A DNA stretch of 64,000 nt from Oscillospiraceae bacterium (GTDB taxonomy: Bacteria > Bacillota > Clostridia > Oscillospirales > Ruminococcaceae), in assembly GCA_009781425.1 (NCBI GenBank), contig WQYC01000001.1, forward strand, positions 1-64,000, given 5' to 3'. The notes under the pieces are model-generated. The model did no database searches. It saw only the letters and a program-made list of their open reading frames with translations, and had not been told where the DNA came from. Positions 1 through 64,000 of the stretch are shown here, in pieces. How positions within the stretch are numbered: the stretch's first letter is position 1; each line of letters begins with the position of its first letter. The translations under genes were made by a program, and so were the position numbers.

Positions 1-275
1 ATATCGCCAAGATAGCCGTCAATTATATCCGTGATTTCAACTTCTCCTAAGTATTCGCCTGTATCCTTTAGTGTTACTGCCCATCCGGTTTCAGTTCTAT
101 GCCTAATCATTCCTTTAATAGAGGGTTCATCACGCGGCGGATGCCCCCCAACAAATTTCCTTACTTCATCGTCATTAAACATTTTCATCATATAGGGAAA
201 ATCATCATATTTTTTTCGCCTTAATACAAGCCGCTCTGTTTCTATTGCAGGTGCTTCATTTTTCGTCTTCGCCAT
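1..275 (-). CDS. GNAT-family N-acetyltransferase, 3' end cut by window edge
   Basis: The minus strand reads from an ATG at 273-275 through position 1 without a stop, so the C-terminal part lies outside the window. The visible protein has IETERLVLRRKKYDDFPYMM near its start, the beta1-alpha1 signature of RimJ/RimL-type GNAT acetyltransferases, followed by a stretch with GWAVTLKDTGEYLGEVEI that fits the central beta strands. A GGGAAC sequence about 10 bases upstream of the ATG can serve as ribosome site. The family transfers acetyl from acetyl-CoA to amines; the substrate cannot be told. It is too short for the acetyl-CoA pyrophosphate loop to be visible. The call rests on the N-terminal signature only. 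Confidence 0.7.
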   Translation of the reverse strand, partial: MAKTKNEAPAIETERLVLRRKKYDDFPYMMKMFNDDEVRKFVGGHPPRDEPSIKGMIRHRTETGWAVTLKDTGEYLGEVEITDIIDGYLGD

Positions 276-304
276 AATTTATTTTTGTTCCCTTTCAAAT
301 AAAC

Positions 305-331
305 GTACAGGCGGGCAGTGCCCGCCCGTAC
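305..331. repeat. GTAC-ended palindromic element between GNAT gene and xylA
   Basis: A nearly perfect 27-base palindrome with GC-rich arms (GGCGGGC and GCCCGCC around a short centre) sits in the 74-base gap after xylA. It ends in GTAC on both sides and resembles the other GTAGGG-ended palindromes in this window at 3136, 6656, 7686, 15730, 42031 and 44060. It could terminate or stabilise the xylA transcript, but no T-run follows the stem on the minus strand. Confidence 0.6.
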
Positions 332-349
332 ATAATTAAAACTTACAAA

Positions 350-1672
350 TTACAACGTAAACATAATATTATTCATGATGTCTTCAAGCATTTCCTGTCT
401 TGCGCTTGTAACAGAGCCGATAACCTCACCTTTTTCAAGTGCGTACTTTTCAAGTGCCGCGAGGTCAGCCTTGCCTGCGATAATATCCGCGCCGATTCCT
501 GCACCCCAGCTTGCGTAACGCTTCGCCACAAAGTCGTCAATTCTGCCATCTTGAATCATTTTGTCGGCAATGCGCAGTCCGAGTGCAAACGCGTCCATGC
601 CCGAAATATAGGAATAGAAAATGTCTTCCGGTTCAAACGAGCCGCGGCGTGCTTTTGAGTCGAAGTTTAAGCCTCCGTTGGTGAAGCCGCCCGCTTTGAG
701 CACTTCGTACATACAAAGCGTGGTGTCGTACACATTAGTCGGGAACTGGTCAGTATCCCAGCCGAGAAGCGTATCGCCTTGGTTAGCGTCGATTGAGCCG
801 AACATACCGTTGTCGCGTGCAACGCGGAGCTCGTGCTGGAAAGTGTGCATTGCGAGTGTCGCGTGGTTCGCTTCTATATTGAGCTTGAAATCTTTGTCAA
901 GCCCGTACTTGCGAAGGAAGCCGATTACTGTCGCGCTGTCGAAGTCGTACTGGTGCTTGGTGGGCTCCTTCGGCTTGGGTTCGACGTAGAAGTCGCCTGT
1001 GAAGCCGATTGAACGCCCGTAGTTGACAGCAAGGCGCATAAGGCGCGCAAGATTGTCAAGCTCTAAGCCCATGTTGGTGTTAAGTAAGGTTTCGTAGCCC
1101 TCACGTCCGCCCCAGAAAACATAGCCGTTACCGCCGAGCTTTACTGTGACCTCGAGTGCTTTTTTAATCTGCGCCGCTGCAAAAGCGAACACGTCCGCAG
1201 ACGGGCTTGTCCCCGCTCCGCTCATGTAACGCGGGTGCGAGAAGCAGTTAGCGGTTCCCCAAAGGCACTTCTTGCCTGTTTTCGCCTGCATTTCAACAAT
1301 CACGTCAACAGCCTTGTCTAAAGCCGCGTTGGACTCTGCGAGCGTAGCATAGTCGGGGGAAACGTCACGGTCGTGGAAGCAGAAGTAGTCAATGCCGAGC
1401 TTATCCATTATTTCAAAAGCCGCAAGAACCTTGTTCCTTGAACGCTCTTCGTCAGAAGACGCCGACCAGTTCTTATCTGTTGTGCCTGCGCCGAACATAT
1501 CTGCGCCCGCGCCGCACATGGTATGCCACCAGGAGAGCGCGAATTTCATGGTTTCACGCATGGTTTTGCCCGCGATAACCTCATCGGGGTTGTAAAATTT
1601 AAAAGCGAACGGGTTTTTTGAGGCTTTGCCTTCGTACTGGATTTTCGGTATGGAGCTGAAGAATTCACTCAT
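350..1672 (-). CDS. xylA: Xylose isomerase
   Basis: Converts D-xylose to D-xylulose in the cytoplasm, the first step of isomerase-type xylose catabolism. The 440-residue length and N-terminal extension fit the class II enzymes. The protein has the active-site FHDRD stretch (catalytic His about residue 100), the [10 protein letters not shown] motif, and [16 protein letters not shown] around the metal-binding glutamate near residue 231. The start is an ATG preceded by a GAGGAAGGA purine stretch that is itself partly in a hairpin. No xylulokinase or transporter gene is adjacent, so the gene appears to stand alone behind its own promoter and structured leader. A GH43 glycosidase at 15861-16856 is a plausible functional partner. 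Confidence 0.97.
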
Positions 1673-1687
1673 GATTAAAAAATTCCT

Positions 1688-1769
1688 TCCTCACAAGAGG
1701 AGGTTTACACCGAATAGATTTTTGAGGTGTAAACCGACGGGTTTGAAAAAATCTTCGATTTTTTCAAAC
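1688..1769 (-). promoter_or_regulatory. xylA 5' leader with three hairpins
   Basis: Between promoter and start codon, the minus-strand transcript can form three successive hairpins. The first (1741-1769) has perfect 13-base arms starting GTTTGAAAAAATC around GAA. The second (1702-1735) has 10-base arms GGTTTACACC and GGTGTAAACC. The third (1688-1701) has TCCTC paired with GAGGA around TTGT and overlaps the Shine-Dalgarno sequence. None of these matches a riboswitch class known to me. The first palindrome could also be a DNA operator. Function is inferred only from position. Confidence 0.55.
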
Positions 1770-1800
1770 GAACCTCTCGTTATTTTAATGTAATATTATA

Positions 1801-1829
1801 ATTGTATAATATTTCCGCGCAAATGTCAA
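1801..1829 (-). promoter_or_regulatory. Sigma-A-type promoter of xylA
   Basis: On the minus strand TTGACA (1824-1829) is followed after 17 bases by TACAAT (1801-1806), a near-consensus housekeeping promoter facing xylA. It leaves an untranslated leader of roughly 120 bases. Confidence 0.8.
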
Positions 1830-1847
1830 GAGGGCGAAAATAAATAT

Positions 1848-3308
1848 TTAAAATCTCCACATACTCTGCAACCATGATTCACCATCATCATAAACTATTT
1901 CATAACACATTCCCTTTTGCCATGCGCCTTCAAAAATCGCCGCGCCACCACGGTTTAAATCGTCAGCGGTTCTAAAAACTCTGATGCTGTCTACGTTTTC
2001 GTAACCCATTATGCTTTCGATTAATTCCTCAACAGTTTCTGCTCGGTCAGCTGCACTCATCAACTTATTCACGAATTGTTTCTCGTATGCAGTAATCGAG
2101 ACGGTTGAATCCTCGTCAAAAATCATCAGCGGCGCAAGGTCAATCCACTCACAGTCACAGCCGGGGTCATCGGCTTGCGGAGACTCTGTGATTTCGTCAC
2201 GGCAGCCCATGTAAGTTAAGAAACAGTTATTAACATCAATTTCAACCGATGTATTGAGCGTGTAAATAGAAATGCGCCTGTCGTAATCATCAAATACACC
2301 GAATCCGTCATGACAAGCAAACGTCGAAATGAATGTACCGGTAGAATCCCACCACTGCGTCGAAGTATCAACAAGCTGATAATTTTTAACAATATCAGCG
2401 ACCGTTGCAGGCAGTTCAATCCCAACGAATATTTCATCAGCAGGAACCTGCATATATCCGTATGTGTTCTCAGTAAACGGAAACAGTTCATCAAATAGCG
2501 CGGTGTTTATGTAAGGCTTGGCGGTTTCGGTTTCACCGAAGCCGATAATCCCCCAATAATCGCCGACTCTCGCGAAGGCTGTGTTTTTGCTGATTAACAA
2601 TAATTCTTCAAATTCAAACGGTACGATTATATCTCCGCTTTTGTTTATAATTCCGTGCATATTTTCAGAGTCAACAAGTGCTACTGCGCCGTAAACAGCT
2701 CTGCCCCACCCTCCGTCAGTGTAAATGAAATCGGTGACAAAATTATTCCCGACTGCCGCCGCAACTCCGTGAAATGCTCCTTCGTGACGATAAATATTAC
2801 CTGCCGAGTCAGGAAGCTTTGTTGAATCAACACGGATAATAACCTTTATTGTATCTGCTTCATCAGGAAAATGAACTTCAAATTCATTCATAGGCAGCCA
2901 ACCCTCAGAGCCGCCTAAATCAAAGAATTTAGTTATAATATCTAACTTTTCGTCATACAGCCACTTCAATCTGCCGCCGCTGTGAGTTCCGCAGTATTCA
3001 GCCGTCGGCAATCCCGTTTTTTCATCTACGCCCTTTCCGTCACCTGTGTTAAATACATCATGCCCGCCGCAGTAATAAAGCCAGTCATACTCAAGCGCAG
3101 GCTCTACAAGCCATGTGAAGCTGTGCTCGTCAGACGGGACGCTGAGGACAGCGTCCCCTACGTCCGGCTGTTCGATTTCAACGACTTGGAAATCGTCCGC
3201 TGTCGGGCGCGGGTCGAAGACCTCTTCGGCTTCGGGCTCGCTTCCGCAGGCGGTGAAGCTTAGCACGAGCGATAAAATAAGTACTAAAGCTAAAAATTTA
3301 TTTTTCAT
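1848..3308 (-). CDS. Lipoprotein with WG/KWG-like repeats
   Basis: A 486-residue exported protein with a type II signal: MKNKFLALVLILSLVLSFTACGSE ends in a clear lipobox (FTAC), so it should be lipidated and anchored outside the membrane. The upstream in-frame ATGs lack a ribosome site; the chosen ATG follows GGAGG at 7 bases. Around residues 220-270 the text NMHGIINKSGDIIVPFEFEE followed by GDYWGIIGFGETE resembles WG-repeat modules seen in surface proteins. No enzymatic motif was found. Residues about 50-63 (PDVGDAVLSVPSDEH) are encoded by a 26-base palindrome shared with another lipoprotein and thrS. The gene is monocistronic with its own promoter. Function unknown. Confidence 0.75.
   Translation of the reverse strand: MKNKFLALVLILSLVLSFTACGSEPEAEEVFDPRPTADDFQVVEIEQPDVGDAVLSVPSDEHSFTWLVEPALEYDWLYYCGGHDVFNTGDGKGVDEKTGLPTAEYCGTHSGGRLKWLYDEKLDIITKFFDLGGSEGWLPMNEFEVHFPDEADTIKVIIRVDSTKLPDSAGNIYRHEGAFHGVAAAVGNNFVTDFIYTDGGWGRAVYGAVALVDSENMHGIINKSGDIIVPFEFEELLLISKNTAFARVGDYWGIIGFGETETAKPYINTALFDELFPFTENTYGYMQVPADEIFVGIELPATVADIVKNYQLVDTSTQWWDSTGTFISTFACHDGFGVFDDYDRRISIYTLNTSVEIDVNNCFLTYMGCRDEITESPQADDPGCDCEWIDLAPLMIFDEDSTVSITAYEKQFVNKLMSAADRAETVEELIESIMGYENVDSIRVFRTADDLNRGGAAIFEGAWQKGMCYEIVYDDGESWLQSMWRF
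3136..3161. repeat. 26-bp in-frame palindromic element, copy 1 (lipoprotein gene)
   Basis: The plus strand reads GGGACGCTG, loop AGGA, CAGCGTCCC, then CTAC: a perfect 9-bp stem. In the gene's sense it begins GTAGGGG and is read as V-G-D-A-V-L-S-V-P. Copies in the same orientation and frame lie at 6656-6681 in thrS and 15730-15755 in the other lipoprotein gene. Confidence 0.8.
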
Positions 3309-3335
3309 ATGTACCTCCGAAATTTTCATGATACT

Positions 3336-3365
3336 ATTATAACACACGAAAAGCACGAAAGTCAA
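3336..3365 (-). promoter_or_regulatory. Sigma-A-type promoter of the WG-repeat lipoprotein
   Basis: On the minus strand TTGACT (3360-3365) and TATAAT (3336-3341) are separated by 18 bases, about 25 bases upstream of the chosen ATG at 3308. Confidence 0.75.
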
Positions 3366-3434
3366 ATTATTACCCTACACAAAAACATTCCCGCAGGCAT
3401 ACAATAGCTTCAAGGAATGAAAGAAGGTGATTAG

Positions 3435-3635
3435 GTGGCTTTGATTGTCTTAAAATCAATGACGGAAGCCGGAAAAGCGAGGTATCACCTCGAAAAGTTC
3501 AAAATAAACGCAATAGTTGAAAAGCTGACGCTCCCCGGCGGCGGCTGCGGTTACGGCGTGCGGGTAAAAGAAGACCCTGACAAGGTTTGCAGGCAGTTAA
3601 GTTTAGTAAACATAGAATGTGTTGAAATTAGATAG
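3435..3635 (+). CDS. DUF3343 family putative sulfur/selenium carrier-like protein
   Basis: A 66-residue protein starting with GTG, preceded by AGAAGGTGA. It has the compact alpha/beta pattern of DUF3343 and the conserved PGGGCGYGVRV segment with a central cysteine. This is typical of small proteins encoded beside cysteine desulfurase-like enzymes and proposed as Se/S carriers. It is followed after 14 bases by such an enzyme on the same strand, supporting a shared role in persulfide or selenide handling. The carrier role is inferred from family context; no selenium genes such as selD are in the window. Confidence 0.75.
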   Translation: MALIVLKSMTEAGKARYHLEKFKINAIVEKLTLPGGGCGYGVRVKEDPDKVCRQLSLVNIECVEIR

Positions 3636-3649
3636 GAGAAATTTCTAAA

Positions 3650-4801
3650 ATGGTTTATCTTGACAACGCCGCGACTACATACCCCAAGCCCATACCCGTT
3701 ATCGCATCAATGTCGCGCGCAATGGTTAATTACGGCGGTAATCCCGGCAGAGCCGGACACAAGCTTTCAATGGAAACGGCGCAAGCTGTTTTCACTTCGC
3801 GGCTTAAATGCGCCGAGTTCTTCGGTGCGGAGCCTGAAAATGTAATCTTTACACTGAACTGCACACACGCGCTCAACCTTGCAATCAAAGGTATAATCAG
3901 CCCCGGCGCGCACCTTATAACCTCGGACATAGAGCATAACGCGGTGATTCGCCCTGTTCACGCCGCCGCAAAGGAGAACGGTAATTCCTATTCAATCGCG
4001 CGGACAACAAATAACGAGGACGAGACAGTGCGCAATTTTGAAAAGCTGATTAACGCCCGCACAAAGGCAATTGTCTGTACTTCTGCAAGTAACGTGACAG
4101 GGAAGATTCTGCCGCTGAAAAGACTCGCAGAGGTGTGCAAAAAGCACAAAATCTGCTTCATTATTGACGCGGCGCAGGGTGCAGGTGTGATTCCGATGAA
4201 GCTTTCGGACGGAATAAATATTATTTGTACGGCGGGGCATAAGGGGCTTTACGGCCCCATGGGCACAGGTCTGATGATTACCGACGGCAAGTTCCGTCTG
4301 CGTACAATTATCGAGGGCGGAACAGGTAGCTTCAGCAAGGAAATCGAACAGCCCGAAGTCCTTCCTGACCGCTTTGAAAGCGGAACTATCAACACCTGCG
4401 GCGCGATTGCGCTCGGCGCGGGAATCGACTTCGTAAACGAAAAAACAATTGACCGAATCTACAGGCACGAGCATAGTCTCTGCGAGCTTTTTTACAACGA
4501 GATGAAGCTGAACAACAAAAAAGTTAAGGTCTACACAGATACATATGAGCATAACCGCGTTCCGCTTGTACCTTTTAATATAGGGAGCATGGATTCTACA
4601 GAGGCTGCGGCTCTGCTGTCAAAGCAAGGCTTTTATCTGCGCGGCGGGTTTCAATGTGCGTACATGGCGCATAAGAAAATGGGTACGCAGGAGGTCGGCG
4701 CAGTGCGGTTCGCGCCGTCGGCGTTCACAAACAGGCATGATGTCATGATGTTTATTAAAGCCGTGAACAGAATCAGTACAAAAAACACCAAAGCCCTGTA
4801 A
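3650..4801 (+). CDS. Cysteine desulfurase family aminotransferase (class V)
   Basis: A 383-residue PLP enzyme. It begins MVYLDNAATTYPKP, the class V opening motif, has the PLP lysine in TAGHKGLYGP (about residue 198), and the catalytic-loop cysteine in RGGFQCAYMAHK (about residue 336). The architecture matches the cysteine desulfurase subfamily that often accompanies DUF3343. It would release sulfur from cysteine as an enzyme-bound persulfide in the cytoplasm, probably passing it to the upstream small protein. No IscU or SufU scaffold lies nearby, so Fe-S assembly is not the obvious role. It starts at ATG after AGGAGAAAT. The stop codon lies in the 5' arm of a terminator hairpin. Confidence 0.88.
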   Translation: MVYLDNAATTYPKPIPVIASMSRAMVNYGGNPGRAGHKLSMETAQAVFTSRLKCAEFFGAEPENVIFTLNCTHALNLAIKGIISPGAHLITSDIEHNAVIRPVHAAAKENGNSYSIARTTNNEDETVRNFEKLINARTKAIVCTSASNVTGKILPLKRLAEVCKKHKICFIIDAAQGAGVIPMKLSDGINIICTAGHKGLYGPMGTGLMITDGKFRLRTIIEGGTGSFSKEIEQPEVLPDRFESGTINTCGAIALGAGIDFVNEKTIDRIYRHEHSLCELFYNEMKLNNKKVKVYTDTYEHNRVPLVPFNIGSMDSTEAAALLSKQGFYLRGGFQCAYMAHKKMGTQEVGAVRFAPSAFTNRHDVMMFIKAVNRISTKNTKAL

Positions 4802-4822
4802 ACTTGCATTTACAGGGCTTTT
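4790..4822. terminator. Bidirectional intrinsic terminator
   Basis: Thirteen-base arms AAAGCCCTGTAAA and TTTACAGGGCTTT surround a 6-base loop, with a T-run following on the plus strand and GGTGTTTTTT following on the minus strand. It ends the cysteine desulfurase gene from the left and the tRNA-Ser transcript from the right, and includes the desulfurase stop codon. Confidence 0.85.
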
Positions 4823-4823
4823 A

Positions 4824-4911
4824 CGGAGAAGGTGGGATTCGAACCCACGTGCCGTTTCACCGGCAACTCGATTTCGAGTCGAGCTCGTTATGACCACTTC
4901 GATACTTCTCC
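4824..4911 (-). tRNA. tRNA-Ser(CGA)
   Basis: On the minus strand the acceptor stem GGAGAAG pairs with CTTCTCC, followed by discriminator G and no encoded CCA. The anticodon stem CTCGA/TCGAG encloses CTCGAAA, giving anticodon CGA for UCG codons. A long variable arm (GCCG-GTGAAA-CGGC type) and a GTTCGAATC T-loop confirm a class II serine tRNA. It is a single-gene unit with its own promoter and terminator. Confidence 0.95.
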
Positions 4912-4925
4912 AAATCACAAAGACA

Positions 4926-4954
4926 AGTATAACATAAAAAAAATCTTTTGTCAA
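4926..4954 (-). promoter_or_regulatory. Promoter of tRNA-Ser
   Basis: On the minus strand TTGACA (4949-4954), 17 bases, then TATACT (4926-4931). The start point would lie a few bases before the mature tRNA 5' end. Confidence 0.85.
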
Positions 4955-4959
4955 CAAGA

Positions 4960-4987
4960 AAACCGCCTTTTGAAAAGACGGTTTTTG
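4960..4987 (-). terminator. Intrinsic terminator after the yjfB-like gene
   Basis: On the minus strand ACCGTCTTTTCAAAAGGCGGT forms a stem with one mismatch followed by TTTTC, about 15 bases downstream of the stop at 4999. Confidence 0.65.
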
Positions 4988-4998
4988 TTTTTTAAAAT

Positions 4999-5208
4999 TT
5001 ACGCTCTTATGTCCATAAGTCCGCCGATTTCGGTCACGCCTGCGGGAGGAGGAAGCATATCCGCCATAGAATTAATCACTGAAGCCGCCGCCATTGTGTT
5101 GGCATCCATGACCTTCTTGAGCATTTTTATCGACATTAAGCCGTCGCCGTTGTTAATCGACGCCATCGAACCTAAACTAAGAATCGCCGAATTAAACCCT
5201 GCGTCCAT
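4999..5208 (-). CDS. YjfB family putative motility protein
   Basis: A 69-residue protein with a central MSIKMLKKVMDANTMAAASVI helix, a proline-rich LPPPAG segment and a C-terminal GGLMDIRA ending. This pattern matches the small YjfB family, annotated as putative motility proteins and found mainly in flagellated Firmicutes. It starts at an ATG behind GGAGGAAAT, directly downstream of thrS with a 12-base gap, so it is probably co-transcribed with thrS. No flagellar structural gene is in the window. The biochemical role of the family is unknown. Confidence 0.65.
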   Translation of the reverse strand: MDAGFNSAILSLGSMASINNGDGLMSIKMLKKVMDANTMAAASVINSMADMLPPPAGVTEIGGLMDIRA

Positions 5209-5220
5209 AATAATTTCCTC

Positions 5221-6996
5221 CTAAATAATTTTGTCGGTTATTTCAAGCCTCAGCTTCTCGCAAAGCGCGTCTATAGACATTGCACCCAAATCAGCTTCTT
5301 TGCGTGAGCGAACCGAAATCTGCCCGGTTTCAACCTCGTTGTCGCCGATAACAAGCATATAAGGGATTTTCTGCAGCTGCGCTTCTCTGATTTTAAAGCC
5401 TACTTTTTCACTTCTACTATCTATATCGGCACGAATTGCATTTTTCTTTAGCGTTTTCACCAAACTTTCACAAAACTCGTTGTGGCGGTCGGCAATCGGA
5501 AGAATCCGCACCTGCTCCGGAGCAAGCCAAAGCGGGAACGCACCTGCGTATTTCTCTATTAACAGAGCTAACGTCCGTTCATAGCAGCCGATAGATGAAC
5601 GATGTATTATAATCGGGAATTTCTTTTCGCCGTCGCTGTCAACGTAAACCATGCCGAAACGCTCAGCAAGCTGAAAGTCAATTTGAATAGTAATCAGCGT
5701 GTCTTCCTTGCCGAAGACGTTTTTAATCTGAATATCAAGCTTGGGGCCGTAGAACGCCGCTTCGCCGTCAGCTTCGTAATATTTTATGCCTGTTTTGTCG
5801 AGAATCTCCCGCATAAAGTCCTGCGTCTTTTCCCACATTTCGGGGTCACCGATGTATTTTTCGCGGTTGTTGCTGTCCCACTTCGAGAAGCGGAAGCTCG
5901 TGTCTTCCTCTAAGCTGAGCGTTTGCAACATGAAGCGCGCTAAATCAAGCGCGTCTAAGAATTCCTTCTCGACCTGCTCGGGAGTGCAAACGATATGCCC
6001 CTCTGAAAGCGTGAACTGACGAAGCCGAATAAGCCCGTGCATTTCGCCGCTTGATTCGTTGCGGAACAGCGTTGCTGTTTCGTTGTAGCGAATCGGCAAA
6101 TCGCGGTAGGAGCGTGCGCGGTTCAGATACGATTGAAACTGAAACGGACAGGTCATAGGGCGAAGCGCGAAGACTTCTTTGTCTTTCTCCTCGTCGCCCA
6201 TGACGAACATTCCATCTTTATAGTGTTGCCAGTGTCCTGAAATCTTGTATAAATCCGACTTCGCGAAGGATGGCGTCTTCGTGAGGACGTAGCCTCTCGC
6301 CTGCTCTTCATCTTCAACAAAGCGTTGCAGAATTTGCAATATTCTTGCACCTTTTGGCATAAGGACAGGAAGCCCTTGCCCGATATGCTCGGAGGTTGTA
6401 AACAGCTCTAACTCGCGCCCAAGCTTGTTGTGGTCGCGCTTACGCGCTTCTTCCATAGCCGTTAAGTGCTCCTCTAACTGCGCCGCTTTCGGGAACGCCG
6501 TTCCGTAAATTCTGCACAGCATTTTATTTTTCTCGCTCCCGCGCCAATACGCACCCGTAGAACTCAACAGCTTGAACGCCTTTACTTTGCTTGTGTAATT
6601 AATGTGCGGGCCCGCGCAGAGGTCAGTGAATTCGCCTTGTTTAAAAAACGTAAGCGGGGCGTCGAGGACGTCGCCCCCTACAAGCTCGTTTATCAGTTCG
6701 ATTTTATAAGGCTCGTCCTTAAACAGCGTCAAAGCCTCGTCAAAAGGAAGCGTGTAATGCTCTAATTTGAGATTTTCTTTGACGATTTTTTTCATTTCGA
6801 CTTCGATTTTTTCCAGGTCTTCTTGTGTGAAAGGTTTTTCAACGTCGAAGTCGTAATAGAAGCCGTCGTCAATTGCGGGACCTATTGCAAGCTTGGCTTC
6901 GGGGTAAAGCCTTTTCACCGCCTGCGCCAAGATATGCGCGGCAGTGTGACGAAATGCTTTTAAACCGTTTTCGTCTTCAATATTAACAATAATCAT
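5221..6996 (-). CDS. thrS: Threonine--tRNA ligase lacking the N-terminal TGS domain
   Basis: Charges tRNA-Thr in the cytoplasm. The chosen ATG follows GGAAAGAAG; a further upstream ATG would add 13 basic residues without a ribosome site. At 591 residues it is about 50 shorter than Escherichia coli ThrRS: it opens directly with the editing domain (FRHTAAHILAQ, residues 15-25) and has no TGS module. Editing-domain motif CAGPH is near residue 127. The core has the zinc ligands Cys283 (MTCPFQF), His334 (SEGHIVC) and the later IIHRSS histidine, motif 2 RNESSGEMHG, and a C-terminal anticodon-binding domain. Residues about 106-114 (VGGDVLDAP) are encoded by a palindromic repeat, apparently adding residues in a loop of the editing domain. 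Confidence 0.95.
   Translation of the reverse strand: MIIVNIEDENGLKAFRHTAAHILAQAVKRLYPEAKLAIGPAIDDGFYYDFDVEKPFTQEDLEKIEVEMKKIVKENLKLEHYTLPFDEALTLFKDEPYKIELINELVGGDVLDAPLTFFKQGEFTDLCAGPHINYTSKVKAFKLLSSTGAYWRGSEKNKMLCRIYGTAFPKAAQLEEHLTAMEEARKRDHNKLGRELELFTTSEHIGQGLPVLMPKGARILQILQRFVEDEEQARGYVLTKTPSFAKSDLYKISGHWQHYKDGMFVMGDEEKDKEVFALRPMTCPFQFQSYLNRARSYRDLPIRYNETATLFRNESSGEMHGLIRLRQFTLSEGHIVCTPEQVEKEFLDALDLARFMLQTLSLEEDTSFRFSKWDSNNREKYIGDPEMWEKTQDFMREILDKTGIKYYEADGEAAFYGPKLDIQIKNVFGKEDTLITIQIDFQLAERFGMVYVDSDGEKKFPIIIHRSSIGCYERTLALLIEKYAGAFPLWLAPEQVRILPIADRHNEFCESLVKTLKKNAIRADIDSRSEKVGFKIREAQLQKIPYMLVIGDNEVETGQISVRSRKEADLGAMSIDALCEKLRLEITDKII
6656..6681. repeat. 26-bp in-frame palindromic element, copy 2 (thrS)
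   Basis: The plus strand reads GGGGCGTCG, loop AGGA, CGTCGCCCC, then CTAC; the stem has 8 of 9 pairs. The sense strand starts GTAGGGG and is read as V-G-G-D-V-L-D-A-P. Orientation, frame and loop are the same as at 3136 and 15730. Confidence 0.7.
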
Positions 6997-7048
6997 AGTT
7001 TTTCTTCTTTCCTTTTTCTTTATAGTATAGTGCAAATCTATTTTTATT

Positions 7049-7663
7049 CTATTCTTGCCACTTCAAAAGCAGCGTAGTCAGCTTCTCCGTCAGTGCCGAG
7101 TAATAAAGCGGGAACATCGCGTCCATACAGCCGAGCAGGAACATATTCCTGTTGTTGATGATGGAAAGCTCCTTCCCTCTCGTGTAAATCCAGCGTCTGA
7201 ACCACTCGCCGTCGAAAGCAGGCTCGGGCTGACGGTTTCGTGCAATTTTGAGCATTGTTTTCAAATCTTCTTCAATGATTTCGCCGTAGTTCTCCGCTCC
7301 GCGCTTAACCGCGAGCGCGTAGAGGTCTTTGATGTGCGTTTCCTTCAGCGGGCAGAATTCCATAGAACGCCGCAGAAAAGGAAGCCGCAGTATGAACATA
7401 TAATGAATCATAGACTTCACGCGCTTGAACTCGTCGGACGCCATTTCACCGATTTTCGAGTCGTTAATTAAAATTCCGAGGTTGTCAAGAATGTCGGGAT
7501 TCGTGACGTCGGACAGCGCGACCTTGAAAATATCCTTGCAATTAATGTTATAAAAATCGCTCTCCGAAATCACATAAATATATTTCATCGTGTTGAAAAG
7601 CGACTGCGCTGTGTTTTCAATTATTTCGGTAAGAATAGTACGTTCCTTAAACTCAAAATCCAT
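7049..7663 (-). CDS. Uncharacterised 204-residue protein
   Basis: I do not recognise this protein. It is soluble, without signal peptide or membrane segment, and predicted mostly helical, opening MDFEFKERTILTEIIENTAQ. It contains isolated cysteines but no metal or nucleotide motif. It starts at ATG after AGGAGACAT and its stop lies about 50 bases before the thrS start, so it is probably transcribed with thrS. The c-di-GMP phosphodiesterase gene lies directly upstream, separated by a palindromic repeat. Codon use looks like its neighbours. Confidence 0.8.
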   Translation of the reverse strand: MDFEFKERTILTEIIENTAQSLFNTMKYIYVISESDFYNINCKDIFKVALSDVTNPDILDNLGILINDSKIGEMASDEFKRVKSMIHYMFILRLPFLRRSMEFCPLKETHIKDLYALAVKRGAENYGEIIEEDLKTMLKIARNRQPEPAFDGEWFRRWIYTRGKELSIINNRNMFLLGCMDAMFPLYYSALTEKLTTLLLKWQE

Positions 7664-7685
7664 ATTTTTATGTCTCCTAAATATA

Positions 7686-7713
7686 GTAGGGAACGCATTA
7701 ATGCGTTCCCTGC
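7686..7713. repeat. GTAGGGAACGCAT palindromic element
   Basis: GGGAACGCATT and AATGCGTTCCC form a perfect 22-base palindrome bounded by GTA on the left and TGC on the right. It lies between the EAL gene stop and the ribosome site of the next gene. A near-identical half occurs in the compound element at 44060-44116. Confidence 0.8.
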
Positions 7714-7722
7714 GGTCATTTG

Positions 7723-9984
7723 TCAGTTTACAGCCAACGCGTCGCTGTAGAGTTGTTTTTCGTATTCCTCAATCGGCATCGGTCTCGCGAAGTAGAAGCC
7801 CTGCGCCATATCGCACTTTAAGTCGCTGAGCAGATTAACCTGCTCTATGGTTTCGATTCCCTCGCAGATTGTCTTCATTTGAAGCGACATCGCAAGATTA
7901 ATCACGTGATGAATAATGTTATTTGCGCGCTCGTTATGAGTGTCTGAGAGGAACGAGCGGTCGATTTTAAGTACGTCAACGGGCAGGTTTTTGAGCATAT
8001 TGAGAGACGAGTAGCCCGTGCCGAAGTCGTCGATTGAAATATGGAAGCCGTAGTTTTTGAGCTCGTTGAACACGCGGGTGAGAATATCTAAGTTTTCAAA
8101 AGCAACGCTCTCTGTAATTTCAATTTCAAAGTACTTAGTCGGGACATTGTATTTGTTGCAAATTTCATATAATTCGCGCACAAAGTCCGGTTCCTGCAGG
8201 TTCATACGTGACATATTTACAGAAATCGTTTTCATTTCGTAGTTGCGGTTCATCCACAGCTTCTGCTGCTTGCAGACTTCTTCAAAAACGAACTTGTCTA
8301 TTTTTGTGATGAAGCCGTTCCGCTCAAAAATCGGAATAAATCCGCCCGGCGGTATCATCTTGCCGTCTCTGAACCATCTTACGAGAGCCTCCGCGCCTAT
8401 TATCTGCGAGTGGTCGGTTAAGTTGTATTTAGGCTGGAGATAAACCTTGAATTCATTGCTTTCAAGGGCGTATTCCATGATGTTTTCTATGCGCTTTTCT
8501 TCGCGGATTTTAACAAGCATATTCTCGTCGAAGAAGGCAGAGGAGCTTTCGTTGCCGCCTTTAATAGTTTTGCGGGCGAGGTCGGCGCGGTCAATGATTG
8601 AGCGAATATCCATAGTCATGTCGTCAATTTTATAAACGCCGAACGACAGAATCAGTTTATATTCCTCGATTTGATAATATGTATCGTTTATAAATGTTTC
8701 AATGCGTCCAAAAATGTCAACATCGCTTGTGTACTTAATTAAAATGCAGAACGAGTCGGCACTTCTGCGAGAGTAAAACTCATCTTCATTTAGCCCTGCT
8801 TGAATCAAAGCCGCGAGCTTAATGAGTATTCTGCCGCCTTCTTCATAACCGAGGTGGTCATTAACTGTGCGGAATTTGTTAATATCCACTGAAATCATCG
8901 CATACGTGCTTGCTTCATCGTCTGCAGAATTATCAAACGCGTTTCTAACATCGGCAAGGAATTTCTCGAACGAAGGTCCTCCTGTGAGCGTATCAACATA
9001 TTTAAGACTGTCCCGTTCGGAAACAGCATCAAAGAACCTGTTCTTGGAAATCCAGTATTTAAAGCCGCCGAAGAGCCACCCGCCCAAAACAATCAGCATA
9101 AATACCATCGTAAACGTCGTTGACATTGTTAAAACATTGTCAGAGAAGGCGAGGATATCGCTTGAGCAAATCACGGTAATAATGACCCATTCGTTGAAGC
9201 CCACGGACTTATACGAAGCCGCATAATGCTCTTCATCAAAATCGAAGTTGAAAACGCCCTGCGAGCCTTCAACGGCAATATTTCTGAGGATAGCGGAGGC
9301 TGTGTCTGTAGTCGGGGTTATATCATCGAAAAACGAAATACCAGGGTCAAAGCCGAGAATATCAACGTTTGGTCTTAAAACAATTGCGCCTTCAAGGTTC
9401 ATTATGTAGCTCGACGCGATTCCGCCGAGAGTTTCAGAATAGATTGCTTCAATTAAGGCTTCGGTGTCATAAACGCCCGTCAGAACGCCCGTGAGCTCCC
9501 CGCCCGTGTAAACCGGAACAGCAAATATATTTACTCTTGTGTTGGTGTATTCGTCAACAATTATGCTCGAAATGTTCGCTTTTCCCTCTTGGATTGCATA
9601 CTGGAAGTAATCGCGCCTGTTTAAAAATGCGTGACCGTGATAGGCGGAAAGCGCGCCCCCCTCAAGGTTTATGTATCGCAAGTCGCTGAACGCGCTTGCG
9701 TTTGCTGTTTGAACAAGGATTCTCATCTGCTCCTCTTCGGAAATAGCGTCAAATCCCGCGAAACGATATGTATAATTTTTTACCGAGGTGAAAAGCTCGT
9801 TGAGCTTCATGGAAATAGAATTTGCCGCCTCGAAAGCAATTTCGTCAAAATAGACAAGATTGTCAGCTTCGATAGCGCTTCTGACGTTGTTTATATAAAA
9901 AATGCAGGCGAAAACAACTGCAATCGCAACAATTCCAAGAACTAATGTGTATTTGACTTTGGATTTATAAATGCCGCCCACCAT
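7723..9984 (-). CDS. Membrane c-di-GMP phosphodiesterase (dCache-degenerate GGDEF-EAL)
   Basis: A 753-residue signalling protein. A transmembrane helix near residues 10-30 is followed by an extracytoplasmic dCache-like sensor (about 35-275, including NRRDYFQYAIQEGKANIS and RVNIFAVPVYTGGELTGVLTG as separate landmarks), a second helix, a GGDEF domain (about 320-480) and an EAL domain (about 500-750). The GGDEF signature is replaced by RRSADSF, so cyclase activity is unlikely. The EAL domain has AEALVRW, EITES and DDFGTGYSSL, as in active phosphodiesterases that hydrolyse c-di-GMP to pGpG. The ATG at 9984 is preferred over a GTG two codons upstream because GGGAG lies 7 bases before it. It has its own promoter. 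Confidence 0.9.
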   Translation of the reverse strand: MVGGIYKSKVKYTLVLGIVAIAVVFACIFYINNVRSAIEADNLVYFDEIAFEAANSISMKLNELFTSVKNYTYRFAGFDAISEEEQMRILVQTANASAFSDLRYINLEGGALSAYHGHAFLNRRDYFQYAIQEGKANISSIIVDEYTNTRVNIFAVPVYTGGELTGVLTGVYDTEALIEAIYSETLGGIASSYIMNLEGAIVLRPNVDILGFDPGISFFDDITPTTDTASAILRNIAVEGSQGVFNFDFDEEHYAASYKSVGFNEWVIITVICSSDILAFSDNVLTMSTTFTMVFMLIVLGGWLFGGFKYWISKNRFFDAVSERDSLKYVDTLTGGPSFEKFLADVRNAFDNSADDEASTYAMISVDINKFRTVNDHLGYEEGGRILIKLAALIQAGLNEDEFYSRRSADSFCILIKYTSDVDIFGRIETFINDTYYQIEEYKLILSFGVYKIDDMTMDIRSIIDRADLARKTIKGGNESSSAFFDENMLVKIREEKRIENIMEYALESNEFKVYLQPKYNLTDHSQIIGAEALVRWFRDGKMIPPGGFIPIFERNGFITKIDKFVFEEVCKQQKLWMNRNYEMKTISVNMSRMNLQEPDFVRELYEICNKYNVPTKYFEIEITESVAFENLDILTRVFNELKNYGFHISIDDFGTGYSSLNMLKNLPVDVLKIDRSFLSDTHNERANNIIHHVINLAMSLQMKTICEGIETIEQVNLLSDLKCDMAQGFYFARPMPIEEYEKQLYSDALAVN

Positions 9985-10019
9985 ATACACTCCCTTTTCA
10001 ACAAATCATTAATAATTAC

Positions 10020-10048
10020 ATTATACACTATGCTTTTTTAAATTGCAA
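10020..10048 (-). promoter_or_regulatory. Promoter of the EAL gene
   Basis: On the minus strand TTGCAA (10043-10048), 17 bases, TATAAT (10020-10025), with the ATG about 36 bases downstream. Confidence 0.75.
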
Positions 10049-10141
10049 TAGTTTTATCGAATATTTTACATTTATTATGAAATAAATATGCTAAAGGTAT
10101 AGATTTTGCACAACTGTTTTTATGGAATAGTTACACTTATC

Positions 10142-10170
10142 AAGCCGCCGGTATAAACCGACGGCTTTTT
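10142..10170. terminator. Intrinsic terminator hairpin after the DUF1540 gene
   Basis: AAGCCGCCGG and CCGACGGCTT can pair around TATAAA with one mismatch. The T-run (TTTTT) is on the plus strand, but the nearest gene reading into it is the minus-strand DUF1540 gene 30 bases away, so its effective direction is uncertain. The remaining 10049-10141 sequence is AT-rich and holds nothing else I can identify. Confidence 0.5.
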
Positions 10171-10201
10171 CGACATTTTTAAATGATTTTCAGCTTTTTA
10201 T

Positions 10202-10369
10202 TTAGCGGCGTTCCTTGAAGGATTGGCAGTCGGTGCACTCGTTTTGGCTGGGGTGATTTTCGTGAGTTCCGACTTGGATTTTCTTCAGCGCGCAGTATTC
10301 TTCGTCACTGCAGTGATTTGCACAGTTATAGATTGTGCAGGCGATTGCCTTATTTACATATTCTGCCAT
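10202..10369 (-). CDS. DUF1540 small cysteine-rich protein
   Basis: A 55-residue protein translated from the minus strand, with ATG at 10367-10369 and GGAGAA 5 bases upstream. It reads MAEYVNKAIACTIYNCANHC at the start and ends with NECTDCQSFKERR. The pattern of paired cysteines (CTIYNCANHC, YCALKKIQV, CTDC) fits the DUF1540 family of short, probably metal-binding proteins common in Clostridia and Bacilli. Its role is unknown. A double GC-rich hairpin lies immediately upstream of the ribosome site and a terminator-like hairpin follows. Confidence 0.85.
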   Translation of the reverse strand: MAEYVNKAIACTIYNCANHCSDEEYCALKKIQVGTHENHPSQNECTDCQSFKERR

Positions 10370-10382
10370 TTTAATTCTCCTT

Positions 10383-10421
10383 GGCGGCGTGTCGCCGCTG
10401 ACAATTCGCCGCTTCGCGGCG
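10383..10421. repeat. Tandem GC-rich double hairpin
   Basis: Two adjacent hairpins: GCGGCG-TGT-CGCCGC (10384-10398) and CGCCGC-TTC-GCGGCG (10407-10421), separated by TGACAATT. They lie between the HAD phosphatase stop and the DUF1540 ribosome site. The arrangement looks like a dispersed intergenic repeat, but this is the only copy in the window. Confidence 0.6.
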
Positions 10422-10451
10422 TTGTATTTATTTTAAGCAGAATCAACAGAT

Positions 10452-11114
10452 TTATGCGTTTAAAATAATATCGCAGGCTTGCAGAAGGTTTTCGGCTATG
10501 TAATCCGCGCCGTATTCCTCAAATTCTTCGCGGCTTCCGAAGCCGGAGAGCACAGCGATTGACGCGACGCCTGTGTCCTTCGCGCCCACGATGTCATAAA
10601 ACCTGTCGCCGACCATGACTGCGCGTGAAAGTGCGTCACCGCTGATACCGAGAGTATCGAGCGCGTGCTGAATTATTTCATTCTTTTCGTGCCGCCCGCC
10701 CGAATCCATTGAAGCCGCCGAAATAAACTTAAAATGCTTCAGCAAGCCAAAATGCTCCATAAGCTTCACGGCCATTTCTTCGGGCTTTGAAGTCGCCATT
10801 GCAATTATTTTACCTGCCGCCGAAAGCCGTTCGAGAAGCTCCTCCGCTCCCGCGATTAATTCATTTTCATATAAACCTTTCGGCATATATCTTTCACGGT
10901 AAAGTTCTAAAGCGCGCTCGGCTTCCGTTTCGGTGAAGCCGACGTTCTGCATGAAGCCTGTCCTCAGCGGAGGTCCGATGAACTTAGGTATCAGCGAATC
11001 GGGGACGAGCGGCTTGCCCATCTTTTCCATTGCGTAGTTAATTGAGTTTGTTATGCCTTCGACGGGGTTCGTGAGCGTGCCGTCTAAGTCTAAAAGTACG
11101 TAGTCGAATTTCAC
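10452..11114 (-). CDS. HAD hydrolase, phosphoglycolate phosphatase-like
   Basis: A 220-residue cytoplasmic HAD enzyme with motif I DLDGTLTNP (nucleophile and acid Asp near residue 9), the PGP-like cap (GITNSINYAMEKMG), motif II ATSKP and motif IV VGDRFYDIVGAKDTG. This is the arrangement in Gph/PpaX/YjjG-type phosphatases that act on small phosphorylated metabolites. It lies downstream of a hypothetical gene and uridine phosphorylase; a nucleotide-related substrate is possible but not shown by sequence. Starts at ATG. Confidence 0.85.
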   Translation of the reverse strand: MKFDYVLLDLDGTLTNPVEGITNSINYAMEKMGKPLVPDSLIPKFIGPPLRTGFMQNVGFTETEAERALELYRERYMPKGLYENELIAGAEELLERLSAAGKIIAMATSKPEEMAVKLMEHFGLLKHFKFISAASMDSGGRHEKNEIIQHALDTLGISGDALSRAVMVGDRFYDIVGAKDTGVASIAVLSGFGSREEFEEYGADYIAENLLQACDIILNA

Positions 11115-11156
11115 TTTATTTTCCCTTCATGCATAAATATTTTATAAGTATCGGCG

Positions 11157-11615
11157 TCAACTGCACAGAATTTTTAAAGCCTTTACGGTTTCCGCACCGT
11201 ATACATTTTCAATAATGTAATGCTTATCATCATTTATGGGGATTTCGTCACTTGTAAAAACCCCATAACCTCCGACAGACAAAGCAACAACTATGAAAGA
11301 TTCTGCATTTTCTGTTATTTCTATAGTTTCATCGTTTTTTATGGGTATTACTTTCTTGTTCAGTCCTTGAAGCTTCAAAGGAAAGCCGGCGTCATCAAAG
11401 TCAAGTTTATAAGCGGGGATAAAAGTATTATTTTTATTCCACGGAAAAAAACTCACTAAGCTAAGCTTTGTCTTCATATTGGCTTTCAAATTCTTTGCGC
11501 CGATATATTCATTGAATTCATTTAAGTTTTGGTTAAGTATAATGAAGTAATCATTGTGCCGTTCAAGTCTCCAGTTTTCCTTCTTCCTTGTGATTTTAAT
11601 TTTTACTGATAGCAT
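11157..11615 (-). CDS. Uncharacterised 152-residue protein
   Basis: I do not recognise this protein. It opens MLSVKIKITRKKENWRLERH and is rich in alternating hydrophobic and polar residues suggestive of beta strands, with no signal peptide and no catalytic motif. It starts at ATG after AAAGAGGATG and lies 29 bases downstream of uridine phosphorylase on the same strand, so it is likely co-transcribed. It is more AT-rich than its neighbours, which might reflect later acquisition. Confidence 0.7.
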   Translation of the reverse strand: MLSVKIKITRKKENWRLERHNDYFIILNQNLNEFNEYIGAKNLKANMKTKLSLVSFFPWNKNNTFIPAYKLDFDDAGFPLKLQGLNKKVIPIKNDETIEITENAESFIVVALSVGGYGVFTSDEIPINDDKHYIIENVYGAETVKALKILCS

Positions 11616-11644
11616 AAATACATCCTCTTTAATAACTATTGATG

Positions 11645-12430
11645 TTATTTCTTATCCGCCTTAATCAATCTTCTTACTGCGCCGATTGCGCACATGATTG
11701 CGCGCTCTGTGTCTTTTGTGACAGTATCGGGAAGCCCCGCTTTAGTACGCTCGACGTTCCAAATCGCGAGCATAACCCCACCCGCACGGACTCTGCGGGT
11801 CAGCGCGACAGAAAAAACAGTCGCTGCTTCCATTTCCGAGGTCAGACAGCCGGATTTAATGTAGCTTTCCCAGCGTTTTTCGAGCCAATCACCGACAGGC
11901 ATTGTTTCGGGCGCGACCTCTCCGTAGAAGCTGTCCTTACTCTGCACAACGCCCACGTGAAACCGCTTGCCGTCCTCGTCTTCCGAGAGAACAGCGGCTT
12001 CCTCCGCAAGTGCCTTCGTGACCTCAAAGTCAGCAACTGCGGGATAATCGGGCGTTAAATACTCGCGGCTTGTCCCGTCTCCACGAATAGCCGCCTGCGC
12101 AACCACTAAATCGCCGCCCATGACCTTCATGTCCATACCACCGCTTGTACCTACTCTTATAAAGGTATGTGCGCCGCACTTAATAAGCTCTTCCACCGCA
12201 ATTGCCGCAGAAGGCCCGCCGATACCTGTTGAGCAGACGCTAACCTTTACGCCGTCTAAGTAACCTGTAAAGACGTTGTATTCACGATTATAAGCGACTT
12301 GCTCCGCGTTGTCTAACTTCGCCGCTATTTTCGGTACGCGCCCGGGGTCACCCGGAAGAATAACATAACCGCCGATTTGTTCACTATTCGTCTTGATATG
12401 AAATTGCAGGTCTCCGCTCATGATTCCCAT
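11645..12430 (-). CDS. udp: Uridine phosphorylase
   Basis: Catalyses reversible phosphorolysis of uridine to uracil and ribose-1-phosphate in the cytoplasm. The 261-residue protein has the phosphate-binding PGDPGRVPKIA near the N-terminus, STGIGGPSAAIAVEEL, the RVGTSGG loop and the late SEMEAAT segment that contacts ribose, as in Udp/DeoD-family nucleoside phosphorylases. The order and wording of these motifs are closest to uridine phosphorylase, but a related pyrimidine or purine specificity cannot be excluded. The ATG follows AAAGGA. It is 5 bases downstream of a membrane protein gene and probably in the same operon. Confidence 0.88.
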   Translation of the reverse strand: MGIMSGDLQFHIKTNSEQIGGYVILPGDPGRVPKIAAKLDNAEQVAYNREYNVFTGYLDGVKVSVCSTGIGGPSAAIAVEELIKCGAHTFIRVGTSGGMDMKVMGGDLVVAQAAIRGDGTSREYLTPDYPAVADFEVTKALAEEAAVLSEDEDGKRFHVGVVQSKDSFYGEVAPETMPVGDWLEKRWESYIKSGCLTSEMEAATVFSVALTRRVRAGGVMLAIWNVERTKAGLPDTVTKDTERAIMCAIGAVRRLIKADKK

Positions 12431-12435
12431 AATTT

Positions 12436-12867
12436 TCAGTCCTTTCGCTTTTCAAGTATAGACGGCGCGGGTGCGTTGAGCTTTTCGCGGCGATTTTCGA
12501 TTCTGCCTGTGATATAATGCGGATTAATTACAAAAACGTAGATAACCGCAAGAATAGTCATGAAAATCTGCGGCATATACGTAAATGAATACGCGTGCTC
12601 CGAAAAAACCGCATGGATATAAAGCGTCAGAGCCGTCCCCGCAATCGCGCAGGCAGCGGCGAGCTTCGCTTTATCAAGCATTATTAAAAAGCATGGTGCA
12701 AAATACCCGACTGCCGCCGCAATGAGCCACACGCGGAGCGCGTGGTGTGAGGCGATTCCCAATTCGCTGTTCATGATGAAAAGCGGCGCGATAACGCCGA
12801 GAAAAACACCGCACACCGAGGTTATGAGCAGGATTATAATCCGAATAATTTTTTTTGCAAATTTCAT
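12436..12867 (-). CDS. Small four-helix membrane protein of unknown function
   Basis: A 143-residue protein with four hydrophobic segments (about residues 5-32, 42-64, 68-90 and 97-116) and a charged C-terminal tail (GRIENRREKLNAP). The N-terminus starts MKFAKKIIRI, suggesting an inside orientation. No transporter or enzyme motif is visible. It lies between the dockerin-like secreted protein gene and udp, all on the minus strand, with short gaps, so a shared transcript from the promoter at 13535 is likely. Confidence 0.75.
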   Translation of the reverse strand: MKFAKKIIRIIILLITSVCGVFLGVIAPLFIMNSELGIASHHALRVWLIAAAVGYFAPCFLIMLDKAKLAAACAIAGTALTLYIHAVFSEHAYSFTYMPQIFMTILAVIYVFVINPHYITGRIENRREKLNAPAPSILEKRKD

Positions 12868-12885
12868 TTATATTATCTTTAGGCT

Positions 12886-13503
12886 TTAGGAAACGCCTGC
12901 TACGAGTCTTAAAACTAAAATCGCGTCTGCTGTCGTGATTTCGCCGTCGCCGTTTAAGTCATACTTTTCTGTTTGCTCGGCTGTAAGCTCAATCATTCCC
13001 GCTGCCGCTCTGAGAATAGTTAACGCATCAGCGGTTGTAAAATCTTCAGCTGCAGCTTCTTCCGGCTCTTCTGCTTCTGCTTCAGGCGCAGGAGCAGAGG
13101 TCACCCATGTGTCAAGGTAAACCTTTGTGATTTTTGCGGCGTTACCCGCGCCCCAAGCGGCAAAAGCGATGTGCGGCTCTGAAAGCCCGCGTATATCGAA
13201 AATAATTATCCCGTCTTTGTCGGTGATTCGCGCATTGTCGGGGTTATATTCTGTCCAGTTCATAGCCCAGTATGAAAATCTGAAGCCGTCAGTGAGCGTT
13301 CCAGTGTATTCAACCACGACTCTTTCAGCATTTTTAACTGTACCGGCAGGAATATCGCCCTCGGGTGTTTCTCTCCAGTAATTCCACTCGTCGTTCGCGA
13401 AAGGCCCTTTAAGTTCGTAGGGAAAGGTTGACGCCGAAGCAGTGATTGTAAGCGAGAAAATAAAAGTTAATGCCAGAACTGAAGAAATAATCCGTTTTTT
13501 CAT
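12886..13503 (-). CDS. Secreted protein with C-terminal dockerin-like module
   Basis: A 205-residue protein with a signal peptide (MKKRIISSVLALTFIFSLTI, cleavage after ASAS). The middle (about 25-135) is a beta-rich domain of unknown type with several tryptophans. An acidic linker (PAPEAEAEEPEEAAAED) leads to a C-terminal repeat pair: ADALTILRAAAGM, and YDLNGDGEITTADAILVLR, the latter a canonical dockerin/EF-hand calcium loop. The first repeat has lost its calcium loop. Dockerins bind cohesins, but no cohesin or scaffoldin is in the window. A related degenerate module ends the protein at 47809-48726. The ATG follows AGGAGGG. Confidence 0.8.
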   Translation of the reverse strand: MKKRIISSVLALTFIFSLTITASASTFPYELKGPFANDEWNYWRETPEGDIPAGTVKNAERVVVEYTGTLTDGFRFSYWAMNWTEYNPDNARITDKDGIIIFDIRGLSEPHIAFAAWGAGNAAKITKVYLDTWVTSAPAPEAEAEEPEEAAAEDFTTADALTILRAAAGMIELTAEQTEKYDLNGDGEITTADAILVLRLVAGVS

Positions 13504-13534
13504 GGGAAGTCCCTCCTAAATTTTAATTTTATTC

Positions 13535-13563
13535 AGTATAACATATTTTTGCAGAAAAAGCAA
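13535..13563 (-). promoter_or_regulatory. Promoter of the dockerin-like gene
   Basis: On the minus strand TTGCTT (13558-13563), 17 bases, TATACT (13535-13540), followed by AGGAGGG and the ATG about 32 bases downstream. Confidence 0.7.
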
Positions 13564-13566
13564 CAG

Positions 13567-14625
13567 CTACTCTAATAATTCTTCCAAAATCTTGTCAAAC
13601 GCTCTGTGCATACGCTTAAAATCCATTCCCTCGCTGTATATTTCCTCGATTTTAGTATGTGCGTCGTTCGACTGCGACATTGTTTTGATTGCCTTTTGCA
13701 AGAGCTCATCGAAAATACCGTTGTTGTAATTGATTTCATTTTCGTATTTATTAATCGCTGTGCTCAAGAATTCATCGAAATTAATTTTCTCGGCTTCTGC
13801 TTCAACCTCGTGATAACGGTTTGAGGTTATAAAGGCAGTGTCAAGCTCTGGGATATATAAATGCTCGGTATTCGTAGGGGAAAGCGGGCTTTTAAAGCTC
13901 ACTGTGTCAAAGCCATGCAGGCTTGCGTTCCTTTGCGCTGTATCGAGCATTTCTGTTATGCCCATTGCGCCTATGCCGTTCAGAATATAAGTCTTTTCTG
14001 CTTTCAGCGCGGAATTTACAAGACTTTTCACGCCTCTTGGCGTAATCGCCGTCGCGAAAAGCTTTCTGTCGCTTGCGCCCTGCCCTGCTTTCGCTTCGCC
14101 GAAAATCCGCAATATTTCAAGAATCCGCACGTTAAGCGCGGCGAAGTTCAACGCGTTCTCGTAAACCGCTTCGTTCAGACGGTAAATCTGATTCGCAGAG
14201 CTAAGATAGCCGTAAGCCCGTTTGTAAAGAGCCTTTTTCTCGGCAAGCAATTCAATGAGGCTGTTTTTGTTTTCTTTTATGTAAGCTTTGTCAAGAAATT
14301 CCGAGGCGTTGAAAATTTCGTCACACGCGGCGGGAAGCTGAGGGTCGGCTGGGTGCGGGGAGGTTCCGTCTACGACTGCGATTCCCGCGCCGAGAATGTT
14401 TATTCCGTCAATGCTGTTCGCGTCGTTTGAGCAGTGGAAATACTCGGCGGTGAACCCGCGCTTCTCAAAAATACCCGCGGTTTTCTTCATGAGCGTGCTC
14501 TTCCCTGTTCCCGAGCCGCCTTTTATGTAGATTTTTCTTTTTGTATCGCCGAGCGGCAGAATATTATCGTAGAAACTGAAAAAGCCCGACGGCGTATTCG
14601 CGCCTGCAAAATAATGTCGTGACAT
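13567..14625 (-). CDS. PRK06851-type P-loop ATPase
   Basis: A 352-residue cytoplasmic protein opening MSRHYFAGANTPSGFFSFYD, with Walker A GGSGTGKSTLMKK (about residues 36-48) and the HCSNDANSIDG segment typical of the uncharacterised PRK06851 ATPase family. The family carries two P-loop halves; here the second (LNGIGAMGITEMLD) has lost the canonical GKS/T, so only the N-terminal site is likely to bind ATP productively. Function of the family is unknown. Its Shine-Dalgarno GGAGGG lies in the 3' arm of the terminator hairpin that follows the upstream lipoprotein gene, so transcription and translation may be coupled in an unusual way. Confidence 0.8.
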   Translation of the reverse strand: MSRHYFAGANTPSGFFSFYDNILPLGDTKRKIYIKGGSGTGKSTLMKKTAGIFEKRGFTAEYFHCSNDANSIDGINILGAGIAVVDGTSPHPADPQLPAACDEIFNASEFLDKAYIKENKNSLIELLAEKKALYKRAYGYLSSANQIYRLNEAVYENALNFAALNVRILEILRIFGEAKAGQGASDRKLFATAITPRGVKSLVNSALKAEKTYILNGIGAMGITEMLDTAQRNASLHGFDTVSFKSPLSPTNTEHLYIPELDTAFITSNRYHEVEAEAEKINFDEFLSTAINKYENEINYNNGIFDELLQKAIKTMSQSNDAHTKIEEIYSEGMDFKRMHRAFDKILEELLE

Positions 14626-14626
14626 A

Positions 14627-14677
14627 AAAAAGCCCTCCGTGTTTAAGTATACCTTATAGTATATTAAACGCGGAGGG
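14627..14677 (-). terminator. Terminator hairpin overlapping the next gene's ribosome site
   Basis: On the minus strand the arms run from CCCTCCGCGTTTAAT to TTAAACACGGAGGG with a small central loop and are followed by CTTTTTT. It ends the lipoprotein transcript. The 3' arm contains GGAGGG, positioned 7 bases before the ATG at 14625, and the T-run abuts that ATG. Confidence 0.7.
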
Positions 14678-14687
14678 GTTTTAGGAA

Positions 14688-15857
14688 TTAATCTGAAAAA
14701 GGCGTATAGAGATTTAAAACCTCGCCTTTTTCAATTAAATCATAAATCATTTCAAGCGGAATTCTTTCAAAATAATACAAATAATTATTGAAAACTAAAT
14801 TCGTATCAATTGTGTTACTATAAAAATGACCCACTGTAAGCACTAAATTATCATCATTAATCCTTATTTTCATAAACTCGGGATATTCTACAATCATTCC
14901 GTTCGATTCATCAGAAAGGTCATAATAATACAGCGCACCACCCTGCGAACCGTCTCTCATACCTATTATCACAAGTACAATTTCGTCATCAAGCCAAAAT
15001 ACGCGTTTATTCTCGTGTTGACGATAAATATTAATACCCTCGAAATCTAACCATCTTTGGCGACCGTATCGCGTCTCGTCTTGAACCCAATCCGGATATA
15101 TTTCTACTTCCCCTCTTGCATATATGTACGCAACCCTCTCTCTGTTAGGTGAAACGGCATAGTCATTTGCCACAACACCGCTGGAACCATCATCGCGCAG
15201 AAATTTTAATCCTCCACCGCCCGGAACTAATGTGTGCCCGTTTGCGAGTAATATTTCCTGACTGTTCCATCTATCATCTATCTCTTCAACGATTTTCGCT
15301 TCACGATATGCAAGTGAGTCGTCATAAACACTGTAACCGAGGATATATGTTTGCTTTCCGGTACTAAGTACCTTGAAAGTCACAATCGCGAAATCAAGGT
15401 TCGGCGGAATCGGAGGCAGGAAATCAATATAATAGTCTGTTTTTAAAGCGTAATCCACACCAAATAAAAAATTGCCTTGATAAAAAACAACTTCATCGTC
15501 AATAACATCAAAGCCGCCGAAGCTGTAAACCTTTAAGTCGAAAATATCGGCATTGCCAAGAAATATCACCCGTTCCATTCGTTCGTCGCCGCCGTCAAAA
15601 TAAATAGGAATTCTGCCTTGCAGGTCTTCTTCAGTGAAATTATAAGCGAAGTCAATACGGAAGAGCGGAGGTTCATTCACCTCCGTGGAGGAGTGCTCAA
15701 AGGGCGGGGTGGTTTCGTGTTCATCTTGCGGGACGCTGAGGACAGTGTCCCCTACATTGGGTTCATCAATTTCAACAGCGGCGGGTATTTCCCCGCCGCA
15801 AGCCGAACCTATAAAAATAATAAATGCAAAAACTAAACACAAAAATGCTTTTTTCAT
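14688..15857 (-). CDS. Lipoprotein of unknown function
   Basis: A 389-residue exported protein with lipobox: MKKAFLCLVFAFIIFIGSAC ends at the acylated cysteine (GSAC). The rest is beta-rich (for example FLPPIPPNLDFAIVTFKV and KTYILGYSVYDDS), perhaps propeller-like, with no catalytic motif. The ATG at 15857 follows GAGGGA; a TTG one codon upstream is not needed. Residues about 34-46 (PNVGDTVLSVPQDEH) resemble the other lipoprotein at 1848-3308 and are encoded by the palindromic element. It starts immediately after the GH43 stop, so the two are co-transcribed; a link with sugar sensing or binding at the surface is possible but unproven. Confidence 0.78.
   Translation of the reverse strand: MKKAFLCLVFAFIIFIGSACGGEIPAAVEIDEPNVGDTVLSVPQDEHETTPPFEHSSTEVNEPPLFRIDFAYNFTEEDLQGRIPIYFDGGDERMERVIFLGNADIFDLKVYSFGGFDVIDDEVVFYQGNFLFGVDYALKTDYYIDFLPPIPPNLDFAIVTFKVLSTGKQTYILGYSVYDDSLAYREAKIVEEIDDRWNSQEILLANGHTLVPGGGGLKFLRDDGSSGVVANDYAVSPNRERVAYIYARGEVEIYPDWVQDETRYGRQRWLDFEGINIYRQHENKRVFWLDDEIVLVIIGMRDGSQGGALYYYDLSDESNGMIVEYPEFMKIRINDDNLVLTVGHFYSNTIDTNLVFNNYLYYFERIPLEMIYDLIEKGEVLNLYTPFSD
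15730..15755. repeat. 26-bp in-frame palindromic element, copy 3 (lipoprotein gene)
   Basis: The plus strand reads GGGACGCTG, loop AGGA, CAGTGTCCC, then CTAC, differing from copy 1 by one base. It is read in the gene as V-G-D-T-V-L-S-V-P, the same frame and orientation as in the other two genes. Confidence 0.8.
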
Positions 15858-15860
15858 CAA

Positions 15861-16856
15861 TTATCCCTCGTAAGCATTAACCGTCGTAATCGTGCCGTCG
15901 GGAGCAATATTCAACTCGGTGTATTTAATGCAGCGCAGGTGCGTAACGCCATCAGACATTGAGCTGTCGTGGTAGAAAAGATACCATTTACCCTTGTATT
16001 CTGTTATATAATGATGGTTCGTCCAGCCAATAACAGGCTCTAAAACCTTGCCCTTGTAGGTGAAGGGCCCGAGCGGATTATCGCTCTCGGCGTATTGAAT
16101 AAAGTGCGTGTCACCTGTCGAATACGAGAGATAATATTTCCCGCCGAATTTATGTACGCAGGGAGCTTCAAAGAAGCGTCTGTCGGTGTCGCTTGCTTTC
16201 AAAAACTCGCCGTTCTCGTCAAGGATTTTTACTTCCTGCGGTTTGGTTTTGAAGCTCACCATATCGTCGTTTAGCTCTGCAACCCAGGGACACATTGCGG
16301 GTTCGTCGCCCTGCGGCCCGTCGTAGCCTGCGGTTTTCGTTTCGTCGCCGCGGATAAACTCGCCCGTGCGCCACTTTTCAAGCTGTCCGCCCCAAAGCCC
16401 GCCGCAGTACATATAGGTTTTGTTGTCGTCGTCGGTGAGAACAGCAGGGTCAATGCTGTAGCTGCCCTCTATATAATTCGGCTCGGCTTTGAAAGGACCC
16501 ATCGGCTTATCGCCTACTGCCGCGCCTATGCGGAAAATGCCGTTTTTATCCTGCGCAGGAAAGTAAAAATAATACTTGCCGTTCTTGAAAGCCGCGTCAG
16601 GAGCCCACATACGCCCGCTTGCCCACGGAACGTCTTTAACGTGGAGTGCTTCGCCGTGGTCAACGCAGGGTGCGCCTATATCGTCAAGCGAGAGTACGTG
16701 ATAGTCCATCATCTTGAAATGGTCGCCCTTGCCGTCGTCAAGCCCCTCGTTTTCGAGGTCGTGCGAACCGTAAATGTAGATTTTACCGTCAAAAACGTGC
16801 GCAGACGGGTCTGCTGTGTAAATATGTGTGACTAAGGGCTTGTTAAATTCTGACAT
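15861..16856 (-). CDS. Glycoside hydrolase family 43 (beta-xylosidase/arabinofuranosidase type)
   Basis: A 331-residue five-bladed propeller glycosidase without signal peptide, so it acts on imported oligosaccharides. The three GH43 acidic residues are visible: Asp16 in YTADPSAHV (general base), Asp136 in YSIDPAVLTDDD (pKa modulator) and Glu230 in RFFEAPCVHKFGGKYYL (general acid). The family removes xylose or arabinose from plant hemicellulose fragments; the exact linkage cannot be told. It has its own strong promoter overlapping the end of trmD and an ATG behind GGAGGAATA. Together with xylA it suggests use of xylan-derived sugars. Confidence 0.9.
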   Translation of the reverse strand: MSEFNKPLVTHIYTADPSAHVFDGKIYIYGSHDLENEGLDDGKGDHFKMMDYHVLSLDDIGAPCVDHGEALHVKDVPWASGRMWAPDAAFKNGKYYFYFPAQDKNGIFRIGAAVGDKPMGPFKAEPNYIEGSYSIDPAVLTDDDNKTYMYCGGLWGGQLEKWRTGEFIRGDETKTAGYDGPQGDEPAMCPWVAELNDDMVSFKTKPQEVKILDENGEFLKASDTDRRFFEAPCVHKFGGKYYLSYSTGDTHFIQYAESDNPLGPFTYKGKVLEPVIGWTNHHYITEYKGKWYLFYHDSSMSDGVTHLRCIKYTELNIAPDGTITTVNAYEG

Positions 16857-16889
16857 TATAAATATTCCTCCAAAAATTATGTTTATTTA

Positions 16890-16918
16890 ATTGTATCACG
16901 AGTTAATGCTTATGTCAA
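16890..16918 (-). promoter_or_regulatory. Promoter of the GH43 gene
   Basis: On the minus strand TTGACA (16913-16918), 17 bases, TACAAT (16890-16895). The -35 box overlaps the trmD stop codon region. The hexamers and spacing equal those of the xylA promoter at 1801-1829. Confidence 0.85.
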
Positions 16919-17581
16919 CATATCGGGGCGTTTCTCTTTGGTTATTTTCTTTCGCTGTTCCTCGCGCCACTTTTCGATGTTCGCGTGGTGTCCCGAAATC
17001 AATACTTCGGGGACGGCGCGCCCGCGCCAAACCTCGGGGCGGGTGTATTTCGGCTCCTCGAGCAGTCCGTCGTAATGGCTCTCCTCGGTGTAGGCGTCCT
17101 CGCTCGGCAGTACGCCGTCTTGCAATCTCGCAACTGCGTCAATTAACACAAGCGCAGGAAGCTCGCCGCCTGTCACTACGTAATCGCCGATTGAAATTTC
17201 CTCGAATTCAAGCTCTTCAAGCACGCGGCAGTCAACGCCCTCGTAGTGCCCACAGAGAAGAATTAAGCGTTCTTCTTTTGCTATTTCTTTTATTAATTCT
17301 TGATTCAGCGTTTTTCCTTGCGGCGACATATAGATTAGGCGCGCATTTGCAGTTCCCTGCACGTTTTTTACGCAGTCATAAATCGGCTGCGCGTTCATAA
17401 CCATGCCTGTGCCGCCGCCGTAAGCCTTGTCATCAACGCGGCGGTGCTTGTCCTCGGTATAGTCGCGGATATTATGGCAGTTTATGTCTAAAAAGCCTGC
17501 TTTTCTTGCACGTCCTATTATACTTTCGCTGAGATAATTCTCGCACATTTCGGGGAAAAGCGTCAGTAAATCTATTTTCAT
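16910..17581 (-). CDS. trmD: tRNA (guanine-N1)-methyltransferase
   Basis: Methylates G37 of tRNAs using S-adenosylmethionine, preventing frameshifting. The 223-residue protein begins MKIDLLTLFPEMCENYLSES and has the trefoil-knot SAM site (LLCGHYEGVDCRVLEE and EISIGDYVVTGGELPALV) and the catalytic-region RRVDDKAYGGGTGMVM. All are hallmarks of SPOUT-class TrmD. Its ATG overlaps the rimM stop by four bases, the usual rimM-trmD arrangement. The common partners rpsP and rplS are not adjacent here. Confidence 0.96.
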   Translation of the reverse strand: MKIDLLTLFPEMCENYLSESIIGRARKAGFLDINCHNIRDYTEDKHRRVDDKAYGGGTGMVMNAQPIYDCVKNVQGTANARLIYMSPQGKTLNQELIKEIAKEERLILLCGHYEGVDCRVLEELEFEEISIGDYVVTGGELPALVLIDAVARLQDGVLPSEDAYTEESHYDGLLEEPKYTRPEVWRGRAVPEVLISGHHANIEKWREEQRKKITKEKRPDMLT

Positions 17582-18084
17582 ATGTCGAACAGCCCTTCTA
17601 ACGGTCCGATTAATATTTTTCGCTCGCTTATATTCACGTCAATTAAAACCTCGGGAATTGACGGGAAAAGCAGTTGCTTTCCCTCAGTGTTTCGTATGCA
17701 ATACACGTCTGTCGGCGCATTTTGCAATATTTCCTCAACTGTACCGTAGTGCAAGCCTGTGTCAACGTCAAAAACGTCAAGCCCGATTAAGTCGCGGATA
17801 AACCAGACGTCCTCGTCAAGCTCAACATCTTCCCTATCAATGTAAATCAGCGTTCCGGCAAGCTTTTGCGCTTCTTCGATTGTACTGATGCCCTCAAGCT
17901 CAATTACAACCATGTTTTTTTGAAGCCTACATGAAACGAGCTTCACGGGCTTTTTGTCCGCGCCGAGATACAGCGTATCGAATTCTTCGATTTCATCGGG
18001 GTCGTCGCAGTAATATTTGGCGCGCATTTCACCTTTCAAGCCATGCGGCTTGGTTATTTCGAGTATTTCAAGATATTTTTCCAT
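17578..18084 (-). CDS. rimM: Ribosome maturation factor RimM
   Basis: A 168-residue 30S assembly factor with an N-terminal beta-barrel (KYLEILEITKPHGLKGEMRA, LVSCRLQKNMVVIELEGIST) and a C-terminal PRC-barrel (WFIRDLIGLDVFD, LFPSIPEVLIDVNISERKI). It acts on helix regions of 16S rRNA with protein S19. It overlaps trmD by ATGA, so translational coupling is expected. It lies 12 bases after a small membrane protein gene. Confidence 0.95.
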   Translation of the reverse strand: MEKYLEILEITKPHGLKGEMRAKYYCDDPDEIEEFDTLYLGADKKPVKLVSCRLQKNMVVIELEGISTIEEAQKLAGTLIYIDREDVELDEDVWFIRDLIGLDVFDVDTGLHYGTVEEILQNAPTDVYCIRNTEGKQLLFPSIPEVLIDVNISERKILIGPLEGLFDI

Positions 18085-18096
18085 AAAAATTATTTT

Positions 18097-18648
18097 CTAC
18101 TTTTCCTTTTTCTTCAATGCTTTTAATTTATATCTTTCGTCAGGCGTGAAATAAGCTTTATTTTCTATACTTTTTAAGCTTGTGTAAATTCTCCGCGCAC
18201 TTCCCTCGTCTTTAAATCGTGTGTCTTTTTTGATATGGTAGCGTTGAAACAGAAAACTGATAAAAAACGGTGCAGACAGTATTATTCCGAGAATCAACCA
18301 CCCACCGATAACATCTTGAAATGTATTTTCGCCTGTAGTGAAAGCAACGCTAAACACCGCAAATAATATACACATTCCGAAAATAATACTCGCAGCAATC
18401 AAGAATACAATTGACAGTGCTTTTCTTATGTGATTTGAACACAAATATTCAAAATGCTTTTGCAGATTAGTGTAATATGTCGTCCTTTGAAAGGTTATCT
18501 CTTCGGTATCTGATACGCTTGTATAATACTTTTCGTGAACATATACATCATCATACTCATGCAGATAAAATGCTCTGTCAATAATGTCCGCAGAAAAATA
18601 GCTGTAATTATTTTTAGTTTCTTTCTCGCACAGTATACACTTCCCCAT
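18097..18648 (-). CDS. Small membrane protein with N-terminal Cys motif
   Basis: I do not recognise this 183-residue protein. It opens MGKCILCEKETKNNYSYFS, a CxxC pair, and has a second LCSNHIRK cluster near residue 73, together resembling a degenerate zinc ribbon. Two membrane helices follow (about 77-102 and 115-136), then a charged C-terminal tail. The ATG follows GGAGGCTGAG. It lies between ilvC and rimM on the same strand with short gaps. It is more AT-rich than its neighbours. No function can be given. Confidence 0.72.
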   Translation of the reverse strand: MGKCILCEKETKNNYSYFSADIIDRAFYLHEYDDVYVHEKYYTSVSDTEEITFQRTTYYTNLQKHFEYLCSNHIRKALSIVFLIAASIIFGMCILFAVFSVAFTTGENTFQDVIGGWLILGIILSAPFFISFLFQRYHIKKDTRFKDEGSARRIYTSLKSIENKAYFTPDERYKLKALKKKEK

Positions 18649-18659
18649 AACTCAGCCTC

Positions 18660-19667
<1,008 letters not shown>

Positions 19668-19685
19668 TTATTTAGAAAATAATAA

Positions 19686-20048
19686 TTAACCTTTAAAAGC
19701 AATTGCATCAAGCTGGAACAAAAGTTCTTCATGTGCGAATTCAGTTTGTATTGATTTTCGTGCAGGATACTTTCCGTTTAAGCCGTTAAAACGCTCTTTT
19801 ATGACCTTTTCCATAACAGGTATGTCCCAAATATTTTTGAACATTGCATCAATTTTCACAACCGAATCCAATGTAAGTCCGACCAATTTTAACCTTTCGC
19901 ATAAGTGGTTAAACGCTCCGTTAATTTGATTTTCAATTGACTGACCGTGATTACCCACACAATAGCTTGTGAAAATAAAATCCCCTGCTTCAACTATGCC
20001 GGAGTGCGCCCAGTCTTCATTTACATCACTTCTGATTATTTCGCTCAT
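19686..20048 (-). CDS. ridA: RidA family reactive intermediate deaminase
   Basis: A 120-residue RidA/YjgF-like protein with GIVEAGDFIFTSYCVG, the central KLVGLTLDSVVKIDAMF and the active-site arginine in YPARKSIQTEFA near residue 95. RidA hydrolyses 2-aminoacrylate and related enamines made by PLP enzymes, including threonine dehydratase, protecting branched-chain amino-acid enzymes. Its position between ilvN and ilvC, with an ATG overlapping the ilvN stop (ATGA), supports this role. Confidence 0.88.
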   Translation of the reverse strand: MSEIIRSDVNEDWAHSGIVEAGDFIFTSYCVGNHGQSIENQINGAFNHLCERLKLVGLTLDSVVKIDAMFKNIWDIPVMEKVIKERFNGLNGKYPARKSIQTEFAHEELLFQLDAIAFKG

Positions 20049-20536
20049 ATCCTCAGCCCCTCGCTGCCTTTTTGCATTGCTACTGTTCCGGTTCTCACGA
20101 TTTCAACAATTTTATACGGCTTCAAAAGCTCTTCAAAGGTAGCGATATTATATTGATTTCCCGAGAGCTCCAGCGTCATTGTTTCTGTCGAAACGTCGGA
20201 AATTTTCGCAGTTGTGATTTCAGCAATGTCGATAAGCTCCGAACGTTCAGCGGGCTTGCAGCAGACCTTCACGAGCACAAGCTCCCGCGCAAGCAGCTTT
20301 TCAACAGGCAGCGAGCGGACTTTGATTACATCTATGAGCTTGTTTAACTGTTTTTCAATTTGCTCAAGCGTGTAGTCCGAGCCCTCTGCGACAATAGTAA
20401 TCCGCGAGATTTTGTCGTTGTCTGTCACGCCGACAGCGAGGCTGTGAATATTGTATCCGCGCCGCGCAAAGAGCCCCGAAATACGCGCTAAAACACCCGC
20501 GTTATTCTCAACTAAAATTGAAATTGTATGCTTCAT
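20045..20536 (-). CDS. ilvN: Acetolactate synthase regulatory subunit
   Basis: A 163-residue small subunit with an N-terminal ACT domain (HTISILVENNAGVLARISGLF, ARRGYNIHSLAVG) and the C-terminal small-subunit domain (ARELVLVKVCC). It binds the catalytic IlvB subunit and confers valine feedback inhibition and higher activity. The ATG follows AGGTGAAAA, 8 bases after ilvB. Also called ilvH in some organisms. Confidence 0.95.
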   Translation of the reverse strand: MKHTISILVENNAGVLARISGLFARRGYNIHSLAVGVTDNDKISRITIVAEGSDYTLEQIEKQLNKLIDVIKVRSLPVEKLLARELVLVKVCCKPAERSELIDIAEITTAKISDVSTETMTLELSGNQYNIATFEELLKPYKIVEIVRTGTVAMQKGSEGLRI

Positions 20537-20544
20537 TTTTTCAC

Positions 20545-22170
20545 CTACAAAATTGATTTTTCGTTTTCGTCAACCTTCACTTGCAAAACATACGGCTTGT
20601 CCGATTTTAAAAGATTTTCAAGCGCGCTTTTTGCTTCGGAAATACTGTTCACGTATTCGCCTTTTATTCCATAGGCAACGGCTAATTTCACGAAATCGGG
20701 GCTTCCGTCAAGGAAGACGGCGGTCAGCCGATTGTTGTAATTATTCGCCTGTACTTCGCGCACCATGCCAAGACGATTATTCGCCATAATAATTATTTTT
20801 ACTGCAATCCCGTGCTGAATCATTGTCGCGAGCTCCATTGATTGCATTTGGAAGCTTCCGTCACCGCAAATTGCAATCACTTCTGCTTCGGGAACTGCCG
20901 ATTTCGCACCGATTGCCGCGGGAACAGAATAGCCCATAGTGCCCATTCCGCCTGATGTTATGAAGCGTCCGCCGCGAAGTTTTAAGTTGTTTGCTGTCCA
21001 AATTTGGTTCTGTCCTACATCGGCACTTACAACGCACTTTTCCGGCAATAATTCGCTCAAGTCTTTAAGAAAAGCGGCGGGGTTCACGCCTGTTTCACTC
21101 GAACCGTTGTTCGTAATCTCCTGCTTTTTCAAACCACATAAATATTCATTCCACTTTTCGTTTTGCTTAGGCTCAATCACCTCGGAAAGCTGTGTTAATA
21201 CTGCTTTTAAGTCGCCTACAACCGGAACATTAACAGGCAGATTTTTGCCGATTTCAGCGGGGTCAATGTCGATGTGAATTACTTTTAAATCCTCGCGCTC
21301 TTTTATAGCCGTTGCAGCTCTGTCGCCGACTCGCGCGCCCAAAAGAATCAGCAAATCACATTCGGAAATTGCGCGGTTTGACACGCTTTTTCCGTGCATA
21401 CCAACCATTCCGAGGAAAAGCGGGTGGTCGGACGGCATGAGACTAATTCCCATCATTGTGCATATTACGGGGATATTCGCGGTTTCCGCGATGCTTTGCG
21501 CGAGCTCACGCGCGTTCGCTGTGAACAAGCCGCCGCCTGCGCAAATAAGCGGTTTTTTTGCTTCTTTTATCGCTTCTGCGGCACGCTTAACTTGCAACTT
21601 ATTTCCCTCAAAGCAAGGCTTATAGCTGCTTATTTCCACGTTCTCCGGATACTCAAAATCTATTAATGACAACTGCACATCGTATGGAATATCAAGCAAA
21701 ACCGGTCCGGGTCTGCCTGTTCCTGCAATATAAAACGCTTTTTTCACAATTTCGGGGACTTGCTCTGCGTTTTTTATGAGATAACTGTGCTTCACAAAAG
21801 GCTGTGCCGCTCCTGTTATATCCGCTTCTTGAAAGACATCGCGCCCGATTTGCTCTGTGCTCACCTGCCCCGTAATCACTACAAGCGGTATGCTGTCCAT
21901 GTATGCTGTCGCGATTGCGGTTATGAGATTCGTTGCGCCCGGTCCGGAGGTCGCAACACAGACGGCAGGCTTGCCTGAAAGCCTCGCGAAACCGTTCGCC
22001 GCGTGCCCTGCGTTGGCTTCATGACGCACTAAAATATGTTTTATTTTGCTGTCCGCAAGGCTGTCATAAAAGGGGCAGATTGCCGCACCCGGGTAGCCGA
22101 AAATCATGCTGATTCCCTCGGCTTCAAGGCACTTTACGAGAGCCTGCGCGACTGTTATTTTTTGTGACAA
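20545..22170 (-). CDS. ilvB: Acetolactate synthase catalytic subunit
   Basis: Thiamine-diphosphate enzyme joining pyruvate to pyruvate or 2-oxobutyrate, the first common step to valine, leucine and isoleucine. The protein has the catalytic glutamate in HILVRHEANAGHAANGFARL (about residue 49), the FAD-binding central domain, and the ThDP motif GDGSFQMQSMELATMIQHG followed by NNRLGMVREVQ. A TTG start at 22170 with GAGGTG 6 bases upstream is preferred over a GTG at 22179 that overlaps the same ribosome site. It begins 20 bases after the Mrr-like gene, which appears to head the operon. Confidence 0.95.
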   Translation of the reverse strand: MSQKITVAQALVKCLEAEGISMIFGYPGAAICPFYDSLADSKIKHILVRHEANAGHAANGFARLSGKPAVCVATSGPGATNLITAIATAYMDSIPLVVITGQVSTEQIGRDVFQEADITGAAQPFVKHSYLIKNAEQVPEIVKKAFYIAGTGRPGPVLLDIPYDVQLSLIDFEYPENVEISSYKPCFEGNKLQVKRAAEAIKEAKKPLICAGGGLFTANARELAQSIAETANIPVICTMMGISLMPSDHPLFLGMVGMHGKSVSNRAISECDLLILLGARVGDRAATAIKEREDLKVIHIDIDPAEIGKNLPVNVPVVGDLKAVLTQLSEVIEPKQNEKWNEYLCGLKKQEITNNGSSETGVNPAAFLKDLSELLPEKCVVSADVGQNQIWTANNLKLRGGRFITSGGMGTMGYSVPAAIGAKSAVPEAEVIAICGDGSFQMQSMELATMIQHGIAVKIIIMANNRLGMVREVQANNYNNRLTAVFLDGSPDFVKLAVAYGIKGEYVNSISEAKSALENLLKSDKPYVLQVKVDENEKSIL

Positions 22171-22190
22171 TTTTTTCACCTCAAAAATTC

Positions 22191-23066
22191 TTATTCGGTG
22201 TATTGCTTAAAAAAGGATAAAACCGGGTCATATACTGTTCTTGGTTTTACTCCAAGTTCTGCTTTTTCAAACATTTCAATTAGCTTTTCACCATCAATTA
22301 ATTCAAGCTTCGTTTGCTTTTTCTCTAATTCATAAGCCGTTTTAGGAAGTGTTCCCGTAGTTATAAATAAACCTCTGTCAACACCGTTTTGCTCCGTCGC
22401 CAATACACCTATGAACTCTCTTATATGACTTATGGGAACCGTACCATCGTATTTTTTGCACTGGAAATATACACTCATATTAACAAAAGAATTAAGCTTT
22501 AATGTGGCTGTGCCGTCAATCCCGCCGTCGCGAGAACGAGGAGAAATTTCTATATCAACAAAATCATATTCACGGAGAAGTCTACCACATAAATGTTCAA
22601 AACCTGTCGGGGTTGTCCTCTTCAATATATCTAACAATGAAAGATTTTTCTTTTCTTCAATTTCTTCTTCGCTTACTTCAATTACTGCCTGCTCACCTTT
22701 CTTCTTACTTTTCCTTATTTCGCTATGGATTTTAACCCATTTTCTGTGTAATTCTAATGCAGTGTTAAAATCAAAAGATGTTTTCCAGCCTTCGTCTGTC
22801 AACGCCCAAATTCCATGTTTTGATGTTTCGACCAAATTTTCCCATGCAAGATATTGCTTTGCCCAATAAACTTGGTTTTCAAACCTCAAAATATTCGATT
22901 TTTCAGTTCTCTCTGTCAAAAACTTATCATCAAGCTTCATCTTCTCGGCAATACCCTCTCGTATTTCCTTTGGCGTTGCCGAACCGCCTTTTTCTTTAAG
23001 TATTTCTATAAAAGGTGGTATCCAATTGATAAAAAGTGCATGATTCGTATTTATTTTACTGTCCAT
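22191..23066 (-). CDS. Mrr-like restriction endonuclease (type IV)
   Basis: A 291-residue protein with an N-terminal Mrr winged-helix domain (about 10-100; KEIREGIAEKMKLDDKFL and ALTDEGWKTSFDF) and a C-terminal Mrr catalytic domain. The PD-(D/E)xK-like core is visible as FEHLCGRLLREYDFVDIEIS, SRDGGIDG and YFQCKKYDG, with the RGLFITTG strand after it. Mrr enzymes cleave modified foreign DNA. No methylase or other defence gene is adjacent. It has its own strong promoter at 23097-23125 and is followed after 20 bases by ilvB with no terminator between, so it probably leads the ilv transcript. It is AT-rich relative to ilvB, compatible with insertion. Confidence 0.88.
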   Translation of the reverse strand: MDSKINTNHALFINWIPPFIEILKEKGGSATPKEIREGIAEKMKLDDKFLTERTEKSNILRFENQVYWAKQYLAWENLVETSKHGIWALTDEGWKTSFDFNTALELHRKWVKIHSEIRKSKKKGEQAVIEVSEEEIEEKKNLSLLDILKRTTPTGFEHLCGRLLREYDFVDIEISPRSRDGGIDGTATLKLNSFVNMSVYFQCKKYDGTVPISHIREFIGVLATEQNGVDRGLFITTGTLPKTAYELEKKQTKLELIDGEKLIEMFEKAELGVKPRTVYDPVLSFFKQYTE

Positions 23067-23096
23067 TTCATTAACTCCACTATTTATTGTAATTCC

Positions 23097-23125
23097 ATTC
23101 TACCACGTTTAAATTAATTTGTCAA
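23097..23125 (-). promoter_or_regulatory. Promoter of the mrr-like/ilv unit
   Basis: On the minus strand TTGACA (23120-23125), 17 bases, TAGAAT (23097-23102). The -35 box overlaps the stop codon of the DUF2344 gene. No T-box or other leader structure is present between it and the Mrr-like gene. Confidence 0.8.
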
Positions 23126-23754
23126 ATAAACGCTTCACCATCCACGCAAAAGACCGCAGTGCGTGTAATTCTCGCTTGTAATTCCTCACCGACAAACGCG
23201 CTGAACGCGCTCGTTACCTGCATCGGATTTACATTAAACTCATTTCCGGCAGGCAGAATTAAAACAACTTTTTCGCCTTCAATTCCCCTTAATTCAATCA
23301 GCGGTTTTAAGTCGATTTGCGCTTCACCTTTTTTTGTTTTTTTGGTAATTATAATCTCGTTTTGACTCATAAATTCTGCGAATTTTTCTGCATTTTCAAC
23401 TGCTATTTCATACTCCGCTTTTATAATCTCTGTGTGCTTATAAACAGGCTCTGCAACTGCAATAATATGCAAGTCTTCGTTTAGCGCGGCGTTAAGCTTT
23501 TCGCGGATTTCATCTGCTTGAATATCTTCAATTATTTTAATATCGAACGACTCGCAAGTGCTTTCAATTCCGAGCGAAAGCGGAAGTGCAAAAGTAATAT
23601 AAATGTGCGGATTAAAGCCCTCGGTTTCCCAAACGGGAAGCCCTGCGCGCTTCAGCGCGCGCTGCATTGTTCGCTGTAAGTCAAGGTGCGAAATGAATTT
23701 CGCTCTGCCTGTTTTCTTGAAAAACACGCGCATAGGCTTAGATTTTTCGTTCAC
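23122..23754 (-). CDS. DUF2344 / TIGR03936 radical SAM-linked protein
   Basis: A 210-residue protein opening with MRVFFKKTGRAKFISHLDLQ shortly after the start, the signature of the TIGR03936 family that always follows or is fused to TIGR03960 radical SAM proteins. A GTG at 23754 lies 7 bases behind GGAGGT, which gives the best start; longer readings run back into the upstream gene. It overlaps that gene by 17 bases. Its function is not established; a role with the partner radical SAM enzyme in RNA or ribosome-related modification is only inferred from conserved linkage. Confidence 0.88.
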   Translation of the reverse strand: MNEKSKPMRVFFKKTGRAKFISHLDLQRTMQRALKRAGLPVWETEGFNPHIYITFALPLSLGIESTCESFDIKIIEDIQADEIREKLNAALNEDLHIIAVAEPVYKHTEIIKAEYEIAVENAEKFAEFMSQNEIIITKKTKKGEAQIDLKPLIELRGIEGEKVVLILPAGNEFNVNPMQVTSAFSAFVGEELQARITRTAVFCVDGEAFI

Positions 23755-25561
23755 TACAAGCACCTCCAATCCCGCAACTCGCGCACTTTTCACGGCACGA
23801 CGGCGTCGTTTTCATGTCGTGTGCGCGTTTATTTTCTTCGATTAAAAACTCTCTGCTGACTAACATATTGAGCATTGACCACGGCGTTATTTCGTCGTAT
23901 TCTCGTTTTCTGTTTGCATAAAACGACATATCTAAACCGCAGTCACTGAAGGCTTTTTCCCACTTTTCAAAATTAAAATGCTCGTCCCATCCGTCAAGCT
24001 GACAGCCGCTCTGCCATGCCTTTAAAATCACCTTTCCGAGACGTCTGTCACCGCGCGCAAGAGCCGCCTCCAAAATTGATGCATTATAATCCGACCAGCT
24101 TATTTTTACTTTCTTATTTTTTAAAATACTCAGTAAATATTTTCTCTTGCGAATTATCTCTTCACGAGATAATTGCGGTTCAAATTCAAAGGGTGTAAAT
24201 GGCTTCGGAATGAACGTCGAAAGCGTTACGGATATTGATATAGCCTTGCTTTTATTCCTTTCAGGTGTGTTGTAAAACAGCTCAATAATTTTTTCGACTA
24301 AAATTTTTATTCCCTCAATATCTTCATCAGTTTCCTCGGGAAGCCCAAGCATAAAATAAAGCTTCACACTGGTATAACCGCCTTCAAAGGCGATTTTACA
24401 GCCTCTGAGAATATCATCTTCGGTTATATTTTTGTTTATAATGTCGCGTAAACGCTGCGTTCCCGCCTCCGGCGCAAAAGTCAGCCCGCTCTTGCGAACG
24501 CTCTTCACTTGCTGTAATATTTCATCATTAAAGCTATCGATTCTCATTGACGGAAGAGATAAATTTATACTATTTTTATTTGTGTAATCGGTTAATATTT
24601 TTAATAAATTTTCAATTTCTTTATAATCTCCCGTACTTAACGACGACAGCGAAACCTCGTCATAGCCTGTGTTTTCACATAATGATTTTATGTTGCCGAG
24701 TATTTTCCCCTCGCTACGTTCGCGGTACGGACGGTAAATAAATCCTGCCTGACAGAATCTGCACCCACGAATACAACCGCGCAGTATCTCCGAAATTGCG
24801 CGGTCATGCACTATTTCGCAGAAAGGAACAACAAATATTTCCGGTGTAAACGCTTCGTTTAAGTTTTTAATTATACGTTTTTTCACTTTTTTTTCAGGTG
24901 TAATTTTTTCGATTCTACCATCATTTTTATATGTCGTTTCATAAAGAGAAGGCACATATATACCCTCTATTTCTGCGGCTTTTTCTATAAACTCTGCTTT
25001 GCTTTTTTTCTCCTTTTTGCATTTTTCGTATAGCTTCATCAATTCAAGATTTACTTCCTCTCCCTCGCCAATTACAAACAAGTCAAAAAAATCAGCGAGC
25101 GGCTCGGGATTGCATACGCAAGGGCCGCCGCCAATCACAAGCGGGTGTGTATCTGTACGTTCCTTCGCCAAAACAGGTAAGCCCGCCAAATCCAGCATGG
25201 CGAGCACGTTTGTATATGTCAGTTCGTATTGCAATGTGAACCCGATGAAATCAAAATCGCGGATTGGCTCAAGGCTTTCCAATCCGTAAAGCAAAATACT
25301 ATTTTTCCGCATTTCCTCAGCCATATCGGGTAAATGCATAAAAACTCGTTCACACCAGTAATTATCGACATTATTCTTTAGTGAATAAAGTATTTTCATG
25401 CCCAAATGTGACATTCCAATGTCATATGTTTCGGGAAAACAAAACGCAAAACGTACGTCAATTTTACTTTTTTCTTTATGAATTGAGTTGATTTCACCGC
25501 CAATATAACGTGCAGGTTTTTGCACGTTCGGCAATATTATTTCAAGCTTTTCCTTGTACAT
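23738..25561 (-). CDS. TIGR03960 family B12-binding-type radical SAM protein
   Basis: A 607-residue protein with an N-terminal B12-binding-like domain (KIDVRFAFCFPETYDIGMSH within about 30-150; LVIGGGPCVCNPEPLADF) and a radical SAM core whose cluster cysteines are in RGCIRGCRFCQAGFIYRP (CxxxCxxC, about residues 262-270). The C-terminal region has clustered cysteines (CREKCASCGIGGAC) that could hold a further metal centre. It is paired with DUF2344 as in many Clostridia. The reaction is unknown. It starts at ATG 12 bases after the M50 protease gene. Confidence 0.9.
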   Translation of the reverse strand: MYKEKLEIILPNVQKPARYIGGEINSIHKEKSKIDVRFAFCFPETYDIGMSHLGMKILYSLKNNVDNYWCERVFMHLPDMAEEMRKNSILLYGLESLEPIRDFDFIGFTLQYELTYTNVLAMLDLAGLPVLAKERTDTHPLVIGGGPCVCNPEPLADFFDLFVIGEGEEVNLELMKLYEKCKKEKKSKAEFIEKAAEIEGIYVPSLYETTYKNDGRIEKITPEKKVKKRIIKNLNEAFTPEIFVVPFCEIVHDRAISEILRGCIRGCRFCQAGFIYRPYRERSEGKILGNIKSLCENTGYDEVSLSSLSTGDYKEIENLLKILTDYTNKNSINLSLPSMRIDSFNDEILQQVKSVRKSGLTFAPEAGTQRLRDIINKNITEDDILRGCKIAFEGGYTSVKLYFMLGLPEETDEDIEGIKILVEKIIELFYNTPERNKSKAISISVTLSTFIPKPFTPFEFEPQLSREEIIRKRKYLLSILKNKKVKISWSDYNASILEAALARGDRRLGKVILKAWQSGCQLDGWDEHFNFEKWEKAFSDCGLDMSFYANRKREYDEITPWSMLNMLVSREFLIEENKRAHDMKTTPSCREKCASCGIGGACSERKI

Positions 25562-25573
25562 TTTTACATCCTT

Positions 25574-26167
25574 TTATTTAATTTTCACTGTAAAGTCTAA
25601 AATTATTATATACATAATTACAATCAACGCAGAAAGATTTATGTATTTCAAGCAAGCAGTAACGATAATCAATACGATTGTGAAAAAAGCTGTTATTATC
25701 TCTGTTTTTCGTAGTATCATAAGTACATTTTGAGTCGGAAATATTTTTATTAAAACCTTTTCCAGTAGGTTTCCGCCGTCAAAATATCTCACAGGAAGTA
25801 AATTAAATATTCCTATTATAAGGTTTGTTATTGCAAGTATTTGTAATTCAAATATTTCTGAAAATGTGAAATATAAAACTGTAAATATTATGAAATTTAA
25901 AAGACTTCCCGCGATTATTAAAAATACTGATGACTCAAGATTTTTTTTAAACTTTATTTTAACTCCTCCGCCGTAAAGCAAAACGGAATCAAAATCACGC
26001 TTTTCAATAAAAAGCGCGATTAAATGACCAATTTCATGAATTGCACAAGCGCAGATTCCCATGATACCGAAGCCGCTTTCATCAAAGTAAAAGAAAAGCG
26101 CAATTGCAGCAAAAAAAGTAAAATCAACAGCAAATTTTTTCTTTCCGCGAAATGAAAATTCAATCAC
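25574..26167 (-). CDS. M50 site-2 protease, SpoIVFB-like
   Basis: A 197-residue polytopic membrane metalloprotease with zinc motif HEIGH at residues 44-48 and the second motif as NLLPVRYFDGGNLL near residue 130. At least five hydrophobic segments are visible. Size and synteny (TIGR03960 and DUF2344 immediately downstream) match SpoIVFB-type intramembrane proteases, which in Bacillus process pro-sigma-K during sporulation. The substrate here is not shown. It overlaps the upstream 80-residue gene by ATGA. Confidence 0.83.
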   Translation of the reverse strand: MIEFSFRGKKKFAVDFTFFAAIALFFYFDESGFGIMGICACAIHEIGHLIALFIEKRDFDSVLLYGGGVKIKFKKNLESSVFLIIAGSLLNFIIFTVLYFTFSEIFELQILAITNLIIGIFNLLPVRYFDGGNLLEKVLIKIFPTQNVLMILRKTEIITAFFTIVLIIVTACLKYINLSALIVIMYIIILDFTVKIK

Positions 26168-26406
26168 AGTTTCAAAGAATCAAGTGCAAGCTTTTCTGTC
26201 ATCCATGAATCAATGACATTGAAAACATCAGGGAAAAATATTCTCAATATTATCATAGAAATTAAAACTAATACGCAAGCCATTATGCGATAAAAAGCCA
26301 CATTATCAAAGACTTTTTCTGAGTTTTCAGATTGCGCTGTTTTAAATATCGGCGGTATTTCCGGTAAGATAAATTCCTCTGATTTTCTTGTTATGATTTC
26401 GTTCAT
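26164..26406 (-). CDS. Small single-pass membrane protein in the SpoIVFA position
   Basis: An 80-residue protein with an acidic N-terminus and one membrane helix (about residues 40-60, MACVLVLISMIILRIFFPDV). It overlaps the M50 protease gene by four bases and is therefore translationally coupled. In related operons this position holds SpoIVFA, a membrane protein with an M23 domain that holds the protease inactive. Here only a short anchor remains and no M23 domain is present. It could be a reduced regulator of the protease; that is inference from position. Confidence 0.6.
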   Translation of the reverse strand: MNEIITRKSEEFILPEIPPIFKTAQSENSEKVFDNVAFYRIMACVLVLISMIILRIFFPDVFNVIDSWMTEKLALDSLKL

Positions 26407-26416
26407 TTTGCTTGTT

Positions 26417-26458
26417 CCTTTCCATATAATTTACGCTCGTCCTTAAATTATATGAAGG
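26417..26458. promoter_or_regulatory. Inverted repeat upstream of the SpoIVF-like operon
   Basis: CATATAATTTA and TAAATTATATG form perfect 11-base arms around a 10-base centre, extended by CCTT/AAGG. On the minus strand the sequence includes CATATAAT, which resembles a sigma-E -10 box (CATANNNT), with GTTATGA 15 bases further upstream as a weak -35. It could also be a terminator after hisE or an operator. Confidence 0.4.
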
Positions 26459-26469
26459 ATTTCTACAAA

Positions 26470-26808
26470 TCATAACATATCGTTTTCAGTATTGTGAAAT
26501 TGCTTTAAATTTCCTGTCTTTTTACTGCGCTTGTCAAGTATTTCTTCAACATCGCTCCACTTTACATCGCACTGCACACACAAAACAATAAGGTGATAAA
26601 GCAGGTCTGCTACTTCATTTTTCAGCTCTTCTCTTTCGCCTTCCTCGGTATTTTTCGCAGCGATAATAACCTCCGAGCATTCCTCGCCGCACTTCTTGAG
26701 AATTTTGTCGAGACCTTTCTTAAAAAGATAACTCGTGTATGAATTCTCTTCCGGCGCCTGCTTCCGCTGGACCGCAAGTTCGTACAAATCATTAAAAGCT
26801 TGACTCAT
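26470..26808 (-). CDS. hisE: Phosphoribosyl-ATP pyrophosphatase
   Basis: Second step of histidine biosynthesis: hydrolyses PR-ATP to PR-AMP. The 112-residue helical protein has the MazG-like metal site EECSEVIIAAKN and NEVADLLYHLIVL. It is the last gene of the his operon and is separate from hisI rather than fused. It starts 3 bases after the hisI stop. Confidence 0.95.
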   Translation of the reverse strand: MSQAFNDLYELAVQRKQAPEENSYTSYLFKKGLDKILKKCGEECSEVIIAAKNTEEGEREELKNEVADLLYHLIVLCVQCDVKWSDVEEILDKRSKKTGNLKQFHNTENDML

Positions 26809-26811
26809 TTT

Positions 26812-27129
26812 TCACTCTCCTATCTCATTAAAAAAGCAAGATTGCTTTCCGGTATGGCAAGCGGGACCGCTCTGCTCAACTTTTATTAACAACGTATCAA
26901 GGTCGCAATCAGCGATAATTTTTTTCACTTTTTGCATATTTCCCGATGTTGCACCTTTGTTCCACAGTTCGCTTCGCGAGCGGCTCCAAAACCACGTATA
27001 GCCTGTCTCAATCGTCTTTGAAAGGCTCTGCTCATTCATGTACGCAAGCATTAAAACTTCATTTGTAACTGCATCCTGAATAATCGCCGGAATGAGCTCG
27101 GATTTTTCAAAATATTTTCTAATTTCCAT
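26812..27129 (-). CDS. hisI: Phosphoribosyl-AMP cyclohydrolase
   Basis: Third step of histidine biosynthesis, opening the adenine ring of PR-AMP. The 105-residue protein carries [36 protein letters not shown] and the zinc/magnesium ligands [12 protein letters not shown] and [12 protein letters not shown]. The ATG lies 11 bases inside the end of hisF. Standalone form. Confidence 0.95.
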
Positions 27130-27889
27130 TTGCTTTCCTCACTTGAATCCCCTGCTCGCGCAGATAATTTTTCACCTGCTCCACTGTCAGCTCGCCGAAG
27201 TGAAACACTGATGCCGCCAGCGCTGCAGAGGCTTTAGTTTTTTTGAAAACCTCAGCAAAATGCTCAAGCCTTCCGCAGCCGCCGCTCGCGATTACGGGAA
27301 TCGAAACAACATCGCAAACCGCGTTCAGCATTTCAATGTCGTAACCGTTTTTAACGCCGTCTGCGTCAATTGAATTAAGGCAAATTTCACCTGCGCCAAG
27401 CTCCTCAACGCGCTTCGCCCACTCGATTAAATCAAGCCCTACGTCAACTTTTCCGCCGCCTGTTGTGACAGTAAATTTTCCACTTCCAATTCGCTTCGCG
27501 TCTATCCCGACAACCACAGATTTTCTGCCAAATTTTTTCGCCGCCTGTTCAATAAAATCGGGGTTTCTAATTGCTAATGAATTCACGGAAACTCTTTCAG
27601 CACCTGCGTTTATAACTTTTTCAAAATCTTCAATATTTCCGATTCCGCCTGCCACACTAAGCGGCATAGAAATATTTTTTATGATTTCTTCAACAAGGTC
27701 AAGCGGGACGATTCTGTTCTCAATTGACGCTGAAATATCATATAAAACGAGTTCGTCCGCGCCTTGATTATTGTAATTAATTGCACTTTTAACAGGGTCG
27801 CCAACGTCCTTGACATCTTCAAATTTTACACCCTTAACAACCTTGCCGCCACGAATATCAAGGCAAGGAATTATGCGCTTTTCTGACAT
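27119..27889 (-). CDS. hisF: Imidazole glycerol phosphate synthase cyclase subunit
   Basis: The cyclase of the HisF-HisH complex, forming imidazole glycerol phosphate and AICAR from PRFAR and ammonia. The 256-residue TIM barrel has [17 protein letters not shown] with the first catalytic Asp near residue 11, and SLDADGV-like [13 protein letters not shown] near residue 130 for the second. Its glutaminase partner HisH is normally encoded between hisB and hisA; no such gene is present in this operon. HisF alone can use free ammonia in vitro. Confidence 0.96.
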
Positions 27890-28618
27890 TTACTTCTCCT
27901 TACAAAGCTTAATCGCTTCACTCAAATTCAGAGTTCCGCTGTAAATAGATTTCCCGCAAATCGCGCCGTAGACGCTATTTTTCATTAACTCTTCAATATC
28001 GCTGATACCTTTAATTCCGCCGCTCGCTATTACATTCGCACCAAAATCCGAAACTTTTTCATGCAATGTTTTCGTCATGGAATGATTAGGACCTCTCAAC
28101 ATTCCGTCTTTTTCAATATCTGTGAAAATGAAGTTTTTAACGCCATTTTCACACATTTCTACCGCCAAATCAATATAGTTCATGTCGCTGTTTTCAAGCC
28201 AACCCTCTGTTGCAACTACACCGTTTTTCGCGTCAATTCCTACTGCGATTTTCTCTCCGTATTTCTTCACCGCTTCCTTTACAAGAGCGGGATTTTTTAC
28301 AGCCGCAGAGCCTATAATCACGCGCGAAACGCCGCTTTCAAGCATATAATCAATATCGTTCAACGTGCGGATTCCTCCGCCTGTCTGAACTTTCAGCTTT
28401 GTGTTTTTAGCGACATCAATTATCGCTTCGCTGTTTTTTCGCTCGGCACTTTTCGCGCCGTCAAGGTCAATCATGTGAATCCACTCTGCACCTGCTTCCG
28501 CAAAGCTTAAAGCTGTCTCCATATAGCTTTCTGCAACCTTATGCACAGTGTCAAATTCACCCTTGTAAAGCCTTACACACTCTCCGTTTTTTAGGTCGAT
28601 TGCGGGAAAAATAATCAT
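27890..28618 (-). CDS. hisA: ProFAR isomerase
   Basis: Amadori isomerase converting ProFAR to PRFAR. The 242-residue TIM barrel opens MIIFPAIDLKNGECVRLYKG with the catalytic Asp near residue 8, and has FIFTDIEKDGMLRGPN with the second Asp near residue 130. It abuts hisF and overlaps hisB by ATGA. Confidence 0.95.
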   Translation of the reverse strand: MIIFPAIDLKNGECVRLYKGEFDTVHKVAESYMETALSFAEAGAEWIHMIDLDGAKSAERKNSEAIIDVAKNTKLKVQTGGGIRTLNDIDYMLESGVSRVIIGSAAVKNPALVKEAVKKYGEKIAVGIDAKNGVVATEGWLENSDMNYIDLAVEMCENGVKNFIFTDIEKDGMLRGPNHSMTKTLHEKVSDFGANVIASGGIKGISDIEELMKNSVYGAICGKSIYSGTLNLSEAIKLCKEK

Positions 28619-29199
28619 GATAATACACCCTTCGTCGAAGCAATTTTTCCGTCTTCTTTTACGATTACAGCCTGCTTCAAAGCATACGCTAAGGCTTTGA
28701 AAATTGCTTCTGTTTTATGGTGGTCATTGCTGCCGTAAGGCGCAGAAATATGTAGTGTTATCCCCGCATTAAATGCAAGCGCCTGCATAAACTCTTTTGT
28801 AAGACAGGTCTCATATTTACCGATTTTTTCACCTTCAAATTCAGCGTTGAAAACTAAAAACGGTCGTCCGCAAATATCAAGTGTGCAAGCTCCGAGCGCG
28901 TCATCCATAGGAATCGAAGCATTGCCGAATCGCATGATTTTCTCGTCGCCAAGCGCGTTTTTCAGCGCAGTACCAAGCACAATCCCCACATCCTCAACCG
29001 TGTGATGTGCGTCCACCTGTAAGTCGCCGCTACACTTCACAGTTAAATCAAAACCGCCATGTACCGCGAGCGCAGTCAGCATATGGTCGAAAAAACCAAC
29101 GCCAGTCTCGATTTTACATTCTCCTGCGCCATCAATTTTAATCGAAATTCTTATATCTGTTTCCTTCGTTTTTCGTGTAATTTCCGCTGTTCTTTTCAT
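28615..29199 (-). CDS. hisB: Imidazoleglycerol-phosphate dehydratase
   Basis: Dehydrates IGP to imidazole acetol phosphate. The 194-residue monofunctional form has the manganese-binding histidine clusters VDAHHTVEDVGIVLG and GSNDHHKTEAIFKA. It lacks the N-terminal histidinol-phosphatase domain of enterobacterial HisB, so histidinol-phosphate must be dephosphorylated by another enzyme. Overlaps both neighbours by ATGA. Confidence 0.96.
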   Translation of the reverse strand: MKRTAEITRKTKETDIRISIKIDGAGECKIETGVGFFDHMLTALAVHGGFDLTVKCSGDLQVDAHHTVEDVGIVLGTALKNALGDEKIMRFGNASIPMDDALGACTLDICGRPFLVFNAEFEGEKIGKYETCLTKEFMQALAFNAGITLHISAPYGSNDHHKTEAIFKALAYALKQAVIVKEDGKIASTKGVLS

Positions 29200-30248
29200 G
29201 ATTTTGTCTCCTTTATAATATCTTGTAAAGCCTTTACTAATATATTGTTTTCCGTTTCATTACCGCACGTTATTCGCAGACAATCATTAAATTTGCTAAT
29301 TGCTGTTTCTCTGTCAAGCAGAGCACTATAAATTTCTTCAGCATTTATAACTTTTATCGACAGAAAATTTGTTTTTGAATCATAAATTCTTTCAATAAAA
29401 TCACAATTAAGACTTTCAATTTGCTTTTTCAATTCTATTTTTGATTCAACAATTCGATTAATATTTTGTATGTTCAATTCCCGATTTTGCAGTACCAGCG
29501 CACCTATTTCCTGCGTTAATACATTTACGTTATAAGGCGATTTTGCGGCTTTAAGTGCACTCGTAACTTTTTTACCGGCTACCGCGAAGCCGAGTCTGAT
29601 AGCTGCCAAACCGAGCGCTTTTGAAGAGGTTTTTAGTACAATTAAATTTTCAAATTCATCAACATTTAAAAGTAAGCTTTCTTTCTCATCCCAAAACTCC
29701 ATGTATGCTTCGTCAACTATCACAAGCGCGGAAACGCTCTTTACAAGCCGCTTTATCTCGTCTCCCAAAAATCCTACAGAAGTAGGATTGCAAGGATTTG
29801 AAAGCAAAATACATTTAATTTTATTTTCATTACAATACTCAATCGCACCATCAATATCAATTAAAAAATCATCGCTTTTCTTTAAAATATTTATATCAAG
29901 CTCGTATAATTTCGGGTAAAAAAAGTACATTGAAAAGTCCGGTTCAAAGCATAAAACTTTATCGCCTTTCTCTAAAAAGCAAGAAACTATAATACTGATT
30001 AACTCGTCTGAGCCGTTTCCTGCTGTGACAAAATCGGGATTAACACTGTAAAATTCACCGAAAGCCTCACAGGTCTTTTTCGCGTAAGGGTCAGGATAGC
30101 GGTTAAGGTCGATGTTTTTTAATTGCGAAAATAGCCATTCGTTATCCTGACCAATAAAGCTCTCATTAGCGTTCAAACGTGCTTTAAATTCACCGCTTAC
30201 AGGTGTGTACGGTGATAGATTTTTCAGTTTTTTCGGAAGTTCATACAT
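29196..30248 (-). CDS. hisC: Histidinol-phosphate aminotransferase
   Basis: PLP enzyme converting imidazole acetol phosphate to histidinol phosphate. The 350-residue class I/II aminotransferase has AGNGSDELISIIVSCF, LSNPCNPTSVGFL, VIVDEAYMEF and the PLP lysine in VLKTSSKALGLAAIRLGF. The ATG overlaps the hisD stop as TAATG. Confidence 0.95.
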   Translation of the reverse strand: MYELPKKLKNLSPYTPVSGEFKARLNANESFIGQDNEWLFSQLKNIDLNRYPDPYAKKTCEAFGEFYSVNPDFVTAGNGSDELISIIVSCFLEKGDKVLCFEPDFSMYFFYPKLYELDINILKKSDDFLIDIDGAIEYCNENKIKCILLSNPCNPTSVGFLGDEIKRLVKSVSALVIVDEAYMEFWDEKESLLLNVDEFENLIVLKTSSKALGLAAIRLGFAVAGKKVTSALKAAKSPYNVNVLTQEIGALVLQNRELNIQNINRIVESKIELKKQIESLNCDFIERIYDSKTNFLSIKVINAEEIYSALLDRETAISKFNDCLRITCGNETENNILVKALQDIIKETKS

Positions 30249-31549
30249 TAGTTTTCACACCTAACTTTTATTGAATTTGCGTGTGCTTCAAGACCCTCGC
30301 GCCCTGCTATCAGCGTAATCGCGTCAGCCGCTTCCTTCAACGCCTCTTTTGTATAATAAATGCTGCTTGATTTTTTAATGAAATCGTCTACAGAAAGCGG
30401 CGAAGAAAACCGCGCTGTGCCGTTCGTGGGGAGCACATGGTTAGGACCTGCGAAGTAGTCTCCGAGCGGCTCTGGCGAGTATTCACCAAGAAAAAGCGAG
30501 CCGTAATTCACCAGCTTTTCTTCAAGCTCAAGCGGATTTTTCGTCATTACTTCCAAGTGCTCCGGCGCGATTAAATTTGCCCATTTTACCGCTTCATCAA
30601 TATTATTTACCACAAAAATCGCACCGTAATTTTTAAGTGATTCTTCAGCAAAATTTTTGCGCGGTAATACAGATAATTGCTTTTCAATTTCAACAGTAAC
30701 CGCGTTTGCCAAAGCTTCACTTGTTGTTATTAAAACTGCGCTTGCAAGCACATCATGCTCAGCCTGCGAAAGCAGGTCAGCAGCGACAAAAACAGGATTC
30801 GCAGTTTCGTCAGCGATTATCATTATTTCGCTCGGCCCTGCAATCATGTCAATGTCGATTAAACCAAATAATATTTTTTTCGCTGTTGCAACATAAATAT
30901 TTCCTGGTCCAACTATTTTATCAACACTTGGAATTTTTTCAGTTCCGATTGTCAATGCCGCAATCGCCTGAGTGCCGCCGCATAAAAATATTTTATCAAT
31001 TCCACATAGTTTCGCCGCCGCTAAAATATTCGGGTTCGGTGTGCCGTCCTTTTGGGGAGGCGTTACCATGATTATTTCTTTAACACCTGCAATTTTTGCC
31101 GGAATTGCATTCATTAACACAGACGATGGATACGCAGCAGTACCGCCCGGAACATAGATTCCGACTCTCTTGAGGGGGCGAATTATCTGTTTTAAAATCA
31201 CACCGTTTTCTTGTTTTATTGTATAGCCTTCGCGTTTTTGTTTAATATGAAATGTTTCAATATTTTCTTTACATCGCTTCAGCGCATCTATAAAATCCGT
31301 ATCAGCTTTATTATACGCTTCCTTTATAACTTCCTCGGGGACATCGTAATATTTTGCGTTAGGACAATCAAATTTCGTTGTATACTTTTTTACAGTTTCA
31401 TCTCTATCATCAGAGTCAACTATATCATCTATGATTTTAATTACAACATTTTTTATATCAGTGTTATTAGCGTTAAAAACACCTCCACGTTCTGACATTA
31501 CTGTAGTAAACTCAAAAAAATCATTTTCATTTTCAAACTTATTAATCAT
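30248..31549 (-). CDS. hisD: Histidinol dehydrogenase
   Basis: Zinc- and NAD-dependent four-electron oxidation of histidinol to histidine, the last step. The 433-residue protein has IIRPLKRVGIYVPGGTAAYP, VDKIVGPGNIYVATAKK, the zinc-binding QAEHD in LLSQAEHDVLAS, and APEHLEVMTKNP. Starts at ATG with GGAGAATTT upstream, overlapping hisG by ATGA. Confidence 0.97.
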   Translation of the reverse strand: MINKFENENDFFEFTTVMSERGGVFNANNTDIKNVVIKIIDDIVDSDDRDETVKKYTTKFDCPNAKYYDVPEEVIKEAYNKADTDFIDALKRCKENIETFHIKQKREGYTIKQENGVILKQIIRPLKRVGIYVPGGTAAYPSSVLMNAIPAKIAGVKEIIMVTPPQKDGTPNPNILAAAKLCGIDKIFLCGGTQAIAALTIGTEKIPSVDKIVGPGNIYVATAKKILFGLIDIDMIAGPSEIMIIADETANPVFVAADLLSQAEHDVLASAVLITTSEALANAVTVEIEKQLSVLPRKNFAEESLKNYGAIFVVNNIDEAVKWANLIAPEHLEVMTKNPLELEEKLVNYGSLFLGEYSPEPLGDYFAGPNHVLPTNGTARFSSPLSVDDFIKKSSSIYYTKEALKEAADAITLIAGREGLEAHANSIKVRCEN

Positions 31550-32178
31550 AAATTCTCCTCAATTCTCCCGATTATCTCGTCAAGACGCTGTTTTTTTAGC
31601 TTCATGCTCACGGTATTGACGATTAACCGTGCGGAAATTTCCGCGATTTTTTCTATTTCGCCGAGCCCGTTTTCGAGCAAGGTCGAGCCTGTTTCCACCA
31701 AGTCTACAATCCCGTCAGCAAGCCCGAGAAGCGGCGCGAGCTCAACAGAACCCTCGATTTTTACTATATCGACATCCATGCCCTTGCTCTCAAAGTGATT
31801 GCGCGTCACATTGGGGTACTTCGTTGCAACGGTTTTTATTCCGTACCCGCCGTAAAATTCTTCACCTTTTTTCACAGCGAGCGAAAATCTGCACTTCCCG
31901 ACGCCAAGGTCAAGCACCTCAAAATATTCGCCGCCCTCTTCCATAATTGTGTCCTTGCCTACGATTCCGATGTCGCAGACGCCGTGCTCAACAAACGTCA
32001 ACACATCGGGTGGCTTCGCCACAACTATTTCAACATCGCGCCCGGGAATCCGCGCTATAAGCTGTCTGCCGCGGTCTGTCAAGGGTGACATATCCCAGCC
32101 GATTTTCCCGAAAAGCTCGGTCGCTTTTTTTTCAAGCCGCCCTTTTGTAAGGGCGATTCTGATTGTTCTATTTTGCAT
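31546..32178 (-). CDS. hisG: ATP phosphoribosyltransferase, short form
   Basis: Commits ATP and PRPP to histidine synthesis. The 210-residue protein (RIALTKGRLEKKATELF at the start; DIGIVGKDTIMEEG; VDLVETGSTLLENGL for the PRPP site) is the short HisG that lacks the regulatory domain and needs HisZ, encoded two genes upstream. The ATG at 32178 lies 5 bases after AGGTGA and is preferred over a GTG three codons earlier. It overlaps the end of the HAD gene. Confidence 0.95.
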   Translation of the reverse strand: MQNRTIRIALTKGRLEKKATELFGKIGWDMSPLTDRGRQLIARIPGRDVEIVVAKPPDVLTFVEHGVCDIGIVGKDTIMEEGGEYFEVLDLGVGKCRFSLAVKKGEEFYGGYGIKTVATKYPNVTRNHFESKGMDVDIVKIEGSVELAPLLGLADGIVDLVETGSTLLENGLGEIEKIAEISARLIVNTVSMKLKKQRLDEIIGRIEENL

Positions 32179-32941
32179 AATTCTCACCTAAAATATTTTC
32201 TTCAAGCCACTCTGCAACGCCGTCATTTTCGTTTGTACCGCAGATATATTTTGTAGTTTTTTTCACTTGGTCAAGAGCATTTCCCATCGCCACACCGACA
32301 CCGCAAAATTCAAGTAAATCAATATCGTTTAAATCGTCGCCGAACGCCGCTATTTCTGATTTTTCTATTCCCCAGTAGTCCGCTAAAGCCGCAACTGCCT
32401 TGGATTTTACGGCTTCTTTATGCATAATCATCGCGAGATTATCACGAGCGATTACCATATACAAATCGTCAAGAAGATTCTTTTCAAGAAAATCAACAGT
32501 TTCCGTGTTCTCAATCTGCGAATATATTTTTTCTGTTTCGATATTATATGTTTTGAAATCAGTGAACTCGTTTTTCAACCAACTCCATAATTCCGTGATA
32601 TTAAAATTTGCGTAATGCTTTCCGTAAAGCTGTGAGGCGATTTTTATTCCCGCTTCATCTGCGGCTATTAAAAACGTTCTTGCCGTTTCGGGCTTAATAA
32701 GCCTGTTGTAAACCTGCTTTTCGCCAATATAAGCTAACGCGCCGTTTGTACTGACATAACCATCAAACATTTCATCTACGGGAAGAAGCAATTTAACACT
32801 GTCGCTTCGAGCAGTCGCATAAGTCGTCTTTATACCCTTTTCGCGGCACTTTTTGAGCGTATCAATCGTCCGCTGTGAAACAGTTTTATCGTCGCGCAAC
32901 AATGTCCCGTCGAGGTCAGTGACAATCATTTTTATACTCAT
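32168..32941 (-). CDS. Cof-type HAD phosphatase inside the his operon
   Basis: A 257-residue Cof/YidA-type HAD phosphatase with motif I IVTDLDGTLLRDD, a C2-type cap and motif IV FGDDLNDIDLLEFCGVGVAMGNA. It lies between hisZ and hisG and overlaps both. The operon lacks a recognisable histidinol-phosphatase (no bifunctional HisB, no PHP-type HisK), so this enzyme might fill that step, but Cof-type proteins usually act on sugar phosphates or cofactors and nothing in the sequence proves it. Confidence 0.85.
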   Translation of the reverse strand: MSIKMIVTDLDGTLLRDDKTVSQRTIDTLKKCREKGIKTTYATARSDSVKLLLPVDEMFDGYVSTNGALAYIGEKQVYNRLIKPETARTFLIAADEAGIKIASQLYGKHYANFNITELWSWLKNEFTDFKTYNIETEKIYSQIENTETVDFLEKNLLDDLYMVIARDNLAMIMHKEAVKSKAVAALADYWGIEKSEIAAFGDDLNDIDLLEFCGVGVAMGNALDQVKKTTKYICGTNENDGVAEWLEENILGENYAK

Positions 32942-33867
32942 GACTTCCCTCGCAAAGCCGCAATCGCACTGACATTAACTGCAAAGCCCGCAGCTATTGT
33001 TTCATTAATTGAATAAGCTCCTCCCAAAAGAATCGGTTCGCCATAACCCGCAGTATAACCGTTAAATATTATTCCTGTGTAATATCCGCGCGTGTTTGTC
33101 AGTCCCAAATCAATAGTAATTTTATCGCCGTCTATATTCTTTTTTAATTCACTATATGCATTTTTCAAAAATCCCAATTCTCTTTTTAATTTCTCAGACT
33201 TGAATAATTCTTCAGCTTTATCAAATATCTCTTCACCGCCGAAAAGCTTCGGTAATTCAACAAAAACATCGGGTATTTCCAAAGCTTTTAAAGCAGGATA
33301 ATTTTTCGTTTCAACCAACTGACGAATTTCTTCTTTTTTATCAGCGTAAATTTTATTTTCATCGGACAAAATATCAAATAAAAGACAATTCCCTATTTCA
33401 AAACGATAATCAAATCCTATTATATTAATAGCTTTCATCGCAAGCTCTAAAACTTCATAACCGTTATCATCTCTTTTTTCATCAGCGATTTTCTCCACCC
33501 CGCATTGTGCGATTTCGTCGTCTCTGCCTGCATCTTTCGGATTCACGTTATAAATCGTTTGATTGTAACAAAGCTTGAGCGGGCGCGGTTCGTTTTTTAG
33601 GCGCGTTTCCGCGAGCCGTATAATCGGAATTGTCGAGTCAGGGCGAATTACCATGAGCCTGCCCTTCGCGTCGGTCAGCTTATACATACTTTCTTGGGAG
33701 AAATCGCCGAATACATCATAAAATTCCAAAGAAGGCGTGATTACCTCCGAGTAACCCTCGCTTTTGAACAAATCCATCAGCTTGGTTTCTATGTCCCGCC
33801 GAGCCTTGCACTCCTCGAAAAGCAGGTCGCGCGTGCCTTCGGGGGTTATTAGGTTGTATTTTTTCAT
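32938..33867 (-). CDS. hisZ: ATP phosphoribosyltransferase regulatory subunit
   Basis: A 309-residue HisRS paralogue that forms a complex with short HisG and mediates histidine feedback. It begins with the class II-like YNLITPEGTRDLLFEECKARR and has MVIRPDSTIPIIRLAETRL (motif 2 region) and LGLTNTRGYYTGIIFNGYT, but no C-terminal anticodon-binding domain. It is the first gene of the operon. The ATG follows GAGGTAAAT. Confidence 0.93.
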   Translation of the reverse strand: MKKYNLITPEGTRDLLFEECKARRDIETKLMDLFKSEGYSEVITPSLEFYDVFGDFSQESMYKLTDAKGRLMVIRPDSTIPIIRLAETRLKNEPRPLKLCYNQTIYNVNPKDAGRDDEIAQCGVEKIADEKRDDNGYEVLELAMKAINIIGFDYRFEIGNCLLFDILSDENKIYADKKEEIRQLVETKNYPALKALEIPDVFVELPKLFGGEEIFDKAEELFKSEKLKRELGFLKNAYSELKKNIDGDKITIDLGLTNTRGYYTGIIFNGYTAGYGEPILLGGAYSINETIAAGFAVNVSAIAALRGKS

Positions 33868-33902
33868 TATTATTTACCTCGTTATCGCAATATCATGTTA
33901 TC

Positions 33903-33931
33903 ATAATACCACATTAGCGCACTAAAGTCAA
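33903..33931 (-). promoter_or_regulatory. Promoter of the his operon
   Basis: On the minus strand TTGACT (33926-33931), 17 bases, TATTAT (33903-33908). The leader to hisZ is about 30 bases, too short for a T-box or attenuator. Confidence 0.8.
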
Positions 33932-33948
33932 TTGATTTTATCGACAAT

Positions 33949-34401
33949 TTAATTCAACATCAACGCCATAAATCCGTCAGTTTCACAAAACCCCGCCTTG
34001 CTGTATATTGATTTCCCGTCAGCAGAAGCGTGCAGTCTGATGACTTTGTAATTTAAAGCTTTTGCTTCATTAATGACATATTGAAGCAGTCTTGAGCCGA
34101 TTCCCTGCTTGCGGTACTCCGGGAGCGTGTACATATTCGTTATGTATGCGGTCTTACCGCTTGGATTGCGGAACGTCGGCGGAAGCTGATAAAAGCAGAC
34201 ACCGCTTGTCGCGACTATTTTTTCTCCGTCCGCAGCAAGCCATGAAATCAAAGAATTATCGGATATGCTCGCCTTGAAATATTCAAAGAGTTCATTTTCA
34301 ATTTCAATGTCGTGAGCTCCGCCTTCGTCAATCAATTGTTGTTTTCGGTACTTTACGAGATATTCAATATCGTTAATATTCGCTCTTCGGTATTCTATCA
34401 T
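33949..34401 (-). CDS. GNAT-family N-acetyltransferase
   Basis: A 150-residue acetyltransferase with IEYRRANINDIEYLVKYRKQ at the start and the acetyl-CoA pyrophosphate loop in LPEYRKQGIGSRLLQYVI (the Q/RxxGxG/A motif). The ATG at 34401 follows GAGGGTGA; an upstream ATG overlaps the polC end and is less likely. It is the last gene after polC, before the his promoter. Substrate unknown. Confidence 0.87.
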   Translation of the reverse strand: MIEYRRANINDIEYLVKYRKQQLIDEGGAHDIEIENELFEYFKASISDNSLISWLAADGEKIVATSGVCFYQLPPTFRNPSGKTAYITNMYTLPEYRKQGIGSRLLQYVINEAKALNYKVIRLHASADGKSIYSKAGFCETDGFMALMLN

Positions 34402-34415
34402 ATGTTCACCCTCGC

Positions 34416-37400
34416 TCAAAAATCAAACAACGACATCTGCGCCGACTGCGGCAGTCCGTCGAATACGTCCATCTCGTTAAACCGCTCTACGACCGTATTA
34501 TTCAAGCCCGCTTTGTTTTTAATATCCTCAACACTGATAAAATCACCCGAATCCACGACCTTTTTCATTTCCTCCGCCGCGCTCTCGCCGCAACCCTCAA
34601 CCGCTAAGAATGGTAGCCGCAGATTCCCGTCTTCTATTACATAGCGCGAAACATCGGATTTTTTGTAGCGAATTGGCAGAAAATTAATCCCTCTGCACAG
34701 CATTTCATAAATAACATAAAGTGCTTTCAGAATTGATTTGTCCTTGGGGAGCGCGTCCTTGTTAGCAGAAATTGACTGCATACGCCGCTTGACTGCTTCT
34801 TTCCCCGCTAAAACGCAGTCTATATCTATGTTTTCCGTGTGCTTTGTCAGCACCGCCGCGTAGAACTCGCAGGGGTAATTAATCTTAAACCAGCCGAGTT
34901 TCACCGCACCTGTTACATAAGCCGCGGCGTGCGCTTTCGGGAACATATATTTGATTTTTTTGCAGCTTTCTATGTACCATTCCTCGATGTTACATTCCTC
35001 AAACGCCTTGTAAATCTCCTCGTCGAAAAACGCCTGCGCGCCGCCCTTACGCGTAATTTCAGTGATTTTAAACGCCATGCCCGGCTCCATGCCCTTGTGC
35101 ATGAGGTAAACCATGATATTATCGCGGGTTCCGATAACAGTCGAAATTGTGCACTGTCCGCTTTTGATTAACTCCTGCGCGTTCCCCTGCCAAATCCCCT
35201 CGCCGTGCGTAAGCCCCGAAATTTGCAATAAATCCGAGAAGAGCTTAGGTTTTGCTTCCTTAGTTACGCGGATTGTGTTTTCTGTGCCGAATTCCGGCAA
35301 GCCGTAAACGCCGAGCGGAATTAAATTCGGGTCATAGTCCGCGTCAAGCTTCAAAGCTTTCACAGAAGTGAACAAGCTCATGACTTCCTTATCCGAGGTC
35401 GGAACATCAGCGATTTTAACGCCGGTCATATGCTCAAGATGCTTATACAAGGTCGGAACATCATGCCCGAGCAGGTCTAACTTCAACAGCGTATCATCAA
35501 GCGCGCCGTAGTCAAAGTGTGTAGTTACTATGCTTTTGTCCTTCTGCGTTCCCGGGTGCTGAATCGGCGCAAAGTCGTAAATCTCGTACTCCTTAGGTAC
35601 AACCATCATTCCGCCGGGGTGCTGTCCTGTTGTTTGTTTAACGCCCGTACAGCCCTTGACAAGGCGGTTTATTTCCGCTTTGTTTACAATTATATTGCGC
35701 TCGTCCAAATATTTTTTCACGAAGCCGAAGGCGGTTTTTTCCTGAATCGCCGTAATCGTCCCCGCCTTGAAAACATAGTCCTTACCGAACATTTCTTCGG
35801 TATGCTTATGCGCCTGCGACTGATATTCTCCGCTGAAATTTAGGTCTATATCGGGCGATTTATCTCCTTTGAAGCCCATAAAAGTCTCAAAAGGTATATC
35901 ATGCCCGTCGCCAATTAAGCTTGCATTGCAACTCGGGCAATTCTCAGGCGGCAGGTCAAAGCCCGACTGCGCCGAGCCGTCTTCTATAAAACGGCTGTAC
36001 CTACATTCAGGGCAGCGGTAGTGCGGCGGAAGCGGATTAACCTCCGAAACTCCGAGCATAGTCGCCGCAAACGACGAACCCACAGAGCCCCTTGAAGCCA
36101 CAAGATAACCACATTCCTCCGAGCGTTTTATTAAATCCCGCGCGATTATATAAAGCCCCGCAAAACCGTTGTTAATTATCGCTTTCAGCTCGCGTTCAAG
36201 CCGCTTTTCGACGACCTCCGGAAGATTCTCGCCAAATAATTCACGTGCGCGTTCATAAGCGAATTTCCGCGCCGCTTCGTCTGCGCCGGGAACAACAGGC
36301 GCGTGCATTTTATTCGGAATCGGGCGCACCTGCTCGATTTCGTCAGCGATTTTGTTGGTGTTCGTAACAACCGTTTCATACGCAATATCTTCGCCGAGAT
36401 ACGCGAATTCTTCAAGCATTTCTTCAGTAGTTCTGAAATACAGCGGTGCTTGATTTGAAGCGTCCTTGTAGCCCTGCCCCGCCATCAGAATCTCTCTGAA
36501 AATGCTGTCGCGCGGATTCATGAAATGCACGTCGCAAGCGGCAACGACAGGCTTGCCAAGCTTCTTGCCGAGCTCGACTATTCTGCGGTTAAATATTTGC
36601 AGTTTCAATTCAGAATCAACCGCGCCGCGTCTGACCAAGAACTCGTTGTTCGCAGTCGGCTGAATTTCAAGATAATCATAAAACTGTGCAATTTCAAGCA
36701 AGCGTTCCTCGGGCATTCCCTCCAAAACTGCTTGAAAAAGCTCACCCGCTTCGCACGCGCTCCCGATTAAAAGTCCGTCGCGGTGCTTTTCTAATTCCGA
36801 CAGCGGAATCCGCGGTTTCTTATAAAAATATTCGATATTAGAGAGCGAAACTAACTTATAAAGATTTTTCAGTCCGGCTTGATTCCGAACTAAAATTATC
36901 ATGTGAAAGCTTTCTTCTTTTTTGTAATCCGCGCCGTTATTGTCGCGCACAAAATACGCTTCAACGCCGTAAACTACTTTAAAATCAGCGTCGGGATTCT
37001 TCTTTTTGATTGCGCCGAGCGTATTCATTGCTTCGGGATACGCTTGCAAATTTCCGTGGTCGGTAATCGCAATCGCGCGATGCCCCCACTTGAAAGCTTG
37101 ATTAACTAATTCGCTGACAGGCGTCGTCGCGTCCTTGTCAGACATATTTGTATGTAAATGCAGCTCGCAGCGTTTCTTTCCCACTTCTGCATTATCCGCG
37201 CGTTCATGCGTTTTTATTAGCATAATCGACTTCGGCTCGATTATTGTTTCCTTTAAAAATTCATCTTCTTTCACTTCGCCGCTCACTAAAACTGCACTGT
37301 TTTTCATGATTTTAAAGCCGTCAGCTTTATCAGCAGAAGTAAAGATTTTTATAGTTTCCGACGAGGTATAGTCGGTAAAGCCGATTAGAATTATCGCGCT

Positions 37401-38201
37401 TTTTCCTTGCTTAATCGGCTTTACTTCGTAGCTGAAAACCTCGCCCCAAAGCACTGCTGAGGCGGTTTCTTCGTCTTCGTTGTTGAAACTAATCATGTCT
37501 GCAGGCGCTTGTGTTATACTTTTTCCGAGAATTAATTTCGCATTTTTAGAGAACATTTTATGCTCAAAAGGCAGTTCAGTTTCCTTAAATTCCGCAAGCA
37601 CTTCAAGGTTTTTCTTACGTCCGCCGCCGCCATTGAAGCCGCCGCTGAAACCGTTGCTGTAACCGTTTTTTTCAGCTTCGCGCGCTTCCGGCGGTTTAGT
37701 TGAAACGAAAACAGGAATAGGCGTTTCTTCCTCGGGTTTTTGAACCGCAGAATTAGAAAACTCTACTTTAATATTTACGCCGAAAAACCATTTAACGTGC
37801 TTTTCTATTTCCTTGTCGATGCCCTCAGCAAGCAGAATTTCCCGCCCGCTGCTTATTGTAATTTCATAAACCTCGCCGTCGTCGCTTACTTCAATATCAT
37901 CTAAAAAACCGTTCGCAATAAGCGGCAAATGCTTCATCAGCCCGATTACTTCCGTTATGTATTCAGCACCGAAAAGCCCCGCGGGATACCTCGGATAAAT
38001 CAGCACACGGCTTGCTCCGAGTTCCTCTTTTATCAGCTCTGCCGCTTTGTTTATGCAGTTTGCGCTGATAAGCTCGTCGGATTCAATCAACAGTTTCAAT
38101 ATATTAGATTCGCATTCGTGCTCAGCTTTAACTATGCATTTTTCTGCAATTTCAGCGTCAAAATAGAGACCCTCAAAAAGCAGTTTTATCTTCTCTTTCA
38201 T
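34416..38201 (-). CDS. polC: DNA polymerase III alpha subunit, PolC type, without exonuclease insert
   Basis: Main replicative polymerase of low-GC Gram-positives. The 1261-residue protein has an N-terminal region, an OB-fold (about 225-330), the PHP domain (RCELHLHTNMSD near 345; AITDHGNLQAYPEA), the zinc cluster CPECRYSRF...CPSCNASL, palm motif PDIDLNFSGEY (about 780), TTGQHPGGMMVVP, FPKAHAAAYVTGAV and C-terminal SLFDF. PolC normally carries a DnaQ-like proofreading domain of roughly 180 residues inside PHP; here VVYGVEAYFVRDNNG passes within a few residues to ESFHMIILVRNQAGLKNLYK, and no DxE exonuclease motif exists. This accounts for the short length. It overlaps ispG by ATGA and has GAGGAAATG as ribosome site. 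Confidence 0.95.
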   Translation of the reverse strand: MKEKIKLLFEGLYFDAEIAEKCIVKAEHECESNILKLLIESDELISANCINKAAELIKEELGASRVLIYPRYPAGLFGAEYITEVIGLMKHLPLIANGFLDDIEVSDDGEVYEITISSGREILLAEGIDKEIEKHVKWFFGVNIKVEFSNSAVQKPEEETPIPVFVSTKPPEAREAEKNGYSNGFSGGFNGGGGRKKNLEVLAEFKETELPFEHKMFSKNAKLILGKSITQAPADMISFNNEDEETASAVLWGEVFSYEVKPIKQGKSAIILIGFTDYTSSETIKIFTSADKADGFKIMKNSAVLVSGEVKEDEFLKETIIEPKSIMLIKTHERADNAEVGKKRCELHLHTNMSDKDATTPVSELVNQAFKWGHRAIAITDHGNLQAYPEAMNTLGAIKKKNPDADFKVVYGVEAYFVRDNNGADYKKEESFHMIILVRNQAGLKNLYKLVSLSNIEYFYKKPRIPLSELEKHRDGLLIGSACEAGELFQAVLEGMPEERLLEIAQFYDYLEIQPTANNEFLVRRGAVDSELKLQIFNRRIVELGKKLGKPVVAACDVHFMNPRDSIFREILMAGQGYKDASNQAPLYFRTTEEMLEEFAYLGEDIAYETVVTNTNKIADEIEQVRPIPNKMHAPVVPGADEAARKFAYERARELFGENLPEVVEKRLERELKAIINNGFAGLYIIARDLIKRSEECGYLVASRGSVGSSFAATMLGVSEVNPLPPHYRCPECRYSRFIEDGSAQSGFDLPPENCPSCNASLIGDGHDIPFETFMGFKGDKSPDIDLNFSGEYQSQAHKHTEEMFGKDYVFKAGTITAIQEKTAFGFVKKYLDERNIIVNKAEINRLVKGCTGVKQTTGQHPGGMMVVPKEYEIYDFAPIQHPGTQKDKSIVTTHFDYGALDDTLLKLDLLGHDVPTLYKHLEHMTGVKIADVPTSDKEVMSLFTSVKALKLDADYDPNLIPLGVYGLPEFGTENTIRVTKEAKPKLFSDLLQISGLTHGEGIWQGNAQELIKSGQCTISTVIGTRDNIMVYLMHKGMEPGMAFKITEITRKGGAQAFFDEEIYKAFEECNIEEWYIESCKKIKYMFPKAHAAAYVTGAVKLGWFKINYPCEFYAAVLTKHTENIDIDCVLAGKEAVKRRMQSISANKDALPKDKSILKALYVIYEMLCRGINFLPIRYKKSDVSRYVIEDGNLRLPFLAVEGCGESAAEEMKKVVDSGDFISVEDIKNKAGLNNTVVERFNEMDVFDGLPQSAQMSLFDF

Positions 38202-39226
38202 AGCATTTCCTCGATTTCTTTTTTCAACGTCCTGGGTATTTTTTCTTCCGGCACTTTTCCGATTATTTCACCTTTTTTGAACAGCAATCCAAATCCGTCT
38301 CCGCAAGCGATTCCTATATCGGCTTCACTCGCTTCGCCGGGCCCATTGACCGCACAGCCCATCACAGCAATTTTGAGCGGCTTTTTTATTCCCGCGGCAA
38401 ACGCTTCAACCTCGTTCACAAGCTTAATTAAATCTACTTTTGTTCTGCCGCAGGTCGGACAGCTTATAACCTCTGCGCTTCTGCCTTTTCCAACAGCTGT
38501 AAGTATATCAAAAGCCGCGTAAATCTCCTCAATAGGCTCATCTGTGAGCGAAACGCGGATTGTATCGCCGATGCCGTCAGCGAGCAAAGCGCCTATTCCG
38601 ACAGCGGATTTAATTATACCGAGCCGCTTTGTGCCTGCTTCCGTGATTCCGACATGAAGCGGATAATCGCATTTTTTGTGCAAAAGCCTGTAAGCGTCAA
38701 TCGTCATTTTCACGCTTGATGTTTTTGCCGTTAAAACTATATTATCAAAACCAATGTCCTCAAAATGTCTCACGCTTCTGAGCGCGCTTTCGACAAGTGC
38801 CTCCGCGCAAACGCCATGCTTTTGCAGTATATCTTTTTCAAGTGAGCCGCCGTTAACGCCGATTCTGATTGGGATTCCGCGTTTTTGACATTCTCTTGCG
38901 ACGAGCTCGCGCTTATCCGGCTCTAAGTTCCCCGGGTTCAATCGAATCTTGTCCGCACCTGCGTTTATTGCTTCGAGCGCGATTTTATAATCAAAGTGAA
39001 TATCCGCGACAACAGGGATTTCAAGCGCGCTTTTAAGCGCGTAAATCAGCTCTGCGTCCTGCGCTTCGGGGACTGCGGCTCTGATGATTTCACAGCCTGC
39101 TTCTTGCAGCTCCAACGCCTGCTTCACGTTCGCTTCTATGTCATGCGCGGGCTTTTTCAGCATTGACTGGATATAAATATTCCCGTCGCCGAGCGTTACG
39201 CTTCCGACTTTAACTTGCTTCCTCAT
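38198..39226 (-). CDS. ispG: 4-hydroxy-3-methylbut-2-en-1-yl diphosphate synthase
   Basis: Penultimate step of the MEP isoprenoid pathway, an Fe4S4 enzyme. The 342-residue protein has the TIM-barrel start VKVGSVTLGDGNIYIQSML, IRLNPGNLEPDKRELV, and C-terminal cluster ligands ISCPTCGRTKVDL (CxxC) and VMGCAVNGPGEASEADIG. Lies between rseP and polC, in the dxr-rseP-ispG series typical of Firmicutes. Confidence 0.96.
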   Translation of the reverse strand: MRKQVKVGSVTLGDGNIYIQSMLKKPAHDIEANVKQALELQEAGCEIIRAAVPEAQDAELIYALKSALEIPVVADIHFDYKIALEAINAGADKIRLNPGNLEPDKRELVARECQKRGIPIRIGVNGGSLEKDILQKHGVCAEALVESALRSVRHFEDIGFDNIVLTAKTSSVKMTIDAYRLLHKKCDYPLHVGITEAGTKRLGIIKSAVGIGALLADGIGDTIRVSLTDEPIEEIYAAFDILTAVGKGRSAEVISCPTCGRTKVDLIKLVNEVEAFAAGIKKPLKIAVMGCAVNGPGEASEADIGIACGDGFGLLFKKGEIIGKVPEEKIPRTLKKEIEEML

Positions 39227-39227
39227 G

Positions 39228-40304
39228 CTAACTTATTAACTTTCCGATATCGAGCACGGTAATCAAGAGCATAAAAATCATCAACGCCGCAAACCCGACT
39301 AAGTGAATTACGCCCTCAATTTCAGCTTTTACAGGCTTTCTGCGGAATGCCTCTATTATAAAAAATACAATTCGTCCGCCGTCAAGCGCGGGAATCGGCA
39401 GAAGATTAAAAATCCCGACATTCACAGTAATCAGCGCCGCCATAAACAGCGAGGTTCTGATTCCCTCCGTTGTGCTCTCCGCAAAGCCGACCGCCGAAAC
39501 CTCGCCGATTGCGCTAACCACGCCGACGGGCCCTGCGATGTCGTTAAGCCCGTAGGTTCCGCGGATTAGGTCAAACAGCGTGATTATAACAAGGCGCGAG
39601 TAGGTCAGCGTTTCTTTCGCCGCTCGCGTGATTACGTTGAAAAAAGTCTTATCAACCCACTCAATTCCGAAGTCTAAGAAAATCGCTCTTTTCCCTTCCT
39701 CGTTGAGAGGCGCGAAAAAAGGCACGTTTTGAAGTTGAACCTTCTCGCCGTTTCTCACGACAGTGAAATTAAAAACTGCCATGTTATCATCTTCCGACAT
39801 TCTCGTTTCGGTGTTATAAAACTGGTAGCTTATATCAGCCCAGGTGAAAATTCTCATGCCGTTTATGTGGGTGATTTTGTCGCCGCGCTGCAGCTGCTGA
39901 TTAGAAGCCGCGCCCTCTCTGAAGCCGCGAATCTCGACGGTATCTATCATTTTGCTGTCGTTCATGTTAACGATAAACAGGCACAGAAAGAATCCAAGCA
40001 CTATATTCATGAACGCGCCCGCCATAATTACAATCGCGCGTTGCCAAACGGGCTTGTTTCTGAACATTCGCGGGTCTTTCTCTTCCGTTTCTTCCTCGTC
40101 CTCGCCAAGCTGACACGAGCCGCCGAAGGGTACTGCTTTCAACTGGAAAAGTGTTTCCCCACTGCGCTTTTTAAGAAGCGTAGGACCCATGCCTAAGTTG
40201 AAAGAAATTACTTTCATTTTAAAAAGCTTCGCGGCGGAAAAATGCCCGAGCTCGTGGATTAATATGATTACTGCGAAGATGATAATGGCTATGACTATTG
40301 ACAT
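39228..40304 (-). CDS. rseP: RIP metalloprotease RseP/RasP
   Basis: Intramembrane site-2 zinc protease that cleaves anti-sigma factors and signal-peptide remnants. The 358-residue protein has HELGH (about residues 17-21), a central PDZ domain (about 115-200, QQLQRGDKITHINGMRIFTW) and LLPIPALDGGRIVFFII near 305. Four membrane segments are visible. ATG behind GGAGGAAAA, overlapping the end of the nucleotidyltransferase gene by 10 bases. Confidence 0.95.
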   Translation of the reverse strand: MSIVIAIIIFAVIILIHELGHFSAAKLFKMKVISFNLGMGPTLLKKRSGETLFQLKAVPFGGSCQLGEDEEETEEKDPRMFRNKPVWQRAIVIMAGAFMNIVLGFFLCLFIVNMNDSKMIDTVEIRGFREGAASNQQLQRGDKITHINGMRIFTWADISYQFYNTETRMSEDDNMAVFNFTVVRNGEKVQLQNVPFFAPLNEEGKRAIFLDFGIEWVDKTFFNVITRAAKETLTYSRLVIITLFDLIRGTYGLNDIAGPVGVVSAIGEVSAVGFAESTTEGIRTSLFMAALITVNVGIFNLLPIPALDGGRIVFFIIEAFRRKPVKAEIEGVIHLVGFAALMIFMLLITVLDIGKLIS

Positions 40305-41125
40305 TTTTCCTCCAAATTATCGCGAAAATATGCTTTTATTTTATGTATTTTTGATTCGGGATAAGCTTTGCATATTTCTGCAGTATCGCTTTCAAAAAGT
40401 TCAATTGCTTTTCTTAACGCGGCTTTCAACGAAGCTATATCAGCAGAAGTAAAATAAGCTTTTAAATGCTCCTGCTTTTCTGCGGGAACACAGTGTTTAA
40501 CCTTACTTTCCCAGCCGCCCCAGTTCAATGTATCATATTTGCTGAGCAAAAAATCCACGTGAGCATGAAAAAGTATATCCATGTTTTTAATTATTTTGAA
40601 TATATCGCCGCGCTTGAAATACTTAACTATCATAATTACATGAAATAAGTAAGTTTCAACAGCTCTCGTTGCGTCCGGTATTTGATTGGTAATGCTGTTA
40701 TCCTTGCAAAGAAGCGAAGTCACTTCTCCCGTTTTTTCAAAGATAATATTTTTTTCTGTACAACCGGCACAATGCAATTTGCACATAAAATCATCTTGGT
40801 AATCATCATTTACAAGGAAAATATCAAGCTGATGTATTTCGCCGCCTACGCGGATTGCACAGCAGAAATTTTTAAACTTATCGTTATTAAAACCTTCTTC
40901 CCAACATATTAAAAGCTCGTCGGAAATATCGTTCATAAGCTTCGGGATATCCTCCGCAAATGATTCAAAATCTTTACTTTTAATTAAGAAAACAGGGTCA
41001 TAATCTGAATATTCGTCTGTCATGTCTCTGGCAACTGAGCCAAAATGCCACCCGCCGAGACAACGTGTATCTGTATTTAATATGTCTATCATTTTATTGA
41101 AAGCCGCAGTTAAATCTTTGTGCAT
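40295..41125 (-). CDS. Nucleotidyltransferase of the aminoglycoside-adenylyltransferase type
   Basis: A 276-residue protein with the pol-beta nucleotidyltransferase signature GGWHFGSVARDMTDEYSDYD (GS and DxD, about residues 23-43) and a third acidic residue in GGEIHQLDIFLV. The layout (N-terminal catalytic domain, helical C-terminal half) resembles AadE/streptomycin adenylyltransferase-like proteins. Antibiotic modification cannot be concluded. It lies between an alpha/beta hydrolase gene and rseP, interrupting the usual dxr-rseP order, and overlaps both neighbours. It is AT-rich relative to rseP, suggesting insertion. Confidence 0.8.
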   Translation of the reverse strand: MHKDLTAAFNKMIDILNTDTRCLGGWHFGSVARDMTDEYSDYDPVFLIKSKDFESFAEDIPKLMNDISDELLICWEEGFNNDKFKNFCCAIRVGGEIHQLDIFLVNDDYQDDFMCKLHCAGCTEKNIIFEKTGEVTSLLCKDNSITNQIPDATRAVETYLFHVIMIVKYFKRGDIFKIIKNMDILFHAHVDFLLSKYDTLNWGGWESKVKHCVPAEKQEHLKAYFTSADIASLKAALRKAIELFESDTAEICKAYPESKIHKIKAYFRDNLEEKCQ

Positions 41126-42006
41126 AGAAATTCCTCATTTAAAAATATTTCTAAATGCTGTAAGAAATGCGGAATCCCGCCAAAATTATGCTCTTCGCCT
41201 TTTGCACCATATATTTCTTGTTCTGTTCTGAAAAACGGCGAGGGAACATATGTAGAATTCGGGAGTTTTTCGTTCAGTTCAACCGCCAATTCCTCGGGGT
41301 GGAACGGGTCAGCCGAAGGGACGATTAACACAGGCGTTTTAATTGCTTGCAGTTCTGCGTCGCTCAAATTTGCTTTATGAAAACCTTTCTGCGAAAACCA
41401 GTCGCCCCACTTCGTCATAATTTCAGCAAATTCTTTTGGATTATACGATAATAATTTTTCTTTTTCTGCCGGCTTCCGCGTTATTTCACATATCCATTTA
41501 GAAATTCCGCTCCAGCGTGAAACAGGCGGATTTTCCGAATATGCCAAGACATCATCCATAGTGCCGTTTAATGCAATTTTTGCGATTTCGTAATAACGCG
41601 CCTTTACTATAGCTTTCTCGGCTTCCGATGTCGTATCTGTAGGTCGGTACATTGACACACTTTTTACCCGTTCGGGATACAAATGTGCAAATAATAACGC
41701 AAGCTCACCGCCGCCTGAACAGCCCGCAAAATGAATTTTCTTTTCGTTAAAATGCTCGCACAAAGCATTGATATAATCACAGCATACATGATGCTCGCTT
41801 GCGGAGCTTGAAATAACACTGTCAGATAATTGTCCTGCGTTCAAGCTGTCCCATATTATAACGCGATAGTTTTTCGACAGCCTTCCCGCTACATAATAAG
41901 CCGCAGGATTTCTGCCAAACCATGCAGATTGCAGATAAAAAATCGTCTGCCCTTGCCCGTAGGCTTCATACCATATATTTCTATCTTTTACTTTAATATG
42001 CGGCAT
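41110..42006 (-). CDS. Alpha/beta hydrolase
   Basis: A 298-residue alpha/beta-hydrolase-fold protein. It has KDRNIWYEAYGQGQTIFYLQ and the nucleophile elbow HFAGCSGGGELALLFA (GxSxG as GCSGG), an acidic residue in VPSADPFHPEEL and a C-terminal histidine in GEEHNFGGIPHFL. The ATG at 42006 has AAAGGA 6 bases upstream and avoids overlap with dxr. Substrate unknown. With the nucleotidyltransferase it forms a two-gene insertion in the isoprenoid operon. Confidence 0.85.
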   Translation of the reverse strand: MPHIKVKDRNIWYEAYGQGQTIFYLQSAWFGRNPAAYYVAGRLSKNYRVIIWDSLNAGQLSDSVISSSASEHHVCCDYINALCEHFNEKKIHFAGCSGGGELALLFAHLYPERVKSVSMYRPTDTTSEAEKAIVKARYYEIAKIALNGTMDDVLAYSENPPVSRWSGISKWICEITRKPAEKEKLLSYNPKEFAEIMTKWGDWFSQKGFHKANLSDAELQAIKTPVLIVPSADPFHPEELAVELNEKLPNSTYVPSPFFRTEQEIYGAKGEEHNFGGIPHFLQHLEIFLNEEFLCTKI

Positions 42007-42028
42007 ATTTTGTCCTTTCTGCTTTTCC

Positions 42029-43171
42029 TCACAGACGCGCAATGCGCGCCCCTACATACTCCATCGCCGCGTTTGAATCCTCGAAAATTGTTTTCAAAGT
42101 GACGGTTTTATTCGCCTTTACGTTTTCGAGTGCATCGTTTACAAGCTCCGAAATCCTGTAAAACTCCAGCTTGTCTTCCAAGAACGCCCCGACTGCCGCT
42201 TCGTTTGCGGCGTTAAGCACGGCGCAGGCGTTGTTCCCCATTATAACAGCCTTTTTCGCGGCAGAAAGACAGGTGAATGTCGCCTCGTCGGGTTTTTCAA
42301 ACGTCAGCGTTTCTGTGTCGGTGAAGCTTAGCTTTTTCACGCCGCTTTCGGGGCGCGCAGGGTGAAGAAGCGCGTATTGAATCGGCACGCGCATATCGGG
42401 AACGCCCATCTGCGCGATTACAGAGCCGTCTGCAAATTCCACCGCCGAATGAAGTATGCTCTGCCTGTGAACCACGACCTCGGTTTGCTCAGGGCGAACC
42501 CCGAAAAGCCGCACGGCTTCAATGAATTCCAAGCCTTTATTCATCAGCGTCGCGCTGTCAACCGTGACCTTTTCACCCATGTTCCAGTTCGGGTTTTTAA
42601 GTGCCTGTTGCTTCGTAACGGTTCGCAGTTTGTCCCTACTGTAGCCGTAAAAAGCACCGCCCGATGCGGTAAGTATAATTTTGGAAACATCTTTCCTATT
42701 ATTACCCGCAAGACATTGAAATATCGCGGAATGTTCGCTGTCTATGGGAATTACTTCAACTTTTTTTTCTTTCGCGCGCTTCATGACTAATTCTCCGCCT
42801 GCCGCTAAGTTTTCCTTGTTGGCAAGCGCGATTTTTGTTCCGCTTTCGATTGCCGCCATTGTAGGTTCAAGCCCTGCCATACCTACAATCGCGTTAACAA
42901 CCATGCCGCAGCCCATTGAAGCGAGCCGCGTCATGCCTTCTTTGCCGCAGAGAACCTCGGTTTTCATGTCGGCAAGGCGAGCTTTCAAGTCAGTGTAGCA
43001 GTTTTCGTCGTAAACGCAGACGTAACGCGGGTTAAACTCCCGCGCCTGAAGCTCCAGCGTTCTTACGTTGCTTTTTGCGGCGATTGCTTTTATCCAAATC
43101 TTATGCCGCCGAGCGACATCTAATGTCTGTAATCCGATTGAACCGCTTGAACCAAGTAAAACTATCTCCAT
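42029..43171 (-). CDS. dxr: 1-deoxy-D-xylulose 5-phosphate reductoisomerase
   Basis: Second step of the MEP pathway, NADPH-dependent. The 380-residue protein begins MEIVLLGSSGSIGLQTLDV (Rossmann), and has ANKENLAAGGELVM, IDSEHSAIFQCL and KVTVDSATLMNKGLEFIEA. The C-terminus (AMEYVGARIARL) is encoded by a GTAGGGG palindrome at 42031-42055, so the last residues derive from the repeat. Confidence 0.96.
   Translation of the reverse strand: MEIVLLGSSGSIGLQTLDVARRHKIWIKAIAAKSNVRTLELQAREFNPRYVCVYDENCYTDLKARLADMKTEVLCGKEGMTRLASMGCGMVVNAIVGMAGLEPTMAAIESGTKIALANKENLAAGGELVMKRAKEKKVEVIPIDSEHSAIFQCLAGNNRKDVSKIILTASGGAFYGYSRDKLRTVTKQQALKNPNWNMGEKVTVDSATLMNKGLEFIEAVRLFGVRPEQTEVVVHRQSILHSAVEFADGSVIAQMGVPDMRVPIQYALLHPARPESGVKKLSFTDTETLTFEKPDEATFTCLSAAKKAVIMGNNACAVLNAANEAAVGAFLEDKLEFYRISELVNDALENVKANKTVTLKTIFEDSNAAMEYVGARIARL
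42031..42055. repeat. GTAGGGG palindromic element forming the dxr 3' end
   Basis: In dxr sense, GTAGGGGCGCGC, ATT, GCGCGTC form a hairpin with one mismatch. It encodes the last residues VGARIARL in the same V-G reading frame (GTA GGG) as the internal copies at 3136, 6656 and 15730, and ends at the stop codon. Confidence 0.65.
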
Positions 43172-43180
43172 AATTATCCT

Positions 43181-44041
43181 TTAAAATGCAAAATATTCAT
43201 AAGTTACCTGTATCGGAAAATAAAACAGCAAAACCTGATACATAAACGGCGCGGCGAACAGCACGGAATCGAACCTGTCAAGCACGCCGCCGTGCCCCGG
43301 CATGATGTTGCCGAAGTCCTTAACCGCGCACTGCCGCTTCACTAACGATGCGGAAAAATCTCCCACGACGCCGAGCGCAGAGCAGATTACTGCCGTGACC
43401 GCGAAGAAAATTTTATTCGTTTCGATAGCCGTGTCGAATCTGAATTCGTAAATAAACTCGTACACAAAAGGCGCGGCGAAGCCGATAAGTCCCGATAGAA
43501 TCAAGCCGCCGACGAAGCCCTCCCACGACTTTTTCGGGCTGATTTTAGGTGCCATCTTGTGCTTGCCGAACAGCGTCCCTGTGAAATACGCGCCCGCATC
43601 GCCAATCCAAATCACAAGCAGCGTAAATATCATCAGAAACATTCCGTGCTCTTCGGAAATTATTTTAATAAATAAAAGGCAGGAGAGCGACAATGGTATG
43701 CAAATTGAAACAAAACCTACAAGCGACACCGCTTCAAACGAAACGCGTTCGTGCTTGTAAATCATAATCATAAATAAAAACAACAGGAAAAAACAGCAGA
43801 TTAAAGGCAGGTTGTAACGCAGGTTTTCGATAATGAAAACGACAGGCACAAGAAACACAAAGCACAGGCTTAATACCGACAGTACTTTATTTTTTATATA
43901 TTTTGTCGCGACTAACATTTCATAAACCGCGACTACCGAGAGCGCGGAAATGATTACAATATAAAGCGGCGGGAAGTCTACTATTAAAACTAAAATCGCC
44001 AGAAAAGCCGCCACAGCCGCTGAAATTATACGTCGTGCCAA
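43181..44041 (-). CDS. cdsA: Phosphatidate cytidylyltransferase
   Basis: Makes CDP-diacylglycerol from phosphatidate and CTP in the membrane. The 286-residue protein has eight hydrophobic segments and the CDS signature near the C-terminus (SASLVKRQCAVKDFGNIMPG followed by HGGVLDRFDSVL). The start is TTG behind GGAGGC; no ATG fits. It is followed by dxr after 9 bases. Confidence 0.93.
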   Translation of the reverse strand: MARRIISAAVAAFLAILVLIVDFPPLYIVIISALSVVAVYEMLVATKYIKNKVLSVLSLCFVFLVPVVFIIENLRYNLPLICCFFLLFLFMIMIYKHERVSFEAVSLVGFVSICIPLSLSCLLFIKIISEEHGMFLMIFTLLVIWIGDAGAYFTGTLFGKHKMAPKISPKKSWEGFVGGLILSGLIGFAAPFVYEFIYEFRFDTAIETNKIFFAVTAVICSALGVVGDFSASLVKRQCAVKDFGNIMPGHGGVLDRFDSVLFAAPFMYQVLLFYFPIQVTYEYFAF

Positions 44042-44059
44042 TGTTTGTGCCTCCTTCGC

Positions 44060-44116
44060 GTAGGGAACGCATTTATGCGTTCCTATTCTTGCGGAACGGA
44101 TGAATCCGTTCCCTAC
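44060..44116. repeat. Compound GTAGGGAACG double palindrome between uppS and cdsA
   Basis: Two hairpins in tandem: GGAACGCAT/ATGCGTTCC and GGAACGGAT/ATCCGTTCC. The whole is bounded by GTAGGGAACG on the left and CGTTCCCTAC on the right. Its right end supplies the uppS stop codon (TAG of GTAGGG, minus strand). The left half matches the element at 7686. Confidence 0.8.
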
Positions 44117-44796
44117 AGTCCACCAAACCGCCTATTCCTCTCCGCAAACTCCGCAAGTGCCTTGTCGAGCTCCTTTTTCCCGAAGTCGGGGAAAAACGTA
44201 TCTGTATAATAGTACTCGGCGTAAGCCGCCTGCCAAATTAAAAAATTAGAAAGCCGCTGTTCGCCGCCTGTCCGCACGATTAAATCCACGTCGGGCAAGC
44301 CTTTTGTGTAGAGAAAATCCCCGAAGGCGCTTTCGTCAAGAGCCGACAGATTGCACCCCTCAGTCACAAGCCGCCTCACAGCGTGTAAAATCTCGTCCCG
44401 CCCGCCGTAATTAAGCGCGAGACAGCAGGTGAAGCCGGTGTTTTTCGCGGTCGCGTTCTCGGCTTCAAGCATTTTTTCGCGGGTTTTATCCGAAAAAAAA
44501 CTTAAATCGCCGATGAATCGAAGCCGCACGTTTTTCGACTTCATTTCACGAATATCGTCTAAATACTCGTCGAACAACCTCAACAACGCCTCGACTTCAT
44601 CGCTCGGGCGTTTTTGATTTTCGGTTGAGAAGGCGTAGAACGTAGCGTGCTGAATCCCGAGTTCTCTGCAATAGTCTGCACATTTTTTGAACGCCTTCGC
44701 GCCCTCTCTATGCCCCAGCTTACGCGGAAGCCCGCGCTTCTTCGCCCAACGCCCGTTTCCGTCCATAATAAAGCCGATGTGAGTAGGAAGAATCAA
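44113..44796 (-). CDS. uppS: Isoprenyl transferase (undecaprenyl diphosphate synthase)
   Basis: Cis-prenyltransferase producing undecaprenyl diphosphate for cell-wall synthesis. The 227-residue protein has HIGFIMDGNGRWAKKRGLPR with the catalytic Asp near residue 11, FYAFSTENQKRP, and VDLIVRTGGEQRLSNFLIWQ. The stop codon lies within a palindromic repeat, which may have shortened or reset the C-terminus. Overlaps frr by ATGA. Confidence 0.95.
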   Translation of the reverse strand: MILPTHIGFIMDGNGRWAKKRGLPRKLGHREGAKAFKKCADYCRELGIQHATFYAFSTENQKRPSDEVEALLRLFDEYLDDIREMKSKNVRLRFIGDLSFFSDKTREKMLEAENATAKNTGFTCCLALNYGGRDEILHAVRRLVTEGCNLSALDESAFGDFLYTKGLPDVDLIVRTGGEQRLSNFLIWQAAYAEYYYTDTFFPDFGKKELDKALAEFAERNRRFGGL

Positions 44797-45347
44797 ACCT
44801 TCATGACCTCTTTCTCTTTTTCAGCGCAGACCTTGTCTATTTGTTCGATTTTTTTATCCGTAAGCTTCTGCATTTCTTTTTCGTAGTCTTTCATGTCGTC
44901 TTCGGTAATTTCGGACTTTTTCTTCATAGCCTTGAACACGTCAAGCGTGTCGCGGCGGACGTTGCGGATTGCGACTTTTGCTTCCTCGCCGTACTTGCCG
45001 ATTTGCTTGCAAATATCTTTTCTGCGCTCTTCGGTGAGCTGCGGGAAAACTATGCGCAAAGCCTTTCCGTCATTGGTAGGATTAATCCCGATGTCGGAAG
45101 CCATGATTGCTTTTTCAATAGCTTTCAGCGCGGTCGCGTCCCACGGTGTCACTACAAGTATACGCGCCTCCGCCACGGAAACTGCCGCAAGTGCGTTAAT
45201 TGCTGTCGGCGCACCGTAATAATCGACGCTGATTTTGTCTAAAACTGCGGGATTTGCTCTCCCCGCTCTTATTGTGGAGAATTCAAACTCAAGCTGACTG
45301 ATGACCTTCTCCATTTTTTCTGTTGCTGATTTTACATTTTCGCTCAT
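44793..45347 (-). CDS. frr: Ribosome recycling factor
   Basis: With EF-G it splits post-termination ribosomes. The 184-residue protein has the canonical EFSTIRAGRANPAVLDKISV, LVVTPWD, IGINPTNDGKALRIVFPQLT and the C-terminal helix pair. It lies between pyrH and uppS as in most Firmicutes. Confidence 0.97.
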   Translation of the reverse strand: MSENVKSATEKMEKVISQLEFEFSTIRAGRANPAVLDKISVDYYGAPTAINALAAVSVAEARILVVTPWDATALKAIEKAIMASDIGINPTNDGKALRIVFPQLTEERRKDICKQIGKYGEEAKVAIRNVRRDTLDVFKAMKKKSEITEDDMKDYEKEMQKLTDKKIEQIDKVCAEKEKEVMKV

Positions 45348-45362
45348 TGTTTTATGTCCTTT

Positions 45363-46073
45363 CTAAATTATTGTTGTTCCTATTTTTTCGCCCATGACAG
45401 CACGATAAATATTATCCGGCTCGTCAAGATTAAATACTATTAAAGGTATGTTATTTTCAAGGCACATCGCCGCCGCCGTTCCGTCTAAGACCCTCAAGCC
45501 GTTGACAAGGATTTCCTTGTGACGAAGCGTTTCGTACTTAACTGCATCTTTGAAGATATTCGGGTCCTTGTCGAAAACGCCGTCTACCATCGTGGCTTTG
45601 AGCATTATATCCGCTTCAAGCTCTGCCGCCCGCAGTGCCGCCGCCGAATCTGTAGAGAAGAACGGATTCCCCGTGCCGCAGCCGAAAACGACAATTCTGC
45701 CTTTTTCCATATTGCGGACAGCCTTCTGCCTTATGTACGGCTCTGCAATCTGCGACATTGTAATCGCTGTCTGCACACGAATCTCACAGCCGAGACTTTC
45801 AAGCGCATCGCCAATCGCAAGCGCGTTCATCGCAGTCGCAAGCATACCAATTTGGTCAGCGCGGACTTTGTCCATATTCTCGCTTGTGCGCCCCCGCCAA
45901 AAGTTCCCGCCACCGACAACCACGCCTATTTGCGCGCCTGCGTCGTGGCATTTCTTGATACTCTCGCAAATACTCAGCACAGTCTTCATGTCAAGCCCGC
46001 TTTTCTTGCCGCCTGCGAGCGCTTCTCCAGACAGCTTCAGAACTATCCGCTTGTACTTTAATTTTTCGCTCAT
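45363..46073 (-). CDS. pyrH: UMP kinase
   Basis: Phosphorylates UMP to UDP. The 236-residue amino-acid-kinase-fold protein begins KRIVLKLSGEALAGGKKSGLD, with VVVGGGNFWRGR, MLATAMNALAIGDALE, FGCGTGNPFFSTDSAAALRA and KATMVDGVFDKDP. Cytoplasmic hexamer in the family. It begins 1 base after hom. Confidence 0.97.
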   Translation of the reverse strand: MSEKLKYKRIVLKLSGEALAGGKKSGLDMKTVLSICESIKKCHDAGAQIGVVVGGGNFWRGRTSENMDKVRADQIGMLATAMNALAIGDALESLGCEIRVQTAITMSQIAEPYIRQKAVRNMEKGRIVVFGCGTGNPFFSTDSAAALRAAELEADIMLKATMVDGVFDKDPNIFKDAVKYETLRHKEILVNGLRVLDGTAAAMCLENNIPLIVFNLDEPDNIYRAVMGEKIGTTII

Positions 46074-46074
46074 T

Positions 46075-47292
46075 TTAACCCCCTATATCAAATAATTGTA
46101 TTTTTCCGAGAACCTTTAAGTCCCCGCATTTCTTATCAAGCTCTTCGCGGCACAGCTCCGGAGTTATTAAAGCGATTTCGCCTTCGGGCATATTCGCACG
46201 ATTCAAAAACTCAACATCACCGAATAACTCGCTGACTTTCGCTTTGTCCGTATCCGCCAAACGCAGATAGAATCTGTGTTCCTGCTTCTTATAATCAACG
46301 ACACAGCTTTCCGCACCTTTTTCTTTCCAGCAGATATTTTTGCTTTCGTTCTTCACGGCGTTCAGAATATCCGCGACAACCGCGCTTGCTGTGGGGTATT
46401 TCCCCGCGCCTCTGCCGTAGAAGACGACCTCGCCCGTCGCTTCGCCGCGAACCAAAATCGCATTGAAAACATCATCAACGCCCGAAAGCTGACTTTCACA
46501 CGACACAAAGCAAGGACAAACAACTATTTCTAAGCATTTTCCGCATTTTTGTGCAGAAGCGATTAACTTAATCACGCCGCCCCAGTTCGCGGCGTACTCT
46601 GCGTCTTCCTTGGTTATTGACGTTACACCCTCTGTATATACATCTTCGGGGTAAATATGCTCACCGAAAATCAGCGAAGCTAATATGCAAATCTTACGGC
46701 AGGCATCGCCGCCGCTCACGTCGGCTTCAGGGTCACGCTCGGCGTAACCGAGCTCCTGCGCCTTCGCAAGCACGTCCGCGAATTCCGCGCTTTCCTTAAG
46801 CATTTTCGTGAGAATATAGTTAGTCGTGCCGTTGAGAATCCCCGCGATTGAGGTGATTTCATCAGACATAAGGCACTGTTGAAGCGGGCGGATAATCGGA
46901 ATCCCGCCGCCGACACTGGCTTCAAAGAAAAAATTAACGTTCTTCTCCGCCGCGATTTGAAGAAGCTCTGCGCCTTTTGTCGCGACAAGCTCTTTGTTCG
47001 ACGTAACTACGCTCTTCCCTGCTTGCAGAGCGCGTTTCACGCAATCGTATGCAAAAGTATTCCCGCCGATAAGCTCAGCGACAACCGTGACTTCGGGGTC
47101 GTTCACGATTGTATCGAAGTCCTTGACGAACTTGTCCGCGTAGGGGCTTTCGGGAAAGTCCCGAACGTCAAGAATGTACTTTATATCAAGGCTTTGCCCT
47201 GTTTTTTTACAATAATTGCTCTTATTTTTGCAAAAAACCTCGACAGTCCCCGAACCGACCGTCCCGAAGCCGAGTACAGCTATTTTTGACAT
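46075..47292 (-). CDS. hom: Homoserine dehydrogenase
   Basis: Reduces aspartate semialdehyde to homoserine for threonine and methionine. The 405-residue protein has the N-terminal dinucleotide fold IAVLGFGTVGSGTVEVF, ELIGGNTFAYDCVKRALQAG, NKELVA, GILNGTTNYILTKM and AERDPEADVSGGDACRK with catalytic acid and lysine. A C-terminal ACT-like region follows. It heads the hom-to-polC operon behind its own promoter. Confidence 0.96.
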   Translation of the reverse strand: MSKIAVLGFGTVGSGTVEVFCKNKSNYCKKTGQSLDIKYILDVRDFPESPYADKFVKDFDTIVNDPEVTVVAELIGGNTFAYDCVKRALQAGKSVVTSNKELVATKGAELLQIAAEKNVNFFFEASVGGGIPIIRPLQQCLMSDEITSIAGILNGTTNYILTKMLKESAEFADVLAKAQELGYAERDPEADVSGGDACRKICILASLIFGEHIYPEDVYTEGVTSITKEDAEYAANWGGVIKLIASAQKCGKCLEIVVCPCFVSCESQLSGVDDVFNAILVRGEATGEVVFYGRGAGKYPTASAVVADILNAVKNESKNICWKEKGAESCVVDYKKQEHRFYLRLADTDKAKVSELFGDVEFLNRANMPEGEIALITPELCREELDKKCGDLKVLGKIQLFDIGG

Positions 47293-47334
47293 ATTTAAAA
47301 TTCCTCACTATAAATAATAAATGCGCTACAACTA

Positions 47335-47363
47335 AGTATAGCACATTTACCTTTTTTTTACAA
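47335..47363 (-). promoter_or_regulatory. Promoter of the hom-pyrH-frr-uppS-cdsA-dxr operon
   Basis: On the minus strand TTGTAA (47358-47363), 17 bases, TATACT (47335-47340), with the hom ATG about 43 bases downstream. No leader structure is seen. Confidence 0.75.
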
Positions 47364-47378
47364 GTGTTTTTTTGAGGT

Positions 47379-47681
47379 TCATTTTTTCCCGCTGTTCATT
47401 TTATTAAATATCTGCGTTAAGCTATGTATTGCTTCCCTTTGCAAGTCGTCATATTCCGTTATATCCACAGTTACCCGCTCGTTTACCCCAAGCAGATAAT
47501 CAGTGCTCACGCCAAAAATCTGTGCAAGGCGGGCTAAATTTATTAGAGATGGCGCGCACGCGCCTGTTTCCCATACATTAACTGAGTTTTTGGTAATATT
47601 GAGCCTTTTTGCTATTTCCGTCTGTGTCAGTCCCTTTTGAAGCCTCAAAGTCCTTATTTTCTCTGCCATTCCGTAAATCAT
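47379..47681 (-). CDS. XRE-family transcriptional regulator
   Basis: A 100-residue protein with a Cro/CI-type helix-turn-helix at about 8-65 (IRTLRLQKGLTQTEIAKRLN, NSVNVWETGACAPSLINLAR, FGVSTDYLLGVN) and a short C-terminal helix. The ATG follows AGGGGTGA. It is divergent from the PPC-domain protein gene, and the 127 bases between them carry direct repeats that could be its operator. Its 3' end faces the hom promoter. Confidence 0.9.
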   Translation of the reverse strand: MIYGMAEKIRTLRLQKGLTQTEIAKRLNITKNSVNVWETGACAPSLINLARLAQIFGVSTDYLLGVNERVTVDITEYDDLQREAIHSLTQIFNKMNSGKK

Positions 47682-47716
47682 AACATCACCCCTGTTAATT
47701 ATATCTTAACTATGTG

Positions 47717-47756
47717 AGTTTATATGTGACATTTGTTAGTTTACATATTGACATTT
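47717..47756. promoter_or_regulatory. Direct repeats between XRE regulator and PPC gene
   Basis: AGTTTATATGTGACATTT (47717-47734) is repeated 21 bases later as AGTTTACATATTGACATTT (47738-47756), about two helical turns. The second copy includes the -35 hexamer of the rightward promoter. A third partial copy (TTTTATATGT) lies at 47761-47770. A regulator bound here would block that promoter. Confidence 0.5.
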
Positions 47757-47776
47757 TTGATTTTATATGTTATAAT
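47748..47776 (+). promoter_or_regulatory. Consensus promoter of the PPC-domain gene
   Basis: TTGACA (47748-47753), 17 bases, TATAAT (47771-47776): a perfect housekeeping promoter, about 33 bases before the start codon. Confidence 0.9.
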
Positions 47777-47808
47777 TTGTCAAAATAAACTTTTTGGAGG
47801 AATTTCTA

Positions 47809-48726
47809 ATGAAAAAGCGCGTTATATCAGTTATAGTCATGCTTGTTGTTTTGATTACAACAATTCCGTTTGTGGCATTAGCTTCAAGCGAGGAGGTAAT
47901 TTTTACAATAACCGATAATTTGACTAATTCAGACAATTTAAAAAGTTACGAGATAACCTTAGACAATCCGGGGCGGATTTACTTTGATTTTACAAATCCC
48001 GCAAATACAAGTTGGATGGCTGCCAATGGGTGGAGAATACATCTTTTTGACAGCAATGAAAATCAATTTTATTTTTATGAACATAACACGCGAACTACCG
48101 GCTTTACTTCAAGAAACTTTTTCCTCGATTCAGGGACTTATAAACTGACAGTTAGAAATATTCCTATGTGGCTTACCGATTTTTCTTATTCGATTACTTG
48201 TTATTACGAAGAAAATATAGGACAGTTTGAAATAGAACCCAATGATTTACCCAATGCCGCTAATAAAATTTCTTTGAACAAACCAATCACGGGAAATCTT
48301 TACTTTAATAATGATGTTGACTGGTTTGAATTTATTGCTCCATACGATGTTCGGGTAGTTTTAGATTTTTCTCATGCAAATCTTCAGGAAAACAGTGATT
48401 TTTGGCAAATTTCTCTTTTAGGTACAGACGGCAGCGCATTTACGAATTTTTCATCTAACGGAAATACTCACGGCAGACGTTCAAATGAAGTTGAGCTAAA
48501 AGCGGGAACATACCGCGTAAAAGTTCAAAGCGGACGAATTTGGCGTCACGCTCCGTATACACTGACCGTAAGCGAGGTACTTACAACTGCGGACGCTTTA
48601 AATATTCTGAGGCACGTTGCAGGAATTATTCAACTGACAAGCGAACAGCGTGCAAAGTACGGCTTGAGCGACGAAGTTACCAGCGGTCATGCATTGTCCG
48701 TACTGCGGAGCGTAGCAGGACTTTAA
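47809..48726 (+). CDS. Secreted protein with PPC-like domains and degenerate dockerin-like tail
   Basis: A 305-residue exported protein: MKKRVISVIVMLVVLITTIP is the signal, likely cleaved near VALASS. Two beta-sandwich repeats follow (about 25-140 and 145-255). The second has the pre-peptidase C-terminal signature EPNDLPNAANKISLNKPITG then NLYFNNDVDWFEF. The C-terminus (TTADALNILRHVAGIIQLTS, then SGHALSVLRSVAGL) matches the dockerin-like module at 12886-13503, but both calcium loops are lost. ATG behind GGAGGAATTT; a TTG five codons earlier overlaps that ribosome site. Probably a surface or extracellular binding protein. Confidence 0.8.
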   Translation: MKKRVISVIVMLVVLITTIPFVALASSEEVIFTITDNLTNSDNLKSYEITLDNPGRIYFDFTNPANTSWMAANGWRIHLFDSNENQFYFYEHNTRTTGFTSRNFFLDSGTYKLTVRNIPMWLTDFSYSITCYYEENIGQFEIEPNDLPNAANKISLNKPITGNLYFNNDVDWFEFIAPYDVRVVLDFSHANLQENSDFWQISLLGTDGSAFTNFSSNGNTHGRRSNEVELKAGTYRVKVQSGRIWRHAPYTLTVSEVLTTADALNILRHVAGIIQLTSEQRAKYGLSDEVTSGHALSVLRSVAGL

Positions 48727-48743
48727 AAACTTTTCTAAACACC

Positions 48744-48777
48744 AACCCCCGAAAGCTCACACTTTCGGGGGTTTTTT
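48744..48777. terminator. Intrinsic terminator between convergent genes
   Basis: AACCCCCGAAAG and CTTTCGGGGGTT form a 12-bp stem followed by TTTTTT on the plus strand. It ends the PPC gene and, in the other direction, follows the DUF378 gene. Confidence 0.88.
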
Positions 48778-48794
48778 ATGCTTTTCGGTTTAAA

Positions 48795-49022
48795 TTAGTC
48801 AAATCTGCGGTGATGCTCTCTGCTTTCGAGTACTTCGTTTCTTCTGAAGAAGAGCGAAATGCACCAAACTGCGCTGAGCGCGACAAGAATATATATCAGT
48901 CTGCTTACAACCGACGCACTGCCGCCGAATGCCCATGCTATACAGTCAAATCTAAAAAGTCCTACGAGTCCCCAGTTTAAACCGCCCACTAAAAGTATAA
49001 ATAATGCGATTCTGTCCATCAT
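48795..49022 (-). CDS. DUF378 small membrane protein
   Basis: A 75-residue protein with two membrane helices. It has MMDRIALFILLVGGLNWGLV followed by GLFRFD, the DUF378 signature (glycine-rich GGLNWGLVG), and SRLIYILVALSAVWCISLFF as second helix. Of two adjacent ATGs the first is about 10 bases behind AAGGAG. Function of the family is unknown. Confidence 0.85.
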   Translation of the reverse strand: MMDRIALFILLVGGLNWGLVGLFRFDCIAWAFGGSASVVSRLIYILVALSAVWCISLFFRRNEVLESREHHRRFD

Positions 49023-49064
49023 AACAAATATTCTCCTTTGCAAAGACGATGTTTCGGATTATTA

Positions 49065-49108
49065 GACGCTTTTTTTAAAGCGTCGTGACGCCAATTTTTA
49101 AAAGCGTC
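49065..49108. promoter_or_regulatory. Array of GACGC/GCGTC half-sites in the DUF378-spo0A interval
   Basis: GACGC (49065), GCGTC (49080), GACGC (49087) and GCGTC (49104) alternate as two inverted pairs with A/T-rich centres (for example GACGCTTTTTTTAAAGCGTC). They lie 40-90 bases upstream of DUF378 in the 400-base gap. They could be operator sites or a hairpin. The rest of that gap, apart from the features given here, is AT-rich without open frames. Confidence 0.35.
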
Positions 49109-49171
49109 GATTATATTATTGGCAGTTTGCTTGCGTTTATTCTTTTTTTCGTAATTTCTTTTTTGCTAATT

Positions 49172-49188
49172 TTCGACATATTTCGACA
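49172..49188. promoter_or_regulatory. Tandem 0A boxes upstream of spo0A
   Basis: TTCGACA occurs at 49172-49178 and 49182-49188, the complement of TGTCGAA, matching the 7-base Spo0A core (TGNCGAA). They are 10 bases apart, on the same face of the helix, about 240 bases upstream of spo0A. Autoregulation by Spo0A~P is the natural reading. Confidence 0.6.
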
Positions 49189-49362
49189 CGCTTTTTAATT
49201 ATTATAGTGATTTTATACTACGTAAAGCCTTTTTCTTTGACGTATTTCACAAGGAATCGCTTGTTTTTTTACGAATGATTATGTCACAAAAGTATGTTCA
49301 CGCTCATTATAAAAGGGTTTCTGCGATTTTTAAGCTCTATGTAATTTTATACAAATTAGCTG

Positions 49363-49391
49363 TTGCATTTCCGAAATCCTTGTGGTAAAAT
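49363..49391 (+). promoter_or_regulatory. Sigma-A-type promoter of spo0A
   Basis: TTGCAT (49363-49368), 17 bases, TAAAAT (49386-49391), about 31 bases before the start codon. A weaker sigma-H-like pair (AGGAATC at 49252, GAAT at 49273) lies further upstream. Confidence 0.65.
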
Positions 49392-49422
49392 AAAAGACGA
49401 AGTATAAATCTTGGAGGTAAAA

Positions 49423-50229
49423 ATGACAACAAAGCAATTCAAAGTCTTAATCGGTGACGACAGCATGGAAAACGGGCTCGCCTGGGCCTCCCTCCTAAAG
49501 CAAAAAGGAATGTATGCTGTGACAAGACCACGCAACGGAAAAGCGATTTTCGACACGCTCAGGCATGAACAGCCGGACGTGCTTGTGATTGACGCAAAGA
49601 TGCCGGAGTTTGACGCTGTGGCTCTTATGACAAAAATCAAGGACGAGCTCCCCAAAATGCCCATCACCATCGTTGTTTCAAGCTACGACTCGCCACAGGT
49701 GGAGCGGGAGGTTATGGACGCAGGTGCGCGGTATTATATGGTAAGGCCGTTTGAGCCGAGTGCGCTCGCGGCGCGTGTTGAGAATCTCATCGGCGGCGTT
49801 TCAAGCTCGGCGGGTATCGGCGGCAATGTCAACGTCGAGTACAACGTCCACGACAACGTCCCGAACGACATCGAGTACGTGGTAACGGAAATTATCCACC
49901 AAATCGGAATCCCCGCGCATATCAAGGGCTATCACTACCTGCGAACCGCGATTCTCCTCTCAGTTGAGGACAACGAAATGATAAACTGCGTCACAAAACT
50001 ACTTTACCCAACCGTCGCGAAAAAATACAGCACGACCTCAAGCCGCGTAGAGCGCGCAATCCGCCACGCAATCGAAATCGCCTGGGACAGAGGTGACGTC
50101 GAAATCTTGAACAGCTTCTTCGGCTACACCATACATACCCAGCGCGGCAAGCCGACCAACTCCGAGTTCATCGCGCTGATTGCGGATAAGCTGAGGCTGA
50201 AGTTCAAAAATCGTATGCCGATGAAGTAA
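49423..50229 (+). CDS. spo0A: Sporulation master response regulator Spo0A
   Basis: A 268-residue two-domain regulator. The receiver (about 5-125) has acidic Asp12/Asp13, phospho-acceptor Asp57 (VLVIDAKMP) and Ser86 at the switch position, but the conserved lysine is Arg108 (YYMVRPFEP). The C-terminal Spo0A DNA-binding domain is intact: [50 protein letters not shown]. When phosphorylated it controls entry into sporulation. The ATG has GGAGGT 5 bases upstream; a TTG four codons earlier overlaps it. It stands alone, without the usual spoIVB upstream. Confidence 0.97.
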
Positions 50230-50240
50230 ATAAGTGTGTA

Positions 50241-50265
50241 AAAACCCCGCTCCAAGCGGGGTTTT
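50241..50265 (+). terminator. Intrinsic terminator of spo0A
   Basis: AAAACCCCGCT, loop CCA, AGCGGGGTTTT: an 11-bp stem 12 bases after the spo0A stop. Confidence 0.85.
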
Positions 50266-50278
50266 GTGCATATTGTCC

Positions 50279-50296
50279 AAAAAAAAAAAAAAAAAC
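50279..50296. other. Homopolymer run of 18 adenines
   Basis: An uninterrupted A-tract in the intergenic region between the spo0A terminator and the FxLYD lipoprotein gene. The length may be affected by sequencing error. Confidence 0.8.
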
Positions 50297-50383
50297 AGAC
50301 GCTTTTTATGTGTATGATGTAAATGGAAATTTTCTCTCAAAAATGTTAAACTTAAAATAATATTTTTAGGAGGAATTTTTTAA

Positions 50384-51325
50384 ATGAAAAAAATAATTTC
50401 GATTTTGCTTATTGCGGTGATGATGTTGGGGCTGACAGCCTGTAGTCCAAAAGAGCCGGAACCCGAACCACCATGGGGTCGTAATTGGATTGACGGTCAA
50501 AATTTGATTGAATCTTATAATAATATAAACGACAGCCTTTGCCTTTATAACGACGGAAAGGAACTTAACAGTCATTGGTGGGACAGTTATTTTTCGTTAA
50601 TAGACGAAGAAAAACTATCAGGTATTTTATTTTTTAAAGCCAGCCCCGAAGACGTCTATGACCCTTATGGTTTTGCATCAACATTCCGCTTTCTTTACAA
50701 CGAATCTCCTGATGTTCTGTTCGGTATGAACTATATGCTTGACAAATTAGAAAACAGTGCCGATTCAGCCACATTAATAACGATAAACAATTTAGGGGAG
50801 AATTACATAAAAAATTTATTAAACGGCGCATTACACAACAATATTTATATAAAAACATGGGCGGAACGTTTTTTAGATACAGATGATGATGTGATAGAGT
50901 TTGTAATAGCTGAATTAAACGCTTATCCTAATGGCAGAGCGGAGATACGCAATATAAAGTATACAGGCGCGAGCAGACCTCAACAAACACAGCAAACTAT
51001 AAATGAACAAGAATCTCCTGCGTCAACAACAGCAGAAACAGCCGATTATCCGTTTGAAATAAAGAATGTTGTTTTTTCTCATAACACTATTGGATATGCA
51101 GTAGTTGAAGGCAACGTATACAATAGCGGAGATACAAGCTATACTTTTGTTCAAGTACGTATTGCGTGGAAAGATTCAAGCGGAAATACAATTAATACCG
51201 ACAGCACTTATGCCGTCGGTAATGAGGGAATTTTCCCCGGTGAATCTTCGACATTTAGGTCAAGCGTCAAAGATGAAAACAATAAAATCGTTTCTGCTGA
51301 TGTTACTATCCTTAGTTACAAGTAA
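50384..51325 (+). CDS. Lipoprotein with C-terminal FxLYD domain
   Basis: A 313-residue exported lipoprotein: MKKIISILLIAVMMLGLTAC ends in the lipobox cysteine. The middle (about 30-190) is helical with no recognised domain. After a Q/T/S-rich linker (about 195-220), the C-terminus (about 222-313) has an FxLYD-type immunoglobulin-like fold: YAVVEGNVYNSGDTSYTFVQ, VRIAWKDSSGNTINTDSTYA, IFPGESSTF. This domain is common on Gram-positive cell-surface proteins. ATG behind AGGAGGAAT. Followed by its own terminator. Function unknown. Confidence 0.78.
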   Translation: MKKIISILLIAVMMLGLTACSPKEPEPEPPWGRNWIDGQNLIESYNNINDSLCLYNDGKELNSHWWDSYFSLIDEEKLSGILFFKASPEDVYDPYGFASTFRFLYNESPDVLFGMNYMLDKLENSADSATLITINNLGENYIKNLLNGALHNNIYIKTWAERFLDTDDDVIEFVIAELNAYPNGRAEIRNIKYTGASRPQQTQQTINEQESPASTTAETADYPFEIKNVVFSHNTIGYAVVEGNVYNSGDTSYTFVQVRIAWKDSSGNTINTDSTYAVGNEGIFPGESSTFRSSVKDENNKIVSADVTILSYK

Positions 51326-51330
51326 TAGCA

Positions 51331-51357
51331 AAGCCGCTCGTTCGGAGCGGCTTTTTT
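51331..51357 (+). terminator. Intrinsic terminator of the FxLYD lipoprotein gene
   Basis: AAGCCGCTC and GAGCGGCTT pair around GTTCG, followed by a T-run. Confidence 0.88.
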
Positions 51358-51373
51358 GTTTTCATTCAAAACC

Positions 51374-51402
51374 TTGACATATTTTCCCGTTTCTGTTACA
51401 CT
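51374..51402 (+). promoter_or_regulatory. Promoter of the HTH/H1-like gene
   Basis: TTGACA (51374-51379), 17 bases, TACACT (51397-51402), about 35 bases before the ATG. It lies directly after the preceding terminator. Confidence 0.78.
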
Positions 51403-51436
51403 ATATATAATAACTAACAGTATCGGAGGGTTAATC

Positions 51437-52177
51437 ATGTTAACCGCAAAACAATTTGAAGGTCTTAAAAAGGCAAATTTAAGTGTTGACGCGCAAAAAT
51501 CACGCGACAGAATCTCGGCGGCTTATAAAGCGGCATCAAGCGAGGTCAAGAAAACTATCCACGCGCTGTCCGGTCTCACGCAGAATACGTTCTACAACGC
51601 GTTCCAAAAAGGCACCGCTTCCCCCAAAATGGTTCTCGCAATGGCGCAGCTTCTCGGCATTTCGCCTTATTATTTTACAGGCGAATCCGATGAAAAGGGC
51701 AAGTTCAGCGACGATGTTCTCAAAAGCTTTTTAGCGGAGAAGAAGCTCGTTGTCGCTGTCGCCAAAAAAGGCGGCAGACCCGCGAAGAAAGCAGTTGCCG
51801 TAAAAGCAGAAAAGCCCGTAAAAACACGCGGCAGAAAAAAAGCGGAGAAGAAAGAAGCGGCGGCAGTTGTTGCAAAGCCTGCGGTAAAACCCGCAAGAGG
51901 TGGGCGCAAAGCTGCTGAAAAAACTGTCAAGGCTGCTTCTAAAGCTGCACCAAAAGCAGCTCCAAAAAAAGCTGTTCCCACTCCGAAGCCCGCACTTGCA
52001 AGCGACGATGTTGTAATTCAAGTTGCAATTCCGAAATCGCCGAAGCTTCAAAAAGCAATCGCAAACCTCGACGAGGAGGGTGCGGTTTTACTTCTGCGCG
52101 CGCTGATTAGAAAATCTGAAGCAAGCGACAACGCAAAAGCGCTCTGCGACATCATTAAGAGCTGTCTGCTCTCTTAA
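51437..52177 (+). CDS. HTH protein with lysine/alanine-rich histone-H1-like tail
   Basis: A 246-residue protein. The N-terminal part (about 1-95) looks like a Cro/CI-like helix-turn-helix (IHALSGLTQNTFYNAFQKGT, PKMVLAMAQLLGISPYYFTG). The middle (about 110-190) is an extremely basic low-complexity tail of K, A, P, G and R with AT-hook-like patches (KKGGRPAKKA, KTRGRKKAEKK, KPARGGRKAA), as in histone-H1-like and AlgP-like tails. The C-terminal 50 residues form a non-basic helical domain (AIANLDEEGAVLLLRALIRK). It probably binds DNA, perhaps as a nucleoid-associated protein. The ATG follows GGAGGG. Confidence 0.78.
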   Translation: MLTAKQFEGLKKANLSVDAQKSRDRISAAYKAASSEVKKTIHALSGLTQNTFYNAFQKGTASPKMVLAMAQLLGISPYYFTGESDEKGKFSDDVLKSFLAEKKLVVAVAKKGGRPAKKAVAVKAEKPVKTRGRKKAEKKEAAAVVAKPAVKPARGGRKAAEKTVKAASKAAPKAAPKKAVPTPKPALASDDVVIQVAIPKSPKLQKAIANLDEEGAVLLLRALIRKSEASDNAKALCDIIKSCLLS

Positions 52178-52187
52178 AATCCCAACC

Positions 52188-52233
52188 TTCAACAAAACTG
52201 AAAAGTACATTAGTATTTTTCAGTTTTGTTGAA
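52188..52233. terminator. Long inverted repeat after the H1-like gene
   Basis: Perfect 17-base arms, TTCAACAAAACTGAAAA and its complement, around a 12-base loop. It can act as a hairpin terminator in either direction, though the downstream T-run is weak. Confidence 0.6.
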
Positions 52234-52268
52234 TATACTTAATTAAAAATTAACAAACGGGGTATCAC

Positions 52269-53135
52269 TTGGAATACTTAAACATCATCATAAAAGCCAT
52301 TATTCAAGGGCTTACGGAGTTTTTGCCGGTGTCAAGCTCGGGGCATTTATCTGTCTTCGGGCACTTTGCCGAGCCACGCGAGGACAGCCTGCTCGTAATC
52401 GTCGTGCTTCATCTCGGCACGTTAGTTGCAGTTTTCATCGCATTCCGCGATATAATTCTCGGCATGATTAAAGAATTTTTTCTTACAATCGCTGACGTTT
52501 TCACAGCGAAATTCAAGTGGAGCAAAATGAACGACAACCGCAAAATGCTCTTCATGACTGTAATCGCGACTTCACTTTTAGTTCCTGTTTATCTCTTGGC
52601 GAAGGATTTTTTCACCGCACCAGAGGGGGACGGCGATATAATATTTGAGGGTTGTGCGTTTATATTCACAGCGATTTTGCTGTTCCTGTCCGATGCCTGC
52701 TTAAAAGGAGTAAAAACAGGCAAAAACATGAAAATTACCGACGCGCTCGTCGTCGGCTTGTTTCAAATTGCGGCATTATTTCCGGGCATTTCGCGCTCGG
52801 GCTCGACTATCACAGGCGGGCTTTTGTGCGGATTTTCCCGCCAGACTGCCGTTGCTTTTTCGTTTATACTTGGAATCCCCGCGATTCTCGGCGGCGGACT
52901 GCTTGAGCTCCGTGAAGCATTTAAAAGCGACATTGTTTTGAACTATCCTGAGCTTTTAATTGGCTTCGCAGTTTCAGCCGTAGTCGGCTTTTTCGCAATA
53001 AAGCTTGTAAAAATTATCGCACAAAAGGAAAAATTCAAAATCTTCGGAATTTACACTGCGATTCTCGGTACGCTCTGCATAGCCTGGGGCGTGCTTGAAA
53101 ATATGGATATAATAAAATTCTTTAACTTTAATTAA
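52269..53135 (+). CDS. uppP: Undecaprenyl-diphosphatase
   Basis: Recycles the lipid carrier for peptidoglycan by removing a phosphate from undecaprenyl diphosphate; confers bacitracin resistance. The 288-residue membrane protein has IQGLTEFLPVSSSGHLSVFG and the second motif FPGISRSGSTITGGLLCG, with about eight membrane segments. The start is TTG behind GGGGTATC; no ATG fits. Also known as bacA. Functionally linked with uppS elsewhere in the window. Confidence 0.95.
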   Translation: MEYLNIIIKAIIQGLTEFLPVSSSGHLSVFGHFAEPREDSLLVIVVLHLGTLVAVFIAFRDIILGMIKEFFLTIADVFTAKFKWSKMNDNRKMLFMTVIATSLLVPVYLLAKDFFTAPEGDGDIIFEGCAFIFTAILLFLSDACLKGVKTGKNMKITDALVVGLFQIAALFPGISRSGSTITGGLLCGFSRQTAVAFSFILGIPAILGGGLLELREAFKSDIVLNYPELLIGFAVSAVVGFFAIKLVKIIAQKEKFKIFGIYTAILGTLCIAWGVLENMDIIKFFNFN

Positions 53136-53151
53136 AAAAGAGGAATCAAAA

Positions 53152-55773
53152 ATGCCTGCTACAAATAAACCTGCTCCAAAAAGAGAAACAGCAAAGGAAA
53201 AAGCCGAAAAAGCCCGCTCCGGTGCGGCTGTCGCGCGTGATACGAAACGGCGCAAGCTCTGGTCACTTGTGCTTTTTTGCGTTGGTATTTTGTTTATAGT
53301 TTTCGCATTTGTCGGAAACGTGAACGCCGAAGCAAAGAACGCCGCCGACCATATTAACACCTTTTTGCGCGGAATGTTCGGTTTTGCAACATTTTTAACA
53401 GGTCCGATTCTCATTTACATAGCTGTCATGATTTCGACGAACAAGGGCAAAGGCACTGTCACAGCAAAGCTGATTCAACTCTGCTTCATTATTCTTTTGA
53501 TTTGTGCAGGGATTCAGATTATCTTCGTTGGCGAATTAAAGCTTGAAGAGGGTGAAAAAGCCGTCAACGTGCTGTTTGAAAACGGCAAAGGTCTCATCGG
53601 CGGCGGCTTATCGGGTGCTATTTTAGGGCTTCCGCTTATGCTTTTCGGCAGGATTACGGCGAGCATAATCGTAATTTTGATTTTCTTTGTCGTGTTCATG
53701 CTTGCTTCCGACATTACGCTATACGAATTCCTTAAAATCATCGCCAAGCCGTTCAGCCTTGCCGGCAGAAAAATTAAAGAACGAAGCGAGCAAATGCGCG
53801 AAGACAGCGAGTATTTGCGGCTTTATAACGAGCAGAAGAAAGAGCTTGACAAAAAGGCTGAAGCTGAACTTGAAACAGATAAAACAGAACGCTTAGAAAA
53901 AGAAGTAGACGAAGACTTGCAACGGCGGCTGAAATTTGCCGCAATCGAAGCCGCCGGGAACGCGGCAGGCGGGCGTACAACCACAAAGCCCGCACCTGAT
54001 GAAGACAGGCACAGAGACTTCCACGACGAGCTTCATTCCTACGTGACAGGCGAACCGAAGCCGGAACGTGAAGTCCATGAACCTATGTCCGAGCCGGTGC
54101 AGGAAACTCATGAATCGCCGATAATTCCGCCGGAAGAGCCCGACGGATTCATGAAGGTCGTCGGTGATTATATAAAAGAAAAAGAAGAGCAAGCGGCGCA
54201 GAACGAACAAAACGCGCAGGTGATTAACGAGAGCTTGACGACTGACGAAATGCCCGTAAACACCGAGTTTTTCGCGCCAAAAGAGCCGCAGTATACCCTG
54301 CCGCCCGTAACGCTTTTAACCGAACCTGTACCTGTGCAAAACACGCTTGATATTGAATCGGAAATCTCGCACAATTCCGAAACATTAGTGGAAACCTTGA
54401 AAAGCTTCGGCGTGCAGACAAAAATCGTTGGCGTCTGCCGCGGACCGTCTGTTACGCGTTATGAATTGCAACCCGCAGAGGGCGTAAAAATATCGAAAAT
54501 AACGAACTTAGTTGACGATATTGCACTTAATTTAGCGACAGTCGGTGTTAGAATCGAAGCACCGATTCCCAACAAGCGCGCGGTAGGAATCGAAGTCCCG
54601 AACCGTACCTCTGACACAGTAAATATCCGCTCGCTGATTGACAGCGACGTGTTCAGAAGCTGTGATTCTATGCTCGGTGCGGTCATTGGCATGGATATTT
54701 CGGGGGAAATAATCGTTTGCGACATAGCGAAAATGCCGCATATTCTGATTGCAGGAACGACAGGCTCGGGCAAATCCGTCTGCATGAATTCCATAATCAT
54801 GAGCATTATGTTCCGTGCCGCGCCTGAGGACGTTCGCTTTGTTATGATTGACCCGAAAATGGTGGAATTTGGCATATATAACGGTATTCCGCACCTGCTT
54901 ATTCCTGTTGTTACTGACCCTAAGAAGGCGGCAGGCGCGCTCGGCTGGGCGGTCACGGAAATGCTCAACAGAAACAAAACCTTCGCTGAATACGGCGTGC
55001 GTGACCTTGCGGGGTATAATTCGCTTTGCGTGGGCGACCCCGAGCTTGAAAAAATGCCGCAGATTGTTATATTCATTGACGAGTTCGCCGACTTAATGAT
55101 GGCGGCTTCGGGCGAGGTAGAGAGCGGAGTGTGTCGACTCGCGCAAATGGGGCGTGCGGCAGGGATTCACCTTGTAATCGCCACACAGCGTCCGTCTGTT
55201 GATGTAATTACAGGCTTGATTAAAGCTAATATCCCAAGCAGAATCGCGCTCCGTGTTGCATCGCAAATCGACAGCAGAACGATTATAGATTCCGCCGGAA
55301 ACGCCGACAAGCTACTCGGCAAGGGCGATATGCTTTTCAATCCTGTGGGTGCGCCAAAGCCGCTCCGTGTGCAGGGTTGCTGGGTTTCTGAAAAGGAAGT
55401 TGAGCGCACTGTTGACTTTATTAAGAAGACATTCGTGCTTGATTATGACGAGAGCGTGATTAAAGAAATCGAGGAAAACGCAGAGCTTGTCGGGCTTTCC
55501 AAGTCTGATAGGGATAAAAAGTCCGCCGAAATCGGCGAGCTCGATTTGTCCGATGACAAGCTTGACGAAGCTATCGACGCTGTAATTGAAGCGGGACAAG
55601 CGAGTACTTCTTACTTGCAAAGAAAGCTGAAGCTCGGCTACGGGCGGGCGGCGCGGCTGATTGATATTATGGAGCAAATGGGCGTTGTCGGCACGTTTGA
55701 GGGAAGCAAGCCGAGACAGGTTATTATGACGAGGCAAGAATGGCTTGAGAGGAAAGTTAATAATCAAAACTAA
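53152..55773 (+). CDS. ftsK: DNA translocase FtsK/SpoIIIE
   Basis: An 873-residue septal DNA pump. Four membrane helices (about 35-185) are followed by a charged variable linker (about 200-400), then the motor: beta-domain EGVKISKITNLVDDIALNLA, Walker A ILIAGTTGSGKSVCMNS (about 530), Walker B IVIFIDEFADLM (about 640), IATQRPSVDVITG, and C-terminal gamma winged helix TSYLQRKLKLGYGRAARLID. It moves chromosomes through division or sporulation septa. ATG after AGAGGAATC. It ends one base into the YgiQ gene. Confidence 0.95.
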   Translation: MPATNKPAPKRETAKEKAEKARSGAAVARDTKRRKLWSLVLFCVGILFIVFAFVGNVNAEAKNAADHINTFLRGMFGFATFLTGPILIYIAVMISTNKGKGTVTAKLIQLCFIILLICAGIQIIFVGELKLEEGEKAVNVLFENGKGLIGGGLSGAILGLPLMLFGRITASIIVILIFFVVFMLASDITLYEFLKIIAKPFSLAGRKIKERSEQMREDSEYLRLYNEQKKELDKKAEAELETDKTERLEKEVDEDLQRRLKFAAIEAAGNAAGGRTTTKPAPDEDRHRDFHDELHSYVTGEPKPEREVHEPMSEPVQETHESPIIPPEEPDGFMKVVGDYIKEKEEQAAQNEQNAQVINESLTTDEMPVNTEFFAPKEPQYTLPPVTLLTEPVPVQNTLDIESEISHNSETLVETLKSFGVQTKIVGVCRGPSVTRYELQPAEGVKISKITNLVDDIALNLATVGVRIEAPIPNKRAVGIEVPNRTSDTVNIRSLIDSDVFRSCDSMLGAVIGMDISGEIIVCDIAKMPHILIAGTTGSGKSVCMNSIIMSIMFRAAPEDVRFVMIDPKMVEFGIYNGIPHLLIPVVTDPKKAAGALGWAVTEMLNRNKTFAEYGVRDLAGYNSLCVGDPELEKMPQIVIFIDEFADLMMAASGEVESGVCRLAQMGRAAGIHLVIATQRPSVDVITGLIKANIPSRIALRVASQIDSRTIIDSAGNADKLLGKGDMLFNPVGAPKPLRVQGCWVSEKEVERTVDFIKKTFVLDYDESVIKEIEENAELVGLSKSDRDKKSAEIGELDLSDDKLDEAIDAVIEAGQASTSYLQRKLKLGYGRAARLIDIMEQMGVVGTFEGSKPRQVIMTRQEWLERKVNNQN

Positions 55774-57575
55774 TGAACAATAAATTTTTACCCGTCACAA
55801 AACAAGATAAACCTTTTGACTTTATCTGCCTTACCGGCGACGCTTATGTTGACCACCCGTCGTTCGGAATCGCAATAATTTCGCGCATGCTTGAAAGTCT
55901 GGGGTTCGCTGTCGGAATCATCGCACAGCCTGTCAGCGACGATGATTTTTCGCGGCTCGGCGCGCCTAAGCGCGCCTTCATGGTGACAGGCGGGAACATC
56001 GACTCAATGGTTGCGAACTACACAGTCAGCGGCAAGAAGCGGCACGACGACGCGTACAGCGAGAACGGAACTGGCGGCAAACGTCCCGACCGCGCCGTAA
56101 ACGCCTACTGTCAAAAGCTGAAAAAGCTCTTCCCTGCTTGTGAAATCGTAATAGGCGGACTTGAAGCTTCTTTGCGCCGTTTTGCGCATTATGACTTTTG
56201 GAGCGATAGTATTTTGCCGTCTGTGTTAGTTTCAAGCGGCGCGGATTTACTGCTTTACGGAATGGCAGAGCTGACCTTAGTGCAGTTAGCCGGGCGCTTG
56301 CGAAGCGGCGAAAAAGCAAGTGAAATTCACGATTTGCGCGGAACCTGCTATCTTACAAAGCCATCACAAACCCCGCTCGGCGCGGTGCAATGCGCCGACT
56401 ACGAGCATATAAAATTGCCCGAAAATAAAGCCGCCTACGCAAAAGCCTGCAAGCTTCAATATAATGAGCAGGACGAGGTCACGGGCAAGACGATAATTCA
56501 GCGGCACGGCAAGCAGATGTTAGTGCAGAATCCGCCGCAGCGAAGCCTGACTACTGACGAAATGGACAGGGTTTATGCGCTACCCTTCACGCGGATATAT
56601 CACTCTATGTACAAGCACGTCCCCGCAATTGAGGAAGTTGAGTTCTCGATTATCCACAACCGCGGCTGCTTCGGGAACTGCTCGTTCTGCTCGCTCGCGT
56701 TTCATCAGGGGCGCAGAATCCAAATACGAAGCGAGGAATCTGTTATTGAAGAAGCTGAAAGCTTCACGAAAAACCCAAACTTCAAAGGTTATATCCACGA
56801 TGTCGGCGGGCCTACCGCGAACTTCCGCAAGCCCTCCTGCCGCAAGCAACTGAAAAGCGGAATGTGCAAAAACAAGCAGTGCTTTTCCTGCGAAAACTTA
56901 GACACAGGACACGAGGAATACCTTCGGCTACTGCGTAAATTGCGAAGCATTAAAGGCGTCAAAAAAGTTTTTATCCGCTCGGGGATTCGTTTCGACTTCG
57001 TCAACCGCGACAAAAATAAAGAGTTTCTGCGCGAGCTTGTCGAACACCACACAAGCGGACAGCTCAAGGTCGCGCCGGAGCACGCTGTTCCGCGGGTTTT
57101 GCACTTAATGAGTAAGCCGCAGATTGAAGAGTACGAAAGGTTTGCGAAGAATTTCTACAGCGAAACAAAAAAGTGCGGGAAGGAGCAATATCTTGTTCCT
57201 TATTTAATGTCCTCGCACCCAGGCGCAACGCTGAAAGACGCAGTAGAACTCGCGCTTTTCCTTAAAAAGCACAACATCAGACCCGAGCAGGTGCAGGACT
57301 TTTATCCCACTCCCGGGACGATTTCAACCGCGATGTTTTACACGGGTTTAAACCCGCTGACAATGGAGAAAGTTTATGTTACGAAGGACCCCAAGGAAAA
57401 GCAGATGCAGCGCGCGCTATTGCAATATTACAAGCCCGAAAACCGCGAAATCGTAAGAGCCGCGCTGAACAAAATAAATCGGCGCGATTTAATAAGCATT
57501 TTGATAGGCGGAGATAAAAATTTAAACAATGCGAAAAAACAATTTAAACCTAAGAAATTTAAGCGCAAAAAATAA
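55773..57575 (+). CDS. YgiQ family radical SAM protein
   Basis: A 600-residue protein of the YgiQ family. The N-terminus has KPFDFICLTGDAYVDHPSFG, a B12-binding-like beginning; the radical SAM cluster motif is NRGCFGNCSFCSLAFHQGR (CxxxCxxC) near residue 300; a further cysteine pattern (CRKQLKSGMCKNKQCFSC) follows at about 357-375. The biochemical role is unknown. The ATG overlaps the ftsK stop (TAATG), so the two are translationally coupled. Confidence 0.92.
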   Translation: MNNKFLPVTKQDKPFDFICLTGDAYVDHPSFGIAIISRMLESLGFAVGIIAQPVSDDDFSRLGAPKRAFMVTGGNIDSMVANYTVSGKKRHDDAYSENGTGGKRPDRAVNAYCQKLKKLFPACEIVIGGLEASLRRFAHYDFWSDSILPSVLVSSGADLLLYGMAELTLVQLAGRLRSGEKASEIHDLRGTCYLTKPSQTPLGAVQCADYEHIKLPENKAAYAKACKLQYNEQDEVTGKTIIQRHGKQMLVQNPPQRSLTTDEMDRVYALPFTRIYHSMYKHVPAIEEVEFSIIHNRGCFGNCSFCSLAFHQGRRIQIRSEESVIEEAESFTKNPNFKGYIHDVGGPTANFRKPSCRKQLKSGMCKNKQCFSCENLDTGHEEYLRLLRKLRSIKGVKKVFIRSGIRFDFVNRDKNKEFLRELVEHHTSGQLKVAPEHAVPRVLHLMSKPQIEEYERFAKNFYSETKKCGKEQYLVPYLMSSHPGATLKDAVELALFLKKHNIRPEQVQDFYPTPGTISTAMFYTGLNPLTMEKVYVTKDPKEKQMQRALLQYYKPENREIVRAALNKINRRDLISILIGGDKNLNNAKKQFKPKKFKRKK

Positions 57576-58473
57576 AGTATTTATCGCCGTAATCGCTCTC
57601 TGGGTTTGCGTTTCCGCGCTTTTCACCATCAGCGGGAAATGGCACGATGTTTATGTTTTGTTCAGGTTGCGCGATAATATGAACTTCGCCTCATCGGAGA
57701 GTGCTTCGGTGCACTTCATCGACGTTGGGCAGGGCGATTGCGCTTTAATCATAACGCCCGAAAAAACCGTGCTGATTGACAGCGGCGAGCGGGAATATTC
57801 AGCCGCCGTGATTAATTATCTGCGGGCGCAAAGTGTGACGAAGCTTGATTATATCATCGTTTCACACCCGCACTCCGACCACATCGGAAGCACGAGCTTT
57901 ATAATTGACGAATTCGGCGCGGAATTCATAATTATGCCGAGACTCAAGGAGTCCTATGTCCCGACATCAAGCGCGTTTCTGCGCCTTTTAGACAGCATTG
58001 AAAACGGCGGCGTTGAAGTCATTTGGGCGAAGCCGGGAATGATTTTCGAGCTCAGCACGGATTCAAAAATGGAAATACTCGCACCGCTTTTTGAATATGA
58101 CGGTATTAACGATAATTCAGTGGTTGTTAAATTCAGTCATACTGCGGGCTCGTTCCTGTTTACAGGCGATATTGAAGCGGTTGCCGAGAATGATTTGGTT
58201 GAAAGCGAATTTGATATTTCTGCAGACGTACTAAAAATCGCCCACCACGGAAGCCGAACTTCAAGCTCGGCGAGATTCATTAACTCAGTTAACGGGCAAT
58301 ACGCAATAATCTGCGTCGGCACGCCGAATTCTTACAATCACCCGACCGAAGAGGTGCTTGACAGACTTATTAACAGGAACTACGAGATTTTCCGCACTGA
58401 TTTGCACGGAAGCATTGTTTTCGACTGCACTGACGACGGATTTATGATTTACGTTCAGAGAGGTGTCAAATGA
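57529..58473 (+). CDS. ComEC/Rec2-like MBL-fold metallohydrolase
   Basis: A 314-residue membrane-anchored protein with one N-terminal helix (about 16-32) and an extracytoplasmic beta-lactamase-fold domain: SVHFIDVGQGDCALIITP, SHPHSDHIGS (HxHxDH, about residues 107-112), FTGDIE and LKIAHHGSRTSSS. The same domain forms the C-terminus of the DNA-uptake protein ComEC, but no ComEC channel is present. The start overlaps the YgiQ gene by 47 bases; a later internal start would remove the membrane anchor. Followed by DUF3006, a frequent pair. Substrate unknown, possibly nucleic acid. Confidence 0.88.
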   Translation: MRKNNLNLRNLSAKNKVFIAVIALWVCVSALFTISGKWHDVYVLFRLRDNMNFASSESASVHFIDVGQGDCALIITPEKTVLIDSGEREYSAAVINYLRAQSVTKLDYIIVSHPHSDHIGSTSFIIDEFGAEFIIMPRLKESYVPTSSAFLRLLDSIENGGVEVIWAKPGMIFELSTDSKMEILAPLFEYDGINDNSVVVKFSHTAGSFLFTGDIEAVAENDLVESEFDISADVLKIAHHGSRTSSSARFINSVNGQYAIICVGTPNSYNHPTEEVLDRLINRNYEIFRTDLHGSIVFDCTDDGFMIYVQRGVK

Positions 58474-58679
58474 TTTATATTATAGATAGAATTGAGGAAA
58501 ATATCGCAGTCTGCGAATACGGCGATAAGAGGCTTAATCTGCCTTGTGCCCTGCTTCCCGAAAACGCGAAGGAGGGTGATGTCATACAGCGTAAAAACGG
58601 TGTTTGGTGCATTGATGAGGAAAGAACCGCAAAAAGAAGAGCAGAAATTGTTGCAAAAATGAAAAAATTAGGGTATTAA
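58470..58679 (+). CDS. DUF3006 family protein
   Basis: A 69-residue protein: MIYIIDRIEENIAVCEYGDK and LPENAKEGDVIQ are typical of DUF3006, a small beta-barrel-like family. It overlaps the MBL hydrolase gene by four bases (ATGA). The pairing with a ComEC-like MBL protein is conserved in Clostridia. Function unknown. Confidence 0.85.
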   Translation: MIYIIDRIEENIAVCEYGDKRLNLPCALLPENAKEGDVIQRKNGVWCIDEERTAKRRAEIVAKMKKLGY

Positions 58680-58691
58680 TTGTTTTAGCTA

Positions 58692-58720
58692 TTGACATTT
58701 CTGCCTAAAAGGGCTATAAT
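58692..58720 (+). promoter_or_regulatory. Promoter of the HD-GYP/hybrid kinase operon
   Basis: TTGACA (58692-58697), 17 bases, TATAAT (58715-58720), a perfect consensus, about 40 bases before the ATG. Confidence 0.9.
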
Positions 58721-58759
58721 ACTTAATAGTATAGACCGCTTTGCGGAGGAGTCTGCTCA

Positions 58760-59830
58760 ATGGAAGAAGCCAAGAAACAGCTCGTCATTGTTGACGATGA
58801 TATAACAAATTTAGTTGTAGCGCGGAATAATCTCTCCGAATGGTACGATGTTTTCACTGTGCCGTCCGGTGAGAAGTTTTTTGTGCTCCTTGAAAGAGTA
58901 ACCCCCGACTTGATTTTGCTTGACGTGAGTATGCCGGGCATGGACGGCTATGAGGTAATAAAAAGGCTCAAAGCCAATGAGCAAACCACTCACATTCCCG
59001 TTATTTTCTTAACAGCGAAAATCGACGGAAACAGCGAGCTTGTCGGGCTTTCACTCGGTGCAGTCGATTACATAGCGAAGCCTTTTTCGCCTTCTCTGCT
59101 TCATAAAAGAATAGAAGCACACTTACACGCCGAAAGCCATAAACGCGAGCTTCGGCAGATGAACAACGAGCTTTTGGAAAGCGTTGTAAATAAAACGCGC
59201 TCTGTTTTGGAATTGCAGAACGCCCTGCTTCGCACTATGGCTGAGCTTGTGGAGTGCCGCGATGATATTACAGGCGGGCATATAGCGCGTACGCAAGCGT
59301 TTCTCGGCGTTATGCTTGACGCGATGCAGGATAAAGGTCTGCACAAGGAAGAAATGTTAACCTGGGACAAAAACCTCGTCTTGCAATCCGCTCAGCTTCA
59401 CGACGTCGGTAAAATCGCTATTAAAGACGCGATTCTTTTGAAGCCGGGCAAGCTCACTCCCGAGGAATTTGACCAGGTTAAAGAGCACACTACCTTCGGC
59501 GAAAAAATTATCGACAAGATTAAAAATGATTCATCAGAGTGGGAATTCTTAGATTTTGCCAAGATTTTCGTCGCTACGCACCATGAAAAGTGGGACGGCT
59601 CCGGTTATCCCAAGGGCTTGGTAGGTGAGAACATTCCGCTTCTCGGCAGAACTATGGCTGTGGTTGACGTTTACGACGCTTTGGTTTCTGTGCGACCTTA
59701 CAAAAAAGCTTTCACGCATGAGGAAGCCTTGGACATTATTAAAAACAGCAAGGGTACGCACTTTGACCCCGAGCTCGCGGATTTATTTATCGAATACGAA
59801 AAAGAGTTTGAAAGGATAAACAAGGAATGA
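58760..59830 (+). CDS. Response regulator with HD-GYP phosphodiesterase
   Basis: A 356-residue cytoplasmic protein. The receiver (about 7-122) has acidic VDDD, phospho-acceptor Asp55 ([13 protein letters not shown]) and Lys107 (YIAKPFS), all intact. The HD-GYP domain (about 150-350) has HD at 214-215 ([13 protein letters not shown]), the HH pair in [10 protein letters not shown] and SGYP at 281-284. HD-GYP domains degrade c-di-GMP to GMP. The ATG is preceded by GGAGGAG. It overlaps the hybrid kinase by ATGA, its likely regulator. Confidence 0.93.
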
Positions 59831-62800
59831 CTGAAAAACGAGTTGTTCACATAAGATTTATAATTTCATTGATAATTGCAGCCTGTGCCGTCTTTTTGTG
59901 CGCCGCGGGTTGCTTTGCTGATGTTTATCCGCAAAGCACCGATGCTTCTGAAGCTGTTGAAGCTATTAACGACGAGCAAGACGAGCAGGAAACACTCGAT
60001 TATTTGCTGCTGATGGCAGAGCAGCGGACGTTTTATATAGCCCTGTCCGCTTGTGTTCTTTCAATCATGATTATCACAATGTTTGTTATTCTCGTCTTCA
60101 ACGACAGAAACCGTCAGCTGTACAAAAGCCAGCTTCTCACTATATCCGCGATGTATGAAGCTGTAACCGATATGATAGTTTGCAAGGACTTGAAGTTCGC
60201 TTACACAAGCTGTAACGGTAAGTTTGAAGCGTTTGTCGGGCTTAACGAGGCTGACATCGTCGGCAAAACTCCTAACGAAATAGACGGACTTGCAGAAAGG
60301 CTTCCCGCTGACTTCAGCACTGCTGACCAAAAGGTTGTCAGCGAGAAAACAACGCATATTACAAGAGGCTGGTTTACATATCCCGACGGCTCGCGCAGGT
60401 TCTGCGAGGCTATAAAGACTCCGATTCGCAGCGGCGATGAGGTTACGGGGATTCTCGCTCTAATCCGCGATATAACCGAGCTCAAGGCGACTCTTGACAA
60501 CGCGCAGACAGCCCGCGAACGCGCGCAGGTCATGCTTGATACTTCGCCGATTGCCTGCTTCATCGGCGACAGGGAAACCGAAGTTATCGACTGCAACGGC
60601 GAAGCCTTACGGTTGTTCGGCTTAACCGACAAGCAGGAATTAATTGATATTTTTCACACTCAGCTTTCTCCGGAATATCAGCCGGACGGTCGGCTTTCAA
60701 TTGATGTAAGGTTAGAGATTGCAGAAAGAGCCATGATAGACGGAAGATACGTCTTCGAGTGGACGCATCAGCTCCCCGACGGGACTCCGATTCCCTCAAT
60801 CGTTACAGTCGTTTGCACTAATTACAGCGAGGGTGAGTTAATTCTCTTTTATGTTCAGGACTTGCGTGAATCCAAGCGCATGATGAACGAACTCGGCAGA
60901 CAAAATATGCTTCTCGAAAGCGCGAACCGTATTTCCGAAATACTTCTTGAGCCCGACTTGGACGACTTCGACGGTTCTATGATGAAGGCAATGGATATTA
61001 TGGGTACTGCGGTTAAGGTAAACCGCGTCACAGTCTGGAAGAACTACATAAAAAACGGAATCGCACACAGCCTGCTCACTCACGAGTGGGTGCATAACGC
61101 AGACCGGCAAGACCCTGCGGGAGCGGATATTCCTTACGGAAACAGCCCATGGCACAGAACGCTGCTTGCCGGTGAATGTATCAAGGGTTTAGTGCGCGAG
61201 ATGGAGCCTTCGCGGCAGAAGGCACTTAAAGACAGGGGGATTCTCTCCCTTTTCGTAATGCCCGTGTTTGTACACGACAGCTACTGGGGCTTCGTCGGCT
61301 TCGACGACTGCGTTAATGAACGGCATTTCACCGAGAGCGAGGAACGGACAATGCGCTCGGCAGGGCTGATGATTGCGAACGCGTTTATCCGTAACGATAC
61401 TACCCGCGAATTAGTTGATACGACTGTTCAGCTCTCCGAAGCCGTAAAGGACGCGAAGGAAGCTGAACAAACCAAAACACATTCTCTTAACGCACTTGAT
61501 AAAATACTCAACAGTATTGATACTATGATTTACGTTACAATTCCCCACACGCATGAAATTCTGTTCATGAATGAGGGTATGAAGCGGCATTACAAAATTG
61601 AGGGCGACCCAGTCGGAAAAATATGCTACGAGGTTTTGCAAGAAGGCATTACCGACAGATGCAGCTTTTGCCCCTGCCGTCAAATTGACAAAGACCACGA
61701 TAAGGTCGTTATGTGGGAGGAGCACAGCACTCTGACCGGAAACTTCTACAGCAATACCGACAGATACATTAACTGGCATGACGGACAGAAGGTACATATT
61801 CAGAGCTCTGTTGACATCACGGAATTAGTGCTTGCGAAGGAGCAGGCGGAGCAAGGAAACCGCGCGAAGAGCGCGTTCTTAGCGCATATGAGCCATGAAA
61901 TCCGCACACCGATGAACGCGATTATCGGCATGACCGAGCTTGCGCTGCGCGAGGATAACCCCGACGATTTACGTGAGCACGTTCTCACAGTAAAACAAGC
62001 GAGCTCTAATATGCTGTCGATTATCAACGATATATTAGACTTTTCGAGAATCGAAGCGGGCAACTTGAAAATCGCCACGCGAGACTATCTCTTCTCTTCC
62101 CTGCTCAACGACGTAATTAACATTATAAGAATGAGAATTATAGATTCGCCTGTGCGCTTTGCGGTTAACGCCGATTGTAATATCCCGAACTCGCTTATCG
62201 GCGACGAGGTGCGGATTCGTCAGATTCTGATTAATCTTTTGGGTAATGCTGTTAAGTACACGGATAAAGGCTTCGTGCTTTTTGAGGCTTACTGCGAAGA
62301 AACCGAAAACGGCACGACAACGCTCGTCATGGAAATATCAGACAGCGGCAGAGGAATCAAGCCCGAAAACTTAGAGAATTTATTCGGTGAGTACGTGCAG
62401 GTCGAAGACGAAAACAGACAAGGAATCGAAGGCGTCGGGCTGGGGCTTACTATTACTAACAGTCTTGTGAAAGCTATGCATGGCACAATCAGCGTTGACT
62501 CCGAATACGGAAAAGGCAGTAAATTCACCGTCAGACTGCCGCAGAGAATCAACAGCACAGAAAAATTAGCCGCTATCGAAAACCCCGAAAACAAAAAGGT
62601 TCTCGTTTATGACCGGCGGGAAATCTACGCAAGCTCAATCCAAAAAGCAATCGAAAACATGGGCGGACACTGCACTTCTATCGCTGATGAAACCTCACTT
62701 GAAAAAATATTAGCTGATAATTCCTTTAATTTTATTTTCACTTCGTATACTTTATATGAACAAAGTAAGGAGGTTTTCGTCGCTTCCAAGCATAACGCGC

Positions 62801-63975
62801 GGATTGTTCTGCTTGCAGAGTTCGGCGAGAAGATAACAGAGCGGAATCTGAGCGTCCTCTCAATGCCTGTTTATTCAATGGCAATCGCTAATATCCTTAA
62901 CAACATCTCCGACAGCTATCTGTACAGCGAAATAAATGAAGCAGTCGTAAGGTTCACTGCGCCCGACGTAAAGGTTCTCGTCGTTGATGATATTAACACG
63001 AATTTGCGCGTTGCGAAGGGCTTGCTGATGCCTTATAAAATGCAGATTGACCTTTGTAACAGCGGCATGGAGGCGATTGCGGCGGTCGAAGCTGTTAAAT
63101 ACGATATTATCTTCATGGACCACAGAATGCCCGAAATGGACGGCATCGAAGCCACCGGTCATATAAGAAGCATGGGCTTCAAAGATGTTCCTATTATCGC
63201 GCTTACCGCAAACGCTGTTTCGGGAACAAGGGAGCTTTTCTTAGAGAACGACTTCAACGAATATTTGTCAAAGCCGATAGACACCGTAAGACTTAATTCT
63301 GTTTTAGAGAAGTTTATTCCTAAGTCAAAGCAGAGAAGCTTGTCGGAAACCCGCAGCCTGACTCTCCCGTCAATTGAACTCGAAACAAAACCACCTATTG
63401 AAATTAAAGGGCTCAACGTGAACAAAGGTATTTCTCTTTCGGCAGGCTCGCTCGACAATTATATTGAAACACTCAGAGTTTTCAGCGAGGACTGCACAGA
63501 GCGCACAGAAACGCTCAAAAGCTGCATAGAAGCAAACGACATGAAGCTCTATGCAACCTGCGCTCATGCAATTAAGAGCGCGGCAAGAAATGTAGGTGCT
63601 GAGAAAATTTCCGACTTCGCTTATGAGTTAGAATTCGCCGCGGGCTGTGACGATTCCGCGACTGTCAGTAAGCTGCACAGCGAGTTTCTAAACGATTTAA
63701 ACGAGCTGCTCAGCAGAATAAAAGAAGCTGTTCCTGCCTCTGCTTCAAACGATGATATAACCGCCGAGGAAGTAGCTTTATTAAAACCGCAGCTTGAAAA
63801 ACTCGCGAAGGCACTCGATAAAATGGACGCAGGCGCGATGAATTCCGTAATAAGCGAGCTGCAGAAAAACGCAAGAAGTGAAAAGCTTGCTGACGCAATC
63901 AGAAATATTTCAACAAAAATCCTCATAAGCGAGTACGGCGAAGCGGCGAAATTAGTTCAGGAATTATTAAAATAG
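59827..63975 (+). CDS. Hybrid sensor histidine kinase (PAS-PAS-GAF-PAS-HisKA-HATPase-REC-REC-HPt)
   Basis: A 1382-residue membrane kinase. A signal-like helix (about 10-30) and a second helix (about 70-92) enclose a short external loop. Then PAS (about 105-220), PAS (230-345), GAF (365-520) and a PAS-like domain (555-665) with cysteine cluster CSFCPC near 612-617. HisKA has phospho-His690 ([12 protein letters not shown]), HATPase_c has [12 protein letters not shown] and [12 protein letters not shown] first receiver-like domain (about 925-1035) lacks the acceptor Asp; the second (1045-1165) has Asp1098 ([11 protein letters not shown]). An HPt domain follows with His1247 ([15 protein letters not shown]). 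A full phosphorelay is therefore in one chain. Confidence 0.93.
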
Positions 63976-64000
63976 CAAACAAAAAAACACTGTCGCTTGA

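Follow-up and report, generated by a model that had tools for sequence, protein, structure and literature searches.

A GTAG-type REP family read largely in one codon frame inside the genes of an Oscillospiraceae bacterium

The window analysed here is a stretch of 64,000 nucleotides at the start of contig WQYC01000001.1 of an Oscillospiraceae bacterium, whose genome comprises 2.55 Mb on 67 contigs and is 97.7% complete. It contains three short palindromes that form part of the coding sequences of threonyl-tRNA synthetase (ThrRS) and two lipoproteins, along with hairpins of a second type (Table 1). The first-pass annotation had located the three palindromes correctly, all in gene sense and in the identical reading frame, and had described them as nearly identical units of 26 bp with common 9-base arms in three unrelated genes. 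The thrS copy is a stem variant in which GG/CC replaces GA/TC, and the arms are perfect only in the copy at 3136, with one mismatch in each of the others. The core GGGACGCTGAGGACAGCGTCCC matches two of the three copies with at most three mismatches and was matched in none of 100 shuffles. The repeated unit is 27 bp rather than 26 bp, as the base following the in-frame 26-mer is G in 75/75 cases, and in 91% of 23 intergenic copies sampled. The host genes are only partly unrelated, since the two lipoproteins have a signal and linker region in common (27/65 identical, E=4e-9); in their translations the presumed lipobox cysteine lies 28 and 14 residues from the element. An Rfam search of window positions 1-20000 placed no family above its gathering score on the elements, with tRNA alone passing.

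Table 1. Positions of the hairpins and their host genes within the window.
Feature	Position	Strand	Remarks
Lipoprotein A gene	1848..3329	-	ORF and gene call; carries the 3136 copy; N-region in common with lipoprotein B
B-type GTAG REP	3136..3161	-	within lipoprotein A, read in frame as VGDAVLSVP; 27-bp unit reaches 3135
thrS (threonyl-tRNA synthetase)	5221..6996	-	carries the 6656 copy; match in 59/60 congener genomes
B-type GTAG REP	6656..6681	-	in frame in thrS, VGGDVLDAP; 27-bp unit reaches 6655
A-type GTAG REP GTAGGGAACGCATTAATGCGTTCC	7686..7709	+	intergenic
Lipoprotein B gene	14688..15857	-	ORF and gene call; carries the 15730 copy
B-type GTAG REP	15730..15755	-	within lipoprotein B, read in frame as VGDTVLSVP; 27-bp unit reaches 15729
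A-type GTAG REP	44060..44083	+	first of an inverted pair, GTAG on the outside
A-type GTAG REP	44093..44116	-	second of that inverted pair

The element is repeated across the genome, as the first reading of the window had proposed. The general pattern GTAGGGRNCGN{6,14}CGNYCC has 203 exact matches genome-wide while the reversed pattern has none, which excludes chance as the origin of the palindromes, and a wider B-type pattern allowing up to one mismatch has 137 matches against one for its control. A sample of 416 kb taken around pattern matches on 33 of the 67 contigs contains 224 GTAGGG hairpins, including 107 of the B-type found in the three window genes and 58 of the A-type. The B-type unit consists of nine codons, GTA GGG ... 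CCG, read as V-G-x-x-x-x-x-x-P. Its GTAG foot adjoins the stem; a pattern lacking GTA gave 23 matches, every one of which was preceded by gta, and 120 of 122 profile matches in the sampled stretches begin with GTAGGG. The base before GTAG is T in 65% of both genic and intergenic copies and is never G. Stem positions 5/26, 6/25, 7/24, 9/22 and 12/19 are paired in 107/107 B-type copies and pairs 8/23 and 10/21 are complementary in 106/107 each, with pair 11/20 being a mismatch in 79/107. The base of the stem comprises two invariant G-C pairs (5/26 and 6/25) and a variable third, and eleven complementary types of arm dinucleotide occur among the 107 copies (GA/TC 35, TG/CA 21, CG/CG 17, AA/TT 12, GG/CC 7, others rarer).

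These features identify the family as a GTAG-type REP, a known class of element whose dispersal is attributed to RAYT/TnpAREP enzymes: a GTAG foot adjoins the stem of a short palindrome maintained by pairing, the copy number is high, and the genome encodes a RAYT with cognate REPs, its profile score lying below the curated cut-off. Published GTAG REPs likewise have a GTAG foot, a stem of 8-9 bp, a short loop and paired stem variants, and occur as inverted dimers in many copies, some of them intragenic (PMC3733652). The usual REP trait of a mainly extragenic location fails for the B-type, with 14/107 copies intergenic and 8 across a gene end, however the published intragenic REPs make this location usual rather than a strict criterion (PMC3733652). 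A resemblance to the palindromic elements of Rickettsia had been suggested, and it extends to the in-frame position in many unrelated genes but not to the element itself; RPE-1 is a longer element, and RPE-4 and RPE-6 belong to the CGTC repeats (PMC3733652), whereas the foot here is GTAG and the CGTC foot is absent. No RAYT is linked to CGTC repeats in that account, whereas the GTAG family described here comes with one.

The RAYT gene encodes a protein of 182 aa and lies on the same contig, 56 kb past the window (C1:120390-120938). It was found using the RAYT of a congener as query, and its HUH and Tyr motifs are readable. A search of this genome with the PF01797 profile gave 0 matches; on the RAYT protein itself, this profile (Y1_Tnp) scores 20.7 bits, below its cut-off of 23, and NCBIfam REP_Tyr_transpos gives E=1.1e-15 and 57.8 bits, below its curated cut-off of 80 bits. 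Two B-type REPs lie in frame within the gene, in the two frames that are commonest elsewhere in the genome: a same-strand copy read as VGGGVPDAP before the HUH motif and an antisense copy read as GSSGTPTPT after it. A third REP follows 29 bp beyond the stop codon. This arrangement recurs in RAYT frames across the genus and the family: 18/21 contain at least one hairpin and 15/21 an inverted pair, compared with 10/160 control frames of at least 120 aa from the same loci, some of which overlap the RAYT. Same-strand REPs within these frames use the GTA-GGG frame in 15/16 cases, and the 18 antisense REPs fall in phases 0, 2 and 1 in 11, 6 and 1 cases, respectively. Three further RAYTs that fall outside the motif rule of the script (G045b, L371 and L383) each have a pair. 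In another RAYT locus (L376), the first REP is perhaps upstream of the true start.

When first described, RAYT genes were always flanked by REPs (PMC2817692). TnpAREP proteins cut single-stranded REPs adjoining the hairpin, with the GTAG motif being important, and the spread of REPs has remained unexplained (PMC8266576). The genes described here resemble TnpAREP subclass 2.4, in which REPs with a GT[AG]G foot and a G-C stem base are inserted in the RAYT gene without breaking its frame (Quentin et al. 2018, PMC6006769). Of the three G-C pairs at the stem base that mark this subclass, the B-type has two in invariant form. This subclass is found mainly in Cyanobacteria and Bacteroidetes and generally has its insert between HuH and Y (PMC6006769), whereas the RAYT frames compared here usually have a REP upstream of the HUH motif and an inverted REP downstream of it, and 15/16 of their same-strand copies use the GTA-GGG frame.

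Inside genes in general, the B-type shows a strong bias of reading frame. We designate the same-strand GTA-GGG frame same0, the other open frame of that strand same1, and the antisense frames anti0, anti1 and anti2. Based on genes called by a simple codon-score script, so that counts are approximate, 85 of the 107 copies lie inside 68 distinct genes, 14 lie between genes and 8 extend across a gene end. The intragenic copies are divided into 72 same0, 0 same1, 11 anti0, 1 anti1 and 1 anti2, where equal use of stop-free frames would give 17.7 same0 (p=4e-36) and 16.7 same1 copies. Copies that stand singly follow suit (57 same0, 7 anti0, 6 overlapping and 5 intergenic), and independently of gene calling a stop-free stretch of at least 600 nt spans 83/107 copies. 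The first-pass annotation had asked whether intragenic copies always keep the GTA-GGG frame; across all hairpin types in the sample, 88 same-strand copies do so, but 4 use the other same-strand frame and 28 are antisense (21 anti0, 2 anti1 and 5 anti2).

The six readings of the element differ in what they would do to a protein. One contains the TAG stop of GTAG, two are about half Arg and Lys or contain stops, and three give mild peptides, with the share of Arg and Lys being 0.02 in same0, 0.54 in same1, 0.09 in anti0, 0.03 in anti1 and 0.43 in anti2. The anti1 reading is avoided (1 copy) although it is poor in these residues. In a 23-mer hairpin type whose second frame is milder, 4 copies are same1 and 1 is same0, suggesting that the peptide rather than the phase of landing decides the frame. 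A T preference before GTAG can explain only a small part of the same0 excess. Homology-guided landing by RNY-like codons was considered and rejected, as its symmetry would favour anti1 equally to same0.

We consider it probable (roughly 0.78) that these copies belong to a GTAG-REP family spread by the RAYT, from which harmful readings have been purged and mild ones kept. The single RAYT/TnpAREP enzyme, encoded at about 120.4 kb of the contig, would copy single-stranded hairpins around the genome, and since the unit is 27 bp, the downstream frame would be preserved wherever a copy lands. Copies landing in harmful readings would be purged, and those read as VGxxVxxxP, or antisense as GxxxTPxPT, would survive in loops, linkers and protein ends, including those of essential genes. 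The frame bias is thereby attributed to the peptide, and the mobility to this particular RAYT; we infer both from the sequence data. Tolerance of intragenic GTAG REPs has previously been ascribed to flexible loops (Di Nocera et al. 2013, PMC3733652).

Landing and purging alone are insufficient to account for the numbers, however. Uniform landing with all same0 copies retained would give a same0 to intergenic ratio of 1.3:1, and the ratio of 72:14 is about four times that prediction. A tentative extension is that the family has adapted to coding DNA: with a REP pair sitting inside the RAYT frame, the hairpin may have been selected as a substrate and, in two of its readings, as a mild peptide, which would let it colonize genes genome-wide, replacing stretches of loop, at a rate above that of random landing.

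Comparison with congeners bears on how the copies entered their sites. The residues of the ThrRS element occur in none of the 28 congener ThrRS sequences compared, nor in one that is 88% identical, in line with a new insertion. Neither outcome that the first-pass annotation had named as refuting its reading was borne out, as further copies are many and none of these 28 ThrRS has the residues. The insertion is not a clean one, with 27 bp standing in place of 18 bp for a net gain of 9 bp; against the ThrRS of congener G026, which is 88% identical over residues 1-149, the net change is +3 residues with approximately 18 bp of host sequence missing. In LepA, nine residues stand where 8/9 readable relatives have seven (+2, approximately 21 bp replaced) and G026 has nine unlike residues, with five further loci of this comparison falling outside the motif match. 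A net gain of nine residues, as expected of clean insertion, was seen at 0/17 in-frame sites aligned to congener G053 (range -12 to +10), in alignments of 52-85% identity that do not fix the junctions. The missing host bases could reflect replacement on insertion or later loss.

G053 is the nearest congener by gene neighbourhood, with two window genes 90% and 92% identical, and a search for RAYT in it returned no match at E<=0.01. Copies are intact in the genome of the window and decayed in this congener: the GTAGGG head is lost in 9/19 element-like matches over 778 kb of G053 but in 2/122 here, an uneven comparison in that the stretches here were picked around intact matches, favouring intact copies. 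Scaled to the whole genome, the two decayed copies here would amount to roughly a dozen. At 3 of the 17 shared sites, G053 has a decayed copy and the genome of the window an intact one whose core differs, and a chance scan of 778 kb yielded 0 scores as high as those of the decayed copies. Some insertions are therefore older than the divergence of the two genomes and may since have undergone renewal. These sites, together with the replaced host bases and the lack of nine-residue gains, are what would be expected if new REP copies overwrite or convert older copies and similar loop sequence in place. Such turnover as the general route is nonetheless doubtful, as 14/17 sites have no clear older copy in G053, loop length varies anyway and could be restored by later deletions, and the junctions are not fixed at this level of identity.

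The B-type pattern is present in 7/60 congener genomes, and in two congeners the element lies mostly outside long frames. A stop-free stretch of at least 600 nt spans 0/22 copies in G039 and 2/23 in G045, in contrast to the genome of the window, with congener stretches sometimes ending at contig ends, which shortens frames. Two G045 copies lie within RAYT frames of 558 nt, below the 600-nt limit, and G039 has identical 27-mers outside long frames.

Proteins with the element in their interior, as judged from solved-structure matches flanking both sides, include LeuRS, LigA, LepA, TsaD, IlvD and HtpG. When 80 counted in-frame 26-mers were sorted by a rough rule, protein bodies accounted for 37, acidic or Pro-rich linkers for 19 and lipoprotein N-regions for 11, with a further 9 close to C-termini and 4 close to N-termini. 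Linker copies have recurring acidic surroundings (PD or PN before, QE or QD after), and some resemble local 45-bp duplications (C52:9237/9282 and C11:37467/37512). Putative RecA, DnaX, MetH and NusB are further hosts, named from reading their N-termini only.

The linker surroundings, the lipoprotein and linker classes, the N-region common to both window lipoproteins and the same0 excess over intergenic copies could also be read as a functional peptide motif, VGxDVxxVP, under protein-level selection and spread by duplicated coding modules. We regard this as improbable, since the 37 copies in protein bodies belong to unrelated proteins and changes that keep the stem paired alter residue 3. The element moreover begins with two rare codons (GTA makes up 19% of Val codons, GGG 17% of Gly codons), has gta at its head in 23/23 copies from a search that did not require it, has A, L or T as first residue at the three shared G053 sites, and as DNA lies mostly outside long frames in congeners. 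Uptake sequences also have high copy numbers and are often intragenic, however a DNA signal (an uptake sequence or a recombination or nucleoid site) selected for genic position and unrelated to RAYT is very improbable despite the 85/107 intragenic copies here, as the genome has a RAYT with cognate REPs, a bias to a single frame is not expected of such a signal, and G039 has its identical copies outside long frames.

The RAYT-spread REP family proposed here has known components, namely intragenic GTAG REPs, whose host ORFs include genes for DNA repair and tRNA synthetases (PMC3733652), and REPs placed in frame within RAYT genes (PMC6006769). The published GTAG REPs are mostly intergenic, whereas the B-type is mostly intragenic and in one codon phase; PMC3733652 contains no word starting with clostridi or firmicutes, and the sections of it that were consulted report no reading-frame bias. 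In agreement with the initial remark that no such clostridial family was known, searches of open-licence papers found no clostridial case, no codon phase as strict and no shift between species from intergenic to coding positions. About 70 genes of this genome, essential ones included, carry one 27-bp hairpin in frame and make up a natural library. Close relatives that keep the hairpin outside long frames provide the comparison needed to study how a mobile palindrome comes to be tolerated as protein, and whether selection acts on the reading frame of a transposable element.

The A-type hairpins are common in the genome, however a search for a second RAYT, predicted for this type, found none. 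The antisense A-type copies are 3 anti0 and 0 anti2, whereas A-type RAYTs use anti2, which argues against pre-adaptation to coding DNA for this type. The paired A-type resembles REPINs, in which two inverted REPs are presumed to move together (PMC3116915). Among B-type elements, by contrast, 57/107 stand singly within genes and use the GTA-GGG frame. Of 58 A-type copies, 34 are intergenic and 16 overlap a gene end, and adjacent pairs have GTAG on the outside in 22/22 cases.

Two pairs of REP copies in the window's genome, at C52:9237/9282 and C11:37467/37512, are spaced exactly 45 bp apart, suggesting that a 15-codon unit comprising a REP and its linker was duplicated locally at both sites. 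The acidic linkers of the long protein L185 carry six same-strand REPs and one antisense REP.

The history of thrS (window 5221-6996) seems to differ from that of the neighbouring genes: it shares only 57% identity with congener L244, against 92% for the window gene at 7049 and 90% for the one at 11645, and its identity to other congeners is 79-88%. The threonyl-tRNA synthetase of congener G040 (L148) has an 18-residue insert a few residues past the place of the window-genome element, within the same variable loop region, and another palindrome (TCGGGCTTTGCCCGA) lies within this insert.

Coordinates of additional features
Feature	Location	Strand	Remarks
L185, long protein	G000:C11:36653-40498		>1280 aa, incomplete in the stretch taken
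tRNA gene	window 4824-4911	minus	Rfam match, 58.4 bits
A-type REPs	window 7686, 44060, 44093		

In the sample from the window's genome, GTAG lies on the outside in all adjacent A-type pairs (22/22), and 8 of 58 A-type REPs are intragenic. A search of this genome for a RAYT cognate to the A-type REPs found none; A-type REPs are present in the congener RAYT L339. RAYTs with A-type-like REPs also occur in one family genome, G163 (L164; loci L377, L381 and L383), where both REPs are located downstream of the HUH motif, an arrangement that differs from that of the B-type RAYTs; the first REP is in antisense phase 2 and the second in the GTA-GGG phase.
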